Shown: positions 1-64,000 of the stretch, one piece after another
Layout of the letters: each line of letters starts with the position of its first letter
Numbering within the stretch: the stretch's first letter is position 1
Origin: Spiroplasma citri
GTDB taxonomy: Bacteria > Bacillota_I > Bacilli_A > Mycoplasmatales > Mycoplasmataceae
Direction of reading: 5' to 3'
Length of the DNA: 64,000 bases
Assembly: GCF_001886855.1 (NCBI RefSeq)
Contig: NZ_CP013197.1
Coordinates: 806,001-870,000, forward strand
The notes under the pieces: model-generated
What the model was told of the DNA's origin: nothing
What the model saw: only the letters and a program-made list of their open reading frames with translations
The model's database searches: none
Translations under genes and position numbers: made by a program

Positions 1-219
1 ATCAATTTCATTTTTTCTATCATCATTTTCAACATCTTTATTTTTTAAAAGTGCTAATTTTTCTAATAATTGCTCTTCATTTTGTTGATTTTTAAGTTTT
101 TTATTTTTTTGAAATTTTAAAATTAATCATGAAATTAAAGCACCTAACGGACCAAATATAAATGAAGAACAAATGAAAAAAGAAGTTTTATAAAATTTTT
201 TTTCATCTTTATTTGCCAT
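1..219 (-). CDS. Small membrane protein, 3' end outside window
   Basis: Reads MANKDEKKFY from ATG at 217-219 and stays open to the window edge, so the C-terminus is missing. About residues 10-33 form one hydrophobic, probably membrane-spanning segment. A charged Lys/Glu/Asn-rich coiled-coil-like stretch follows. One TGA is read as Trp. I do not recognise the family. The architecture (one helix plus a charged tail) resembles the frameshifted viral protein at 22005-22277, but I see no clear sequence identity. Confidence 0.5.
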
Positions 220-353
220 ATTTCTTGCATTACTTTCTATAATTTTTAAGTTATTTACTTATAATAAAAGTCATATACTAAATAAATAATACAATATTTA
301 ACTATTTCTCGCAATACATTATTGCAAAAGAAAAAAGAAATCTTGTCTTTTTA

Positions 354-860
354 TTATCGACCATATGATTCGTCATCTTTCGTTTCTGTTGTTAAATTAT
401 GATTAAATTTTGTTCGTGGTAATGGTACTGGTGCTTTTGCTACGGTTTTTGATGATAATTGTTTTTCATTTGCTAAAAAACTATTTAATTTGGTCAACAT
501 TTCTTTATATTTATTAGCTTCTGTTTGACCATTACCATATGTTTTATTTACTTGTGGTTTTAATGGTTCTGCTAAACCTTTAATTGATGGATTTGGTGTA
601 GATAACAAATCAACTTGTGGTTTTAATGGTTCTGCTAAACCTTTAATTGATGGATTTGGTGTAGATAACAAATCAACTTTTTGCATTTCTTCATTTAAAA
701 ATTGAGTTATTTCTACTTCTACTGCATTCAAAGTTCGTGCTGTTGCTTCTTGAACTTGACTTTTATTAAGACCAAGTTTTGTTAACATTGTTTTAATTGA
801 TTTTTTAATTGATCGATAAGATTCTTTTAAAGTTCCTTTAATTTTTGATGTAATTTTCAT
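354..860 (-). CDS. Proline-rich small cytosolic protein, family F
   Basis: 168 residues, no signal peptide or membrane segment. The basic, helical N-terminus (ITSKIKGTLKESYRSIKKS) is followed by LGLNKSQ and then a Pro-rich middle and a polar tail ending DDESYGR. Two exact tandem 21-residue units beginning VDLLSTPNPS come from a 63-bp duplication at 550-675. A paralogue lies at 47132-47731 (same N-terminal pattern, Pro-rich middle), and a relic of the same C-terminus (DDESYER) lies at 1143-1223. All have Pro-rich blocks that could be protein-binding motifs. Function unknown. The upstream palindrome at 923-950 is shared with the paralogues. Confidence 0.7.
   Translation of the reverse strand: MKITSKIKGTLKESYRSIKKSIKTMLTKLGLNKSQVQEATARTLNAVEVEITQFLNEEMQKVDLLSTPNPSIKGLAEPLKPQVDLLSTPNPSIKGLAEPLKPQVNKTYGNGQTEANKYKEMLTKLNSFLANEKQLSSKTVAKAPVPLPRTKFNHNLTTETKDDESYGR
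550..675. repeat. 63-bp exact tandem duplication inside family F gene
   Basis: Two identical 63-bp units (550-612 and 613-675) encode two 21-residue repeats. The duplication is in frame and, being exact, looks recent. Confidence 0.95.
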
Positions 861-922
861 ATTAAATTTATTCTTTTTCTATGTTTAATTAATTTAATAA
901 AATAATTAATTAAAGTCATTTA

Positions 923-950
923 TTTAAAAATATAATTAATATTTTTAAAA
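923..950 (-). promoter_or_regulatory. AT-rich dyad upstream of family F gene
   Basis: An imperfect palindrome of TTTTAAAAATATTA with its complement lies about 65-90 bases upstream of the start at 860. It is followed by the block ACTTTAATT. A near-identical arrangement precedes the paralogue at 47731 (47801-47829) and the decayed gene near 17680 (17701-17720). A shared operator or promoter element is inferred. Confidence 0.45.
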
Positions 951-1104
951 CCATGTACATTTTCTAGATTATCATATTTAATTAAAATTATCATCTAAAA
1001 TTTTTAATTTTCTAAAAATAATTTGTTTAATCTTTTAAAACTAGAATTCATCAAATTAGTTTTCAGAAAAAATAATTTACAAATAATTTGACAAAATTAA
1101 TCTT

Positions 1105-1144
1105 AAAAAGTAAAAGCAACAATTAATTGTTGCTTTTACTTTTT
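1105..1144 (-). terminator. Rho-independent terminator after the relic at 1143
   Basis: Stem of AAAAAGTAAAAGCAAC pairing with GTTGCTTTTACTTTTT across a short AT loop, ending in a T-run on both strands. Confidence 0.7.
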
Positions 1145-1223
1145 AACGTTCATATGATTCATCGTCTTTTTCATTTGGGTCTATTGTTTCCAACTTTGCA
1201 ATTGTTCCTTTTTTCTTATCAAA
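1143..1223 (-). pseudogene. C-terminal relic of a family F protein
   Basis: The reverse strand reads KKGTIAKLETIDPNEKDDE followed by SYER and a stop. This matches the end of the gene at 354-860 (TKDDESYGR). Nothing upstream restores an N-terminus, so this is a leftover 3' end from a third copy. Confidence 0.6.
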
Positions 1224-1381
1224 AAAATTGTAGTATTAGTTGGACTAAAACGGACTTTCTTTTTAATTTTTGTAACTAATGTTTGTGGTAGTAAGAAAAA
1301 AGCTTATTTTTTATAAAAAATATAAATAAAGTAATTAAATATAAATTAAAGTAATCGCTTATAAGAGCGATTTTTTTTATT

Positions 1382-1544
1382 TGCATTATTCATCAGATAG
1401 TATCTTTAAAATTAAAAATTAACCTATTTTCTCCATTAATTAGTTAATTTTTATAATTTCCTTTCTGTGATTTATTATATTTTTTCGGTTTAACAGCTAA
1501 TAATATCAGTTTTAAATAAAAGGTACTATCTGATGAATAATGCA
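1382..1544. repeat. 163-bp element with perfect 21-bp terminal inverted repeats
   Basis: The left end is TGCATTATTCATCAGATAGT plus A, and the right end is its exact reverse complement. The second copy at 50753-50938 has the same perfect ends and a 22-bp larger interior. The interior contains ACAGAAAGGAAATTATAAAA, the same ribosome-binding segment that precedes the pentapeptide gene at 2023. It could be a MITE-like element or a recombination or replication site of the virus. It encodes nothing. Confidence 0.75.
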
Positions 1545-1887
1545 GTACTAAAACTTAATATTTTGATGCTTAAAGATGGATAACTCATCTATGACACGAA
1601 GCCTTAAAGAAAGTGTGAAAGCGATTAGATTTAACCATTTTATTTCTTTAATTCTCGGCGGGGTTAGTCGCCCGCGAAATGTCAGAGCGTGTGTTTTTGG
1701 CTTGTTTCATAAAAAGAGTGCTGTTAAACCGAAAAAAACAATATCGGACACTAAAAAACAAGAGGGAGGAGCTCCAAAAGGTTATTTTCTTTATATAAAG
1801 TTGTGTAGGGATGGATGAAGCGTAATTAATAACTGGATAAACTGTTTTTTTGTTTATTTCCGTGGGTGATAAACTCTATCAAAATAT

Positions 1888-1934
1888 CCTATCCGCCCCC
1901 GCTCACCCCCGAAGTGAAGCGGGCGGCGAAGTAA
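1888..1934. repeat. GC-rich viral hairpin
   Basis: The sequence CCGCCCCCGCTCACC..AAGTGAAGCGGGCGGC can fold into a stable stem in a background of roughly 25 percent GC. Related hairpins occur at 13624-13662, 37608-37645 and 50362-50400, always beside viral genes. A role as single-strand origin or packaging hairpin of the filamentous virus is inferred. Confidence 0.5.
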
Positions 1935-2022
1935 TTAAATACTAAAATAAATTATCTACTAAATATCAAAATATTAACCAATAAAGGAATATTATGTTTT
2001 TTTACAGAAAGGAAATTATAAA

Positions 2023-2256
2023 ATGAAAACATTATACGAAATGATAAAAGATTTAACAGGAATTGATGTTGAACAAAATAAAATCAGTGATTATTTAAGC
2101 AGAAAATTTTTAGATTTACATGGTGCTAAATTAAACGGTGCTTATTTAAGTTGGGTTGATTTAAAATGCGCTAATTTATCTGGTGCTAATTTAAAAGGTA
2201 TTGAAATTACAAAAAAACAATTAGAACAATTAACTGTTATTGAGGAGAATGAATAA
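2023..2256 (+). CDS. Pentapeptide-repeat protein of viral origin
   Basis: 77 residues. The N-terminus (MKTLYEMIKDLTGIDVEQNK) is followed by a short run of A(N/D/K)LxG-type pentapeptide repeats (LHGAKLNGAYLS, KCANLSGANLKG) and a polar tail. Pentapeptide repeats fold as a right-handed quadrilateral beta-helix; this one has only about two coils. AGAAAGG gives a good ribosome-binding site. Related genes lie at 49976-50268 (longer, frameshifted), 39279-39434 (decayed) and 21699-21979 (fused fragment). This is the only one of the four with start, frame and stop intact. Its stop overlaps the next start (TAATG). Confidence 0.75.
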   Translation: MKTLYEMIKDLTGIDVEQNKISDYLSRKFLDLHGAKLNGAYLSWVDLKCANLSGANLKGIEITKKQLEQLTVIEENE

Positions 2257-2369
2257 TGAAAAAGTTAAATAAAAAAATTATCAACAAAATAAATGAATTA
2301 ATACTTAGAAGTTATCCAGTTTCAAAAGATGATACTACACTTTCTAGAATTTTGTGAAAAATAACTTAA
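2256..2369 (+). pseudogene. Viral small ORF b, 3' end replaced
   Basis: Begins MKKLNKKIINKINELILRSY, matching the small viral ORF at 20831-20953 and the reading frame at 49341-49454. After SKDDTT the sequence switches into the direct repeat that starts at 2349, so the natural end (DEHWAL...) is lost and a short unrelated tail (LSRILWKIT) is read. The junction marks the left edge of the inserted repeat. Confidence 0.6.
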
Positions 2370-2551
2370 AGTTTAAAAAAACTTTTGCCGCGCTTTTCAA
2401 AGTACTTGGGAAAAATTCTAAGCGTTAAGCGAAGAATTTTATAAAGGTTCCCAAATTTGTTTGAAAGAACTTCAAAAATTTTTTTAACTCGCAAGTGATT
2501 TTATCACAACAATTTAAGAAAGTCAACCACTCGGCCAAAAATTATATTTAC

Positions 2552-2580
2552 TTGACAAATTAAAAAAATAATTATATATT
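2552..2580 (+). promoter_or_regulatory. Consensus sigma-70 promoter in direct repeat
   Basis: TTGACA at 2552-2557, a 17-base spacer and TATATT at 2575-2580. Copy B has TTGACA, 17 bases, TACATT. It faces the PemK-like gene. Confidence 0.75.
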
Positions 2581-2587
2581 TTAAATA

Positions 2588-2685
2588 GAGATGATTAGTA
2601 AATCAGCATCTCAGTACCTAGATCGGTATTTTAAATATCAGGTCATCCCTCTTTTTTTTAAAAAGAGGAACGCATTAAATGAAAG
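2588..2685 (+). promoter_or_regulatory. Structured 5' leader with RBS-sequestering hairpin
   Basis: Two or more stems can form: GAGATG..CATCTC, then tACC..GGTa, then CCTCTTTTT pairing with AAAAAGAGG. The last stem contains the ribosome-binding site AGAGGA just before ATG. In copy B the same stem is CCCTCTTTTT..AAAAAGAGGG, longer but still paired, so structure is kept while the loop changes. This suggests translational control by RNA folding. No known riboswitch class was recognised. Confidence 0.45.
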
Positions 2686-2694
2686 AAATTTTAT

Positions 2695-3153
2695 ATGATT
2701 AAAAAAAATAAAATAAAAAAAATAACTATGTATAGTGTTATTAAATATCATAAATTACATTATTCAAGTTTTCATAATCATTTTTTTGATGAAAAAAATA
2801 ATGAATTAACACTTAAAAAGGGTATTAATTTAATAACAAAAACATTTGATAATGAGTTTATTAAAACTAGACCAGCAATAGTTATTGGTACAATGGGGCA
2901 ATCACTTTTAATTGTACCAACTTCAACAAAAAAATCTATAAATAAAAATATTCAAAATTTTTTTAGAACTAAAATTAATTTAAATGGAAAAGATACTTAT
3001 ATTTGTTGAGAACAAACTAATCATATTTATAATTCACAAATAACTGGATTTTGGTTTGAAGATGGGAAATTATCTTCATTATCAAAATCTTATAAAAGAT
3101 ATATTAAAAAAGAAAGTGAAGTTAAATTAAAAAAATTTATTTTAAATAAATAA
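2695..3153 (+). CDS. PemK/MazF-like toxin-family protein
   Basis: 152 residues (one TGA read as Trp). The core reads KTRPAIVIGTMGQSLLIVPT then STKKSI, the pattern of the PemK/MazF/Kid beta-barrel (R-P-x-hydrophobic-V-I-G...hydrophobic-V-P-x-T), with an Arg in the usual catalytic region. The N-terminal 55 residues and the C-terminal KSYKRYIKKESEVKLKK helix are extra. No antitoxin-sized gene precedes it; the upstream DNA is the structured leader. The start at 2695 overlaps the stop of a 7-codon frame left by the repeat. Family assignment is by motif only. A solitary toxin, or a phage protein of the same fold, is possible. Confidence 0.5.
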
Positions 3154-3175
3154 ATTTTTTTAATTTAACTTCACT
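3115..3175. terminator. Bidirectional terminator overlapping the PemK-like stop
   Basis: AGTGAAGTTAAATTAAAAAA pairs perfectly with TTTTTTTAATTTAACTTCACT. The stem includes the last codons and stop of the gene at 2695-3153 and also serves the convergent terminase relic. Confidence 0.85.
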
Positions 3176-3211
3176 TTTGCATTACCTTATTTTATTTTTA
3201 CAAATTATTTA

Positions 3212-4683
3212 TTATATTCCCATTTTAAAGCGATATGGATAAGAACCATAAAACAAAGCATCATATGGGTCGTGGTACATTTTACTATCGGGTATATTTG
3301 TTTTGGTATCGCTAAATCTTAATTCACTAATACATTTATCTAAAAATGGGAAATTATCTAATATGCCATATATCTTGCCTTGAACAAACATTTTTCGTAT
3401 TCATGTTACACGGTTAATTATTCCCGCTTCTTTATTAAGTGATGTTTGATGTTTTTTGGCTTTAAACATTTTAATCTTATAACCTAAATAAGGGTAAATA
3501 TCTTCTTGTAATTTTTGCATAAAGTCGTGGGCATTAATATCATAATGAAATGTGGCATATTCAAAACCATCAAATTTATCAAATGTATTAATTATTCATT
3601 GTCCGTAATGCTCTACTAATTCATTTAAATTCATTGCATTTTTTGGTGTAATAACATTTTCTTCAATTAAATATTTATCATACTCGTTATTTTCATTAAT
3701 TTTATATCCACTAAATAAAAATACGGTATGGTCTTCGCTTTCATTAGCATAATCAACACCAATTGAATAACTATCAAATTGATACTGTTTTGTATTAGAA
3801 TTATAAAAATCTTTTAAATTATATTCTTTAATATATTTACGATAATTTCGTAAAACATAAATACTAGGGTCATTGTCGTTATATTCAAATCCGTAATATT
3901 CAAGTTCAAATAAGTCTGGTGGTTCTTCTTTGTTGGTTAAAACAAGTTTTTTAGTGATATTAGGTATTTTACTTCAAACAGCCCCCATTGTTAATCGTAA
4001 ATTAAAAACACCTAAACCGTTAAATGCTTGTTTATTTTCTGAGTATATTTGGTTATGTTCTTTTAAAATATTTTTAATTCTTTCATTTAAAAGTAAATAT
4101 GGGGTTACAAATTTTTCATAAAATACGTGGTATTTATCAAAAGGATTAAAAGTAAATTGATTAGAATATGTTTTATGAAAATATGTTGTTATTGTTGTAT
4201 ATTGTTTTGTTATATTATCTCATTCTTTAAATGTCCAAGATAATTCTTTTATAGGAATAGGATTGTCTAAATTATATTGTTCATTATTATTTTCATCGGT
4301 GTATTTTTCATAAGATACTTTTAAACTTTTAGAACGAAACATTGAAACTCTTAAATTATTATATCTTTTATCTAATTCTTTATCAGTTAAGATTTCTTTT
4401 TCTTCGGCATGTATCATTTCATCAGTTCACGCTGTTATAATACCGCTACCTTTACCAACTTTACCCATAATTTTATTACCATTGGCATAACACGACCCGC
4501 AGAAACAAACTTAAAAAAACTTGGTGAAGTAAAATAACGGGCATAACTATCCTCAACAAAGTCTTTAAATACTTCTCAGTCAAAACCAAAATTATAGTCA
4601 CTAAAATTTAAATCATATTTTGTATTTAAATGCTCATAACTAGTAATTCGTTTTTTGTTATTAATTTCAGTAAAGTCTTGCAT
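3212..4683 (-). pseudogene. Phage terminase large subunit, frameshifted
   Basis: The nuclease half is intact (about residues 230-490) with the RNase-H-like terminase pattern. First Asp in SIGVDYANESEDHTVFLF, second in HYDINAHDFMQKL, a GIINRVTWIRKMFVQGKIYG segment, and the final Asp in YHDPYDALFYG, as in SPP1/PBSX-type TerL. The N-terminal ATPase half reads from ATG at 4681-4683 but loses frame by one base near 4490. Across that break lies a P-loop-like GKVGKGSG, a weak Walker A. Downstream it is convergent with the PemK-like gene. Plectroviruses package ssDNA by extrusion and have no terminase, so this belongs to a tailed dsDNA phage. Confident for the family, less so for activity. Confidence 0.7.
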
Positions 4684-4797
4684 TTTTAGATATCCTCGCT
4701 TTCAAATTATGATAAAATAATAAAACTTATCAAATATCAAATTAAGTATTATTAATATTATATTAAAAATATTTTTTAAAGATAGGAAAATAATAAG

Positions 4798-5868
4798 ATG
4801 GAGTTAGAAAAAAATTTGTTAGGAAATTATAAAAAAAATAAAACAATCGAGACACAAAATGAAGTTAAAAATTTATTAATTAATAGAGATAATGAGATAT
4901 TTAAATTATATCAACAAGGACAAATATTACAAGGATATAAGGGTTATATCAAAATTACCAAAAACAATTAAAACAGAATATGGAAATATTCCTATAAAAA
5001 GAAGATTATATGTTAAATATGATGAAGAAAAAAAGAAAATATAAATCATTATCCTTTAGATAAAGAATTAGGTTTAAAAAAATACGAAAGAATTGAAATA
5101 AATTTAAAAAATAAATATATGTCTTTTATAGGTGATGGAAAAAAATATAAAGATATTTTACATACAACAGAGAATGCAAATATTAGTGAAAGAACAATAT
5201 CTAATATTTTTAAAAATGCCGATTTAGAAGAAACCGATTACATTAGTAAAAAAAATAACAATAAAATTAAAATTCCAAATAATATTTTATACATTCAAAT
5301 TGATGGTGCTTTTGAACCAATGTGAGAAAATAAAAAAAGAGTTGAAAATAAAATATTTCTTGCGACTATGCATGTTGGTGTTGATGAAGAAAAGTCAACA
5401 AAAACCAGAATAAAAATGAAAAAGAAAAAAGGCGTTTTCCAAATGATAAATAAAAATGATAAATCTAATATTTATAATTTTATTGATAAAATTTTTAAAT
5501 CAATGGATACTTATGATATTAATGAAGATACTAAAATATTAATATTAAGTGATGGTGAAAAACAAATTAAAAAAATTTATAAAGCAATAAAAGCAAAATA
5601 TAAAAATAACACTGTATCATATAGTTTAGATAGATTTCATTTAGTAAAAAGATTTAAAGACTTATTTTCATATAGAAATAGAAACAAAATTCATAGATTA
5701 AAATATAAATTATCAAAAATATATTTTTTTACTGGAAATCATGAAGCATTATTAGATTTTTTAATTTGTCATTTACCCTATGTTATTGACAGCAAAAAGA
5801 AATTTTTATTAGAAACTATTATATTTTTAAAATCATATACAAAATCACTTTATCATATTCATTTGTAA
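4798..5868 (+). pseudogene. ISLre2-family (UPF0236) transposase relic
   Basis: The 5119-5868 part reads as an ISLre2-type transposase: YIQIDGAFEPMW (first Asp), ILSDGEKQIKK (second Asp) and DRFHLVKRFKDLF. The first 320 bases carry at least two frame changes and internal stops (near 4968 and 5040). The protein ends at 5868, well before the family's usual length, so the catalytic C-terminus is missing. An inactive element. Its right end meets the terminator of the PTS relic. Confidence 0.75.
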
Positions 5869-5887
5869 TTATCAATTGTATCAAAGT

Positions 5888-5934
5888 AATAAAAAATAAA
5901 AACGTTTACTTTAGTAACGTTTTTATTTTTTATT
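5888..5934. terminator. Terminator after the PTS permease relic
   Basis: AAAAATAAAAACGTTACT-like stem (AAAAACGT..ACGTTTTT) with a T-run on either strand, located just downstream of the stop at 5941. Confidence 0.75.
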
Positions 5935-5940
5935 TTAATA

Positions 5941-7700
5941 TTATTTTCCAGAAATTTCAGATAATTTAGTTGCAACAGCTTCAACATTTAAACCAATAAT
6001 AATTTGAATGCCCTTTGTTTTAGAAACTAATACTAAACCAGCGACTCCGGTTGCTTTGATTGCTGATTGATCAATTTTCGTGTTGTCTTCAACTGTTAAA
6101 CGTAATCTAGTCATACAGTTATCAACTTTAACTAGATTATCATGACCAATTGCATCATAAATTACTTGTGCTAGCTTTAATGGCCCATTAGGATCTTTTT
6201 GAATGTCAATTCGTTGATTAACACTATTTTGTGAAGTTAAAATATTTTCACTACCCGCTTGACCATTTTCAACAATATTGATATTTGCTATTTGTTTTTC
6301 TTGGTTTGTTTTTTTTGCATTGTTTTTAACTTTTTTTTCAAATGATTTTGCTAATGCTATTACTTCTTCTTCACGACCAACAACTCAATCAATAAAATCA
6401 GCTTAGAAACCAAATCCAACGCGAATTCCAAAACCAATAGTTAATGCTGAAAATAAACCAGCTAAAACAGCATGTAATCATAAGAAAACCGGGGCTAAGA
6501 AAACAAAAGAAAATTCAATTGGTTCTGTAATTCCTGTTAAAAAACTAACTCCTGCAGCTGACCCTAAAATTCCAGCATATTCAGCACGACGCACTTTATC
6601 TTTAATTGATAAAATCATTGCTGCACAAGCTGCAGGTAATCCAAACATCATCATTGGGAAGAATCCTGATTGGAAAATTCCACTTCCTCCTGCTAAACCA
6701 AATTTAGCATCAGCATATAATTTTCCTAAAAAGGCGTTAATATCACCATTGACTGTAGTAATAATTCCAGTTGTATTTCAATCACTAATTCGTAATACAC
6801 CGTTACTATCAATACTATATACAGCCCATTGTAGCGTTCCATCAACAATTTGTCATAAGTTTGTTCCTTGATAATTCATCAAATGGCCAATAATTGGTTG
6901 TTGGAACCATAAATAAGTGTTTAACACTTGGTGTAACCAAAATGGTAATAATAACCGGTTAAAAATAGCATAGAAGAAAGCTCCTAATGGTGGAATCGCT
7001 CCTAAACCATAACCTAAGTATTGTAATCCTAATTGAAATCATGGTCAAATTGCTGCTAATGCAAAAGAGCCTAAGAGAAAATAAACTGCTGTTATCATTG
7101 GCACAAAACTACGACCTGAAAAAAATCCTAGGGCTGCTGGTAACTTAATACCAGAATATTTATTATTAAATTAGCGCAACAAGACAACCAGCTAAAATTC
7201 CACCAAAAACACCCATACTAATGTTATATTTTGCACCATAACCTTTAATAGCATCACCAACATTAAAATCAAAAACATATAGAATTTGTGAATGTGGTTT
7301 TGCTCAAAATTGATTATCTAAAAAATTACTAATTGGTGTATTTCCTAATAAAACATTTATTGTAATATCATTGTGGGACAATTCCCATTAGTCCTTCTAA
7401 AACAGCTCACCCAAAGAAAGCAACTAGTGCTGCTTCTCCACGGAAGTCTTTTGCCATTCCGAAACCTAATCCGATTGCAAATAATGGTGCTAAATTACCA
7501 ATCGCAGCATTACCAACCGCTTGAAAAATTGAACCAATATATCAAATTGCTGACAATGATCCAGTTTGATTTAACTCTGGATTGATTGAGGCATAATTCA
7601 TGCCCCCAATCGTAGCAACAAAGCAGAAATTGGTAGCACAACAATTGGAAATTGTAATGCTTTTCCTAATTTTTGTAAATATTGTATTTTATTTGTTCCT
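5941..7700 (-). pseudogene. ptsG: PTS glucose-type permease IICB, multiply disrupted
   Basis: Translates in pieces to a PTS IIC domain of the glucose/N-acetylglucosamine superfamily (QFPIVVLPISALL near the start, [27 protein letters not shown]) and a C-terminal IIB domain with the phosphocysteine site NCMTRLRLTV. No IIA domain follows, as in Spiroplasma PtsG. At least four lesions are visible: frame changes near 7600, 7370 and 7165, and a TAA within GFGF-stop-ADFIDW near 6403. No ATG is found at the expected start (ATA instead). The lesions mean no functional permease from this locus. Which sugar it moved cannot be told. Confidence 0.8.
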
Positions 7701-7762
7701 TTTCTTTTTATTCTTTTTTTAGTTTACATAAATTGACATGTTATAACTAAATGATTAAAAGA

Positions 7763-8034
7763 TTATATATTAAGTTTAATAATTGTAACTATACCAACTA
7801 TTAATGAGATTGCAAATAATGATGATAAAATCAAAAAAATATTTTGTTTAATTTCAAACAAAAAAATTCGTTCACGTTGAACTCCTAATCGTTTTTCTTT
7901 GAACTTAGCATTTTTATTTCGTCAGTATAAAAAGTGAATTAATAATAAAATGATGATGAAAATAATACTAATCCAATTCCAGCATTTAATGCCATATTAG
8001 CAACTAAGGTTTGACCCAGTAATTTATTGTTCAT
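7763..8034 (-). pseudogene. Small membrane protein, one frameshift
   Basis: Starts MNNKLLGQTLVANMALNAGI, changes frame by one base near 7950, then continues LLLIHFLYWRNKNAKFKEKR and a second hydrophobic segment ending in a stop at 7763. Two or three membrane helices around a basic loop. Unrecognised. The single lesion could be an error or real. Confidence 0.5.
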
Positions 8035-8384
8035 TTTAAATATCTTTTTCTACTTTTTAACTATACGTTTTATTATCTTTTTGAATAGTATTTAAAAAGA
8101 TAATGTTATTTCATTAATTGATGTAACATTAATGAAAACATTGTAAAAATTTATAATAAAAAATAAATATTTTAAATATTCTTTGTTTTATAATAATTTA
8201 ATTAATATAACTATTATCATTTTTCATTTTATTTTTTTATATGAATTAAATAGTTATATTTTAAATATCTATAATCTTTTTTCATTTTTTTCTAAGTATA
8301 AGTAGTCATACTTATATTTGTATTATAACACTTTTGTTTTCTAAAAAAATCCTATAAAAAATTATATTAGATTTTAAGTAATTA
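8035..8384. other. No gene seen; AT-rich spacer
   Basis: About 350 bases between two minus-strand genes. I see no ORF with a ribosome-binding site. It contains AT-rich words that could serve as promoter for the gene at 8034, and a short palindrome-like AAGTATAAGTAGTCATACTT near 8295. Confidence 0.4.
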
Positions 8385-8385
8385 A

Positions 8386-8412
8386 AAACCTTCTTTTTCA
8401 AGAAGGTTTAAA
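8386..8412 (-). terminator. Terminator after Cys-rich protein gene
   Basis: AAACCTTCTT-GAAA-AAGAAGGTTTTT on the minus strand, 20-45 bases after the stop at 8430. Confidence 0.85.
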
Positions 8413-8429
8413 TATTAGTTTTCCCTAAA

Positions 8430-8738
8430 TTATTTTTGTAATTGTTGATCATAATATTTTTTTGTTTTATTAATATTGTTTTTGCCAACAAAAACAAAGT
8501 TATGTTTTGATTTAACACAATCTGGATTGATACAATGCAATTTATACTCACAAGGTTTTGAGCGACAGAAAAACACCGGTTGTTCACACATTTGGCATGA
8601 TAAAATTGTTTTTTGTGATTCTTGCATTGCAGCACATTTTTTACATTCTTCAGCATGTTGTTCGCAGCCAATGAAGACACTATCTGGCATTGCTAATCTT
8701 TTTTTTGTTTCAGTTGAATTGTTATTTTCGAAAGCCAT
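8430..8738 (-). CDS. Cysteine-rich putative zinc-binding protein
   Basis: 102 residues with eleven Cys and several His, in patterns CEQHAEECKKC, CQMCEQPVFFC, CEYKLHC and PDC, suggesting two or three zinc sites (treble-clef or ribbon-like). No signal peptide. A ribosome-binding site (AAAGGAGA) precedes the ATG at 8738. A strong terminator follows, so it is monocistronic. I do not recognise a family. A nucleic-acid or protein-binding role is only inferred. Confidence 0.7.
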   Translation of the reverse strand: MAFENNNSTETKKRLAMPDSVFIGCEQHAEECKKCAAMQESQKTILSCQMCEQPVFFCRSKPCEYKLHCINPDCVKSKHNFVFVGKNNINKTKKYYDQQLQK

Positions 8739-9119
8739 AGTTTTTGTGTTCTCCTTTCATAAAATACTTGTAATAAACACCTCTCTTATCAAAAAATTAT
8801 CGACGCTAATGGTAAAACATTAATGCCGATGAATGATAAAACTTATCTTTAAGGGTTAATACAAATTTTAGTATATATTTTTTAATAAAAATTAACAATG
8901 TTATTCCTGCCAATAACGTTGATTATTAAGGGTTTGATGAAATAATTTGGTAATTTATGGAAAAAATTAAATAAAATAAGTTATTTTATTTGAAATAATT
9001 TATACATATTCAATTTAATTATTAGTTTATAAAATAGAATTTATTGTAAATTTAAACTTGAAAAAAAATACAATAAAATTATCGATAACTTTAATCGAAT
9101 AGAAAGGAACATATAAAAA

Positions 9120-9436
9120 ATGAAAAAAATTTTAACAATTCTAGGAGCAATTAGTTTTTCTACAGTTGGAGCAAGTAATGTTATTGCTTGTAATTCAATA
9201 CATGAAAATGAAATTAAAAGTCTTCAAAATCGACTATCAACTTAAAAGGGAAAATTGATAACTTAAAAAATGTTAGTGAAGAGCAAAAAGAACAACTAAA
9301 GTTTGCATTAATAGAACTTGAAAATGGGTTAAAAGGATTAACTTCAAATGAAATTAAATCAATGTCAAAAACAGACATTGATTTATTAAAGTCAGCAATA
9401 TCTTTCTTAGAAGAGCAAATTAATAAATTAAGTTAA
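9120..9436 (+). pseudogene. Lipoprotein, one frameshift
   Basis: Typical Spiroplasma lipoprotein leader (MKKILTILGAISFSTVGASN then VIAC) with the lipid-modified Cys at residue 24, then a Lys/Glu/Leu-rich coiled-coil-like mature part ending EEQINKLS. A one-base change at about 9240 (after RLST) breaks the frame; the two halves join naturally if a base is added. About 105 residues when repaired. Exported, membrane-anchored, unknown role. Confidence 0.65.
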
Positions 9437-9463
9437 ATAAATATTATTTCCGAAATATTAAAG

Positions 9464-9503
9464 ATGTTTCTTTTAACTGGATATTACCAGTTAAAAGAAA
9501 CAT
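9464..9503. terminator. Strong bidirectional terminator
   Basis: GTTTCTTTTAACTGG-ATATTA-CCAGTTAAAAGAAAC, a perfect 15-bp stem between the lipoprotein gene and tpx, which converge. Confidence 0.9.
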
Positions 9504-9525
9504 TGTTTTATTTTATTACAAGTTT

Positions 9526-10032
9526 TTATTTTTGAAAAGTATCTAAAAACTGGTAAACTTCTTCATAATTTGGTTCGGAAGAAATTGGTGAAACAATTTG
9601 TAAATAAATAATTTTATTATCTTGATCTAAAATCATTACGCTTCGTGCTAATAAATTATTAAATGGAAAATATAATTTTGTTTGTGTGCCAAATTCACGA
9701 TAATTAGTATCAGATAATAAAATATGGTTTGCATTAACAAAACCTTCACATGCTCGTTTCAAAGCAAATGGCAAATCACGTGAAATTGTTATTAATTGAA
9801 CATTAGGATACTTGCTAATAATTGTTTCATTAAATTGTTTTGTTTGTGTTAAACAAACACTAGTATCTATACTAGGTACTGCGGAAATAACTTTATATTC
9901 TTTTGTTATAGTTTCTAATTCAAAATCTTGTCAATCAACCATATCAGCTTTAAATGATACCTTGTGACCAACTTGAAGATGATCTTTTGCAAGCAAATTT
10001 TTAACATCGCCACTCATTGTTCTTACTGCCAT
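9526..10032 (-). CDS. tpx: Thiol peroxidase
   Basis: 168 residues, full length for Tpx. Atypical 2-Cys peroxiredoxin that reduces hydrogen and organic peroxides using thioredoxin. The peroxidatic Cys60 sits in VPSIDTSVCL (the family P-S-x-D-T-x-V-C motif) and the resolving Cys95 in KRACEGF, the spacing of E. coli Tpx. The ATG at 10030-10032 has GGAGGAAAC upstream. Cytosolic. It stands alone between terminators and divergent or unlinked genes. All conserved residues present; no lesion. Confidence 0.95.
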
Positions 10033-10083
10033 AAAAGTTGTTTCCTCCCTTCTTTTATAAGAATATTATATCCTAAAATATTG

Positions 10084-10893
10084 TTATGATAATAAAGTAT
10101 TTCAAGCATTTTCAATTATTGTTCCGATGGCTTCGTCAGTTATATAGTTAATCGGATTTGTTGTTCGTTGTAGTAAACAAATAAATTCAATGTTTTTCTT
10201 TTTATTTCCTAAAATTGGAGAATAGTCGCAATTGTTAACACTAAAACCATTATTAAGGGCTAAAGCAAAGATTTTTTTAATAACATCATAGTGTATTGCT
10301 TTATGATTAATTTTTCCTCTCTTAACAGCTTCTTTTGTACTCTCAAACTGTGGTTTAATTAAGAAAAAAGCATAATGATTTAATAATATAATATCTTTTA
10401 AGGGTGGAATAATTTTATCTAATGAAATAAAAGAAACATCACAACAAGCAATTTCAATTTCATCAGGGGCAAATAATGCTTTAGTAACATACCGAAAATT
10501 CGTTTTCTCTAATGAAACAACACGAGGATTATTTCGTAATTTTCAAGCTAATTGATTTGTACCAACATCAACAGCATAAACTTTTTTAGCATCATTTTGT
10601 AATAAGCAATCAGTAAAACCACCAGTTGAAGCACCAATATCAAGACAAACTAGATTCTTAACTGTTAAATTGAAAGCAGTTAAACCTTTGGCTAACTTTT
10701 CACCTGCTCGGGAAACATATTTTAATGGTTCACCACGTAATTTAATAATACTATCTAATTTTACCAATTCACCTGGTTTTAAGGCGGGTACATTATCAAC
10801 TAAAACATTATTTGCTAAAATCATTGCCTTAGCTTTTTCACGCGAAGGAGCTAAATTATTATTAACCATTAATTGGTCCAACCGAATTTTCAT
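10084..10893 (-). CDS. tlyA: TlyA-family rRNA 2'-O-methyltransferase / hemolysin A-like
   Basis: 269 residues. The N-terminal S4 RNA-binding domain (MKIRLDQLMVNNNLAPSREK..KAMILANNVLVD) is followed by a Rossmann methyltransferase: YVSRAGEKLAKGL, SAM-binding LDIGASTGGFTDCLL, VYAVDVGTNQLAWKL, and CCDVSFISL. In the family this methylates ribosomal RNA ribose 2'-OH; many homologues are annotated as hemolysin A. It follows the gene at 10900-11412 by 6 bases, with its ribosome-binding site GGAG inside that gene's end, so the two form an operon. Intact. Confidence 0.92.
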
Positions 10894-10899
10894 TAAAAT

Positions 10900-11412
10900 T
10901 TATTCTCCTTTTCATTGACTTTTATTAAATGCACGTTGGTTCTGATAACGAAATAATAACCGTTGTTTTCGAGTTTTTGTTTCACGATAAGTTTCTAAGA
11001 TTGTATCTTGTGCTAAAATGTAATTAGTAATTTCTTTAAAAAAGTAAGCACCATATGATAATGACCATTCTAACGAAATAAAATTTTGATCAATTTTAGC
11101 TTCAATAATTTTTGAATAATTACTAATAATGTAATTACATTCTAGCATAATGTTATTAATATTATTATATTTAAAAAGGTAATATGTTGTTTGTGGTAAT
11201 TGATATTTTTGTGCTAAAAAAGCAAGATTTTTTGGAATAATTAATTGTTGAGTATCTAAATCAATTGAAATATCAACTGGTTTTCATAATGGAACATAGT
11301 GGATTTTTCCCGATAAAGTTAATAAGCGTTGTTTAGTATCTTGTGATATTTGTCACTTTTTTGCTCATTTGTTATTTGCTCAATTATAATAATTAAACTT
11401 GTTATTTTGCAT
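10900..11412 (-). CDS. Hypothetical protein upstream of tlyA
   Basis: 170 residues (several TGA-Trp codons), start MQNNKFNYYNWANNKWAKKW. Soluble, aromatic and basic. Contains PLWKPVDISIDLDTQQLIIPKN, then a mostly helical C-terminal half with ETYRETKTRKQRLLFRYQNQ. It is transcribed with tlyA and could act on the same RNA substrate, but I recognise no domain. Confidence 0.7.
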
Positions 11413-11728
11413 CTCATCACCCATTTGACTAAAGTAATTATACCAAATTTAACAAGAACAAAAAAGAATTTAAATAATAATTTTATTTTAAATTAAATTT
11501 AATTATTAATTATATCTTATTTTTTAAAAAAATAAATGACTTTTTTAAATAAAAAAAATATTTTTAAAAGGCAAATTATTTACAGTTCTTAACTCAAAAG
11601 TGGGAAAAAAATTGATATTTTAATAATTATAACTAAATTAATTGTACCCTAAAATGAGAAGAATATAATGAAAGTGTAAATAATATTTATGGCGTCAATA
11701 TAGATATTTTTACAGGAGATGATTAATA

Positions 11729-12226
11729 ATGTTTGGTTATAAGAATATCTTAGTTGGTGTTGGAGCAATTCCGTTGGCAACTACCCCGTCATTATTATTA
11801 TCGAATACAGCATTTATCAATAATACATACAATAAAACTGCACATAATAATAAAAAACCGAGGAAAAACTAGGAATAACATATCAACAATTTTATCAAAA
11901 TAATAAATCAAATATTAATCTAACAAATATTAAAAATTTAAAAGATGGGATTAATGAATGAGATTATTATTTTGTTTATTCACACTTATACTTAAATCAT
12001 ACTTTATTAACCAAAGTTCAAAATGATTTAGGATCAGTTGGAGGAGTTATTGCAACCTTATTAAGCACAATCCCAGAAATTGCAACTGTCGATGGAATTG
12101 TTGCTGCATTTATTAATTACACAATGATATATCTGAAATATTCCACCATATGATCAGGGTAATGGCGTTGGTGTTAACTTAATTGGAGTAGTTCCTCAAC
12201 TTATAACTTCTGTTTGAGCACAGTAA
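11729..12226 (+). pseudogene. Secreted-type protein with Gly-rich hydrophobic C-terminus, two frameshifts
   Basis: Start MFGYKNILVGVGAIPLATTP with a signal-peptide-like hydrophobic segment and ACAGGAGATG as ribosome-binding site. One base is missing near 11860 and the frame changes again near 12140. Repaired, the body contains LGSVGGVIATLLSTIPEIAT, AVDGIVAAFI-like sequence and ends GNGVGVNLIGVVPQLITSVW. The hydrophobic Gly/Ile-rich tail looks like bacteriocin-type secreted proteins of Firmicutes, but this is only a resemblance. Inactive as it stands. Confidence 0.5.
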
Positions 12227-12276
12227 GTTATTAGTTTATTATCAAAACAGACAAGGCCCAGATTTATTATTTACAC

Positions 12277-12303
12277 TACTGCTAGCTGTTGCTAGCAGTT
12301 TTT
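12277..12303 (+). terminator. Terminator after the secreted-protein relic
   Basis: ACTGCTAGC-TGTT-GCTAGCAGTTTTT, a 9-bp perfect stem and T-run. Confidence 0.9.
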
Positions 12304-12540
12304 ATATGTTTTTTAAAAAGATTTTACTTGTGTTTTTTTATTTTTTGTAATTTAGTGACTTAAAAAATAATTATTTTAAATTTGAAAATTAAAAAGCATA
12401 GACAATTCTTGGTAAAGATTAAAAAATTAATTAAGTTACTATTAAAGAAGCAAAAAAAACAATTTAATACAATTTTTTAAAATAAACATTCTTAGTTTAA
12501 AGCCAAAATCAATAATTATTATAATCGATTATAATAAATA
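12304..12540. other. No gene seen; AT-rich junction to viral block
   Basis: About 240 bases with no credible ORF on either strand. It is the boundary between chromosomal DNA and the plectrovirus structural cluster that ends at 12541. Confidence 0.4.
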
Positions 12541-12792
12541 TTAAAATCATTTAACCATAACACGGAAAAAGTTTAAGATTTTAATAATACAAAATATAGC
12601 AAATGGAATTAATATAATTCACGCTTCACCTAAGAAAACCATTATCTCAGGTAAAATATTTGTTATACCTTCTTTAACTTTTCATAATGCACTAGTCAAA
12701 CCCGTTCAAATACCAGTCATGCCCTCAGTCATAGTTTTAGGTGTAGGTGCTGTTAAAAAATTAAACGCTGTTGTTAAATACATACCTAACAT
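12541..12792 (-). CDS. Plectrovirus (SpV1-type) major coat protein
   Basis: 83 residues, matching what I know of the SpV1 coat protein: [20 protein letters not shown] at the N-terminus, WTGLTSALWKVKEGITNILP in the middle and a single hydrophobic segment IILIPFAIFCIIKIL before a basic tail RVMVKWF. Plectrovirus coat subunits sit in the host membrane and wrap the ssDNA during extrusion. It overlaps the upstream small gene by one base (TAATG). Frame intact. It is the best marker that this block is filamentous-virus DNA. Confidence 0.85.
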
Positions 12793-12941
12793 TATTTACT
12801 ACTCTCCTTTCTTTCAATTTCTTTTTTTTCTTTTTTCTTTCCTCGAATTTGTTTAATTTTTTGGTAAATTGATAAACCAATATAAGTAAAAATACTTAAT
12901 ATAATAACAACACTAAATATTGTCGTTAATCAAGTTGGCAT
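12792..12941 (-). CDS. Small viral membrane protein
   Basis: 49 residues. One membrane segment ([20 protein letters not shown]) and a highly basic C-terminal tail ([11 protein letters not shown]). AAAGGAG ribosome-binding site at 12946-12952. Its stop overlaps the coat-protein start. Small membrane proteins beside the coat gene are usual in filamentous viruses (minor coat or assembly). Confidence 0.7.
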
Positions 12942-13045
12942 AATACATCTCCTTTCTAAAAAATATCGCGTCACGCTCCGCGTGTTCGCTACGCTCAAAA
13001 TAAACTATATTGAATAAATTACCGCTAATAAATTACGCGGATAAT

Positions 13046-13267
13046 TTATTCATTTTCTTTTACATTATTAATTACTATCTTATTTACAGTATTAATAACA
13101 ATATCTTTTCCATACTTAATTACTAAGGACCGCAAAATAAAATAATGTTTCTTTTCAATAAAAAATCAACTCCTTTCAAAGTTGATTTGTTGCACTTCGA
13201 TTACAAAATGCATCTGAGAAAAAAAATAACCAGCACAATAATTACAATGTGAAATAAACTTACTCAT
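13046..13267 (-). CDS. Viral small ORF, unknown
   Basis: 73 residues, MSKFISHCNYCAGYFFSQMH at the start (a CxxC pair), aromatic and basic later, ending NNVKENE. GGGAGGAAATTT precedes the start. It lies 2 bases after the Cys-rich gene at 13270. The 100 bases downstream (12945-13045) include GC-rich inverted words (CGCGTCACGCTCCGCGTG). Confidence 0.55.
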
Positions 13268-13269
13268 TA

Positions 13270-13512
13270 TTAAATTTCCTCCCCACATGTATGACAATTC
13301 AAATAAGAAAAATTATTTTTGAGATATTTTACATAATCACATATCATTTCAAATCTACCCTCTATATTGATAACTGTTGACCATTGTGTTGATTTAGAAT
13401 ATTTACATTCTTGACAATGATCACAATCACATTCAATTCATTGTTCTAAATCACAATAATCATTAATTCTAAATTTATCTTTATATTTTGTATTAAATTC
13501 TTCTTTTGTCAT
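13270..13512 (-). CDS. Viral Cys-rich small protein
   Basis: 80 residues. Cys/His pattern CDCDHCQECKYS and later CDY and CHTCGEE, a likely zinc-binding protein. Start at 13510-13512 with GGAGGAAATT upstream. Same strand and spacing as the coat cluster. Confidence 0.65.
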
Positions 13513-13513
13513 A

Positions 13514-13605
13514 TTAAATTTCCTCCAAATTCTTTTCTGCAATTAAAGTATCAATATAGTCATAAGCACTTTCTTCTGAATGACATTCTTCTTTAGTTAT
13601 ATAAG
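13514..13605 (-). pseudogene. Relic of viral small ORF h
   Basis: Reads ECHSEESAYDYIDTLIAEKN then a stop; this matches the ORF at 21504-21647 (ECHSEESAYDYIDTLI). No start codon remains. It links the coat cluster to the small-ORF module found at 20.5-21.7 kb. Confidence 0.65.
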
Positions 13606-13619
13606 TATTTATCTATTTA

Positions 13620-13990
13620 TTTACTACGCCATCCGCTTTACTGGGGATAAGCGGTGGCGGTATTTGGTAATTGTTGGTATATTAACTACAATGTTCTACA
13701 GTTTGTAGTTGTTTGTAGTATTAAGTACCTCCTCATCAAGCCCCCACTAGTAGATTAATTAAGAAATCCTTGCCCAGTTCTTAAAAGAACAAACTTCTAC
13801 GCACACGATTTTATTTTTTCTTGTTAATTAATAGTTATGAATGCGCCACTACGCGTCTATCTTAATCAAAATCATTAATTTACAAAATCGCAAAAAAACA
13901 AGTTAACAGCTCTAATGGTTTCGTGCCGGCGAAATGCCCTGCTGGGGAACCTTCCCTAAAAAATATGTAATTGTATAAAATTAAACACTT
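13620..13990. other. Plectrovirus intergenic region with GC-rich hairpins
   Basis: No ORF. Contains the hairpin family member at 13624-13662 (CATCCGCTTTACTGGGGATAAGCGGTGGCGG), a GTTCTTAAAAGAAC dyad near 13776, and a GC-rich GTGCCGGCGAAATGCCCTGCTGGGG stretch near 13922. In filamentous viruses such a region carries replication origins and packaging signals; that role is inferred. Confidence 0.5.
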
Positions 13991-14032
13991 GTAGAGCCAA
14001 TATATTTAATTTGTAAAGTTGTTTTTCAAATA

Positions 14033-14066
14033 AAAAAAACAACCCTTTAACAAGAGTTGTTTTGTC
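14033..14066. terminator. Viral-type terminator
   Basis: AAAAACAACCCTTTAACAAGAGTTGTTTT stem. The same AACAACTCTT/AAGGGTTGTT unit occurs at 19966-20005 and 37145-37175, next to other viral segments. Confidence 0.7.
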
Positions 14067-14100
14067 CTATTTCATCCTTTATTCTACATTTTTAAATAAA

Positions 14101-14937
14101 TTATAGTGATAAACTTTTTTTAATAAAAATTCAATTTCCTAAACTAAATAAACCACTTGATAAAACAAACATAGTTGGTAATTGTCAACAAAAATCTAAA
14201 CTTTTAGGTTGTAATGGTTCAGCAATAATAATATTTAAACTACTATGTGGTAAATCAGCAAAATTTAATGCTGAATTAAAAAATGAAATAATTGTTAAAA
14301 ATTTAAGATATTTTAATTTTTCTAAATTTGGGTTTGAAGTGCCTGAAATTTCCCCAGTAAAAGATAAAATACCAAATAATAAAAACAATATTGAAATAAA
14401 TGATAATATTGAAATAGATACCCCAGACTTATCAAAATAACAAGAAATAACTCAAACAATAAAAGATCATAATATCCATAAAAATAAAAATGAAAAACTT
14501 GTAAGAACTTAATTTATTTGATTTTGTTGATTAAAATCTTTGTAAACCAGAGAGAATAAAATTAATTGTAAAAATAAAGAACCAACATTTAAAATTATAA
14601 TTGACGAAATTAATGTAAAAATTTTTGAATTTAAAACTGCTTTTCTTGACATAGGCAATACTAATCAACAAGCAAAATAACCTTCTTTAATTTCTTTTGT
14701 TAATAAAATATGAGTTGTAATTATTGAATATGGAAAAATCATAATAAGACAACAACCATAACCATACATAACAAAACTAACAAAACTAGCAGCATCACTA
14801 ACATCAATATCAGTAGATGGACTAAAATATTTTAGAGTTATTGCCAGAATTGTTAATAAAAAAAATAAAATAGATGATATAATTAAAATTATTTTTATAT
14901 TTTTAAACTGTAATTTTACAAATTTTAAATTAATCAT
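14101..14937 (-). pseudogene. ABC-2-type permease, one nonsense codon
   Basis: About 278 residues with six hydrophobic segments (first around residues 14-34), beginning MINLKFVKLQFKNIKIILII. A TAA interrupts NQINxVLTSF near 14512 where a Trp TGA would be natural. The start overlaps the end of the ATPase gene (ATGATTAA). It would be the membrane half of an ABC exporter. Unless the stop is read through, only about half is made. Confidence 0.7.
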
Positions 14938-15835
14938 TGAAACTTACTTCCTTTTCATAAAATTTAATAAAATGTTGTTCTAAATTAAATGGTAATTCCT
15001 TAAAATATTCTAGTTGATAATCTGTTATTTCTTTTAAAAAATTATTTATATTATTTTGACTGATTTCAACTTTTATTATTTTTGTTACTTTATTAGTATC
15101 AATTATTTTTCATTTTTTATTCATAAAATTATCATAATCATTAATAGTTATAAATTTTAATTCATAAATTTTATCAGCATTATTTTTAAGTTCTTTAATA
15201 TTAGCTTCTGATACAATTTTACCTTTTTTAATAATTGCTACTTTATCACAAGTATTATCAATTTCACTAAAAATATGGGAACTCATAAAAATGGTTGCCT
15301 CTTCTTTTTGTAAATTTTTAATTAATGTATCAAATTTTTGTTGCATTAAGGGGTCTAATCCTGAAGTTGGTTCATCTAAAATTAATACTTTCGGCTTATG
15401 CATAAAAGCACTAATTATAGCTACTTTTTGTTTCATTCCTTTTGACATTTTTTTAATTTTCTGTTTAGGATCAAAATCAAAATATTCAATTAGTTTTTCT
15501 ACATATTTCCAATCAACATTTCCTCTAATTTCAGAAATTGTTTTTAAATAACTAATTCCTGTCATATATTCTGGTAAATTAACTTCACCAGCTAAATAGC
15601 CTAAATCTTTCATAATATTTTTAGTATCTTTTCACACATCATAACCTAAAATAGTACCTGTACCATTATCCGATTTAATAAATCCCACCATTTGACGAAT
15701 AACAGTTGTTTTCCCAGCACCATTGGGGCCAAGAAATCCATAAACTTCTCCTTTTTTAACGGCTATATTAATATTAAAACAACCAATATTAGGGTTATAT
15801 TTCTTTGTCATATTTTTTAATGATATTATTTCCAT
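14930..15835 (-). CDS. ABC transporter ATP-binding protein
   Basis: 301 residues. Walker A GPNGAGKTT, signature MSKGMKQK (a diverged LSGGQ), Walker B VLILDEPTSGLDP and the His switch SSHIFSE. A 90-residue C-terminal domain follows, as in ABC-2 export ATPases of the CcmA/drug type. ATG at 15833-15835 is chosen over the in-frame GTG nine bases earlier because AGGAG lies 8 bases upstream. It overlaps the permease start by 8 bases. Confidence 0.88.
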
Positions 15836-15956
15836 ATCTCTCACTCCTATCTATTTTTTATACTAAAATAAGCTTACCATAAAAATATAAAAAATATATT
15901 TTATTTTTCATTGTTTACTTCTTTTAATTTTAGTTCCATTTCTAAAATTTCTTTTT

Positions 15957-16550
15957 TTAATTTAAAAATTTCATTTTCAACTGATAAATCAGATTGTTTT
16001 TCTTTTTTGGTTCTAATTCTCTTTTTAATTTAACAATTTCTTTTTTTCTTAAAGGAATTTTTTCTTCATAAGATTTAATTAGTTTAATTTGAGTACGATT
16101 TTTACCAAATTTATTAATTGTAGCTTTAAAATGTTTTAAATCTTCTTCCATTTCTTCCAATTCTTTTTCGCGGATTTGAATCCGATATTCGAGAAAAGGA
16201 ATTGTTCCGCTTTTATATTCGTCATATCATTCTCATGCTTGATCTCATCTTATTTGTTTTGAATCAGTATTTTTAGGGTGTAATTCACTTGCATTATTAA
16301 TATGTGAGTTTTTTAATCATGTATATTTAGCAGTTATTGGGATAATACGACCAAATTTTTCTAATACTCACATAGCATTATTTTTGTCATCGTCGTTTAA
16401 TCTATCAATGCTTAGAGAAATATTGATTGATGATCCTCCCCCGAGTGCATCAATAATAGAAATATGGATTTCAGTTGCAAGACAGAGGTCTTGCATTCTG
16501 GCAACGCGTTCTCAGTTGACTTCGCCACCTAATAATCGTCATAATCCCAT
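15957..16550 (-). CDS. Hypothetical protein with coiled-coil tail, C-terminus frameshifted
   Basis: 197 residues, start MGLWRLLGGEVNWERVARMQ with AAAGGAG upstream. Residues 1-130 look globular (DALGGGSSINISLSIDRLND); from about 140 it is a charged coiled coil. The A-run near 15998 seems to have lost or gained a base: the other frame continues the coiled coil for about 33 residues (ENEIFKLKKEILEMELKLKE) to a stop near 15910. The gene resembles cargo of Spiroplasma plasmids in style, but I cannot name it. Confidence 0.55.
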
Positions 16551-16654
16551 GATTTATTACTCCTTTTTTATTTATACCGTATTTTTTTGTTTTTGTCAGA
16601 TGATTTTTTAAATTATGACTTTTTCTTTTCTGCTTTTTTGGTCGCTTTTTCATC

Positions 16655-17077
16655 TTATTTTTTCTGTCTAGCATCAGATTTATCGTTATGTTTTTTAATA
16701 ACATCAACTATATTACCTTGTTTTCTAACTTTTTTGTTATGTTTCATCTCTCTTTTGGTTGTTTCTTTAAGATATGAAAAACTATTCTTGCTAGTAAATG
16801 TGCGTTCTACTTTCCCTAGTTTTTTGTTTAAAGATTTTTCTTTTATATCACCGTATAATTTCGTATGTCCTTTATTAATTTTATCTCCTTTGCTAGCCAA
16901 TTGTGGATTAAATCTTTTACCAATTGCTTTAAATGGTGTTGCAATCCCAGTTCCAATTTGGCGGAAGAATCCTTTTGCCCCACCACCGCGAGCTGCTCCC
17001 ACTAGTTTACTTGTTGCCAAGGTTGTGACACCAAGCCCAAAGCCTGCTAAGCCAACAATTCCAGCGCGAGAACTCAT
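16655..17077 (-). CDS. Basic hypothetical protein with hydrophobic N-terminus
   Basis: 140 residues from MSSRAGIVGLAGFGLGVTTL. One Gly-rich hydrophobic segment, then a strongly basic, Lys-rich tail (KKLGKVERTF, KKHNDKSDARQKK). The frame is open upstream to about 17155 without a clear start, so an N-terminal part may be missing. After the stop, the same style continues (DEKATKKAEKKKS), suggesting that TAA is a nonsense lesion. Probably the remaining part of a larger membrane protein. Confidence 0.45.
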   Translation of the reverse strand: MSSRAGIVGLAGFGLGVTTLATSKLVGAARGGGAKGFFRQIGTGIATPFKAIGKRFNPQLASKGDKINKGHTKLYGDIKEKSLNKKLGKVERTFTSKNSFSYLKETTKREMKHNKKVRKQGNIVDVIKKHNDKSDARQKK

Positions 17078-17150
17078 TCCCTCGGTCGCGTGTCAGGAAT
17101 GACAAAAGTCTAGTGGTTTTTCTTGGCGAGATTGACTGTTTGATGTTTCA

Positions 17151-17675
17151 TTATCCCTCTTTATAAATTTTTATAGTTTGTTCTTTAGTTAATTTTTCTA
17201 ATCTTGCTGGTTTAGGAACAACATTTGGAACATTTTTTATTCCACCTGTATAAAACATTGAATTACCTGTTTCTAATACTTTTTCATTCTTGGATGAAAT
17301 TGAGCCTGCTTCTGTTGCTGGATTTGCCTTTAATTCAAAAATATTCAGTTTACTTTTTAAATTGCTTAGAGTTTTTTGTGCTACATTAAGAATATCTGTT
17401 CCATATACAATATTTTCTTTATCTTTATCATTGTGAAAATATTGTAAAACTACCCCATTAAATAAGTCATTATAGAAATTTTTAATGTCTGATAGTTCTT
17501 CTAAATTTATTGTTTCTTTTAAATTGTTATCATTTGAGATAACTTCTTAGTATATTTTATATTTTTCATCTAATTCTAGTTTAAAATCTGCATATTCATT
17601 AGCAATAACCTTTAAATTATTAATAAATTCTATTTTTTCATTGTGATTTTCTTTCTTGTTTTTTAATTATTATTT
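17151..17675 (-). pseudogene. Decayed protein related to family F locus organisation
   Basis: Open except for a TAA near 17548. Helical, Lys/Glu/Asn-rich, with a C-terminus NVVPKPARLEKLTKEQTIKI resembling the Pro/Lys endings of family F. No start codon in frame (the nearby ATG gives ATGAAAAAATAG). Upstream DNA carries the same TTTTAAAAT dyad and ACTTTAATT block as the two intact family F genes, which is the main reason to relate them. Confidence 0.45.
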
Positions 17676-17700
17676 TATAAATAATAATTAAAGTAATCTA

Positions 17701-17720
17701 TTTTAAAACTAATTTTAAAA
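17701..17720 (-). promoter_or_regulatory. AT-rich dyad shared with family F upstream regions
   Basis: TTTTAAAACTAATTTTAAAA, a near-perfect palindrome at the same distance from the gene as at 923-950 and 47801-47829. Confidence 0.4.
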
Positions 17721-17815
17721 TCATATACTTATTAAGTTTATCATAATTTATTAGTCCAAACATTAATAAGCAAATAAAAAATCAACATTTGTTGAACATT
17801 TATTATTTTTATTAA

Positions 17816-18418
17816 TTAAAATGTTTTAACAACTTTTTGAATTTCTTCATCATATTGATCAATTAACTCATCTAGAGTTAGGGCATTGGTTGGAGCAACT
17901 TTTGTTCCTGCAACAAGAATTGGTTTATTAACAGTAGCACCAACAAATTCTCATGTTCCTTTTAAATATTCGGTATGATTTCCCCATGGATATCAACCAA
18001 AAGGAGCTCCTTGGGTTGTTAAAATTTGTACTTTTAAATGCGGTAATAACCCTATTGCATCACCTTTTTTTGAATATTTATATGAAAATGTTTTATCTGC
18101 AACTAAAACATGATCTAAGTAATTTTTCATTAATCCAGAAACATTAAAGTTATTCATTGGACATACAACAATAACTTTTTGTACTTCTTTTAATTGATTA
18201 ACATAAACATCAGTATCCTCGGCATTAAAATAAGTACCAAAGTTATCACGAGTAAGTGTTTTAAGCGCCATTGGGGTTTCGTTTAAATCTAAATGAATAA
18301 TTTCATCATTTGCGTTTGCTGCTTGATAATATTTAAGAAAACGAGCTGCTAAAGCTTTTGAATATGATTTTTCATTAGGACTAACCGTTCCATAAATTAC
18401 TAATACTTTATTTACCAT
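17816..18418 (-). CDS. azoR: FMN-dependent NADH:quinone oxidoreductase / azoreductase
   Basis: 200 residues, full length for AzoR (flavodoxin-like). N-terminal phosphate-binding loop VIYGTVSPNEKSYSKALAAR, the CPMNNFNVSGLMKNYLDHVL segment (family P-M-x-N-F...P-L-K-x-x-x-D), and GAPFGWYPWG near the C-terminus. It transfers two electrons from NAD(P)H to quinones or azo compounds and probably protects against quinone and thiol stress. AAAGGAACG precedes the ATG. Intact. Confidence 0.9.
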
Positions 18419-18606
18419 GATTTTCGTTCCTTTCTCGTTTTATTTTATCATATTTTATTCTCTAAACTAATGAATAATAATTGTTCGTAATTGTTTAAAA
18501 TGATAATTTTTGATAATTTTAAAAATTTAACAAAATTTTTAAAATAGCAAATGATTTTTAACTTTTTAATAATATAATAATGTTATGAAAAAGAGAAAAA
18601 AATATT

Positions 18607-18863
18607 ATGTATGATAAAAAAAGCAAAGTTATTGTTAAATTAGTGAATTTTCCGATTTCTTTGTCCGAGATATTCGAGAATTTGTTAATGTTGCTGACAA
18701 TATTGAAGTAGAAGTTCTTGATTTTGACCCTGTTAAAAAACATTTCAAATTAAGTTACAAAAATTGTTGTCCAGAATTATTGAAAAAGGACAATAATTCA
18801 GTGGAAGAAACACTGCCAAATTCAGAATCATTACCTAATAAGCATGATTTATTATCAAAATAA
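18607..18863 (+). pseudogene. S1 RNA-binding domain protein, internal deletion
   Basis: Begins MYDKKSKVIVKLV and then, one base out of frame, continues FSDFFVRDIREFVNVADNIE, VEVLDFDPVKKHFKLSYKN and a polar tail. The second block is the latter half of an S1 domain (as in YugI/CvfD-like general stress proteins). The central strands and the G-x-V-H-I-S motif are missing, so a deletion removed about 35 residues and broke the frame near 18645. No working S1 fold can form. Confidence 0.65.
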
Positions 18864-18892
18864 ATAAACTAGTAAAAAGTATAAAAAAGGTA

Positions 18893-18918
18893 AAAAGTAG
18901 TTTGAAACTACTTTTTAT
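18893..18918. terminator. Bidirectional terminator
   Basis: AAAAAGTAGTTTGAAACTACTTTTT between the S1 relic and the convergent membrane-protein gene. Confidence 0.9.
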
Positions 18919-18928
18919 TTTGCTAAAT

Positions 18929-19849
18929 TTAATTGGTTTTGTAATCGCTTTGTTTTTTACTACTAATTTTATTTTGTGCAAAATAGAATCCAAAGTAATA
19001 TCCACTAATAATTAAGGCAAAGGTAGTGTAAACAACAATTGTTTGGACCGCCATTGGAACTTTACCATTTGTATAACTAGCTTTTGAATTTGTAAATTCC
19101 ATAAAATCATATGGAAAATAACCTGAGAATGACATATCTGGCATTGGTTTTCAACTATGAGTTGCTTTTAAAATATAACCAAGCATAGTAAATACTAAGA
19201 AATATCCTAGAATTGTTGCTAAACTATAACCTCATCAACGTAACATAGTTATTTTATTATAACTTAAATTATGATGTTGATAACAAGTAAAATAATAAAT
19301 CACACCTAATAGTGGAATTAAAGAATGTTGTAAAAACATACTCATTCATTGAATTGGTAATCAGGTTTTAAAATCACCTGTAATCGGTAAAGAAATATTA
19401 TAAAAGAATAAGGTAAAGCAAATAACTACCATTGTTAATAGTCCAATTTTACTATTGTCATATCGTCCTTGCCCTTCTTTTAAGGTATTAAAAGCAGAAT
19501 TAAGGAAGAAGGCAGAAAAAATAAAAGTTGAATATGATGTATATAAGGTTAAATTCCGAAAAATAACCATAAAACTAATACTAATATCTGATCAACTTTG
19601 TAACTCTGATAATTTTGTTTCATATTTTGGTACTCAACTTTTTGGAAATATTCCCTGATTTTTACACCATAATGTTAGTGATAAACTAACACTAGTAAAA
19701 ATAATAATTGAAATAATTGGTAAAAGACCAATTATTAACTTAAATCAAAATCGTCAGCTTTTAGTTAAAGTCTTAATATTATTTTTTAATATTCAAGTTT
19801 TATTATTATTTAGTTTTAATATTGTTTCGTTGTTTGTTATATTTTCCAT
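18929..19849 (-). CDS. Multi-pass membrane protein
   Basis: 306 residues with six or seven hydrophobic segments: IIGLLPIISIIIFTSVSLSL, TFIFSAFFLNSAF, LLTMVVICFTLFFY, LIPLLGVIYYFTCY, YSLATILGYFLVFTML and QTIVVYTTFALIISGYYFGF. A basic N-terminal tail lies in the cytosol. It is intact with many TGA-Trp codons. It resembles mollicute-specific polytopic proteins (possibly the DUF1600 type), but I cannot confirm that. Monocistronic. Confidence 0.75.
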
Positions 19850-19929
19850 TTTTGGGCCTTTCTAATATAATATTTTTCATTTTACTGGTTTTCAGTAAGA
19901 AAAGCAAGATTTTAATAATTTTTGTAAAT

Positions 19930-19965
19930 GTATATTGTAAATGTATATTGTAAAATGAAATTCGC
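19930..19965. repeat. IS30/SpV1-type end sequence, left
   Basis: TGTAAATGTATATTGTAAAT repeated in tandem and followed by GAAATTCG. The inverted partner CGAATTTCCATTTACAATAT lies at 25726-25745, directly after the IS30-type transposase fragment. The pair brackets a 5.8-kb viral segment. Confidence 0.55.
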
Positions 19966-20006
19966 CAAAACAACTCTTAATTAAAGGGTTGTTTTTTTAT
20001 TTGAAA
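19966..20006. terminator. Viral-type terminator
   Basis: AAAACAACTCTTAATTAAAG pairs with CTTTAATTAAGAG-like GGGTTGTTTTTTT; same unit as at 14033 and 37145. Confidence 0.65.
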
Positions 20007-20127
20007 TAAAACAACTCCTAAAAGGAGGTAATGATGATTAAATAACAAAAAATATGTGATGTTAATGATTGTTATAAATTATCATCATTCACAACGAAGA
20101 AACTGGTTTGTTAAAACTTTGATTTTA

Positions 20128-20525
20128 TAAAACTTAATGCAGAGTGGGACAGTTATTTTATAAATAACTAAGTGCTTCTATAAGAACATGAGTATTAACT
20201 CATTCCTACAGCCGTCCGAGGCAAGTACTGAAATAGTTTATGAGTAAAGAGGTAAAACGGCGTTGGTTATTATTTTTAATAACTTGCGATAGTGGTGATG
20301 TGTCCAAGGCTAACATCTAACCACAATAAAAATAGAGATGATGACACAAACAATTAAATTTGCAAAAAGTTGTGGTTGGTTGGAGTTTAAATAGCATTCG
20401 GTCCTTCATATGGGTGCAAGTAAATTTAATTTCAAAAACTGAGCGTCAAATCCCAGAGCGAAAGCACAAATGGGCACGGAAAAAGGAAGACATATATGTC
20501 TGGCGTCAAATATAAAAATATAGGA
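20128..20525. repeat. Viral noncoding region, copy 1 (copy 2 at 37197-37562)
   Basis: About 370-400 bp shared with 37197-37562 at high identity. No ORF is kept. Conserved words include GGACAGTTATTTTATAAATA, GTGATGTGTCCAAGGCTAAC and a palindrome GACATATATGTC. In copy 2 the palindrome is GACATATATATGTC, longer but still self-complementary. It sits upstream of small ORFs a-h in both copies, and so looks like the replication/transcription control region of the virus. Confidence 0.75.
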
Positions 20526-20535
20526 GAATTAAAAA

Positions 20536-20847
20536 ATGACATAATATAAAAGTAAATATATTAATAAAACTTGAGATGAAATAACAACATCATTTGATTG
20601 AGTTAATTGTCAACCTATTGATTGTCGTATTCCACATCATAAAAAACATTATGATTTGCAATGTTTAGAATGAGCAAAAATGTACTTAAATTTATTTAAA
20701 GATAAATGAGGTGTTATTGCGTCTTATATGGAACATTACAAAATTAACGATATTTTAGATTTAGCATCAGATGGATGAAAAATATTACAATTTGAGAAAA
20801 AAAATAAAAGGAATAATTTAGGAGGTAAAGATGAAAAAGTTAACTAA
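20536..20847 (+). pseudogene. Viral ORF a, nonsense at codon 3 (copy 1)
   Basis: ATGACATAA replaces ATGACAGAA of copy 2 (37737). The rest is open: KSKYINKTWDEITTSF, DCRIPHHKKHYDLQ, EWAKMYLNLFKDKW, with conserved Cys/His (possible metal site). About 103 residues when repaired. GGAGAATT precedes the start. Copy 2 has a different lesion, so the ancestral gene was functional in the virus. Confidence 0.65.
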
Positions 20848-20953
20848 AAAAATTATCAACAAAATAAATGAATTAATGCTTAGAAGTTATTCAGCTTCAA
20901 AAGATGATACTACAGATGAACATTGAGCATTAGGTTTACGCAAAAAGAATTAG
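20831..20953 (+). CDS. Viral small ORF b
   Basis: 40 residues, MKKLTKKIINKINELMLRSY then SASKDDTTDEHWALG. Ribosome-binding site AGGAGG 6 bases upstream. It overlaps the end of ORF a. Related N-termini are at 2256, 38032 and 49454. At 49.4 kb the same sequence runs on into a longer scaffold-like frame, so this may be a shortened form. Confidence 0.55.
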
Positions 20954-20966
20954 GAGGAATTAAATT

Positions 20967-21143
20967 ATGAATAAAAGATACTTATTAATTATGAAAAGTG
21001 ATTTTTCAAATGATATTTTAACTAAATCATTTTATACATTAGAAGAAGCAAAAATTACTGCTAATGTTGAAAATAAAAATGGTTGAATAACAACCATTAT
21101 TGATTTAGAAAATGAAAATATTAAATGAAAAGGATTTGAATAA
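20967..21143 (+). CDS. Viral small ORF c
   Basis: 58 residues, MNKRYLLIMKSDFSNDILTK, then a GWITTIIDLENENIKWKGFE end. AGGAGGAATTAAATT precedes the start. The two halves of a second copy lie at 38175-38303 (+) and 40258-40318 (-), separated by the inversion. Confidence 0.6.
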
Positions 21144-21144
21144 T

Positions 21145-21276
21145 ATGGAAAAAATTAAGATTAGAAATTATGAAATTACATTAGAAGAATATCAAAGTAG
21201 ATACTTTATTAGATATACTAAGAGAATTTATGAAAGCAAATATTCTTAAAAGTAGTGAAGAATTGATTAAAAAATA
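21145..21276 (+). pseudogene. Viral small ORF d, +1 A frameshift
   Basis: MEKIKIRNYEITLEEYQ matches the intact ORF at 40125-40256, but CAAAGTAG replaces CAAGTAG and the frame is lost. Truncated at 34 codons plus unrelated residues. Confidence 0.65.
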
Positions 21277-21291
21277 AGGAGAATAAATAAT

Positions 21292-21489
21292 ATGAAAAAA
21301 TATGTTGCTAAAAAAGATATTAATAATTATTTAGATAAAAAATTTGAAGAAGCAAAATTTAAAACCACTCAAGCTGATATAGATAATATTTGAGAAATAA
21401 GTGATAAAGATATTAAAAAAGCAATGGAAGAAGTTATAAATAATCCCTTTTGAAATCAACTATTTAAGAATTTATTAAAAAATGATTAA
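21292..21489 (+). CDS. Viral small ORF g
   Basis: 65 residues, MKKYVAKKDINNYLDKKFEE...NPFWNQLFKNLLKND, helical and charged. An almost identical intact copy lies at 39576-39773. Ribosome-binding site AAGGAGAATAA. ORFs e and f, found between d and g in the other copy, are absent here. Confidence 0.65.
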
Positions 21490-21503
21490 AGGAGATAAAT
21501 AAT

Positions 21504-21647
21504 ATGTGAAAAGATGAAAATGGCAAAGTTTACACAGAAGAAGATTTATTTAATGAAGCATTAGAAGAATGTCATTCAGAAGAAAGTGCTTATGACTATA
21601 TTGATACTTTAATTGTGGAGATGAATTTTCTTTTAATCGGTGCATAA
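21504..21647 (+). CDS. Viral small ORF h, altered end
   Basis: 47 residues, MWKDENGKVYTEEDLFNEAL, ECHSEESAYDYIDTLI, then VEMNFLLIGA instead of the AEKNLEEI end seen at 13514-13605. The following bases carry the end of a Cys-containing frame (NRCITCGWKTM), so a recombination joined two viral genes here. Confidence 0.5.
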
Positions 21648-21698
21648 CTTGTGGTTGAAAAACAATGATTGATTTAACAGATATTATTGTTGAATAAC

Positions 21699-21979
21699 AA
21701 AAAATAAATGATTATTTAGAATATGAACCATTAGATTTACAAGGTGCTAAATTAAACGGTGCTAAATTATGATGTGCTGATTTAAGAGGTGTTGATTTAA
21801 AAAATATTAAAATTAATAATAAAAAACGGAAAATATATTATTCTAGCTTTATTCGAAAAACAGTTAATTTGTATTTGGATCAAGAACAAGAAAAAATATG
21901 AAATAATTTACCACAAAACTATACTTTTTCTGAAAAAGTAGAATATTTTATTAATTATTATATTGTAAATAACAAATAA
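21699..21979 (+). pseudogene. Pentapeptide-repeat fragment fused to unrelated tail
   Basis: No start codon. KINDYLEYEPLDLQGAKLNG, ADLRGVDL are pentapeptide repeats; from about 21830 an unrelated charged tail follows (YYSSFIRKTVNLYLDQEQEK) to TAA at 21977. A recombination product. Confidence 0.5.
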
Positions 21980-22006
21980 AAAATAACCAATTAAGGTTAT
22001 TTTTTT
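21980..22006. terminator. Bidirectional terminator
   Basis: AAAAAATAACC-AATTA-AGGTTATTTTTTT between convergent viral blocks. Confidence 0.85.
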
Positions 22007-22277
22007 AAATGCTATTTGTAAGTTTTTCAATCGCTTCTTTTTTAGCATATTCTTTATCATTAATTTTAACTTGTTTTTAATTGCTAATTCTGTTGCACTT
22101 TCAGCACCGCGTAAATGCTTTTCATGTGCAATTACAGCAGTTCGTAATTCTCTAATTTCTGCTTTATATTTTTTAATTTTTTTTAGCAGATAAACCAAGA
22201 ACGCCAAGACTACCAGTTCCAAATGAACCTGCTAATACAAGTAAAACAATCATTAATGTATCTGTTGAAATATTCAT
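22005..22277 (-). pseudogene. Holin-like small membrane protein, two frameshifts
   Basis: Start MNISTDTLMIVLLVLAGSFG, one membrane helix, then after a frame change IKKYKAEIRELRTAVIAHEK (coiled coil), and after a second change KINDKEYAKKEAIEKLTNSI. About 88 residues when repaired. One helix plus a charged coiled coil near phage structural genes fits a holin or tail-tube assembly chaperone; this is inferred from position only. Confidence 0.45.
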
Positions 22278-22343
22278 TTTTTTATTTCCTTTCTATCCTT
22301 ACTAAAACAGTGACCATCTATTCTTTCAGAACAAAATAATTTA

Positions 22344-22398
22344 TAAAATAGACTATATAACCACCCAAAAATATCTACCACCCCTATATAGTCTATTT
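22344..22398. terminator. Hairpin with 13-bp AT-rich stem
   Basis: AATAGACTATATA pairs with TATATAGTCTATT; the loop holds two CCACCC units. It lies at the end of the phage gene at 22393 and may end its transcript. Confidence 0.5.
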
Positions 22399-22995
22399 AT
22401 TTCATCTTTTTTTAAGACAATATTGATTTCAACTTTCAACTTTTTCTATTGTTTGTTTACAATTATGACAAATATTAACATTATGTTTTTTAAGATATTT
22501 ACGAAATATTAATCAACCAAATAATATTAAATATAAAATATAACTTGGTATTTTATAAACTTATTCTAAACATTTACCAATTGGTAATTTAATTGCTGGT
22601 ATTTTAGGTATTTTTGTCGTTAATCAAGCAGTACTATGTAATAGCAGTACTATGTAATATTAGACATATCCAAAAAACCACCATCAGTTATATAGTGTTG
22701 ACCAAACATAAACTCTTTAACTGGTTCTAATGTTGGTATTCAATTAGAATGTAAACTAGTAAAAAATAAACCATATAAACTTAAAAATGGAGTATGATAT
22801 AAAATTGATAAAACATTATATCGCATAACGCATAATATATGCTTTTTTAATATGAAATAGATATTTATCATATTTTAAAAACTTACGATTTTTTAATGCT
22901 TTAAAACTTTGACTTGGATTTCTTTGTTCAAAACCTAATCTTTGTCAATAAGTACCATTTTCATTTTTAATAATAATATTTTCTTTATCTATCAT
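22393..22995 (-). pseudogene. Phage-like membrane protein, decayed
   Basis: Start MIDKENIIIKNENGTYWQRL. Frame breaks after IMRY(A), continues LSILYHTPFLSLYGLFF and MFGQHYITDGGFLDMSN. A 16-bp tandem duplication (AGCAGTACTATGTAAT twice, near 22627) breaks the frame again. The end has one membrane segment (YILYLILFGWLIF) and a CHNC pair. Unknown family; in operon order after the gene at 22998. Confidence 0.5.
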
Positions 22996-22997
22996 AT

Positions 22998-24162
22998 TTA
23001 CACCTCTTGTCGGAAAATACGAACACTATTAATTGCTGTATTATTACCAGTAGAAACATCAGTTAAATAAACCCGACCACTAGAATTAAATAAAGAAAGG
23101 TCATAAGGGATTTTTCCCACATCACCAGCAAAACAATTTGATTGTTGTTTTACTAAAGTCTTATTTTCTTTTGTTTTAGTAAAATAAGGTGGTTCAAGTA
23201 ATAGAAACCCCTCAATTTTTTAAAAATTAGTTGGTGATATTCTAACGTCATAACGATATTTTTCTGAAAATTCAGGAATATCAATATAAGTTGAACTATC
23301 AGGTGTATATGATATCGATACTTTTTCTCATTTAATTTTTTTATTTATTTCAAGCACTCATTTTAACATTTGTTCAATAGTATCTTTTAAACCTTTATTT
23401 AAAGATAATTTATTATTTTCAATAGATGGTATAACACCGCCTTGTTTTGCTTTTCATACATTATTTTCATAATAAATCGTATCATTATCAAAAGAAACTA
23501 TTAATTTAATATACTCATTATAATCAATCTTACTAAAATCATTAGTAGGATAAGTTATATTAATTGAATTATCTGTTTGAAATCGTTCTTTTAATCAAAA
23601 ATAATAATGTTTCATAAAATATTTTTTTAGTAATATATTTATATTCTTCTTCTCATGGATGAGCATAATTTCCTAAATTATAATTATATGGTCTTATATT
23701 TGTTTTACTAGATATAATATCAATTATTTCACCTGCTAATTTTAAAGCATTTTTAACATCACGAGTAGTATTTTCATTTGCCTCAGGGTCATTAGTTTGT
23801 GAATATGCTACTCCCCCTTGTGAAAATGAAGCACTCCCAGTTAGATCATTTACACCTTTTGGCAAATATCAATTCATAACTGCTAATAAACAAGCAGATT
23901 GAATATAACTTAATCATTTATCATATTAAATTACACCTGTATTATCTTTTTTTACTCATGGAAATAAATCTTTTTTATTAATCTTATCGGAAATTGTTCC
24001 ACCTGATAATCTATCCATTCATAAACTAGTTTTTAAAATAGCATTATAAATTAAATTATCATTATAAGCAGATTGTTTTCTATCATTAATTGGTTGTCAA
24101 AGTTTACTTTCTTTAACATCTTCAACTGTTATAAATAACAAATTATTTAAATTATTTTCCAT
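22998..24162 (-). pseudogene. Phage-like structural protein, decayed
   Basis: Start MENNLNNLLFITVEDVKESK, then NAILKTSLWMDRLSGGT, LTGSASFSQGG, RDVKNALKLAGEIIDIIS, ending NTAINSVRIFRQEV. A TAA near 23928, a frame change in an A-run near 23625 and another TAA near 23220 break it. About 385 residues repaired. The small helical N-terminal half resembles head-tail connector proteins in style, but the assignment is a guess from context. It overlaps its upstream neighbour by 11 bases. Confidence 0.5.
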
Positions 24163-25089
24163 ATAAAACACCCCTTAATTGATTACGATATTTATTTTTT
24201 AAATTAGATGGTTTATAACTATTAACTTTTCTTTTATTTTTATTAATTGTTTTAGTAGATTTATTAACCTGATAAAATTTACTACTAACTGGTGTTTTAT
24301 ATAAATTCTTAATATTTTTAATATCATTTCGGCGTTCACGATATCATTTTTTATTATTAATTTTACCAGCAAAATTAAAATTAAAATGCCCAATCTTTAA
24401 ATTATTAATAAACTTTTTAATTTGCTGTAATTTTTGAACTGTTGGTAATGTTAATTTAATATTTCCTTTTGGGTATTTTTCTTTTAATTCTCTTGGTAAT
24501 CTTTTTCTAATATAATTTCTTAAATGACTAGGTAATCATTTTCTTAATCAATAACGCCAAAATAAAGTCCTTGCATTAGATACAGCATTACTTAATAATT
24601 TTCAAATTTCCACTGGAACACTAGGATAAACATATGGACCATAAAACTTAGGGTTTTTTGCTGTTTTTGTATATATTAAAATAGTTAAATTACCCGTTAA
24701 AGTTAATTTATTTGTAATATTAAACATACCACTATCAAGTCAACTACTATTTAAAGGTTGTCAATTAGTATTTAAATAATTTTCATTTTTAAATTGTTCT
24801 CTATTTTGAATATTATTTTCTTTTTCTAATTGATTTAATATTTGTTGAATTTCTTTTTTATAACCTTTTTTAATTAAATTTAAGTAAGTAAATGGATCTA
24901 ACCACTGATAAATATCTTCAACATTTTAGTAATTTTTTTATATTTACCAGTAGTATATTCAATTGGTTTTAATACTGTTTGTTTAATTTGATTAACTCTA
25001 TTAATTAAATTAACAAATTTACTTATTAATGGTTTATTTTCTAAATTAGAAACTAATAAAGTTAATATTCTTAAAATTAATAAATTCAT
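24152..25089 (-). pseudogene. Phage-like protein, one frameshift
   Basis: Start MNLLILRILTLLVSNLENKP, frame change near 24928 (ITK to NVEDIYQWLDPF), then about 250 residues including YVYPSVPVEIWKLLSNAVSN and WRYWLRKWLPSHLRNYIRKR, ending RNQLRGVLYGK. Strongly basic and aromatic. First of three co-directional genes running to 22393. No recognised domain. The gene start is close to the junction with an IS30 fragment (25095), so its promoter is probably lost. Confidence 0.5.
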
Positions 25090-25094
25090 AATTA

Positions 25095-25745
25095 GGTTTT
25101 TTTAGTAGCAGCAGGAACAGTTAAACAGATTAAGTGATTAAACAAAAATTTTAATACTTTACATAATACGCCTGAAACAATTTGTAAAATGTATGATATT
25201 AAATTTGGCGAAAAATTTCCAATGTGTTTTAAAACACTTTATAAATATATTTATTTAGGATTATTTAATATGGATAAAAAATATCTTTATTTTAAGTGAA
25301 AGAAGCGAAAAACAAAAAATAGTACTGATAATCGAGGTAAATTATAAAATTACAGAACTATTGAAGAAGCAAAACATGATAGATATGAATTTGGTTGATT
25401 TCAAATGGATTGTATTGTTGGAGCTGACCATAAATCTGCTGTTCTTACTTTTACAGAAGAATTAACTAAATTTACTATTGCTGAAAAATTAAGAGAACAA
25501 ACAGCTGAAGAAGTTGTTAAAACGATTAAAAATATTTTTGAGAATAGATTATTTAAAAATTGTATTAAAGGCATTATTACAGATCAGGGTAAAGAATTTA
25601 GTAAATGAAAAGAAATTGAAAAAATTACTGGTTCTAATGTTTATTTTTGTGACCCTGGTTCACCAAAATTATTTTTATATGATGCTATTATTTAATTAAT
25701 AATAGCCTTGAAAAAACGAATTTCCATTTACAATATACAAAAACA
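25095..25745 (+). mobile_element. IS30-family transposase fragment (SpV1 type) with right end
   Basis: Reads LHNTPETICKMYDIKFGEKF, then GWFQMDCIVGADHKSAVLTF (first Asp) and GIITDQGKEFSKW (second Asp) and ends YFCDPGSPK before a stop, so the N-terminus and the catalytic Glu are missing. A TAA near 25345 adds to the damage. The inverted end CGAATTTCCATTTACAATAT follows at 25726. It differs clearly from the IS30 copies at 35377 and 51045. Confidence 0.7.
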
Positions 25746-25889
25746 AAATATTAATGTAAATTGTTAATTTATTTTTAAAAATGTTCAAACCTTATTTTGA
25801 ATTATTTTATTTTTAATAGAAGAATATTTTAAATAGTTCTTTTTAAAGAAATACTATAACGATATTTGTTCGTTTGTTCTACTGTTGCC

Positions 25890-28865
25890 CTATCGAATTC
25901 TTTTCTTAAATCGAAAGTAAAATCATATTCCACCAATTATTATTCCAATTATTGGAATAATAATAATGGGCAACAATCATCGTAAATATCTTTTATCAGA
26001 ACCATCATTTGAATTATCTCCCGGAATAATTGGTTTATTAGGGTCAATTGGTTCAATTGGACCTGGTGGAATATCTGGTGGAACTATGGCATTAACATCA
26101 TTTTCAAGACTAAAAGATGTCATTCCGGTTGTTAAATCACTAGCATTATTTGCATATAAAAAAACAGTTATTTTCTTTGTTTGTGTTGTATTATCTAAAA
26201 AGTCTTTAAAAATGATATCATCAAAATATCCGGGAACATTATTGTGACTATCATCCTCAGGCGGAATTTTATTAATTGAAATTCCATAATCTTGGTTAAA
26301 AACTAATTGAGAATATTTTGGGTATAAACCTTTATTAATATTATCAATAATTCATTGTTTTAATTTTTCAATCGTATAACCTTCAAAATTATATTTCCCA
26401 CTTTTAAACTTAATTTTTGATAAATCTACGACTTTCTCTGGGTCGTAATTTTTTGAATTTTTAATGCTTCCCTTTGCTTCACCAATTAGTAATGATGATA
26501 ATGGTTTTGCTTTAATTTTGATATCAAGATATTTTGGACTTGTTGCATTATCTAATAGTGATTGTAAAGCATCAGGATTACTATTAATATCAACGCCTTC
26601 TTTGGTAACAACCGTATAGTCATTTCCTAAAACAGCGCCACTTACTTTTTGATTAATATAATTTTGGGCATAACTTAAAACTAAAGTACGGATTTTATTT
26701 GTATCAATTTCGTTCATTTTAATTGCTGGGAAATTACCTGAAATATCATAATAATTTGCTGGATTTGGATCTGGTGGAACTTTTTGAGCAATAATATCAC
26801 TTGCATATTCTTTTCAATAACTAGCAACTTGTTCGTAGTTTAAAGCTAACATTTGTTCAGTATTTAATTTTTTAACATCAACTAAATAATTTTTTAAATG
26901 CACTCCATGAATAGTTGATCAAAATTCAACAGCTTGATTATTGTCAATAGTATCTAAAAAGCGTGGATATTTATTTTGATATTCTACTCCAATAATTGCA
27001 TACTTTTGGGCAGTTGTTCCATCAGCCATTGTAACAGTATAATGTCAAATTCCAGTATCTGCTCAATAGTTTCCTGTTTGATCAGATTGAATTTGTTGGT
27101 TCTTTTGTCGGTCCGTGGGACTAGCAACACCTAATAAATTGCTGGCATTAACAGCACGCCGATAAACTGAAGTAATATTTTGATCATTAAAAACTTGGTT
27201 CACACCCATTCCCGAAATTGAACCTTCTGCAATAAAACCTAAGTCATAATCTTGTGGATTTTTCTCTGGATTAATTACTTCTCCGTTTTTATTTAACGGA
27301 TCAAGTGGAGTTGGAACCTCTGACTTATGTTTAACTCACAAAATTTGAGTTTTAGTTCCTGTACTTGGATTAATTTCTGAATCATATTTTGGATTAGGCT
27401 TACCATCTGGTAAGGTTTTTTTCACAAGTTCAGCTTGATCAGGATTATTATTTGGATCTCAAGCATATCATTTTAATTGCAAATTAGGAACAAGCGTTTC
27501 AATTACAATTTCAATGGTATATTGTTCTTGATAAGTTCTGTCCTTATAATAAATATCAATTCGATAACTATGTTGTTTATTTGTTCCAGTAATTCGTTTA
27601 TCTTCTAATGTTGCACTAAATTTATTGTCTAGCACTGAAACTGGTTGACCATTAATTTCGACATATTCAGGATTAATTGTTCCATCATCAGCTTGTTTTA
27701 AAGCATCAAATTCCATTCCAATCGAAGTATGATAACGATATTTTCCACCATAACTCTCTGCAATATTTGGTGGTGCTAATGTTTCTGGTTCATCAGTAAC
27801 CATCACTTTTGTTGAATCATTTTTATCAACAATTTTTCCTGGAATAATATGTAATCGTTTTAAAATTATATTTGCTCAATAACCACTACTTAAGCGAAGA
27901 TTAATGGGAGTAACAAATGTTCATACTTCTTGTTGGCCAGTTTCTGGGTTCCGAAATTTAATTAAGGTTGTTGCTTTCCGTGTTTCATCAGAAAAGGACG
28001 GTGGTTGAATAAAATTTGCTCAACTGTCATATTCATTGCCTAGTTGTTTTCTTATGATTTCATTTAATTTTGTTGGTAAATCATTTCCCTGGCCAGTTGG
28101 ATCTTTAATATTACTATGATCTGTTAAACTACCAGAATAATTCGATGTAAAATCTAATGTTTTACTTAATGCAGAATTTAAATTATTTTTTAATTTATTA
28201 ACATCATGACTAGAATTAAATGTTAACGATTTAATATTTACTCCTGCGCCAGCACTAGTTACTTTATCATTTCCTCCGGCAATAACGACAATATAAACAT
28301 AAAAATAAAACATATTCCCACTAACACGATAATCTCAAGCAATTCCTTCATGGGTATTGGTATCATCATCAAAACTTAAACTATAAACTGCTAAAAAATC
28401 ATTTCAATTAGTACTTCAACCTCCATTTGCTCCACGAGAATTAACTTGTGAAATAAAATAACTATAGTTATCGGGATAAGCACTACTTTTATTTTGAATT
28501 CTTTTTGTTAACGTATCATTATAATTATTGTGGTGAAAAAAACTTAAACTAAAGTTTATGTTAATTGAATTATAATAATTAAAAAATTGGTTATTATTGT
28601 TGGCATACTGTGAAATATCAACCGCATATTCATATCGTTTAACAGCTGATTGTTGTTGGTGAACTTGGTAGCTATAAAAACCATTATTAAAATTTTTCGT
28701 AAAAGTTGGATAAATTGGGGCAACAGACTGTGTCTGCATTAGTTTTAAATTATTTATTGAATAATTGTCTTGCTGTAACTTGTTAGTTTGGTTTTGCAAA
28801 TAATAATATGTCATTGAATTTGGAAATAATGTACTTGCCAGCAAGAATAAAATAATTGCTTTCAT
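25890..28865 (-). CDS. Large surface protein with signal peptide and C-terminal anchor
   Basis: 991 residues, fully intact in code 4. N-terminal signal peptide (MKAIILFLLASTLFPNSMTY). Extracellular part of about 940 residues, rich in Asn/Thr/Tyr and almost Cys-free. Near the end a Pro-rich stalk (VPPDIPPGPIEPIDPNKPI), a single membrane helix (LPIIIIPIIGIIIGGIW) and a basic cytosolic end RFKKRIR. This is the layout of Spiroplasma adhesion-related proteins and of the large plectrovirus surface/adsorption ORF. Which of the two it is cannot be decided here. Its intact frame amid decayed genes implies selection. GGAAAAATG gives the ribosome-binding site. Confidence 0.8.
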
Positions 28866-29266
28866 TTTTCCTTTCCAAAATCTAAATTAAAAAACATTAT
28901 AAATAATTATTATTTTAATTTACTTAATATAAATGTTATTAATTTAAATTTTTATAACTAATCTTCATTTACCAAGTAGTAACTAAACATGGTCATATAT
29001 CTTAGATGTTATCATATTTTTAAGTTTAATTTCATATGAATTTACTAAATTTAATTAAAAATAACACTTTTATTATATTTATTAATATAGACATTAAATA
29101 TATTCTATTGTCTTATATCATCTAAGATTTTTTATAAAATAACTACATATTTTTATATACTCATCAAATTGATAATATTTACTCAAAAATTATAAATATT
29201 TACAATTAAATATATGTAATATTTTTAAATTAATATTATTTTTTCTAAATTTGTTTGTATTTACTA
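28866..29266. other. Gene-free stretch with an imperfect inverted repeat
   Basis: ATCTTAGATGTTATCAT near 28999 and its near-complement ATATCATCTAAGATT near 29115 could be IS ends or a stem. Otherwise AT-rich; no ORF. It contains the promoter region of the surface protein gene. Confidence 0.4.
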
Positions 29267-29580
29267 GTCAAAAGCAAAAGAATTTATATAAGATATAATT
29301 AAATTATTTTTTTCATCATTTATTTCAAATTCGGGAGAATTTTCATCAATTATTTCAAAATTTGAAGAACTATTTGGTAAATCTTTTAAAGACTTCTTAA
29401 CAAAAGAAAATTCAATATTATGTGAACCTATATCTAAACAATTTTATTATATTTAACAAAATTATTATTATCAATAAAAACATCAATTATAGCTTTTGAA
29501 TTTATATATTTATATGTATTGGTTTCTAAATATATTTGAATTAATTGATCTTTATAAAATACATGGAATAAATATAAAAT
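29267..29580 (-). pseudogene. C-terminal fragment of unknown protein
   Basis: After repair of one frame change near 29440 it reads NSKAIIDVFIDNNNFVKYNK, LDIGSHNIEFSFVKKSLKDL, ending IISYINSFAFD. No start. Unrecognised, probably a chromosomal or phage gene cut by the IS3 relic. Confidence 0.4.
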
Positions 29581-29591
29581 TAATTGTTATG

Positions 29592-30023
29592 AATATCAGT
29601 CAAATATTGTTTATTCAATATATGAAATAATTAAAGCAATTCATAGAGAAAGCAATATTAAAGGCTACAAACAAATTAAATTAGACTTGGAAGAGCAAAA
29701 TATTAATGTATAAAATTCAACGGTTTATATTTATATGAAATTAGCTAATAGAATTTCTAGCGTTAGAACTAAAACAAGAAAAAATATAAATCATTTTTCA
29801 AAAATAACATATGAGCATATGTTGAGTAATTAACTGCTTAGAAAAATCTATTATTAAAAGAAAAATAGTTAAAGGAGAATTAATTATTAGCTTAGATCAA
29901 GGCCTTTATTTTACTTCAAAAAATTATGAAAGATTATTAGTAAAATATGGCATAAATATAAGTATGTCTAGAAGAGGAAACTATTTAGATAATTCTCCAA
30001 TTGAAAATTGATTTTCAATATAA
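29592..30023 (+). mobile_element. IS3-family (IS150-type) transposase relic
   Basis: IKAIHRESNIKGYKQIKLDL matches the helical start of OrfB; the end reads ISLDQGLYFTSKNYERLLVK, ISMSRRGNYLDNSPIENWFS (second Asp and Glu of DDE). About 80 residues with the first Asp are deleted between, and a TAA and a frame change are present. Confidence 0.7.
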
Positions 30024-30049
30024 TTTACTATAATAATCAAAAAAGAAAG

Positions 30050-30109
30050 GTTTTAAATTTAAAAGTGCTTTTATTTCAATATGAAATGAAAGCACTTTTA
30101 AATTTAAAT
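30050..30109. terminator. Long bidirectional hairpin
   Basis: TTTAAATTTAAAAGTGCTTT pairs with AAAGCACTTTTAAATTTAAA, loop ATTTCAATATGAAAT also partly self-complementary. It lies between the IS3 relic and the restriction locus. Confidence 0.85.
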
Positions 30110-30620
30110 TCTCAGTTATTTGAAACTGTTCAGTTTTCCAATATATTTTTAATTTCTGTTAATTCAGCTAATCGTACATCTCATCAAATTTGTCAACTCA
30201 TTTTTGGGCATAATTTCATTTTTACACCCTTAGAATTTTCAGTTACATAATTATTTCCTTTAAGAGTTCAATTTTTATCAATTTTAAATATACCTGAACT
30301 AACATAAAAAATTTTGTATACAAATTGGTTACCTAATTCATTTTCTTTTTTTGAATATGGAATAAGAAAACAAGAATAAGTATTTGAATTTATAAATTTA
30401 GTAATTTCATCTAAATTTCCATTAAATCTGCCTGTTCTATGATTAGAAATAGTTATTCTATCTTTTTTATTTGACCTGATTTAATTTGAATATCATTAAG
30501 TTTACCACTTTGCTCTAAAATTCGCATATCATAGTCTATATCATGACCACGGCCTTTTCAAGAAACAGATTCTGTTTTAAAATAATCATTTTTTATCGCT
30601 CTTACAATTAATTTCTCTAG
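30110..30620 (-). pseudogene. Type II restriction endonuclease, frameshifted
   Basis: LEKLIVRAIKNDYFKTESVS, HDIDYDMRILEQSGKLNDIQIK fits a PD-(D/E)xK-type site (Asp... then QIKSG). A frame change in an A6 run near 30465 is followed by ITISNHRTGRFNGNLDEITK, KIFYVSSGIFKIDKNWTL and CPKMSWQIWWDVRLAELTEI. The start codon is missing: it continues in the methyltransferase frame right after its stop. Direct adjacency to the methyltransferase supports the identity; the enzyme type is inferred. Confidence 0.55.
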
Positions 30621-31502
30621 TTATCATGCCTCACATCTTCTACCTTTAAAGAGACTATGAAAAGATTTTAAATCATTTTCATACTCAGGATTTAATTCTA
30701 TACCTAAATACTCAATATTATTAATTTCTGCAACTGTGCATTCAGAACCTGAGCCAGCAAATGGTATTAAAGTTCTTCCATTATTACCATTTATACGTGA
30801 AAAAATTAATTTTTCAGTTAATTCAGTAGGTTTTTGCGTAGGATGTATTATTAACTTATGATTTTCACGTTCTTTTTTCACTTGAATGGTATAACTTATT
30901 ATTACAATCTTTGCACATAAAATGGCGTTTAACCATTCCTGTTCCTGCTGCTAAAGCAGGTATTTTTATAACATCTCTAGGCAATGCACCTTTTTCATTA
31001 ACTTTATAAATTGTTGTTTTTGTTCCAAATCTTCCTTTTGTATTCATGCGCTCTTTTACATTTAATTTCATATAACTATCTGTATAAGGTTCTCTTATCT
31101 GATCAATTTCTAAATTAGGTCTTTGATCTTTTCATAAACATAAAATAGCTTCATGTGATCTTTGTCAAAAATTAGAAGAAGGTGATGTTTTATTAGTATA
31201 ATGTCAAATTAAAAATCTTTGTTTTTCAATAGGAAATTGAGCTACAATTCTTGCCAAAATTTCAGAAAATCCATATATATACAATAGACCATTATCAGAT
31301 AAAAAATTTAAACATAATTTAATTCATTTTTTAGTTCAATTAATGTATTTTTTCAATTCCATATAATCAATATTATTACCAAAATCTTTTCCAATATTGT
31401 ATGGAGGGCCTGCTATTATTACATCAAATTTTATACTCTGATCCATTTTTTTAAAACTTCAATAACATCTCTGTTTATTATTTTTGATTTAAAATTAATC
31501 AA
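30621..31502 (-). pseudogene. DNA methyltransferase (beta class), two poly-A frameshifts
   Basis: Order of motifs is the beta class: catalytic IIAGPPYNIGKDFG first, then the target-recognition region, then HPTQKPTELTEKLIFSRI and the SAM-binding FAGSGSECTVAEI. The catalytic D-P-P-Y is G-P-P-Y here, itself likely inactivating. One A is missing in a run before MDQSIKF (near 31446) and the frame changes again in AAAAAA near 30880. With a TTG start at 31500-31502 behind GGAGG, the repaired protein has about 293 residues. It presumably protected the host from the neighbouring endonuclease. Confidence 0.75.
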
Positions 31503-31568
31503 TAATATTCCGCCTCCATATTTTTTTATTTATAATGCATTTATTATAGTGCAAAATATAATACAAAG

Positions 31569-31688
31569 TTATTTTTTATTTCTTTTTTTTGTTTTTTGTT
31601 CTTTTTTGAAACTTATTGTTTTTTCTATAAGACAATCAAATCTTTCTTCTGGTGTAAGTTTATCTCAATTAAGATTTTATTTCTTCAA
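31569..31688 (-). pseudogene. Short ORF upstream of the methyltransferase, nonsense at codon 4
   Basis: TTG start with AGAGGTGAT upstream, then KK-stop-NLNWDKLTPEERFDCLIEKT and a Lys-rich tail, 39 codons. Position suggests a small accessory protein of the restriction locus; unsupported otherwise. Confidence 0.3.
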
Positions 31689-31700
31689 AATATCACCTCT

Positions 31701-32003
31701 TTAAATAATTATATATTCAGTTATATCAATTTTTTCGTTGATTTTAAATCTATTATAATATTCCGTATGAGCAGAATTTAAAGTAATTCCTGGTTTTGTT
31801 ATATATGGTTTTGTAATTTCATTAACAAGATGTAACGTAATAATTTCAGCCTGTGATATAAATTTTGGTATTACAATATGTTGTTTCAAAGAAAGATTCC
31901 CTTTAACTTTCATAATTAAAATATTCCTCCCATTTTTTATACTCATACAATGTTTTACTAAAAGTTCATTAACAATTCTAGAATCATAAATTTCAAAAAT
32001 CAT
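31701..32003 (-). CDS. Hypothetical 100-residue protein
   Basis: Starts MIFEIYDSRIVNELLVKHCM, ends INEKIDITEYIII. Alternating hydrophobic/charged pattern typical of a small alpha/beta fold; no motif recognised. Only a weak ribosome-binding site. First gene of the minus-strand restriction locus (next gene 13 bases downstream). Confidence 0.45.
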   Translation of the reverse strand: MIFEIYDSRIVNELLVKHCMSIKNGRNILIMKVKGNLSLKQHIVIPKFISQAEIITLHLVNEITKPYITKPGITLNSAHTEYYNRFKINEKIDITEYIII

Positions 32004-32193
32004 ATTTATATAGTATGTTAAATATTTAATTTTATTGGTTATAACTTCTGAATTTTCAAAATCAGTAGTACTTAATATTTTAAAATTTTTGTTTATTAAA
32101 GTATAATTTTTATTTATTATTAATTTTATGAAAAAAATTAATAATACATTAAATCAAAAAATATTATAATATTCTTAAAAGGAGAATACAAAT

Positions 32194-32355
32194 ATGCCAA
32201 AACTAAATAACTATGCATGTCAAAATTGTAAAACTAAATTTGGTAATATTATGGGTGACGGTGATAAAGAAATGGAAAAAATATTTATAAATAATTTGGT
32301 TTGTAGTAAGTGTGATTTATGTTATCATTGTTGTAAAAATATGCATAATTATTAA
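32194..32355 (+). CDS. Small zinc-ribbon-like protein
   Basis: 53 residues: CQNCKTKFGNIMG, then CSKCDLCYHCCKNMH. Four CxxC-type pairs fit a zinc ribbon or double ribbon. AAAGGAGAATACAA precedes the ATG. Function unknown; a transcription-factor-like or phage zinc protein is plausible. Confidence 0.6.
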   Translation: MPKLNNYACQNCKTKFGNIMGDGDKEMEKIFINNLVCSKCDLCYHCCKNMHNY

Positions 32356-32379
32356 AGATTTGTGAAAAAAAATTAATAT

Positions 32380-34189
32380 ATGATTGAATATTTGTTCCTA
32401 TATTTCAAATTTTCATTATTTAGTTACTCCTTCTTCAATACAAATTCAGCAAAATACAACAATCCAAGACAACAGTACAAGTTATATAATGATTGATGAA
32501 AAAGATATTTTAATTAATGATATTTCAAAACAAGATAAATAATTTTTAGAAACATTAGACTTAAAAATAATTTCTATTAATAAACCAATTAGTGAAGACA
32601 ATAAAAATGAATGCTATATCATTGAAGAATATAAACACCCCCTATTCATTAGAGGGGATTGATATTATTAAATCTATGCATTTAATTAAAATAACTGACT
32701 TTAAATGAAAAAACCAAAATAGTATTCATTTAGTATTACAAAAATCATTGTCCGAAGATATAGTATTTACTGGGATTGAAATTAAATATCCTAAATCTAT
32801 GTTATTTGGTAATATTAAATGCTTAGGAAATATCAATGGTGTTTATTCATATCCTTCATCAAATATTGAAAATGCTAGTTTAGTACCATTATTATCAATG
32901 CCATTTGAAACAGAACCTAATTTAAGAGTATTTAAATATTGATTTACAGAAAGTTTTTTACCTTGAAGTATTGCTAAAAATTACATTCAAGGAAAAGATG
33001 TATTAGATTTAATAAATAAAAATGGTTTAGATAAAGTTTTATTAAATTATTTAACATATCGCTACAATTATGATAGAAAATTTCAAGGAGCAAAATACGA
33101 TGAAAAAGGTAATCCCACAAATAAAGCGGCCGAATTACACCAACAATTCGAAGGACAAAAACCCGAAGAAGTAATTGATGGTTTATTTGAAAATTGAAAA
33201 TTAGATAATCCAACTCTTATTAATGATAATGTTGTCAAAAGATTTAAACAAATTATCTATATGTTATCAAATTACACATATAGCAAATATGCAATTAATA
33301 AAGGCTATAATGATGATGTTAAATTATTTTCGCCTTATTACTTTGAATTAGTTTCTAATCCAAGAGAAGAAGAAACTGAATATTGAGTATTTGAAAGTTG
33401 CAAAGTTGAATTAAATTCATTATATTTTAATTTTAGTGGCAGTGGTCCTATTCCACCTGAACCAATAAATTATTGAATGAAAGTTTATGCAAATGATAAA
33501 CCATTTATTACTGTTGATAATAAATATTATTTTATTGTGTGGCGTGGTGATAAAAATGATGATTGAAAAATTATTAAATTTAAACATTTTGAACAAAAAG
33601 AAAAAGTTTTAGATAAATATGATACATATGAACTTAAAACATCTCATTTTGGTGGTGATTTATTTATAAAAATGGATTTGTAGGTTATGATTGAAATAAA
33701 GATGATGGAACTTATTTTAAATCAGTTTATCGTTGAAATAAAAATAGTGAGCCAAAAAACAATATTAATAACAAAGACAATGAAATTAAGATAACTGTTA
33801 AAAACAAAGATATTTCAGAAAATCCTATTTATCAATTAGAAGCAAATTATTTTAATTGATTATCATTAACAAATGAATTAGAAACAAATAATATACCTTC
33901 TCTTATTCCAGCAGAAATCAAACTTTCAAATGGTGAATATGGTAAATATTTAACTAATTTAATTGTTTTTAATGACAAAATAGAAGATTATTTAAACTAT
34001 TTTTCGCAATGATATAAATTACTTTATTCTAAGTTATCTTGAATGAGTATGACTAAAAATTTAGTTGTAGATAATATTAAAATAACTTATGATGTTAAAA
34101 TATTTGCTTTAAATCAAATTGAAATATCTGGAATATGGGGTGATGGAAATTATGATATTACAATTTTTACAATTAGATTAGAAATATAA
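32380..34189 (+). pseudogene. Phage-like structural protein with lipoprotein-shared domain
   Basis: About 600 residues when repaired. A TAA at about 32540, a one-base shift near 32640 and a 4-base deletion (ATTT) near 33667 break it. The middle reads WFTESFLPWSIAKNYIQGKD, YNYDRKFQGAKYDEKGN, LFSPYYFELVSNPREEETEY; the end reads SKLSWMSMTKNLVVDNIKIT, IWGDGNYDITIFTIRLEI. Residues from KPFITVDNKYYF to KSVYRW are identical to the mature domain of the lipoprotein encoded at 34217-34708 on the other strand. A virion or tail role is inferred from its neighbours. Confidence 0.5.
33499..33739. repeat. 240-bp inverted repeat, partner 34277-34522
   Basis: Identical over the whole length except for the 4-base deletion near 33667 (TTTATTTATAAA to TTTATAAA). 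It codes for the same about 80-residue domain in both genes. Confidence 0.9.
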
Positions 34190-34217
34190 AAAGTCATTTA
34201 TTAAAATGACTTTTTAT
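34189..34217. terminator. Bidirectional terminator
   Basis: AAAAAGTCATTT-ATTA-AAATGACTTTTT between the structural gene and the lipoprotein gene. Confidence 0.9.
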
Positions 34218-34708
34218 TAACTAACTTGGATTACACCATCTTTATTAACTATTAAATTAGGTTCTTGTATATCTAAATTTCAACGATAAACTGATTTAAA
34301 ATAAGTTCCATCATCTTTATTTCAATCATAACCTACAAATCCATTTTTATAAATAAATAAATCACCACCAAAATGAGATGTTTTAAGTTCATATGTATCA
34401 TATTTATCTAAAACTTTTTCTTTTTGTTCAAAATGTTTAAATTTAATAATTTTTCAATCATCATTTTTATCACCACGCCACACAATAAAATAATATTTAT
34501 TATCAACAGTAATAAATGGTTTTTCTTGTGGTGCTATTCATACTAAATTATATTTGATTTCTTGGTTATCAGTATTAATTTTGTTTTCTGCTTTTAATTT
34601 TTTTAATTCATCTTCATTATATTGTAATTGTGTATTACAAGCAACTAAACTGGTTGTAGTTGTCCCTATTAAGGTGAACGTACCTAAAAGACTTAATATC
34701 TTTTTCAA
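34217..34708 (-). CDS. Lipoprotein sharing a domain with a phage structural gene
   Basis: 163 residues. Lipoprotein leader KKILSLLGTFTLIGTTTTSL then VACN, lipid Cys near residue 23-24. Then a 25-residue linker and the domain KPFITVDNKYYFIVWRGDKN...YFKSVYRWNLD, ending NKDGVIQVS. Start is TTG at 34706-34708 because AAAGGAA lies 8 bases upstream and no ATG fits. The same domain occurs in the phage gene at 32380-34189 and, more distantly, in the lipoprotein at 36378-36779 (IYRWDGVGEPTL against VYRWN..EPNL). Membrane-anchored on the cell surface. A prophage-conversion or superinfection role is a hypothesis. Confidence 0.75.
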
Positions 34709-34757
34709 TATGATAATTCCTTTCGCTAAATTTTTTATATATTATTTTTATAACATA

Positions 34758-34775
34758 CTTGTATATATATACAAG
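34758..34775 (-). promoter_or_regulatory. Perfect 18-bp palindrome upstream of lipoprotein gene
   Basis: CTTGTATATATATACAAG, about 50-70 bases before the TTG start. The size and place fit a dimeric repressor operator. Confidence 0.45.
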
Positions 34776-34854
34776 GATTATTTAATATTTTGAAAGGAAA
34801 TTGTTTAATTTATTATATGCAGAGGGTCAATTTGGCCTCGCGGTGATTTTCGAT

Positions 34855-35206
34855 AATTTTGTGAAAAATAACTTAAAGTTTAAAAAAATTTATACCGCGC
34901 TTTTCAAAGTACTTGGGAAAAATTCTAAGCGTTAAGCGAAGAATTTTATAAAGGTTCCCAAATTTATTTGAAAGGTTTTGTTAAAATTTTTTTAAGTTAT
35001 AAACCATTCTATCACAACAATTTAAGAAAATTAACCACTTGGCCAAAAATTATATTTACTTGACAAATTAAGAAAATAATTATACATTTTAAATAGAGAT
35101 GATTAGTAAATTAGCATCTCATCATCTAGATCGGTATTTTAAATATCAGGTCATCCCTCTTTTTAAAAAAAGAGGGAGGCATTAAATGAAAGAAATTTTA
35201 TATGAT
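34855..35206. repeat. 350-bp direct repeat, copy B
   Basis: See 2349-2699. Here the shared start continues as MKEILYDELCKIKCNKYLLI, 21 codons, before the IS30 relic. Promoter TTGACA-17-TACATT and the RBS-sequestering stem are kept. Confidence 0.85.
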
Positions 35207-35376
35207 GAATTATGTAAAATTAAGTGCAACAAATATTTACTAATTAAATAATATAATAAAAATTACAAAAATCAACCATAAATTTAAATAAAAATTAAAA
35301 ATATTTTAATTTTTATTTTATCCATATTTAAACAAACTAAAAAATTATTTAATATACATTTTTAAATATTTATTAT

Positions 35377-36258
35377 TTATATATTCTGCAAAAACATTTC
35401 TTTAGCACTTATTCATTTTAAACACGGTCGGAGTTTATCATTTATAACATTAACTACTCAATCTATTTATTTTTGACTAACATTATTAAAATCAGTTCCC
35501 TTAGGAAATCAATATCTTAATTTACTATTCATATATTCAATTAAAGGTTTTTGTTGTGGTGAACCAGGATCACAAAAATACACTTGTGTTTCAGCAAATA
35601 TTTCCATTTCTCGTCATTCACTAAATTCTTTTCCGTGATCTGTTATTATTCCTTTAATTTTTCCAATTAAATTATTATTTATAACAATATCTTTAAACTT
35701 TTCAAAAACTTCATTAGCAGTATGATTTTCTAATTTTATTGCAAAATATTTTTTACTTGATTGTTCTACTAAAACTAAACAACTAGATTGATGGTTTTTT
35801 CCAACAACAGTATCCATTTCAAATCATCCAACATTAGAAACTTTATTTTCAATATCTCAAATTGACTTAAAATCAGTTAATTTACCACGATTATCAGATT
35901 TTCCTTTTGTTTTATATTTTTTACCACGATGTCGCAAATTCTGTTTTAAAAAACCATAAAAACCTAAACGAATTCATTTATACAATGTTTTAACACAAAC
36001 CCGAAATTTAACACCAAATTTTAAAAAATAACGATAAATAAATTCTCTCGGAGAATCACAATATTTATCTTACTTATAAGCACTATATTCATCAATAGTT
36101 TTAAATCTCTTAATTTCTCGTAAAATAGTACTACGATGTCTATTCAAAAATTTAGCGATTGCAGAAATATTCTGTTTACCATTCTTTTTTAAAAACATTT
36201 TTGATAATAATAATTGTTCTAATTTAACTTTATCTATAAAACTCAAATGACTATACAT
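35377..36258 (-). mobile_element. IS30-family transposase, deleted and interrupted
   Basis: MYSHLSFIDKVKLEQLLLSK, helix-turn-helix IAKFLNRHRSTILREIKRFK, then AYK-stop-DKY: a 30-residue deletion (present at 51230-51310 in the other copy) plus a TAA. The DDE core is otherwise complete: WFEMDTVVGKNHQSSCLVLV, GIITDHGKEFSEWRE, and a Glu-containing region in which IEYMNSKLRYWFP replaces the usual NGEFR motif. Not able to make transposase. Confidence 0.8.
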
Positions 36259-36377
36259 AACACTTATATACCTTTCATTAACTTATAAAATTAATATTTA
36301 ATACAAAATAATTGATATATAATTGATATATGAAATAATATTAATTATATATAAAACAATAAAAGGAGACAATCTAA

Positions 36378-36779
36378 ATGAAAAAATGACTTAGCATAAT
36401 AGGAGCAATCGGATTAACCGCAACAAGCACAACAACACTAATCAGTTGTAAAAAAGAAAATAATAATAAAAACGAAGAAGATAATAAACCAGAACTACCA
36501 GATAATCAACAACATAATCCACAAAAACCACCAAAAGGTAGTAATTGAAAATTAATTAATGGTTTTGTTAATGAAAAAAATAATGATAATAAAAATTATA
36601 TTGGAATTATTAAAATTGAAAATGGTTTTATAATTATAAAATGAATTGGAAAATATATAGATTATAAATATCAATATATTAACATTTATCGTTGAGATGG
36701 CGTTGGTGAACCAACATTACCTCAAATAGATAAAAATACCGGTGAAATTACTGACTGAAAAGAACAAAAAAGGAACTAA
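36378..36779 (+). CDS. Lipoprotein with the same small domain
   Basis: 133 residues, intact. Leader KWLSIIGAIGLTATSTTTLI with lipid Cys in ISCKK. Low-complexity Lys/Asn/Pro linker, then a domain NWKLINGFVNEKNN..IIIKWIG..YINIYRWDGVGEPT ending DWKEQKRN. The domain is related to that at 34217-34708. AAAGGAGACAATCTAA precedes the ATG. Surface lipoprotein; same style as spiroplasma virus-associated lipoproteins. Confidence 0.7.
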
Positions 36780-36798
36780 ATAACAGTTCCTTTTTTAT
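36767..36798. terminator. Bidirectional terminator
   Basis: AAAAAAGGAACT-AAATAAC-AGTTCCTTTTTT overlapping the stop of the lipoprotein gene. Confidence 0.9.
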
Positions 36799-37127
36799 AT
36801 TAATCGCACAAATTTCATAAAAATAATTAATAAAAAGATATTTGTTATTGCACTATACAACGCTGGATTAAATTTTCATACCTCAAATATTTGACTAAAA
36901 AAACTATATACTGTTTCAAAAACCTTACCAACACCACTCGCTAATTCATTAACTTGTTTAACTACCGGAATAGTATTAACAATTCAAATCACCGCACTTC
37001 TAATATGAGCACCAAAATCTCATCAACCATCTGGCATTACATATTGCACTTGTCATCATTGTTTATCGGGGAACAAACCACCATTATTAATTTCTTGTCA
37101 GTTATAAATCCCAAAATTAAAAGGCAT
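36795..37127 (-). CDS. C-terminal part of a plectrovirus membrane protein
   Basis: 110 residues from MPFNFGIYNWQEINNGGLFP. Aromatic-rich, PDKQWWQVQYVMPDGWWDFG, then IWIVNTIPVVKQVNELASGV and a membrane helix NIFLLIIFMKFVRLI. The frame is open upstream (FFAASLYT) until the terminator repeat at 37145, so the N-terminus was cut by recombination. It resembles minor structural proteins of SpV1-type viruses. Confidence 0.6.
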
Positions 37128-37144
37128 CGTGTACAATGAAGCGG

Positions 37145-37196
37145 CAAAAAACAACTCTTGTTAGGGTTGTTTTTTATTTGAAAAACAACTCTTGAA
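37145..37196. terminator. Viral-type terminator units
   Basis: AAAAAACAACTCTTGTTAGG pairs with GGGTTGTTTTTT; a second partial unit follows. Same family as at 14033 and 19966. Confidence 0.6.
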
Positions 37197-37562
37197 AAAC
37201 AACTTAATAGCAGTGTGGGACGGTTATTTTAAATAACTAAGTGCTTCCATAAGAACATGAGTTTATACTCATTCCAACAGCCGTCCGGGGCAAGTACTGA
37301 AATAGTGTATGAGTAAAGAGGTAAATCGGCGTTGGTTATTATTTTTAATAACTTGCGATAGTGGTGATGTGTCCAAGGCTAACATCGAACCACAATAAAA
37401 ATAGAGATGGTGACACAAACAATTAAATTTGCGATTAGCATTCGGTCCTTCATATGGGTACAAGTAAATTTAATTTCAAAAACTGAGCGTCAAACCCCAG
37501 AGCGAAAGCACAAATGGGTACGGAAGAAGGAAGACATATATATGTCTGGCGTCTAATTTAAA
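37197..37562. repeat. Viral noncoding region, copy 2
   Basis: See 20128-20525. Followed at 37600-37736 by a GC-rich hairpin (ACCGCTCAGCCCCAGTGAAG) and an ACTTTCACTTGAGAGTGAGT dyad, both absent from copy 1. Confidence 0.75.
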
Positions 37563-37736
37563 AATATAGTTGCAGATTTTTAATAGATGCTAAAACAAAC
37601 ATAACACCGCCACCGCTCAGCCCCAGTGAAGCGGATGGCGTAGTAAATAAATAGATAATACTTATGTAACTAATTCTCGCTTTGTCACTTTCACTTGAGA
37701 GTGAGTGCCAGTGAGTTAAAAAGGAGAATTAAAAAA

Positions 37737-38034
37737 ATGACAGAATATAAAAGTAAATATATTAATAAAACTTGAGATGAAATAACAACATCATTTAATT
37801 GAGTTAATTGTCAACCTATTGATTGTCGTATTTCACATCATAAAAAACATTATGATTTTCAATGTTTAGAATGAGCAAAAATGTACTTAAATTTATTTTG
37901 AAGATAAACGAGGTGTTATTGCGTCTTATATGGAACATTACAAAATTAACGATATTTTAGATTTAGCATCAGATGGATGAAAAATATTACAATTTGAGAA
38001 AAAAATAAAAGGAATAATTTAGGAGGTAAAGATG
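37737..38034 (+). pseudogene. Viral ORF a, frameshift (copy 2)
   Basis: Start and first 58 codons intact (ATGACAGAATATAAA), then TTATTTTGAAGATAAACGAG replaces TTATTTAAAGATAAATGAG and the frame breaks near 37900. The lesion differs from that of copy 1 at 20536. Confidence 0.65.
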
Positions 38035-38161
38035 AAAAAGAAATATTGTCTTAAAAAAAGATATTGAGGTTAGCTTTAAATGTGATAAACAAAATAAATA
38101 TATTCTTACACACAATGAAATTACTGATGAACATTGAGCATTAAATACTAAAAAGAATTAG
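38032..38161 (+). pseudogene. Viral ORF b variant, A-run frameshift
   Basis: MKKKYCLKK, then one extra A in a seven-A run; the other frame gives DIEVSFKCDKQNKYILTHNE and ITDEHWALNTKKN. The end matches ORF b at 20831 (DEHWAL..KKN), while the N-terminus differs. Confidence 0.5.
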
Positions 38162-38174
38162 GAGGAATTAAATT

Positions 38175-38303
38175 ATGAATAAAAGATACTTATTAATTAT
38201 GAAAAGTGATTTTTCAAATGATATTTTAACTAAATCATTTTATACATTAGAAGAAGCAAAAATTACTGCTAATGTTGAAAATAAAAATGGTTGAATAACA
38301 ACT
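38175..38303 (+). pseudogene. Viral ORF c, 5' half at inversion breakpoint
   Basis: MNKRYLLIMKSDFSNDILTK ... NGWITT, then switches into helicase sequence at about 38304. The missing half lies at 40258-40318 on the other strand. Confidence 0.8.
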
Positions 38304-38995
38304 TGAACGAAGTTATATTTTTGAAAAAAATTAGATTAAATCGTCTAATTTTTATCATCCTAATTCTTACCAAATCGTCGTAAAATATTAGAACAAAATA
38401 AGCATTTAATAGTAATGCCAACTGGAACGGGAAAAACAATGGTTGTTGCTTTTGACTATAAAAATCAAGTTAAAAATAATAATTATCCAAGTTTATTATT
38501 TATTGCACATCAGAAAGAAATTATTGAACAAGCACAAAGAACATTCCAAAATGTGCTTGGTGATTTAAATTTTGGTTTTATTTTTTCTGGAACAAATAAA
38601 GAAATTGAAAATAATTTACATATTTTTGCTACTATTTGAACCATTTGAATTTAAACATATAATTTTTGATGAAGCCCATCATGTTGAATCCAATACTTTT
38701 CAAAAAGTATTTAATTATTTTAAAGGAGAAAAAATTGGAATTACAGCTACACCGGAGCGTACTGATGGAGTTACAGTTGTAAAATATTTTAATAATGATA
38801 TAGCTTATGAATTACGAATTTGGGATGCAATTGCTAATGGAATGCTTGCTGAATTTGACTACTATTGTATTAACGATGATTTTTTAGATTTAGTTAATGT
38901 GGATATGAATAAAACTAATGATATTTGAAAACGAATTAAGATTTCTGATCAAAATAATCTTTTATTGCAAAAAATTAATGAATATAATAATATTA
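38304..38995 (+). pseudogene. Superfamily II helicase core, displaced by inversion
   Basis: IVMPTGTGKTMVVAFDY (Walker A), LLFIAHQKEIIEQAQ (Ia), HIIFDEAHHVESNTF (DEAH box), IGITATPERTDG (motif III) and WDAIANGMLAEFDYYCIND. Frame changes occur near 38380 and 38633, and the C-terminal RecA-like domain is missing after KINEYNN. The N-terminal PLD nuclease domain of the same protein type is at 40293-41093, on the other strand. Re-inverting 38304-40318 would join the two in order. Confidence 0.75.
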
Positions 38996-39276
38996 GTACG
39001 AATACGATTTAAATCATCTTTAAATGATTTAATTTTTTCTAATGGTTCTTTAAAAACAATATCAATTTTAGTTAAAGTTGATGGAATATCTTTTAAATGC
39101 ACATCTTTATAACCAGTCGTATTATATTGATTACGATGTCTGTATATAAATTCTGCTAATTCTTGTCCATTTTCATCAATTCATTTTTTAATATTTAATG
39201 CTTTTAAACTTAATTCTTTAAAATCATTACCTTTAATTGCAAAAGGGAAAGAAACATTTTGAACTATATTATTCAT
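38962..39276 (-). CDS. Viral ORF, 3' end running into helicase DNA
   Basis: 104 residues: MNNIVQNVSFPFAIKGNDFK, ALNIKKWIDENGQELAEFIY, RHRNQYNTTGYKDVHLKDIP. The last about 12 codons are helicase DNA read backwards, so the native C-terminus is lost. Excellent ribosome-binding site (GGAGG). Unrecognised. Confidence 0.5.
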
Positions 39277-39278
39277 TA

Positions 39279-39434
39279 TTAATCCTCCTCAATAACAGTT
39301 AATTTATCTAATTTTTTTTGTAATTCTAGCACCTTGTAAATCAGCACATCGTAAAACAGCATCTTCTAAATCTATTTTTGTTCTTCAACAGTAACTCCTG
39401 TTAAATTTTTAATTAAATCTTGTAATGTTTTTAT
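39279..39434 (-). pseudogene. Pentapeptide-repeat gene, decayed
   Basis: The start ATG is ATA; KTLQDLIKNLTGVTVEEQK matches the other copies; then frame changes and a deletion leave DAVLRCADLQGARITKK. Same gene as at 2023 and 49976. Confidence 0.65.
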
Positions 39435-39435
39435 T

Positions 39436-39561
39436 TTATAATTCCTCCAATTTTTTATTTTCAATTTCAATTTCATAACGATCCATAATAGCCAAACCAT
39501 AATCTTTATAACAATCTGGATAGTTATCAAACATTTCATTTAATAAATCTTTTAAATTCAT
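39436..39561 (-). CDS. Viral small ORF i
   Basis: 41 residues, MNLKDLLNEMFDNYPDCYKD, ending ENKKLEEL. Acidic, helical. GGAGATAAATA precedes the start. Confidence 0.5.
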   Translation of the reverse strand: MNLKDLLNEMFDNYPDCYKDYGLAIMDRYEIEIENKKLEEL

Positions 39562-39575
39562 ATTATTTATCTCCT

Positions 39576-39773
39576 TTAATCATTTTTTGATAAATTCTTA
39601 AATAGTTGATTTCAAAATGGATTATTTATAAATTCTTCCATTGCTTTTTTAATATCTTTATCACTTATTTCTCAAATATTATCTATATCAGCTTGAGTGG
39701 TTTTAAATTTTGCTTCTTCAAATTTTTTATCTAAATAATTATTAATATCTTTTTTAGCAACATATTTTTTCAT
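39576..39773 (-). CDS. Viral small ORF g, second copy
   Basis: 65 residues, 2-3 differences from 21292-21489 (AMEEFINNPFWNQLFKNLSK). Frame intact. Confidence 0.65.
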
Positions 39774-39774
39774 A

Positions 39775-39885
39775 TTATTTATTCTCCTTTAATATAAGTT
39801 CTAATAATTTAATAGTTTTTTTATTATTTCTAATACTTTCAGTATATGGTTTACACCTATTTAATTCTTTTTTTAAGATATCCAT
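39775..39885 (-). CDS. Viral small ORF f
   Basis: 36 residues, MDILKKELNRCKPYTESIRN, overlapping the end of ORF e. Absent from the copy at 21.1 kb. Confidence 0.4.
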   Translation of the reverse strand: MDILKKELNRCKPYTESIRNNKKTIKLLELILKENK

Positions 39886-40111
39886 TAAGATTTTCAATGT
39901 TTTTTTCCGCATATTTTATTCGTTCCTTTATTGATACCTCGTCATCACCACTTAATATTTTTAACAAAAAATTACCATCATTATCAATAATATTAATAGC
40001 GGTATCTTTATCTTGTTCTTGCAATGAAATTTTATAGCAGTATTCATCATCTAATTTATTAATAATTTCTTTTTGAAATTCTGATAATTGTAAATTTCTT
40101 ATTTCTTTCAT
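39857..40111 (-). CDS. Viral small ORF e
   Basis: 84 residues, MKEIRNLQLSEFQKEIINKL then DDEYCYKISLQEQDKDTAIN; charged, no membrane segment. GGAGATAAATAAT upstream. Present here but missing between d and g at 21.2 kb, so it is a variable cassette. Confidence 0.55.
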   Translation of the reverse strand: MKEIRNLQLSEFQKEIINKLDDEYCYKISLQEQDKDTAINIIDNDGNFLLKILSGDDEVSIKERIKYAEKNIENLNGYLKKRIK

Positions 40112-40124
40112 ATTATTTATCTCC

Positions 40125-40256
40125 TTATTTTTTAATCAATTCTTCACTACTTTTAAGAATATTTGCTTTCATAAATTCTCTTAATATATCTAATAAAGTA
40201 TCTACTTGATATTCTTCTAATGTAATTTCATAATTTCTAATCTTAATTTTTTCCAT
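40125..40256 (-). CDS. Viral small ORF d, intact copy
   Basis: 43 residues, MEKIKIRNYEITLEEYQVDT, LLDILREFMKANILK. The reference for the frameshifted copy at 21145. Confidence 0.55.
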   Translation of the reverse strand: MEKIKIRNYEITLEEYQVDTLLDILREFMKANILKSSEELIKK

Positions 40257-40257
40257 A

Positions 40258-40318
40258 TTATTCAAATCCTTTTCATTTAATATTTTCATTTTCTAAATCA
40301 ATAATGGTTGATTGGATA
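40258..40318 (-). pseudogene. Viral ORF c, 3' half at inversion breakpoint
   Basis: TIIDLENENIKWKGFE and stop, exactly the part missing from 38175-38303. Confidence 0.8.
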
Positions 40319-41093
40319 AATCAATTAGGTTTTTATTTCAATTTTTAGCAAAAGCCATTTTAATTTCATTAAATAATTTTTGATCTTTAAATTCAGAAAT
40401 TTTAATATTTCATTCGCCCCCAGTTATTAAACCAGTAACTGTCATATTTGAAGAACCTAAAATTGCTGTCGAAAATCCTGTATTTCTTTTAAAAATGTAA
40501 CCTTTACCATGAATTCGTTTCTTAGTATTATCAACATCTTCAACTTTTACTTTAAAATTAGAATAGAAATCAATTAATTTACATAGTTCTTCTAAATCAA
40601 CATAATTTCCAGTTCCATCAAAAGTTGTTGTAATCATATTAATTTGCTTATTTCTTTTGTTTAAACTTTCAATAATATTTTCAATTTTTCTTAAAATTGG
40701 TTTAGAAATAAAAGGTACTATGATTGATACTTCATCAGAAATTATCATTTCTTTTTGAAAATCATCCAATAGTTTTGAAGAATACTCATTAGTATATAAA
40801 AAAGATTCAGATAAAGGAATTGAAGAACGATTTTTATAAAAATCAAATTCACGTTCTCTTTGTATTGACACTAATATTTTATTTGATTGCTTCGTTTTAG
40901 AAATAACCTCATTATTTTTTGATAAATAAGTTGCCAAATAATTATTAATATCAAAAGAAGGATCTAATTCATTAAAAGTAGTATTATTTTTAATATTAAT
41001 ATACTTATAAGAAAAAAATTCATCTTCTTTAATATTTTCTAATAATAAAAGTTCACGTAATCCTTTGTTTTCTTCCATTCTTTTTAAGCTCAC
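40293..41093 (-). pseudogene. PLD-domain N-terminus of a split helicase
   Basis: 266 residues. Phospholipase-D-like (HKD) signature: IHGKGYIFKRN..AILGSSNMTVTG, the H-x-K and G-S-x-N of the second half. The preceding VSIIVPFISKPILRKIENII strand-helix fits the same domain. It ends at an accidental TAG just past the inversion junction (near 40318). In known proteins this PLD domain precedes a DEAD/DEAH helicase and acts as nuclease; the helicase core lies at 38304-38995. GTG start at 41091-41093 or ATG at 41076-41078. Confidence 0.75.
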
Positions 41094-41113
41094 ACTCTCA
41101 GTATAACATATAA

Positions 41114-41144
41114 AAATAGGATTGATTTTAAAACCAATCCATAA
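41114..41144. terminator. Terminator after helicase operon
   Basis: ATAGGATTGATTTTAAAACC-AATCC stem (GGATTG/CAATCC) with flanking A/T runs, 18 bases past the stop at 41162. Confidence 0.55.
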
Positions 41145-41161
41145 TTTTAATATCTAATTTT

Positions 41162-42664
41162 TTAACTAATTGTCTCTTCAAAAATAGTTTGAATATTATT
41201 TAGTAAGTTTCCTTTAATATATGTTAATTCATTGTCTAATAAATGACAACTAGTTTTAACATCATATCATAAGACATGATCATTAATTGTTGTCTTTTTA
41301 AAGTTAATTTTATTAATATTTTCTTTTAATAATTCTAATAGTTTATCACTTTCCAAATGATCAATAATTAAATTAATTGCTTGTTGATTTGAAGTAAATT
41401 TATAGCCTTCAAAAAAATTAATAAAATTCATTGCATATTCTTCTTTTCATTTTGGGTTTGTTGAAAAAATATAATCTTTAAATTCAAATAAATGCATTTT
41501 TTGATTAAATGATCAGTAAAAAGCTTTAATTTGACTAATAACTTCTGGACTAATTTGTAATTTTTTTTCATTAACATTAAAAGTTGAACTTAAAAATTGC
41601 ATAAATAAATTAATTATAATTTTTTCAGCAGCTGTTTTAACTTCTTTATGATATTTATCAAGGTTTTTTTGAATTAAAGGAACATCATAAAATAAATTAT
41701 AATCAATTAAAAAAGCATACTTAATCCGGTTTCGTAAATAATTATCATATAAAGCTTGATGAATTTTTTTATTCACAATTACATTACTATAATAATTCAT
41801 AATTAATTTATCATTAATTGGTAAAGCTAATAAATAATCAATAAAAAACTTATTTAATCCTTGGTACTGAAATTGCATAATTTGATGATATGATAAAAAA
41901 TATTTTCGATATTGACTAACACTCATTTTTCGTCAAATGGCTTCTGAACTAGTTGGATTAGAAAAATCAAAGGTCAACTTTTCTGGTTTAACAGTTGTTC
42001 ATTCCGAAGGTTCTTCTACAGTTGGTTCAAGTTCACCTTTTAAAATGATATTTCGTTTAGTTGGATCAATATAATTATCGTCATCGTTTGACATACTATG
42101 TTGTTTGTTAAACTTAAAATATTTTTCTTCGTTCGAAGGATTATTAACGATTAAATCGGGAATATCATATAAAGCAATTACTGGTTTTTCTTTTTCATAT
42201 TTAATTGAATATAATAACTGAATAAAATTAAGATACCGATCTGGAAAAGATAAACTACTAAAATCAATTATTTTACGTGGTGTTACTACTTTTGCTTTTG
42301 GTTGCGGTTTTTCTTTTTGTTCAGAAATAGAACTTAATTTTTCAATTGTTTTTGTTGACGGTAATACGGCAGGCTCAATTTCTCCTGGTTCTTCTTTTTC
42401 TTGCTTCTGACGACTAAATGATTCTAATGTTTCATTACCAACATAATTATATCCGCGCAGAAAAACAACCCGATTATCTTTTAATAACGTAATAAATTGA
42501 TTTGCTTGCTCAGAAGTTACATTTGAGAAATACGTATGAATTAAATTTAATAACTCTGCTTTAATAATCCGATTACCATTTTTGGGTAAATATGTTTTAA
42601 ATAAATATATTTCTAAATCCTTAAGATTTTTCATTTTTTTAATTTTAGTTAAATCAAATTTCAT
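41162..42664 (-). CDS. Partner protein of the superfamily I helicase
   Basis: 500 residues, intact. Residues 1-70 form a small helical domain (LYLFKTYLPKNGNRIIKAEL-like, LLKDNRVVFLRGYNYVG) that resembles a winged helix. A charged, Pro-rich linker follows (about 75-140, EEPGEIEPAVLPST). The C-terminal 300 residues are helical and aromatic (FFIDYLLALPINDKLIMNYY) without recognised motif. It starts 9 bases after the helicase stop with AGGAGG, so the two are translated as a unit. A subunit that recruits or regulates the helicase is inferred. Confidence 0.75.
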
Positions 42665-42672
42665 AAGACCTC

Positions 42673-45600
42673 CTATTTACCAATAATTTTTTGTACAATC
42701 CTATTAATAATATCTACTTGGTAATTTTTAAATAACCAATTACTATGTAAAATTGCTTCAATTTTTCATCCGCGGTCAACTAAATACTTTTGACGATAAA
42801 AATCATATTCTTTTTGTTCAACTCCAATTGGATATGTTAAATCATCACAAATAATCCCTAATACATAATGGTCTTTTTTCTGATCATATACCGTAACATC
42901 AATTTGATAAGTCCCTTGCACTGTATATGTTGCAATTTGATAACGCTCATGTCCACTTAAGGCTGCTGTTAAAGCAGCTGCAACTTCTGCTGTAAATTGT
43001 CGATTAATTTTAGAAATTTGTTGTTCTTGAGCATAACTTTTTGCTGTTGTTAACTTTGCTAATACTTTGTCTTTTTGATCTTTTCCGCGGTTTAATTGCT
43101 CAACATATTCTAAATAATATTTAAAGTATCGTGGGCCAGGATGTTTTGAATCTTCTGAAATTAATGATGATGGAAATGACTTAACAATATAAATTTTTTC
43201 TTTTGCTCGAGTAATTGCCACATTTAAACGGTTCTCACCACCAGCTTGCGATAAAGGACCAAAGAATTGCGTAAATTTATTATTCTCGTCCCGCGCAAAA
43301 CCAATTGAAAAAATAATAATATCGCGTTCATCACCTTGAATATTTTCAAGATTTTTCACAAATAAGCCTTCATTCCGCCCATTATGCACTCGATGTAATT
43401 CTTGTTCTAACGCTGGTGTTTTTTCAAATTCTTCCGTTAAATATTGTCAAATTAAGTTTTTTTGTACTTCGTTAAAAGTAACAACCCCAATTGTTTCTTG
43501 TTGTTTTCGAGTTGTAATAATTTCTTTTAATAAAGCAACAATTCGTTTCGCTTCAGGAATATTACCCCGGTTTTTTCATACCCCATCAGGAACATCAATT
43601 AATTTTAACGGAAAATCCTTTTTTGTTTTATTTGAAATCATAATTAAATTATTATCATAAAAGGCAGCATTTGAAAAATTAATTAACTCACTATATTTTG
43701 ACCGGTAATGAAATCGTAACATACTAGAATTATATTGTTTACTAGCAAAGTCAAGTAAACTCTTATCAGTTAAGGTTGTTTCAAGGGCTAACAATTCTTC
43801 GTTTTGTTCTCACCCATCATAATCAAACCGTGATGAAAAGAAATTTGTTGGTCCTAATTGTTTTTTATCCCCAGCAACTAAAATTCGTTCTGCACGATAA
43901 ATAATTGGAATTGCTCGTTCCACAAAAATTTGTGATGCTTCATCAAAAATTAATTGGTCAAACTCTTGATGATTTAATGGTAATAATTGGGATGCAATAT
44001 CCGGAGTTGCCATAATAACGGGAAATAAAACTTTAATTAATTCATAGTTATTTTTAAAAAAATAAGTAATTGATCGTTTTGTTTTTTTTCGACATTCTTC
44101 AATAAGTTTAGGTAACGTTTCAATAAAATTTACTTTAATAACATCCCGAATTTGTTGATGGTATAAATAAGTTAAATATTCTGTTGTATTAAGCATTGAT
44201 TGATTGCTTAATTTAGTTAGTTCTTTACGTCAATTTAAAGTTCCAACTTTTAATAACTCAGCATGTTCTGTTTGATAGCAATGAAAAAAATAATGTTGAT
44301 AAATTAATGGCAAATCTGCTTCAACTTTAACAACAGTTCCTAAGTAAGCATATAGTTCATAATTTTTATCTTCACGACGCAAGCGATCATTTTGGTCAAT
44401 CAATTCTAAACGATTAACAAAATAATCAATATTTTTAAATTCCGTTGTTAATGCCTCAATTAAAATTGTTTCTTCAATTTTAAATAAATTAAATTTATTC
44501 TCATCAACACTATTAATCGTATAACTAACAATATTATTTTTTAAGACATTAAATATTAATGCTAAAAATTTATGTGGTTTTAATCCTTTAGCTTTTTTTA
44601 ACATTTTTTTAAATTCTTTGACACGAAAACGATGATAAATTTCTGCAAAATGGGGAAAATCATTAAACAAGGCTAAAAATTTTTGAACAATCATCGTATT
44701 TTGATAAATTCGATGACAATGACGAGAATAATCATCATATTCTAATTCAAAATAATAAAACTGACTTAATAATTCAAAATCTAATGTTAATGGCTGATTT
44801 TTAACATTATTTAAAAATTGTAAATAATCTTGATAAGCATCTTGACGTGCAAATATTTTATATTTCTTAATATTATCAAATAACTGATCCATTTTGCTTA
44901 AATACATTGCACTTTCGACTTCTGGATATAATTGATTAATATTATTAATACTATCTAAAATTTTTTGATAAAAACTCTCCTTTTCTTCTAAGTTAGTAAT
45001 CATTAAACAATAATTTTGAATTTTTTTCATATTATTATAAACTACTTTAATTGCATCTTGTTTTTCCGCACAAAACAAAACTCGCTCCCCACGGCATAAA
45101 TTATTGACAATTAAATTGCTAATTGTTTGTGATTTTCCAGTTCCAGGTGGACCTTGAATAATCGTATTTTTTTCTAACGCTTTCTTAATGGCCACTTTTT
45201 GGGAAATATCATAATTGTTAATTGCCATTACTGTTCTTTCATTTAATTCTTCTTGATAACGTAGTTGGTTTTCCGCTCAATCCTCTTCAATATTATATTC
45301 ATTTTGAAAAATTTGACTAACAGAATTATCAATAACTTTCTCTAAATCACAATAATCTCGATATAACGTTGTTGATGAAATATTATACATTCCAAGATAG
45401 CAATCAAATACTAACCCTAAATTATTAACTTGATAATTATTGGCTAAATATTTCTCAAAGTTATCAGAAATATTAGAAGATAATTGTTCATTTTGTTTAT
45501 AGTAATTTAAATTATATAAATTATTTATTTTATCTTCATTTTTAACCTTAAATCCTAATGTTTTTAAATCTGTAATTGCTTTTTGAAAAATATCATCCGT

Positions 45601-46335
45601 TAAAGTTAAGGAATCAAAACTAAATTCAGCCACATTATAATTACTATCTTTAATTTGACTTAAACGAATTGCTGAATTTAATAAAATTTCATCATGTTTT
45701 GTTGCTAAAACAATTTTAGTTTTTGTACGACTAAGTTCATTTAGTGGTCATAATAATAATGGCGCACGAAAAACTTTTTGTGATTGTGTTAATCCTTCAA
45801 TGTATGGCCAACCAATATATAATGGATTAATATTTCTTTCAAAGGAATATAATTTGGCATCTTGTAAAATTCGAATAAATTTATTAAAAATTTTTGTTGT
45901 TTCTTCACTAATGATTTTTTCTAATTTTAATAAGCTTTCTTCACTAACTTTTTTTCCATCTTTTTTAACAAACAACGTAAAAATAAATTCAAGAATTTTT
46001 GAATAATGTAAAATGGGATACTTATTGAATGCATGCTGCTTTAAGTGTGAAGCAAATTCTTCATCATTTTTACTTTTATTAATAATTCCTCCAACGTAAC
46101 CACAAATTTCCCTAATTGTTTCTCCAGATAATTTTGTAATAATAAGATTTTCTTTCTTATTAATATCTTTTCAAACCTTTTCTGGACTTTGGTTTGATAA
46201 AAATAATAAGTCTAAGAAATTAATAATATTTTTACTTTTTGTGTTAATTTTGGTTAAAAAAATGTCTCCCACTGATTTATCATTTAACAGTCGTTTTTTG
46301 TACTCACTTAAAATCGTTAGAATATTTTTTTTCAT
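42673..46335 (-). CDS. Superfamily I (Upf1/Dna2-like, COG1112) helicase with C-terminal nuclease-like domain
   Basis: 1220 residues, one uninterrupted frame with many TGA-Trp. About 1-370 is a lineage-specific N-terminus. Walker A IIQGPPGTGKSQTISNLI is near 392; a helical insertion follows; Walker B FDQLIFDEASQIF is near 797; VAGDKKQLGPTNFF; IGVVTFNEVQKNLI; NIQGDERDIIIFSIGF; and RLNVAITRAKEKIYIV near 1040. The last 115 residues (FTAEVAAAL..IDVTVYD..GIICDD..GWKIEAILHSNWL) match the restriction-endonuclease-like domain that often ends such helicases. Its usual G-I-E-C-D-G is G-I-I-C-D-D here, so the acidic residue is changed. Related helicase-nucleases are common in defence islands and DNA repair. 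Confidence 0.85.
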
Positions 46336-46541
46336 AGTCTTTCTCTTCCTATTAATATTACTTATATTAGCATATTTGTTAAAAGTTGTAAATTATTGTA
46401 GAAAGACAAATGTCTTAAAAATAAAATTTTATGAAATAAATTTAGTTAAATACTACAATAATTTTTAAAAATAGTATATTATTAGCATAGTGTATGACTA
46501 ATTTATTTAGTAAATAGCATTACGTTGATGAGGATAATAGT

Positions 46542-47066
46542 ATGAACGCTATTAATCAATTATTAAATACATTAGAAAATTACGGCAGCATTACGGGAAC
46601 TAATATTGTCAAAATCCAAACCTTACAAAAAAATTATACCATTAAAGATAATTGTTATTTAGTTCAAAAAAAACAAAATTCAAATGAATATTTCTTTTTT
46701 GCTAATGCTAAAATATTACCTTGATGAAATTATGAATATGATAATGATCAAAACTTAAAAATTATGAAAAATAACAAGGAAATTATTGAAACAATTCCAA
46801 AAGAAAGATATTTATCATTCAAAAATGATAAAGATGCAATAACTAGTAGTCAAGTTGTAATTCCCTTACCGTTAGCAAAACCATTATCCGTATCTGAACT
46901 AATTAATGATTATGCTTCAGAACATATTATTCGAACTTTTATTACTAATCTAGTCCCATTAGAAATTGTTGAAAAAATTACAATAAAAAATATTGAAGCA
47001 ATTAAAACTAATGGTAGAAATGAACAAATTTGAAGTTTTTCACAACATATTAATAAAACGAAATAA
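46542..47066 (+). CDS. Hypothetical protein, 174 residues
   Basis: MNAINQLLNTLENYGSITGT; early part is beta-rich (NIVKIQTLQKNYTIKDNCYL, NEYFFFANAKILPWW), later helical (LPLAKPLSVSELINDYASEH). Intact. Divergent from the helicase operon across a 206-base AT-rich spacer that likely holds both promoters. Unrecognised. Confidence 0.65.
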
Positions 47067-47103
47067 AATGATATTAGAATTAATACTAATATCATTTTTA
47101 GTT
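47064..47103. terminator. Terminator
   Basis: AAAATGATATTAG-AATTAAT-ACTAATATCATTTTT right after the stop at 47066. Confidence 0.9.
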
Positions 47104-47131
47104 ATGTTTTTAAACAATTTATTATTGAGCC

Positions 47132-47731
47132 TTATTTATCTAATTCAGTTTCTTGTTCATGTTGATTTGTTTGTTGTTTATCTAAATTTTTTAATTGCTC
47201 ATTAATTGATTTTATTTGTGCTTTACTTAAATCTGTTAAATTTGGTTTTGGTGCAATTGGTGGTTTTTCTTGCCCATTAATGCCATTTAATTGTGGTTTT
47301 TTTGTTTCTACTTTTCGTAAATTATTTTTCATTTTCATAATTTCTTGTTGCAAAATACTTGGTGGTGCTGGTGGTTGTTCTTTTGGTCTTTGAATTTTAT
47401 TTTGCATCGCATCACTTTTTACTCGTGGTTCTACACGATAGCTTTCTGTGCTTCCTGGGATTGGCGGTGCTGGACGATGTGGTTTTAATGGTTTCAAATT
47501 TTCATAAATTGGCTCATTATCATTTGTAATAATTTCTTTTAAAACTTCACGATATTCGTCATCCTTAAGATGCTCACCAATTGTTTGACTCATTGCACTC
47601 ACAAATTCTGATGAAACTTTTGAAGCTTCTTTATTACTAAAACCAAGTTTTTTCAAAAATGAATTAAATGACTTTTTAAGTGATTTATAAGCTGTTTTTA
47701 ACGTATTTTTTGCTTTTGAAGTAATTCCCAT
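47132..47731 (-). CDS. Proline-rich small cytosolic protein, family F
   Basis: 199 residues. N-terminus MGITSKAKNTLKTAYKSLKK and LGFSNKEASK match the family at 354-860. The middle has several PxxP-type blocks (KPHRPAPPIPGST, PKEQPPAPPS, KPPIAPKPNLTD) and the end is Gln/Glu-rich. Could bind SH3-like or other proteins; no known domain. AAAGGAAGTAAATAAG precedes the ATG. The upstream palindrome at 47801 is shared with the paralogue. Confidence 0.7.
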   Translation of the reverse strand: MGITSKAKNTLKTAYKSLKKSFNSFLKKLGFSNKEASKVSSEFVSAMSQTIGEHLKDDEYREVLKEIITNDNEPIYENLKPLKPHRPAPPIPGSTESYRVEPRVKSDAMQNKIQRPKEQPPAPPSILQQEIMKMKNNLRKVETKKPQLNGINGQEKPPIAPKPNLTDLSKAQIKSINEQLKNLDKQQTNQHEQETELDK

Positions 47732-47800
47732 CTTATTTACTTCCTTTTTTAGTTTTTAATTGACTATGTTTTATAAACAATAAACAATTAAAGTAATTTA

Positions 47801-47829
47801 TTTTAAAAATATTAGTAATATTTTTAAAA
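47801..47829 (-). promoter_or_regulatory. 29-bp palindrome upstream of family F gene
   Basis: TTTTAAAAATATTA-G-TAATATTTTTAAAA, perfect, 70-98 bases before the start. See 923-950. Confidence 0.5.
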
Positions 47830-47914
47830 TCATATACGATATTAAAATTAACATATTTAATTAAATTTAGCAAGGATTATTTTTAAAATAATGTAAATTG
47901 TAATTTAATAAAAA

Positions 47915-47952
47915 TAAAATGATATGAGGATTAAAACTCATATCATTTTTAA
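47915..47952. terminator. Terminator of the capsid-like gene
   Basis: AAAATGATATGAG-GATTAAAA-CTCATATCATTTTT. Confidence 0.85.
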
Positions 47953-47964
47953 TATTAATATTTA

Positions 47965-49071
47965 TTATCAATCATAAGATAAGATTATCTGTTTTCCAAC
48001 CGGTAACCACATTGCTCCCCCAATTCAAGTTCCAAAACTACGACCAAATTGATATAATAATAATTGTAAATATCATTCACTGTCTTGGCCCATATAATAT
48101 GTGAAACCAATTTTTTGTTTAATTTTAATACCGGTAATACTACTTATTTTCTCATATTTATCAAAAATATAGAAATTAGCATACTCTTTTCCATCTTCTA
48201 ACGTTGTTGCATGCTTAATATTGAAAATTATAACGGGGGCTAACCTTGTCATGCATTAAAAAATTATCAAAATTTTCACCATAATTTCTTGTTGTACTAC
48301 CTCAACTAGCAGAAGTAGGCTCTGTATATGGTGTTCGAACCTTATCAAATTGTTTTGGATTTTTATTTCCTGTTTTTATTGTAATAATTTTAAAATTTTC
48401 AGTAGTTGTATTATAACTAGTTAACAATGTTACATCAGATTTGTCTTCATTAAAATAATAGACATATTTATTTTCTCATGGCGAATTTGCTTGTGCTAAA
48501 TTTGCTCCTAACAAAAGCCCACTAGCAATGTTTGTTGTGCTGAATCTGCATCTGTTGGAATTGGTAATATAATATATTGACCAGTTGCAATACAACTATC
48601 AATAACTCCTTGTAAATAAATTGCATTCATATTTGAATATCAATTACGAGTAATAGTACGCATTTATTCTCTAATTGTATTAGTTCTTACTTCAACAGGT
48701 GATTCCATAAAACGAACAGTATCAAATTAAGGAACATCATACTTAAATGTTAACATTTGATCCATCATAACGATTGCTCTTCTTACTCCTACTGATTGTT
48801 GTTCAGCACCAGCAGATGTATCATAATCATTTCCTCAAACCATTCTTTCAGGAAAGACATATTGCCCTTGTTCAAAACCATCTTCCATTGAAATTTGTTT
48901 AGCAGACATCATCATCATTTCTGTTGCATCAATATATTGACTATCTGCTTCTAAAATTTTTTTAATTTGTAAAACTGCAACATCACCAATTGCTTTTTCT
49001 GTTGGACTATTTCCACCAATTTGAAAAAGAGTAGGTAATACAATACTTGATTTTCCACTTATTTTTGACAT
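47965..49071 (-). pseudogene. Phage major-capsid-like protein, decayed
   Basis: About 368 residues when repaired. MSKISGKSSIVLPTLFQIGG, ATEMMMMSAKQISMEDGFEQ, YVFPERMVWG, RRAIVMMDQMLTFKYDVP, TVRFMESPVEVRTNT, then a variable domain and MGQDSEWYLQLLLYQFGRSF near the end. The layout (helical N-arm, E-loop-like beta part, long A-domain) and its place after a scaffold-like frame suggest an HK97-type capsid protein. Stops near 48728 and 48664 and frame changes near 48535 and 48235 make it inactive. Identity inferred from composition and order; not proven. Confidence 0.5.
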
Positions 49072-49084
49072 AGGTTAATCCTCC

Positions 49085-49454
49085 TTATTGTCATTGTAAA
49101 TTTTTAGCAATTTCAATAATATCTTCATCAGTTTTAGCACCATTTTTCTTAATTTCTTCTAAACGATTAGATTTAATTTCTTCTTGTCTTTTTAACATTT
49201 GGTCAATTACAGAACCACCATCAACAGTACCATCAACTTGATTTAGATTATATTCTTCTGCTATTTTATTTATTCTTTCTTGTTTAGATAAATCATTATA
49301 TTTTTCATTATCAATTAATGAACTAATAATTTTTTTATCTTTATCTGTAAAATTTTGTATTAGTTTTACCTAATGCTCAATGTTCATCAGTAATATCTTC
49401 AAATGAAACTGGATAACTTCTAAGCATTAATTCATTTATTTTGTTAATAGTTTT
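49085..49454 (-). pseudogene. ORF b joined to a scaffold-like protein, frameshifted
   Basis: First KTINKINELMLRSYPVSFED, ITDEHWALGK (ORF b), then in the next frame NFTDKDKKIISSLIDNEKYN, DLSKQERINKIAEEYNLNQV, VIDQMLKRQEEIKSNRLEEI to TAA at 49085. The acidic, helical C-terminal part directly upstream of a capsid-like gene is what a scaffolding protein looks like. The start codon is lost: it is preceded by the stop of the gene at 49455. Confidence 0.45.
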
Positions 49455-49754
49455 TTATTTAACTTTTTCATATTTCACATTCTTACTAGGTAATTTGTCA
49501 TATTTTGAATTATCTTTTAAAACATAGTTTTTTCTTAAAGTTTTTTCTGAACAACTTGATAATATACATTCGTCAACTTTTTCACAATTTATACAATATA
49601 ATTGAAAATAAAAATCTTCTTTATATAATATTTGTTGTTTTAATTCAGCAAGTTCTTTTTTAAGTGCTCGAATTTTGCTATTAAGTGCATCAATTTCTCA
49701 TTTAATTGTTTGAATGTGGCTATTAATTGCATCAATTAATTCTGTTATATTCAT
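49455..49754 (-). CDS. Coiled-coil protein with Cys cluster
   Basis: 99 residues. MNITELIDAINSHIQTIKWE and KIRALKKELAELKQQIL form a coiled coil; then CINCEKVDECILSSC, a probable zinc site; and a basic tail ending KYEKVK. Co-directional with neighbours, 15 bases after the Cys-rich gene. Confidence 0.55.
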
Positions 49755-49769
49755 TGTTTTTCTTCCTCA

Positions 49770-49976
49770 CTAGAAATATGAAATAAGACAACTAGCACAT
49801 ACACAATGCAATTTAGCTTTGAAATTTTGTCTTAATTCTCTAGCTGAACATTCGCCACCAATAAAATCAATTTCTTTTTGTGTATATCTTTCATCTGAAA
49901 AAGACCAATAATAACCATCATAAGGAATATTTAATCCGTCTTCTTGACAATCTTCACAATATTTTCTTTTTCCCAT
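49770..49976 (-). CDS. Small zinc-ribbon-like viral protein
   Basis: 68 residues: KYCEDCQEDG near the start and CVCASC near the end give a two-pair zinc ribbon around PYDGYYWSFSDERYTQKEID. Start overlaps the stop of the pentapeptide gene (TAATG). Related end sequence (NRCITCGW) is seen at 21650. Confidence 0.6.
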   Translation of the reverse strand: MGKRKYCEDCQEDGLNIPYDGYYWSFSDERYTQKEIDFIGGECSARELRQNFKAKLHCVCASCLISYF

Positions 49977-50268
49977 TATTTATCCTCCCCAATAACAGTT
50001 AATTGGTCTAATTGTTCTTTTGTGATTTTAACATCTTGTAAATCAACACAAGATAAATTAGCCCATTGTAAATCAGCACCTCGTAATTTAGTACCTCATA
50101 AATTAGCCTCTTGTAAATTATCCCAACGTAAATCAAAATCTTGTAAATTAACACCTCGTAATTTAGCACCTCGTAAATCTAATGCTTCATATTCTAAATA
50201 TTCATTGATTTTTTTTGTTCAACAGTAACTCCTGTTAAATCTTTAATTAAATCTTGTAATTTTTTCAT
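49976..50268 (-). pseudogene. Pentapeptide-repeat gene, A-run frameshift
   Basis: MKKLQDLIKDLTGVTVEQK, one A too few in an eight-A run, then INEYLEYEALDLRGAKLRGV and seven to eight A(D/N)LxG repeats (DLRWDNLQEANLW, GADLQWANLSCVDL) ending QLTVIGEDK. Longest of the four copies. ATAATTTCCTTTCTG upstream equals that at 2023. Confidence 0.7.
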
Positions 50269-50274
50269 TTTATA

Positions 50275-51022
50275 ATTTCCTTTCTGTAAAAAAACATAAT
50301 ATTTCTTTATTAGTTAATATTTTTATATTTAGTAAATAATTTATTTTATTATTTACTTACTTCGCCGCCCGCTTCACTTCGGGGGTGAGCGGGGGCGGTA
50401 GAATATTTTGATAGAGGTTTAACCCACCACCACGGAAATAAACAAAAAAAACAATTTACCCAGTTATTAATTACGCTTCATGCACTCCTACACAACTTTA
50501 TATAAAGAAAATAACCTTTTGGAGCTCCTCCCTCTTGTTGTTTTAGTGTCCGATATTGTTTTTTTCGGTTTAAAAGCACTCTTTTTATGAAACAAGCAAA
50601 AACACACGCTCTGACATTTCGCGGGCGACTAACCCCACAGAGAATTAAAGAAATAAATATGGTTAAAACCAATCGCTTTCACACTTTCTTTAAGGCTTCG
50701 TGCCATAGATGAGTTATCCATCTTTAAGCATCAAAATATCAAGTTTTAGTATTGCATTATTCATCAGATAGTACCTTTATTAAAAATGATATTATTAGCT
50801 GTTTAAATATCTCATTATCTCTATTAATAAACCGAAAAAATATAATAAATCACAGAAAGGAAATTATAAAAATTAACTAATTTGTAGGGAAAATAGGTTA
50901 ATTTTTAATTTTAAAGATACTATCTGATGAATAATGCAAATAAAAAAATCGCTCTAATAAGCGATTACTTTAATTTATATTTAATTACTTTATTTATATT
51001 TTTTATAAAACCTCAACTTTTT
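50275..51022. repeat. Large inverted repeat, right copy
   Basis: Reverse complement of 1293-2022 with scattered differences. Contains the GC-rich hairpin at 50362-50400 and the 186-bp TIR element at 50753-50938. Confidence 0.8.
50753..50938. repeat. 186-bp element with perfect 21-bp terminal inverted repeats
   Basis: Second copy of 1382-1544; ends identical, interior 22 bp longer (near ATATCTCATTATCTCT). Confidence 0.75.
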
Positions 51023-51024
51023 TC

Positions 51025-51970
51025 TTACTACCATTTGAGTTTTATAGATAAAGTTAAATTAGAACAATTATTATTATCAAAAATGTTTTTAAAAAAGAAT
51101 GGTGAGCAGAATATTTCTGTAATTGCTAAATTTTTGAATAGACATCGTAGTACTATTTTACGAGAAATTAATATATTTAAAACTATTAAAGAATATAGTG
51201 CTTATAAGTCATATGAAATGTATTATGAGGAAAGAAAAAAGAATAATAAAAGATGTAAATTTACTGAAGAACAGATTAATTTTGTGAAAATTAGACTTAA
51301 TAAATATCGTGATACTCCGAGAGAATTTATTTATCGTTATTTTTTAAAATTTGGTGTTAAATTTCCCGTTTGTGTTAAAACATTGTATAAATGAATTCGT
51401 TTAGGTTTTTATGGTTTTTTAAAACAGAATTTACGACATCGTGGTAAAAAATATAAAACAAAAGGAAAATCTGATAATCGTTGTAAATTAACTGATTTTA
51501 AGTCAATTTGAGATATTGAAAATAAAGTTTCTAATGTTGGATGATTTGAAATGGATACTGTTGTTGGGAAAAACCATCAATCTAGTTGTTTAGTTTTAGT
51601 ATAACAATCAAGTAAAAAATATTTTGCAATAAAATTAGAAAATCATACTGCTAGGGAAGTTGAGAAAAAGTTTAAAGATATTGTTATAAACAATAATTTA
51701 ATTGGAAAAATAAAAGGAATAATAACAGATAGAGGTAAAGAATTTAGTGAATGACGAGAAACGGAAATATTTGCTGAAATACAAGTATATTTTGATGATG
51801 CTGGCAAACCTCGTCAAAAACCTTTAATTGAAAATATGAATGGTGAGTTTAGAAAATGATTTCCTCCTGGAACTAATTTTAATAATGTTAGTTAAAAACA
51901 AATTGATTGAGTAGTTAATAATGTAATAAATGAAAAAATTGGACCGTGTTTAAACAACTTAATTGCTTAA
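51025..51970 (+). mobile_element. IS30-family transposase, two nonsense codons
   Basis: HLSFIDKVKLEQLLLSKMF with no proper start of its own (the frame is fused to the viral repeat), helix-turn-helix as at 36258, then the full region missing there (YEMYYEERKKNNKRCKFTEE). DDE: WFEMDTVVGKNHQ, ITDRGKEFSEW, ENMNGEFRKWFPPG. Stops at about 51602 (VLV-stop-QSSK) and 51893 (VS-stop-KQIDW). Inactive. Confidence 0.8.
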
Positions 51971-52012
51971 TATAATATTTTCTAAAAATTATTTGTTTTA
52001 ACAACGATTGGT

Positions 52013-54838
52013 TTATAATTTTCTTATTTTAACTTTCCCAAGTTTTTGCAAGTGTTGTTTTAATCCATGATGTCATCAAAAATGACAAGCATCAGTTATC
52101 ACAATAATTGTCACAGGAATCATTGCCATTGCTAAACAAGCGGGGATAAAATATCAATTATTTAAATTATAAACTTCTAAATCATTTAAATTTAATACTT
52201 TATTATTAATTCAAGGAATAAACAAAATAATAATATTTAATAAAACTGCTCCTATTGCGGCATAAATTAATGGGCGATTAATAATTGGGGTAAAGCGGTT
52301 TTTTATTTTTCAATTTGTTAAAGTAACAGTATTAACAAACATACTTGGTGCACAAGTTAAAGCAATAAAAATCCCTGTCCGTCCAAAATCAGAAATTTGT
52401 AATTTCATTTCAATTGTAATATTTGGATCACTACTTCGTAAAAAATCAAAAACTGTTTGATAACCATAGGCTTCGTATGCCTGAGCAGGAACGAAACTCA
52501 TTCCAAAATAATAAGCTCCAATACAAACACTTGTTGTTAGAATAGTAATCCGAATCATTGGTCCTCAAATATTTCGAAATAAGGGATTTTTCCCTTGAAC
52601 TATTTTAATTGTCATTAATGTGTCATCATTATCCGCCATTCCAATACAAATTGCTAAAATTGATTCAATAACTAAATTCATTCATAAAATATCAGTTGCT
52701 TCTACTGGTGAAACATGATTAATTAAGGATAAAATAAAAATTGATAAAACATTTGCTAAATTAACCCCAATAACAAAAGTGATTGCCCGTCGGATTTTTT
52801 GATAAACATTGCGCCCTTCATTAACTCCTTTAATAATTGTTTCAAAATTATCATCCGTTAAAATAACATCGGCTGCTTGCTTTGCAACATCTGTTCCGGT
52901 AATTCCCATTGCTACCCCAATATCCGCTTTTACTAAACTTGGAGCATCATTAACACCATCACCTGTCATTGAAACAAGATAATCTTTTTGTTGTAAAATA
53001 TTAACAATCCGAACTTTATGTTCAGGATTAACCCGAGCAAACACTTTAATATTATCAACAATTCGAATTAATTGCTCATCCATCATTTCATTTAATTGTT
53101 CAGAAGAAATTACTTCATATTCTGAATAAGCTAAGTCTAACTCCTTAGCAATTGCTAGAGCAGTTGTTGCATGATCACCAGTAATCATAACAACTTTAAT
53201 TCCAGCAGCGTGTGCTTTTTTCACTGCTTCAATAGCAGATAAACGAACAGGATCAATCATTCCAACTGCTCCTAAAAAAATTAAATTTTTTTCTAATGCT
53301 TCAGGGTCTTGTTCATCATCAAAGTTAGTATTATAAGCAAACGCTAACACCCGTAATGCTTGCGCTGATAAATTATCTGCTAACTTTAATAACAGTGCTT
53401 TATCTTGCTTAGTTAATCTTAGAATTTCATTCTGAATCATAATGCGATCACAACGTTCTAATAAACTATCCAATGCTCCTTTTGTAAAAGTTGTACTAAC
53501 CCCTTCAATAAGATTTAAGGTAGACATTAGTTTCCGTTCAGAATCAAAAGGAACCTCATCAATTCGTTCTCATTTATCACGTGAATCTTGTTCATCATAA
53601 GCAAATAATTCAGCATAATCAACTAATGCTAATTCTGTTGGATCACCAATTCGTTCCTTGTCTTCAGTAACACTATCATTACATAAAACTAATGCTTTCA
53701 AAAATAAATCCTGGTGCTGATCAAGACCACTATTAATGTATTTATCAGCATTAATTACATCATTATTCATAATTACTTTTTTAACTGTCATTTTATTTTG
53801 TGTTAAAGTTCCTGTTTTATCAGTACAAATAACATTGACACTACCCAATGTTTCCATACTAGCAAGTTTCTTAACAATTACATTTTGTTTCGCCATACGT
53901 TTGGTTGAAAATGATAAAGTAATAGAAACAACAGCTGCTAATGATTCTGGAATAACCCCAATTGCTAAAGTAATCGCCACCATTAAATAATTGGTTCATC
54001 CATTTTTATTACCATTAAAGTATAATGCTAAAAAGATAACAATAGTAATAATAAAACTTAATCCAGCAATTCAATAAGAAAACTTTGTTAGTTTTTTTTC
54101 TAAATTTGTGGCAGTTTCTTCTGTTTCATTAATTGTTGTTGCAATTTTTCCAATTTCTGATTGTTGACCAACCTTAATAACTACACCAACTGCTCGCCCA
54201 GCTGTAATAAAAGTTGACATAAAAGCAATGTTTTTCATTTCTGCCAAAATTGTTGTTGGTTCAATTGGATAAGCTGTTTTATGAACAGGAACACTTTCCC
54301 CAGTTAAAATTGCTTCATCAATAAATACATCAGATTGTTCAATAATCCGTAGTTCAGCTGGAACATATTTTCCTGCTTCCAAAATAACAATATCGCCAAC
54401 TGTTAATTCATTAGCTGGGATTTCTTGCTGTGAATCATTTCGAATTACTACCGCTTTTGGCTTTGATAGGGATTTTAAAGCTACCATTGATTTTCGCGCT
54501 TTTACTGTTTGAATTGTTTCTAAAATTGCATCAAGGATAACAATTGCAGCAATTACTGAAAAATCAATAAAATACTCACCCTGAATTTGTCAATTATTTC
54601 CAATCATTGGTGCAATTACTGAGATTACAGCTGCTACAATTAAAATTAATTGAATTGGTTCAATTAATGCTTTACCAAAAATAACATATCATGGCGTTAC
54701 TTTACTTTTTGGTAATTCATTTTTGCCATATTGTTTTTGCCGAATAATTACTTCTTCTGAAGTTAAGCCAGTTTCAAAATTAGTTTTTAAATTAGTTTCT
54801 AAGTTGCTATTAGTCTGGGATATATATTCTTCCATCAT
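52013..54838 (-). CDS. Cation-transporting P-type ATPase (calcium, P2A type)
   Basis: 941 residues, intact. TGES in ILTGESVPVH near 175, phosphorylated Asp in CTDKTGTLTQNKM near 341, MITGDHATTALAIA, hinge MTGDGVNDAP near 624, and about ten membrane helices including GVIPESLAAVVSITLS and the C-terminal ATDILWMNLVIESILAICIG. The pattern PES in helix 4 and the N/D residues in helices 5-6 are of the PacL/SERCA-like calcium ATPases. It exports calcium or another divalent ion across the plasma membrane. Start MMEEY with AAAGGTC upstream; monocistronic. Confidence 0.9.
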
Positions 54839-54923
54839 TAATGACCTTTCTATTTTATTGTGTTGTTAATCATTATACCTTAAAAATATTATTTTAGAAA
54901 AATTATTTTTACTTCAATCATTA

Positions 54924-54984
54924 AAAGTTAAATCAGAAAAACTATTTCTTTCTTGAACTAATTTTTCTGATTTAACTTTACTTA
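54924..54984. terminator. Large hairpin between convergent/neighbouring genes
   Basis: AAAGTTAAATCAGAAAAA pairs with TTTTTCTGATTTAACTTT, 18 bp, upstream of the ATPase gene and after the gene ending at 55027. Confidence 0.85.
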
Positions 54985-55026
54985 AAATTATAAATTTTGA
55001 TGTTGCTTAGCAAGATTTGTTTGGTA

Positions 55027-55494
55027 TTAACCAAACATTGAATAATAAGGATTTCGTCACTTTACTACGCCTTGCCCCATCCGATTATAATTGTTTGAAG
55101 CATTACGTAATAAATTAATCCTTTGCTTTGTTAATTCTAATAAATTACCTTGACTAAAAAAGGCCCCTTTTGATAAATATTTGTTACTTGTTGTGGTTTT
55201 TTATTTTTTACTATTATTTGTTTCTTTTCTTTTTTTTGTACTTTTATTAATTTTTTGCAAACTAAGTACTTGTTTTTTCTGCTGGGTTTGACTTACTGGA
55301 CGAGCATTATAATTTGCTTTAATCTTAATATTATATTTTTGTCGCATTAAATTTAAAATTGTTTCTTTTTGAGTAAAAGTTAATTTTGTTTTTACTTTTA
55401 AAATTCGTTCAATTGAAAGAAAATTTAATTTTAGTGAATTTAAAAATTTAAAAGTCTTTAACACTTTTGGATCTAAATTTAATTTGGTCAACAT
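55027..55494 (-). pseudogene. Basic hypothetical protein with central stop
   Basis: MLTKLNLDPKVLKTFKFLNS, very Lys-rich, to TAA after codon 97 (KETNNSKK), then in the same frame GAFFSQGNLLELTKQRINLL and KWRNPYYSMFG, 155 codons in all. The natural tail after the stop shows that the stop is new. A nucleic-acid-binding role is possible from charge only. Confidence 0.55.
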
Positions 55495-55543
55495 TACCCA
55501 TCGTTCCTTTTAATGGATATATTATACATTTTTTTCTATTAAA

Positions 55544-56002
55544 TTAAAAATATTTTTTCATAAAATAGGTTAAAATTTCTTGTTGAGAATAGATATGAAC
55601 ATTTTTCTTCACTGCAATGTAATGATGCTTTTGAAAAAAAGCAACAGCTGATAAAAAAGCATCAACAGTAATATCTAAAAAACCATTTGTCTGTGCTTCT
55701 AATTCTAATTGTTTAAGCAATTTTTTGCCAAAATATCATCCTTGATATTCAGGATCAACATATAAATCAGTAATTTGATTTTGTTGTGCATGATAAGAAC
55801 CATAACCTAAAATTTTATTTTCAAAACTAATTACATATCCTATTTCGGCTTCTAATGTTTTACAAAAATTATTATTTTGAAAATATTGTAAAATAGCTTC
55901 TTGTTCTAAAAGATTATAATCATCAAGATTAATTTTCTTAATTGTTTTTTGTCTTAATTGATTAATTTGGTCTTGATCAACAATTGTAGCTTTTCGAATC
56001 AT
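55544..56002 (-). CDS. GNAT-family acetyltransferase
   Basis: 152 residues. MIRKATIVDQDQINQLRQKT, the beta4 strand ILGYGSYHAQQNQITDLYVD, the CoA-binding PEYQGWYFGKKLLKQLE (family Q/RxxGxG/A) and FQKHHY near the end. Transfers acetyl from acetyl-CoA to an amine; the substrate is unknown. GGAAGGAAGAACT precedes the start. Confidence 0.85.
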
Positions 56003-56155
56003 TAGTTCTTCCTTCCTTTCATATTTTTACTTGCTATTTTAAAATAATTAAAAACACATATATGAAAATAATGTTATCTACTTTATCTTAATCATAACAT
56101 AAAAACCGTTAATCAAAGCAAGATGTTAAGTCTAATCTTTGATAAAACTAATTTT

Positions 56156-56192
56156 AAAAAATAACTCATTTTAATGAGTTATTTTTTTTCTT
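56156..56192. terminator. Terminator overlapping rpmG stop
   Basis: AAAAAATAACTCATTTTAATGAGTTATTTTTTTT. Confidence 0.9.
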
Positions 56193-56328
56193 TATGTAAA
56201 GTATGTTGATTACATTTTGAACAATATTTTTTCACTTCTAACTTGTCTTGTTGTTTCTTTTTATCATGCTTTGCAATATAATTTTCTTCTTTACATTGTT
56301 CACAACGTAAAATTATTCCTTCACGCAT
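56179..56328 (-). CDS. rpmG: Ribosomal protein L33
   Basis: 49 residues, full length. [40 protein letters not shown]: both CxxC pairs of the zinc-binding L33 form are present. Part of the large subunit near the E site. The stop lies inside the terminator stem. Confidence 0.92.
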
Positions 56329-56440
56329 TTGTTTATTCCTCTTTTCTGCTTAAATCCTATTCTTCCCAAATTTTACAACAAATATATTATAACAAAATAA
56401 TTTAAATTTGCCAATTATTTTCGGCTCTTTCCTTATTTTT

Positions 56441-57223
56441 TTAATTATCTCAACGAAAAATTCGAATAATTAATCATATTAAGAGACTGGTTAAAACAAG
56501 AGAGCCCAGCATAACACCACAACTAATACTTAATCCCTTGATTGATAAAATTGCCTCTTTATAATGTGTACCAACTAAAGCCGGAATAAAAGCAACAAAT
56601 AAGAATGAACCTCCAACAAATAAAATTGTTAAAATTGTCGTTACTATTGATTGCATTGTTCGTGAATTAATTAAGATAACAGCAATAATCATTAAGGCAA
56701 TTGCAAAAGCAGAAATAAAAATTGAAATAATGAAAAACAAAAGAACAATTAAATTATACGCAACAGCAAAATTAATCTTTAACACCGCATTAATAATGAA
56801 ACTAGTAATTAAAACTAGCAAATCAGCAATTATTACTAAGGTAAAACAATAAGCGTAAACAATTAAAACAAAACCTAATGGTTTAATTTCCAATAATCCA
56901 ATTCGTTTATATACAACGGACATTTTTAAATCAATTAAAAATCCCATTAACATATATACAGCAACACTTGTCCCAGTTGCAATAAAAGTAACACCAATTG
57001 ATAATGCAATCACATTTGATCCTTGTCGATAGTTAACAAAAATTGCTTGACAAAGAATTGCGATTGGAATTAACACTACTGAAAAAATTAAAACCATTTT
57101 TTGACGTCGTAAATAACTTAGAAAAAAACGATATAGTGCTGATAAATTAATTTTTTCATTAATTAATCAACTATTTTTTATTTTTATCGATGTATCTTGC
57201 TCAGTTTTTTGCTCATTTGTCAT
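56441..57223 (-). CDS. ABC exporter permease
   Basis: 260 residues, six hydrophobic segments (VLIFSVVLIPIAILCQAIFV, VIALSIGVTFIATGTSVAVY, FVLIVYAYCFTLVIIADLLV and others), intact. Starts inside the end of the ATPase gene (53-base overlap) and is translated with it. ABC-2-type exporter; cargo unknown. Confidence 0.8.
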
Positions 57224-57971
57224 GTTTGATTGCTCCTGTTCTATAGCCTTGTTTATAAGCCCCAATTTGATATTCTTTGAATTGATCTTTGACAAAATCT
57301 TCAACACTACCATATTTCGCAACAACATCAACTATTTTTGTTATTTTTGTAATTTCTCCTGCAACCATAAAAATCAAAGTATCACAAAACTTCTCAATTT
57401 CTTCCATATTATGGGAAATTAATAATAATGCTTTATTTTCATTTGCTAAAAAAATACTTAAAATTTCATATATTTTATCTTTAATTTCTAAATCTAATCC
57501 GGTTGCTAATTCATCAAGAATAATCAAATCCGGATCAACAATTAATGCTAATAAAATATTAATTTTTTGTTGTTGTCCTCCGGACAATTTTGAAATATCC
57601 TTGTTCATTCTTTTTTCAATTTGTAAATTTAGTAAAAATTGATAAATCTTTTCTGGTGGAATTAATAAATTATAAGCTTTTAAATACAAATTTAAAATAT
57701 CATAACCAGTAATGCCACGAGGATATTTTGATCCTTGTAATTGCATTCCAATACGAATTCCATATTTTTTCTCACTACTACCATTCGAAACACGACGCAA
57801 TTGGGCTAAAATTTCACATAAAGTTGTTTTCCCCGTTCCGTTCGGTCCAACAACCCCAATCCGTTCTCCTTTTTGCACAGTTAAACTAACATTTTTTAAA
57901 ACATGTTGTTTTCGATAAAATTTATTAATATTAGTACATTTAACTAAAAAGTCTGTTCCCAAATTAGCCAT
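57171..57971 (-). CDS. ABC transporter ATP-binding protein
   Basis: 266 residues. Walker A GVVGPNGTGKTTLCEIL, signature KLSGGQQQKINILLAL, Walker B LIILDELATGLDLE, His switch LLISHNMEE. Start at 57969-57971 is preferred (AGGAG nine bases upstream) over the in-frame ATG at 58050-58052, which lies inside the parC terminator. TGA at 57212 is Trp, so it runs to TAG at 57171. Confidence 0.88.
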
Positions 57972-58019
57972 TTTTTCTTCGCTCCTATTGTTTTTATCTG
58001 CAATTACTAAAATTATATA

Positions 58020-58051
58020 TGAAAAATCAGTCAAAATTGACTGATTTTTCA
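58020..58051 (-). terminator. parE-parC operon terminator
   Basis: GAAAAATCAGTCAATTTTGA-CTGATTTTTC directly after the parC stop. Confidence 0.9.
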
Positions 58052-58052
58052 T

Positions 58053-62275
<4,223 letters not shown>

Positions 62276-62286
62276 TGTTGGCCTAT

Positions 62287-64000
62287 TTAATTAATGATTG
62301 CTTGAAAATCATCTTCTAAAGTAAACTTAACATTTTCATCAATTCAATATTTTCGTTTTTTAGCATCATCTCCCATTAAGGTTACAATCCGTCTTTCAGC
62401 CATAACGGCATCATCAATTGTTACTAAAATTAATTGACGAGTTTGAGGATTCATTGTTGTTTCTCATAATTGTTCTGCATTCATTTCTCCTAACCCTTTA
62501 TAACGTTGTAATTCAAATTTACCATGAAATTGACTTAATTTATTTTTTAATTCTGTTTCATCTCATGCATATTCAATATGTTTATTTTTGGTGCTAGTAA
62601 TCTTAAATAAAGGTGGCAAAGCAAGATAAACACGATGATTTTCAATTAATGGTCGCATATAACGATAAAAAAATGTTAATAGTAAAGTTTGAATATGTGC
62701 TCCATCAGTATCTGCATCGGTCATAATAATTACTTTACCATAGTTGGCATCATTAATGTCAAAACCATTCCCCACTCCTGCACCAATGGCATTAATCATT
62801 ACATTAATTTCTTCATTATTCATTAAATCTTGAAGTTTTGCTTTTTCAGCATTAATTACTTTCCCTCGTAATGGTAAAATTGCCTGAAAACGACGATCAC
62901 GTCCTAATTTGGCACTTCCCCCAGCAGAATCTCCTTCAACTAAAAAAATCTCATTATTAAATTTATTTCGATTTTGAGCAGGGGTTAATTTTCCTGTTAA
63001 TAAACGATCACTATTACCCCGTTTTTTGCTATTGCGCGCTGCTTCACGTGCTTTCCGAGCTTCTTCACGAACATTACGAGCTAATAATGCTTTTTCAATA
63101 ATAGTGTAAGCATTTGTTTTATTTTCTGTTAATCAAAATCCAAATTGTTTTGATACAATCGTTTCAACTGCAACCCGAGCTTCATAAGTTCCTAATTTTC
63201 CTTTGGTTTGTCCTTCATATTGAATTAAATTTTCAGGAATTTTTACTGAAACAATAGTCGTTAGTCCTTCACGTGTATCAACTGAATCAAGATTTTTATC
63301 TTTTTCTTTTAACAATCCTTCTTTCCGAGCATAATCATTAATTACTTTTGTTAATCCTGTTCGGAATCCAACAACATGGCTACCACCTTCACTTGTTTTA
63401 ACATTATTTGCAAAACTAAGTAAATTTTCATTAAATTCAGTTGAATATTGTAATGCTATTTCAACTTCGATTTGTTTTTCTACTCCTTTTAACATAATAA
63501 TTGGAGTAATACTTTTTTTATCTTCATTCATATAAGTAATGAACTCTTCTAAACCATTATTAAATAAATATGATACTTTTTTATCAGTTCGTTGGTCAGT
63601 CAATGTTAACTTAACCCCGCTATTTAAAAATGCTGATTCACGAATTCGTTCTGAAATTGTTGAAAAAGAAAAATCAATTACTTTAAAAATCTTATGATCA
63701 GGTAAAAAAGTAACTGTTGTTCCCGTTTTCGTTGTTGTTCCAATTTTTGTTAATGGTTCTTTAACTTGACCACCATTTGCGAATTTAATACTTCAAACTT
63801 TGTGATCACGATAAATTGTGACATCAAAAGTGGCCGATAAAGCGTTAACAACTGAAGAACCAACACCATGTAGTCCGCCTGCTGTTTTATAACCATCACC
63901 ACCAAATTTTCCACCAGCATGTAAAACTGAAAAAATTACTTCTGGGGTTGATTTTCCAGATGAATGAACTCCAGTTGGAACACCACGCCCATTATCTGCC
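62287..64000 (-). CDS. parE: DNA topoisomerase IV subunit B, 5' end outside window
   Basis: 571 residues visible. ATPase/GHKL end ([40 protein letters not shown]), transducer, Toprim ([27 protein letters not shown] Glu and [13 protein letters not shown] Asp-x-Asp), and the C-terminal [20 protein letters not shown]. Stop TAA at 62287. Works with ParC as heterotetramer. Confidence 0.95.

What the first reader, a model, noticed from the sequence alone, without database searches (positions are those of the whole stretch)
33499..34522. A phage structural gene and a surface lipoprotein share one identical domain as an inverted repeat
About 240 bp are identical in opposite orientation in the phage-like gene (32380-34189) and the lipoprotein (34217-34708). 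The lipoprotein joins a signal peptide to the same about 80-residue domain; a diverged version is in the lipoprotein at 36378. If the domain in the virion binds the cell or another virion protein, a secreted anchored copy could block infection. The gene copy carries a 4-base deletion, the lipoprotein copy is clean, so the lipoprotein is the maintained form.
Basis: partly seen in the sequence, partly recalled or inferred. Interest (0 to 1): 0.75.

Follow-up and report, generated by a model that had tools for sequence, protein, structure and literature searches.

The report
Phage attachment-protein domain copied onto lipoprotein
Several unrelated kinds of phage that infect Spiroplasma carry the same highly variable domain twice, once in a virion protein that probably touches the cell and once, facing the other way, in a small surface lipoprotein, and the two copies are kept matched within each phage, which suggests that infected cells wear a copy of their phage's own binding domain to keep its relatives out.

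Summary
The inverted repeat (33490-33746 / 34270-34530, 97-98%) is one of at least 35 such pairs found in seven Spiroplasma genomes and two isolated phages. A lipoprotein gene always converges with a virion-protein gene of one of three unrelated kinds: a tailed-phage protein (type A, as here), a siphophage protein coded downstream of the tape-measure/Dit genes (type B), or plectrovirus ORF1 (type D; the corresponding gene 1 of a plectrovirus is described as the adhesion protein).

Within a locus the two copies are 90-100% identical; between loci they are 44-48% identical on average. In nine type-B loci the genes are 96-98% conserved except for two islands, both this domain, with about 55% divergence. 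Own partner is the best match in 30 of 30 pairs. Where loci share an allele, sites group by locus (37) and never by gene (0), which is concerted evolution. One allele occurs in both genes of a type-A and of a type-B phage.

Best explanation: the lipoprotein is a decoy of the attachment domain that causes superinfection exclusion, kept matched by gene conversion between the arms. Matching and concerted evolution are shown; receptor binding and exclusion are inferred. The frameshift in the window copy is decay of this one prophage.

The parts
32420..34189 (+). decayed type-A virion-protein gene (N-terminus missing, in-frame stop near 32540, frameshifts, 4-nt deletion in the domain); intact relative is a 737-aa ORF
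   Evidence: 85% identity to the domain-masked L011 partner over 279 aa, 80% over the last 138 aa
33490..33746 (+). inverted-repeat arm 1: hypervariable domain inside the virion-protein gene, with a 4-nt deletion
34270..34530 (-). inverted-repeat arm 2: the same domain inside the lipoprotein gene, reading frame open
34217..34708 (-). lipoprotein gene (163 aa; signal peptide, lipobox LVAC, linker, domain); TTG start; proposed superinfection-exclusion decoy
34190..34217 (.). A+T-rich palindrome (AAAAAGTCATTT-ATTA-AAATGACTTTTT) between the two convergent genes, probable shared terminator
   Evidence: read directly in the sequence, (the scan needs G+C-rich stems and did not list it)
34718..34725 (-). 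ribosome-binding site (GAAAGGA) of the lipoprotein gene; conserved upstream of the relatives
36378..36779 (+). orphan plectrovirus-type (type D) lipoprotein carrying another allele of the domain
36795..37154 (-). C-terminal remnant of plectrovirus ORF1 (DUF3688), convergent with the orphan lipoprotein; the part that would hold the domain is gone

Best explanation
The domain is the variable cell-contact module of the virion's attachment protein. Each phage also encodes a membrane-anchored, secreted copy of its own module on a separate, oppositely oriented gene. Made in the infected or lysogenic cell, the lipoprotein occupies the receptor (or titrates the incoming tip) and so excludes phages carrying the same allele, and keeps released virions from re-adsorbing. 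When the virion gene acquires a new allele from another phage, gene conversion between the inverted arms copies it into the lipoprotein gene, or the reverse, which restores the match; the inverted, tail-to-tail order lets the arms recombine without deleting the genes between them. Shown: matched pairs, hypervariability, concerted evolution, allele transfer between phage types, lipoprotein signals. Inferred: receptor binding, exclusion, and conversion as the route.
For: (1) Matching: 30 of 30 pairs have the own partner as best match, 97.2% on average against 44.3% between loci; further plectrovirus pairs at 93-99.7%. (2) Hypervariable islands: over nine type-B loci the divergence is 2-4% in most windows outside and about 55% at the core of both copies, while the 700 bp between them stay mostly at 2-5%. 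(3) Concerted evolution: informative sites 37 locus-matched, 0 gene-matched, 5 crossed. (4) One allele occurs in both genes of a type-B and of a type-A phage whose signal peptides differ (L041/L042). (5) Partner identity: plectrovirus ORF1 (DUF3688); ICTV describes gene 1 of SVTS2 as the adhesion protein CoaA (PMC8295915); the type-B gene lies downstream of tape-measure, Dit and tail genes, where siphophages usually code the host-binding tip. (6) Type A and B partners have no signal peptide while the lipoproteins do, so the two copies can compete only outside the cell. (7) The lipoprotein genes mostly have their own promoter-like and ribosome-binding sequences. (8) SVTS2 lacks the domain in ORF1 and also lacks the lipoprotein and the repeat. 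(9) Precedents: Ff pIII made in the cell saturates TolA and gives superinfection immunity (PMC7070036); T5 Llp lies beside receptor-binding protein pb5 (PMC9586334).
Against: No experiment or expression data. The fold matches nothing known, so receptor binding is not supported by structure. Phage R8A2B carries a mismatched pair (33% aa). Type C phages (MaM-2019a group) have the lipoprotein but no recognisable domain in their large protein. Within-pair pN/pS is only 0.57, so DNA homogenisation explains most of the identity. L041 and L042 carry one allele in the same genome, and identical prophage copies occur, so exclusion would not be absolute.
Confidence: 0.58

Rival explanations
1. Homotypic binding: the domain sticks to itself, and the lipoprotein captures the tip of an incoming virion of the same allele (trapping it or spoiling its attachment protein), without sharing a host receptor.
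For: Allele matching at protein level would be needed for this too; the partner seems to present the domain after a helical stretch (predicted helices only).
Against: No evidence of self-association; the model is a monomer only. In type C the lipoprotein occurs without a homologous virion domain.
Confidence: 0.15
2. The repeat is mainly a recombination device: the lipoprotein gene serves as donor or hotspot for swapping or inverting the variable tip of the virion gene, with the lipoprotein product of minor importance.
For: The arms do recombine: locus L012 is a head-to-head palindrome joined through the arms, giving a lipoprotein-signal/virion-C-terminus fusion. Cassettes move between phage types.
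Against: A donor archive should differ from the expressed copy, but the copies match. The lipoprotein keeps signal peptide, lipobox, linker, ribosome-binding site and an open frame in nearly all copies. Apart from L012 no inverted configuration was seen.
Confidence: 0.12
3. The lipoprotein is a lysogenic-conversion surface protein of use to the bacterium in its insect or plant host (adhesion, immune evasion), and the virion gene has borrowed its variable domain.
For: Surface lipoproteins of Spiroplasma interact with insect hosts (spiralin, general knowledge; cf. PMC12453411). Type C and orphan loci keep the lipoprotein without a partner.
Against: Does not explain allele-by-allele matching with the virion gene in three phage types, nor the joint absence in SVTS2.
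Confidence: 0.1

Closest known systems
Ff (M13/fd) pIII superinfection immunity
   Same: The phage's own attachment protein, made in the infected cell, saturates the receptor and blocks superinfection (PMC7070036); plectroviruses are in the same order and ORF1 resembles pIII in having an N-terminal signal peptide and a C-terminal membrane segment.
   Different: Here a separate lipoprotein gene carries only the variable domain, and it also occurs in unrelated dsDNA tailed phages.
T5 Llp / Cor family exclusion lipoproteins
   Same: Small phage lipoprotein encoded next to the receptor-binding protein gene (PMC9586334).
   Different: No shared domain between Llp and pb5 is described there; Llp is periplasmic and acts on FhuA from inside; Spiroplasma has no outer membrane.
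Ltp lipoproteins of Streptococcus thermophilus phages (TP-J34)
   Same: Cell-surface lipoprotein encoded by a temperate phage of a Gram-positive lineage (PMC3952083).
   Different: Ltp targets the tape measure protein and is a repeat-containing helical protein; no shared domain with an attachment protein, no inverted repeat and no allele matching reported there.
Annotated inverted repeats of SpV1-C74 and SkV1_CR2-3x
   Same: The very same feature: repeat_region records of 244-246 and 291 bp in ORF1 and downstream of it.
   Different: The records give no function and do not annotate the lipoprotein gene in which the downstream arm lies.

Membership tests
Superinfection-exclusion lipoproteins (Llp/Cor/Ltp kind, defined by function) | phage-encoded small lipoprotein with signal peptide and lipobox | tested here: met
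   Window 34217-34708 and relatives, including isolated phages MaM-2019a, SkV1 and R8A2B
Superinfection-exclusion lipoproteins (Llp/Cor/Ltp kind, defined by function) | shown to block infection by the same or related phages | not testable with these tools
   needs infection assays
Ltp family | sequence similarity to Ltp / host-cell-surface-exposed lipoprotein domain | tested here: not met
   no Pfam match, no PDB sequence match with the profile, no fold match with E <= 0.001
Plectrovirus ORF1 adhesion proteins (DUF3688, PF12461) | DUF3688 domain | tested here: met
   type D partner L025:5029-7215, E 4e-256; window remnant 36795-37154, E 2.5e-55
Plectrovirus ORF1 adhesion proteins (DUF3688, PF12461) | the window's own partner gene (32420-34189) belongs to it | tested here: not met
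   no Pfam match for the window ORF or for the intact type-A relative; its phage has a terminase-like gene and relatives of MaM-2019a head genes
Siphophage receptor-binding / tail-tip proteins (type B partner) | gene lies downstream of tape measure, Dit and Tal-like genes | tested here: met
   L032: tape measure 2303-3853, Dit_N 3857-4789, tail protein 4810-6258, partner 10743-12380
Siphophage receptor-binding / tail-tip proteins (type B partner) | structural similarity to known receptor-binding proteins | tested here: inconclusive
   AlphaFold model of the partner failed, pLDDT 29
Site-specific DNA inversion / shufflon switches | dedicated invertase and alternative orientations | tested here: inconclusive
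   apart from L012 no inverted configuration was seen, and L012 is a palindromic rearrangement; no invertase was noticed, but none was searched for

The most novel reading that the evidence does not exclude
A previously undescribed self-specific exclusion module: an attachment-protein domain and its decoy lipoprotein diversify as an allele-matched pair that is kept in step by gene conversion across an inverted repeat, and the module is shared as exchangeable cassettes by unrelated ssDNA and dsDNA phages of one host genus.
Probability: 0.45. Interest if true: 0.9.

Novelty: new variant of a known kind. Interest (0 to 1): 0.8.

Why it matters
It gives a function and a testable mechanism to inverted repeats that have been recorded in SpV1/SkV1 genomes without an explanation, and points to unannotated lipoprotein genes in those classic phages. 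If true, it shows how superinfection exclusion can stay specific while the attachment protein changes: the phage carries a linked copy that is rewritten by recombination. It would let receptor usage in Spiroplasma phages be read from sequence, since alleles are shared across phage types, and would predict which resident prophages protect against which phages in insect symbionts and plant pathogens. It also offers one candidate for virus resistance linked to integrated viral DNA in S. citri, although the case reported for SVTS2 (cited in PMC8140453) cannot be explained this way, because SVTS2 lacks the module.

Tried and rejected
Accidental local insertion: rejected, at least 35 pairs. Recent single duplication without further exchange: rejected by 37 locus-matched against 0 gene-matched sites between loci sharing alleles. 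Invertible switch: apart from L012 no alternative orientation was seen, and L012 is a palindromic recombinant. Hidden domain in the large protein of type C phages: HMM search and profile-profile comparison negative; its C-terminal about 280 aa is hypervariable too, but its identity does not follow that of the lipoproteins overall (Spearman -0.08, p 0.61). Structural identification: the lipoprotein model is good (pLDDT 82, domain about 90), but Foldseek against PDB and BFVD gave nothing with E <= 0.001; the type B partner model failed. IMG/VR scan found no relatives. Promoter scan of the window: no more sites than in shuffles, so promoters rest on conservation by eye. Mutual exclusion of alleles among prophages of one genome: all alleles of the 14 pairs in G000 differ, but numbers are too small to test, and S. 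phoeniceum P40 has a shared allele.

Full report
Observation. The window lies in a Spiroplasma-type genome (code 4) at G000:C1:806001-870000. The inverted repeat exists: arms 33490-33667/34353-34530 and 33658-33746/34270-34358, 97-98% complementary, or 249 columns at 98.0% with one 4-nt gap in the phage-gene copy. The lipoprotein 34217-34708(-) has a signal peptide with lipobox LVAC, a linker and the domain; it starts with TTG where relatives have ATG.

The arrangement is general. The lipoprotein DNA found 52 places in its own genome, many as opposite-strand neighbours. Reading those loci showed pairs at 95-100% identity over 245-317 bp. In 14 pairs of this genome lipoprotein and partner copies agree at 95-100% within a locus and at 48% on average (at most 66%) between loci. 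With loci from Spiroplasma phoeniceum, S. poulsonii and other genomes of the genus, 30 pairs were assembled: own partner is the best match in 30 of 30, 97.2% against 44.3%, permutation p 5e-5. Seven further plectrovirus pairs have 93-99.7%; two of them repeat alleles already counted. Strong relatives were found only in the window's genus; other genera of the family gave only weak matches, E 3e-4 to 2e-8, which I take to be lipoprotein signal sequences but did not check.

Partners are of three unrelated kinds. Type A (the window, L010, L011, L015, L042, L069, L094, L113 and others): 737-815 aa where intact, in a tailed phage with a terminase-like gene (Terminase_3, E 2e-4, below the curated cut-off) and head genes related to phage MaM-2019a. 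Type B (L013, L014, L016, L018, L023, L041, L044, L047, L078): about 545 aa, downstream of major tail protein, tape measure, Dit and tail genes of a siphophage. Type D: plectrovirus ORF1, DUF3688; ICTV describes gene 1 of SVTS2 as the adhesion protein (PMC8295915), although ORF1 of SVTS2 itself does not match DUF3688. In the isolated plectroviruses the lipoprotein gene is not annotated, but the records of SpV1-C74 and SkV1 carry repeat_region features exactly there. Type C phages (MaM-2019a group) have the lipoprotein convergent with a large protein of about 1070 aa, without the domain and without a repeat.

How it evolves. Over nine type-B loci the 2.8-kb stretch from partner start to lipoprotein start is 2-4% divergent in most windows and rises to about 55% at two islands, the domain in the partner (aa 400-490) and the domain in the lipoprotein; the about 700 bp between them stay mostly at 2-5%. 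Both islands carry the same allele within each locus. For four pairs of loci that share an allele, informative sites are 37 locus-matched, 0 gene-matched, 5 crossed: the copies evolve in concert. Alleles cross phage types: L041 (B) and L042 (A) of S. phoeniceum share the allele in both genes although the signal peptides are type-specific. Within-pair differences give pN/pS 0.57 (130 against 51 changes, p 9e-4), so there is some constraint on the protein, but low pS (3.8%) shows recent DNA homogenisation. That the arms recombine is visible in L012, a head-to-head palindrome joined through them, with a fusion of lipoprotein N-terminus, domain and virion C-terminus. In all pairs seen the genes are convergent, an order in which exchange between arms cannot delete the intervening genes (inference).

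What it does. Type A and B partners have no signal peptide and, as parts of tailed phages, should be assembled in the cytoplasm; the lipoprotein is exported. The two copies can therefore meet or compete only at the cell surface, at adsorption (inference). The lipoprotein genes have a conserved ribosome-binding site and, in most groups, promoter-like sequence of their own. SVTS2, a plectrovirus whose ORF1 is 395 aa and lacks the domain, also lacks the lipoprotein and the repeat. Ff pIII made in the cell saturates TolA and blocks superinfection (PMC7070036), and T5 Llp, an exclusion lipoprotein, is encoded next to receptor-binding protein pb5 (PMC9586334). The simplest reading is a decoy of the attachment domain that excludes phages of the same allele.

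Limits. The AlphaFold model of the lipoprotein is good (mean pLDDT 81.6; about 90 over the beta-rich domain), but no PDB or viral structure matches with E <= 0.001, so the binding partner is unknown. The partner model failed. R8A2B has a mismatched pair (33% aa); its ORF1 allele resembles an orphan lipoprotein in the window's genome (L019:8280-8687, by eye). In C74 the lipoprotein has two 1-nt deletions, perhaps a sequencing or laboratory artefact. Nothing here tests binding or exclusion.

The window itself is a graveyard copy: the type-A partner is N-terminally truncated and frameshifted, while the lipoprotein is open. The neighbouring lipoprotein 36378-36779 is a plectrovirus-type orphan beside a remnant of ORF1 (36795-37154); related alleles in ORF1-like partners are present in other genomes of the genus (G003, G007, G012; 66-74% aa).

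Noticed in passing
L012 (G000:C1:640000-650000), 1275-9651: Large palindrome (arms 2.2 and 1.4 kb, 95-96%) joined through the domain repeat: a head-to-head phage rearrangement with two facing lipoproteins, one fused to the virion C-terminus.
   Followed up: partly
L043, L052, L054 and other type C loci, C-terminal about 280 aa of the 1070-aa protein: The C-terminus of the large type C protein, next to the lipoprotein gene, is hypervariable (about 30-55% differences) while most of the rest is 2-10%; possibly another attachment tip with a non-homologous lipoprotein partner.
   Followed up: partly
L026 (SpV1-C74) 4074-4485; L027 (R8A2B) 4834-5232; L028 (SkV1) 1365-1829: Unannotated lipoprotein genes in classic plectrovirus records; frameshifted in C74, intact in the other two.
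   Followed up: yes
L102 (G004:C1, a 57.6-kb contig) 1152-8600: Three consecutive proteins of about 700 aa that match the lipoprotein profile with a signal-peptide-like start.
   Followed up: no
window 25890-28865: 991-aa protein on the minus strand with a Spiralin-domain match (PF05215, E 2e-7) and a C-terminal membrane segment; looks like a surface protein.
   Followed up: no
window 30621-31446: DNA methyltransferase (N6_N4_Mtase) in two frames, apparently frameshifted.
   Followed up: no
window 35467-36258: IS30-type transposase in pieces between the two lipoprotein loci.
   Followed up: no
L015 (G000:C1:1371000-1382000) 3204-5135: 834-bp inverted repeat of plectrovirus ORF7/ORF12 (99.8%) directly beside a type A pair.
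   Followed up: no
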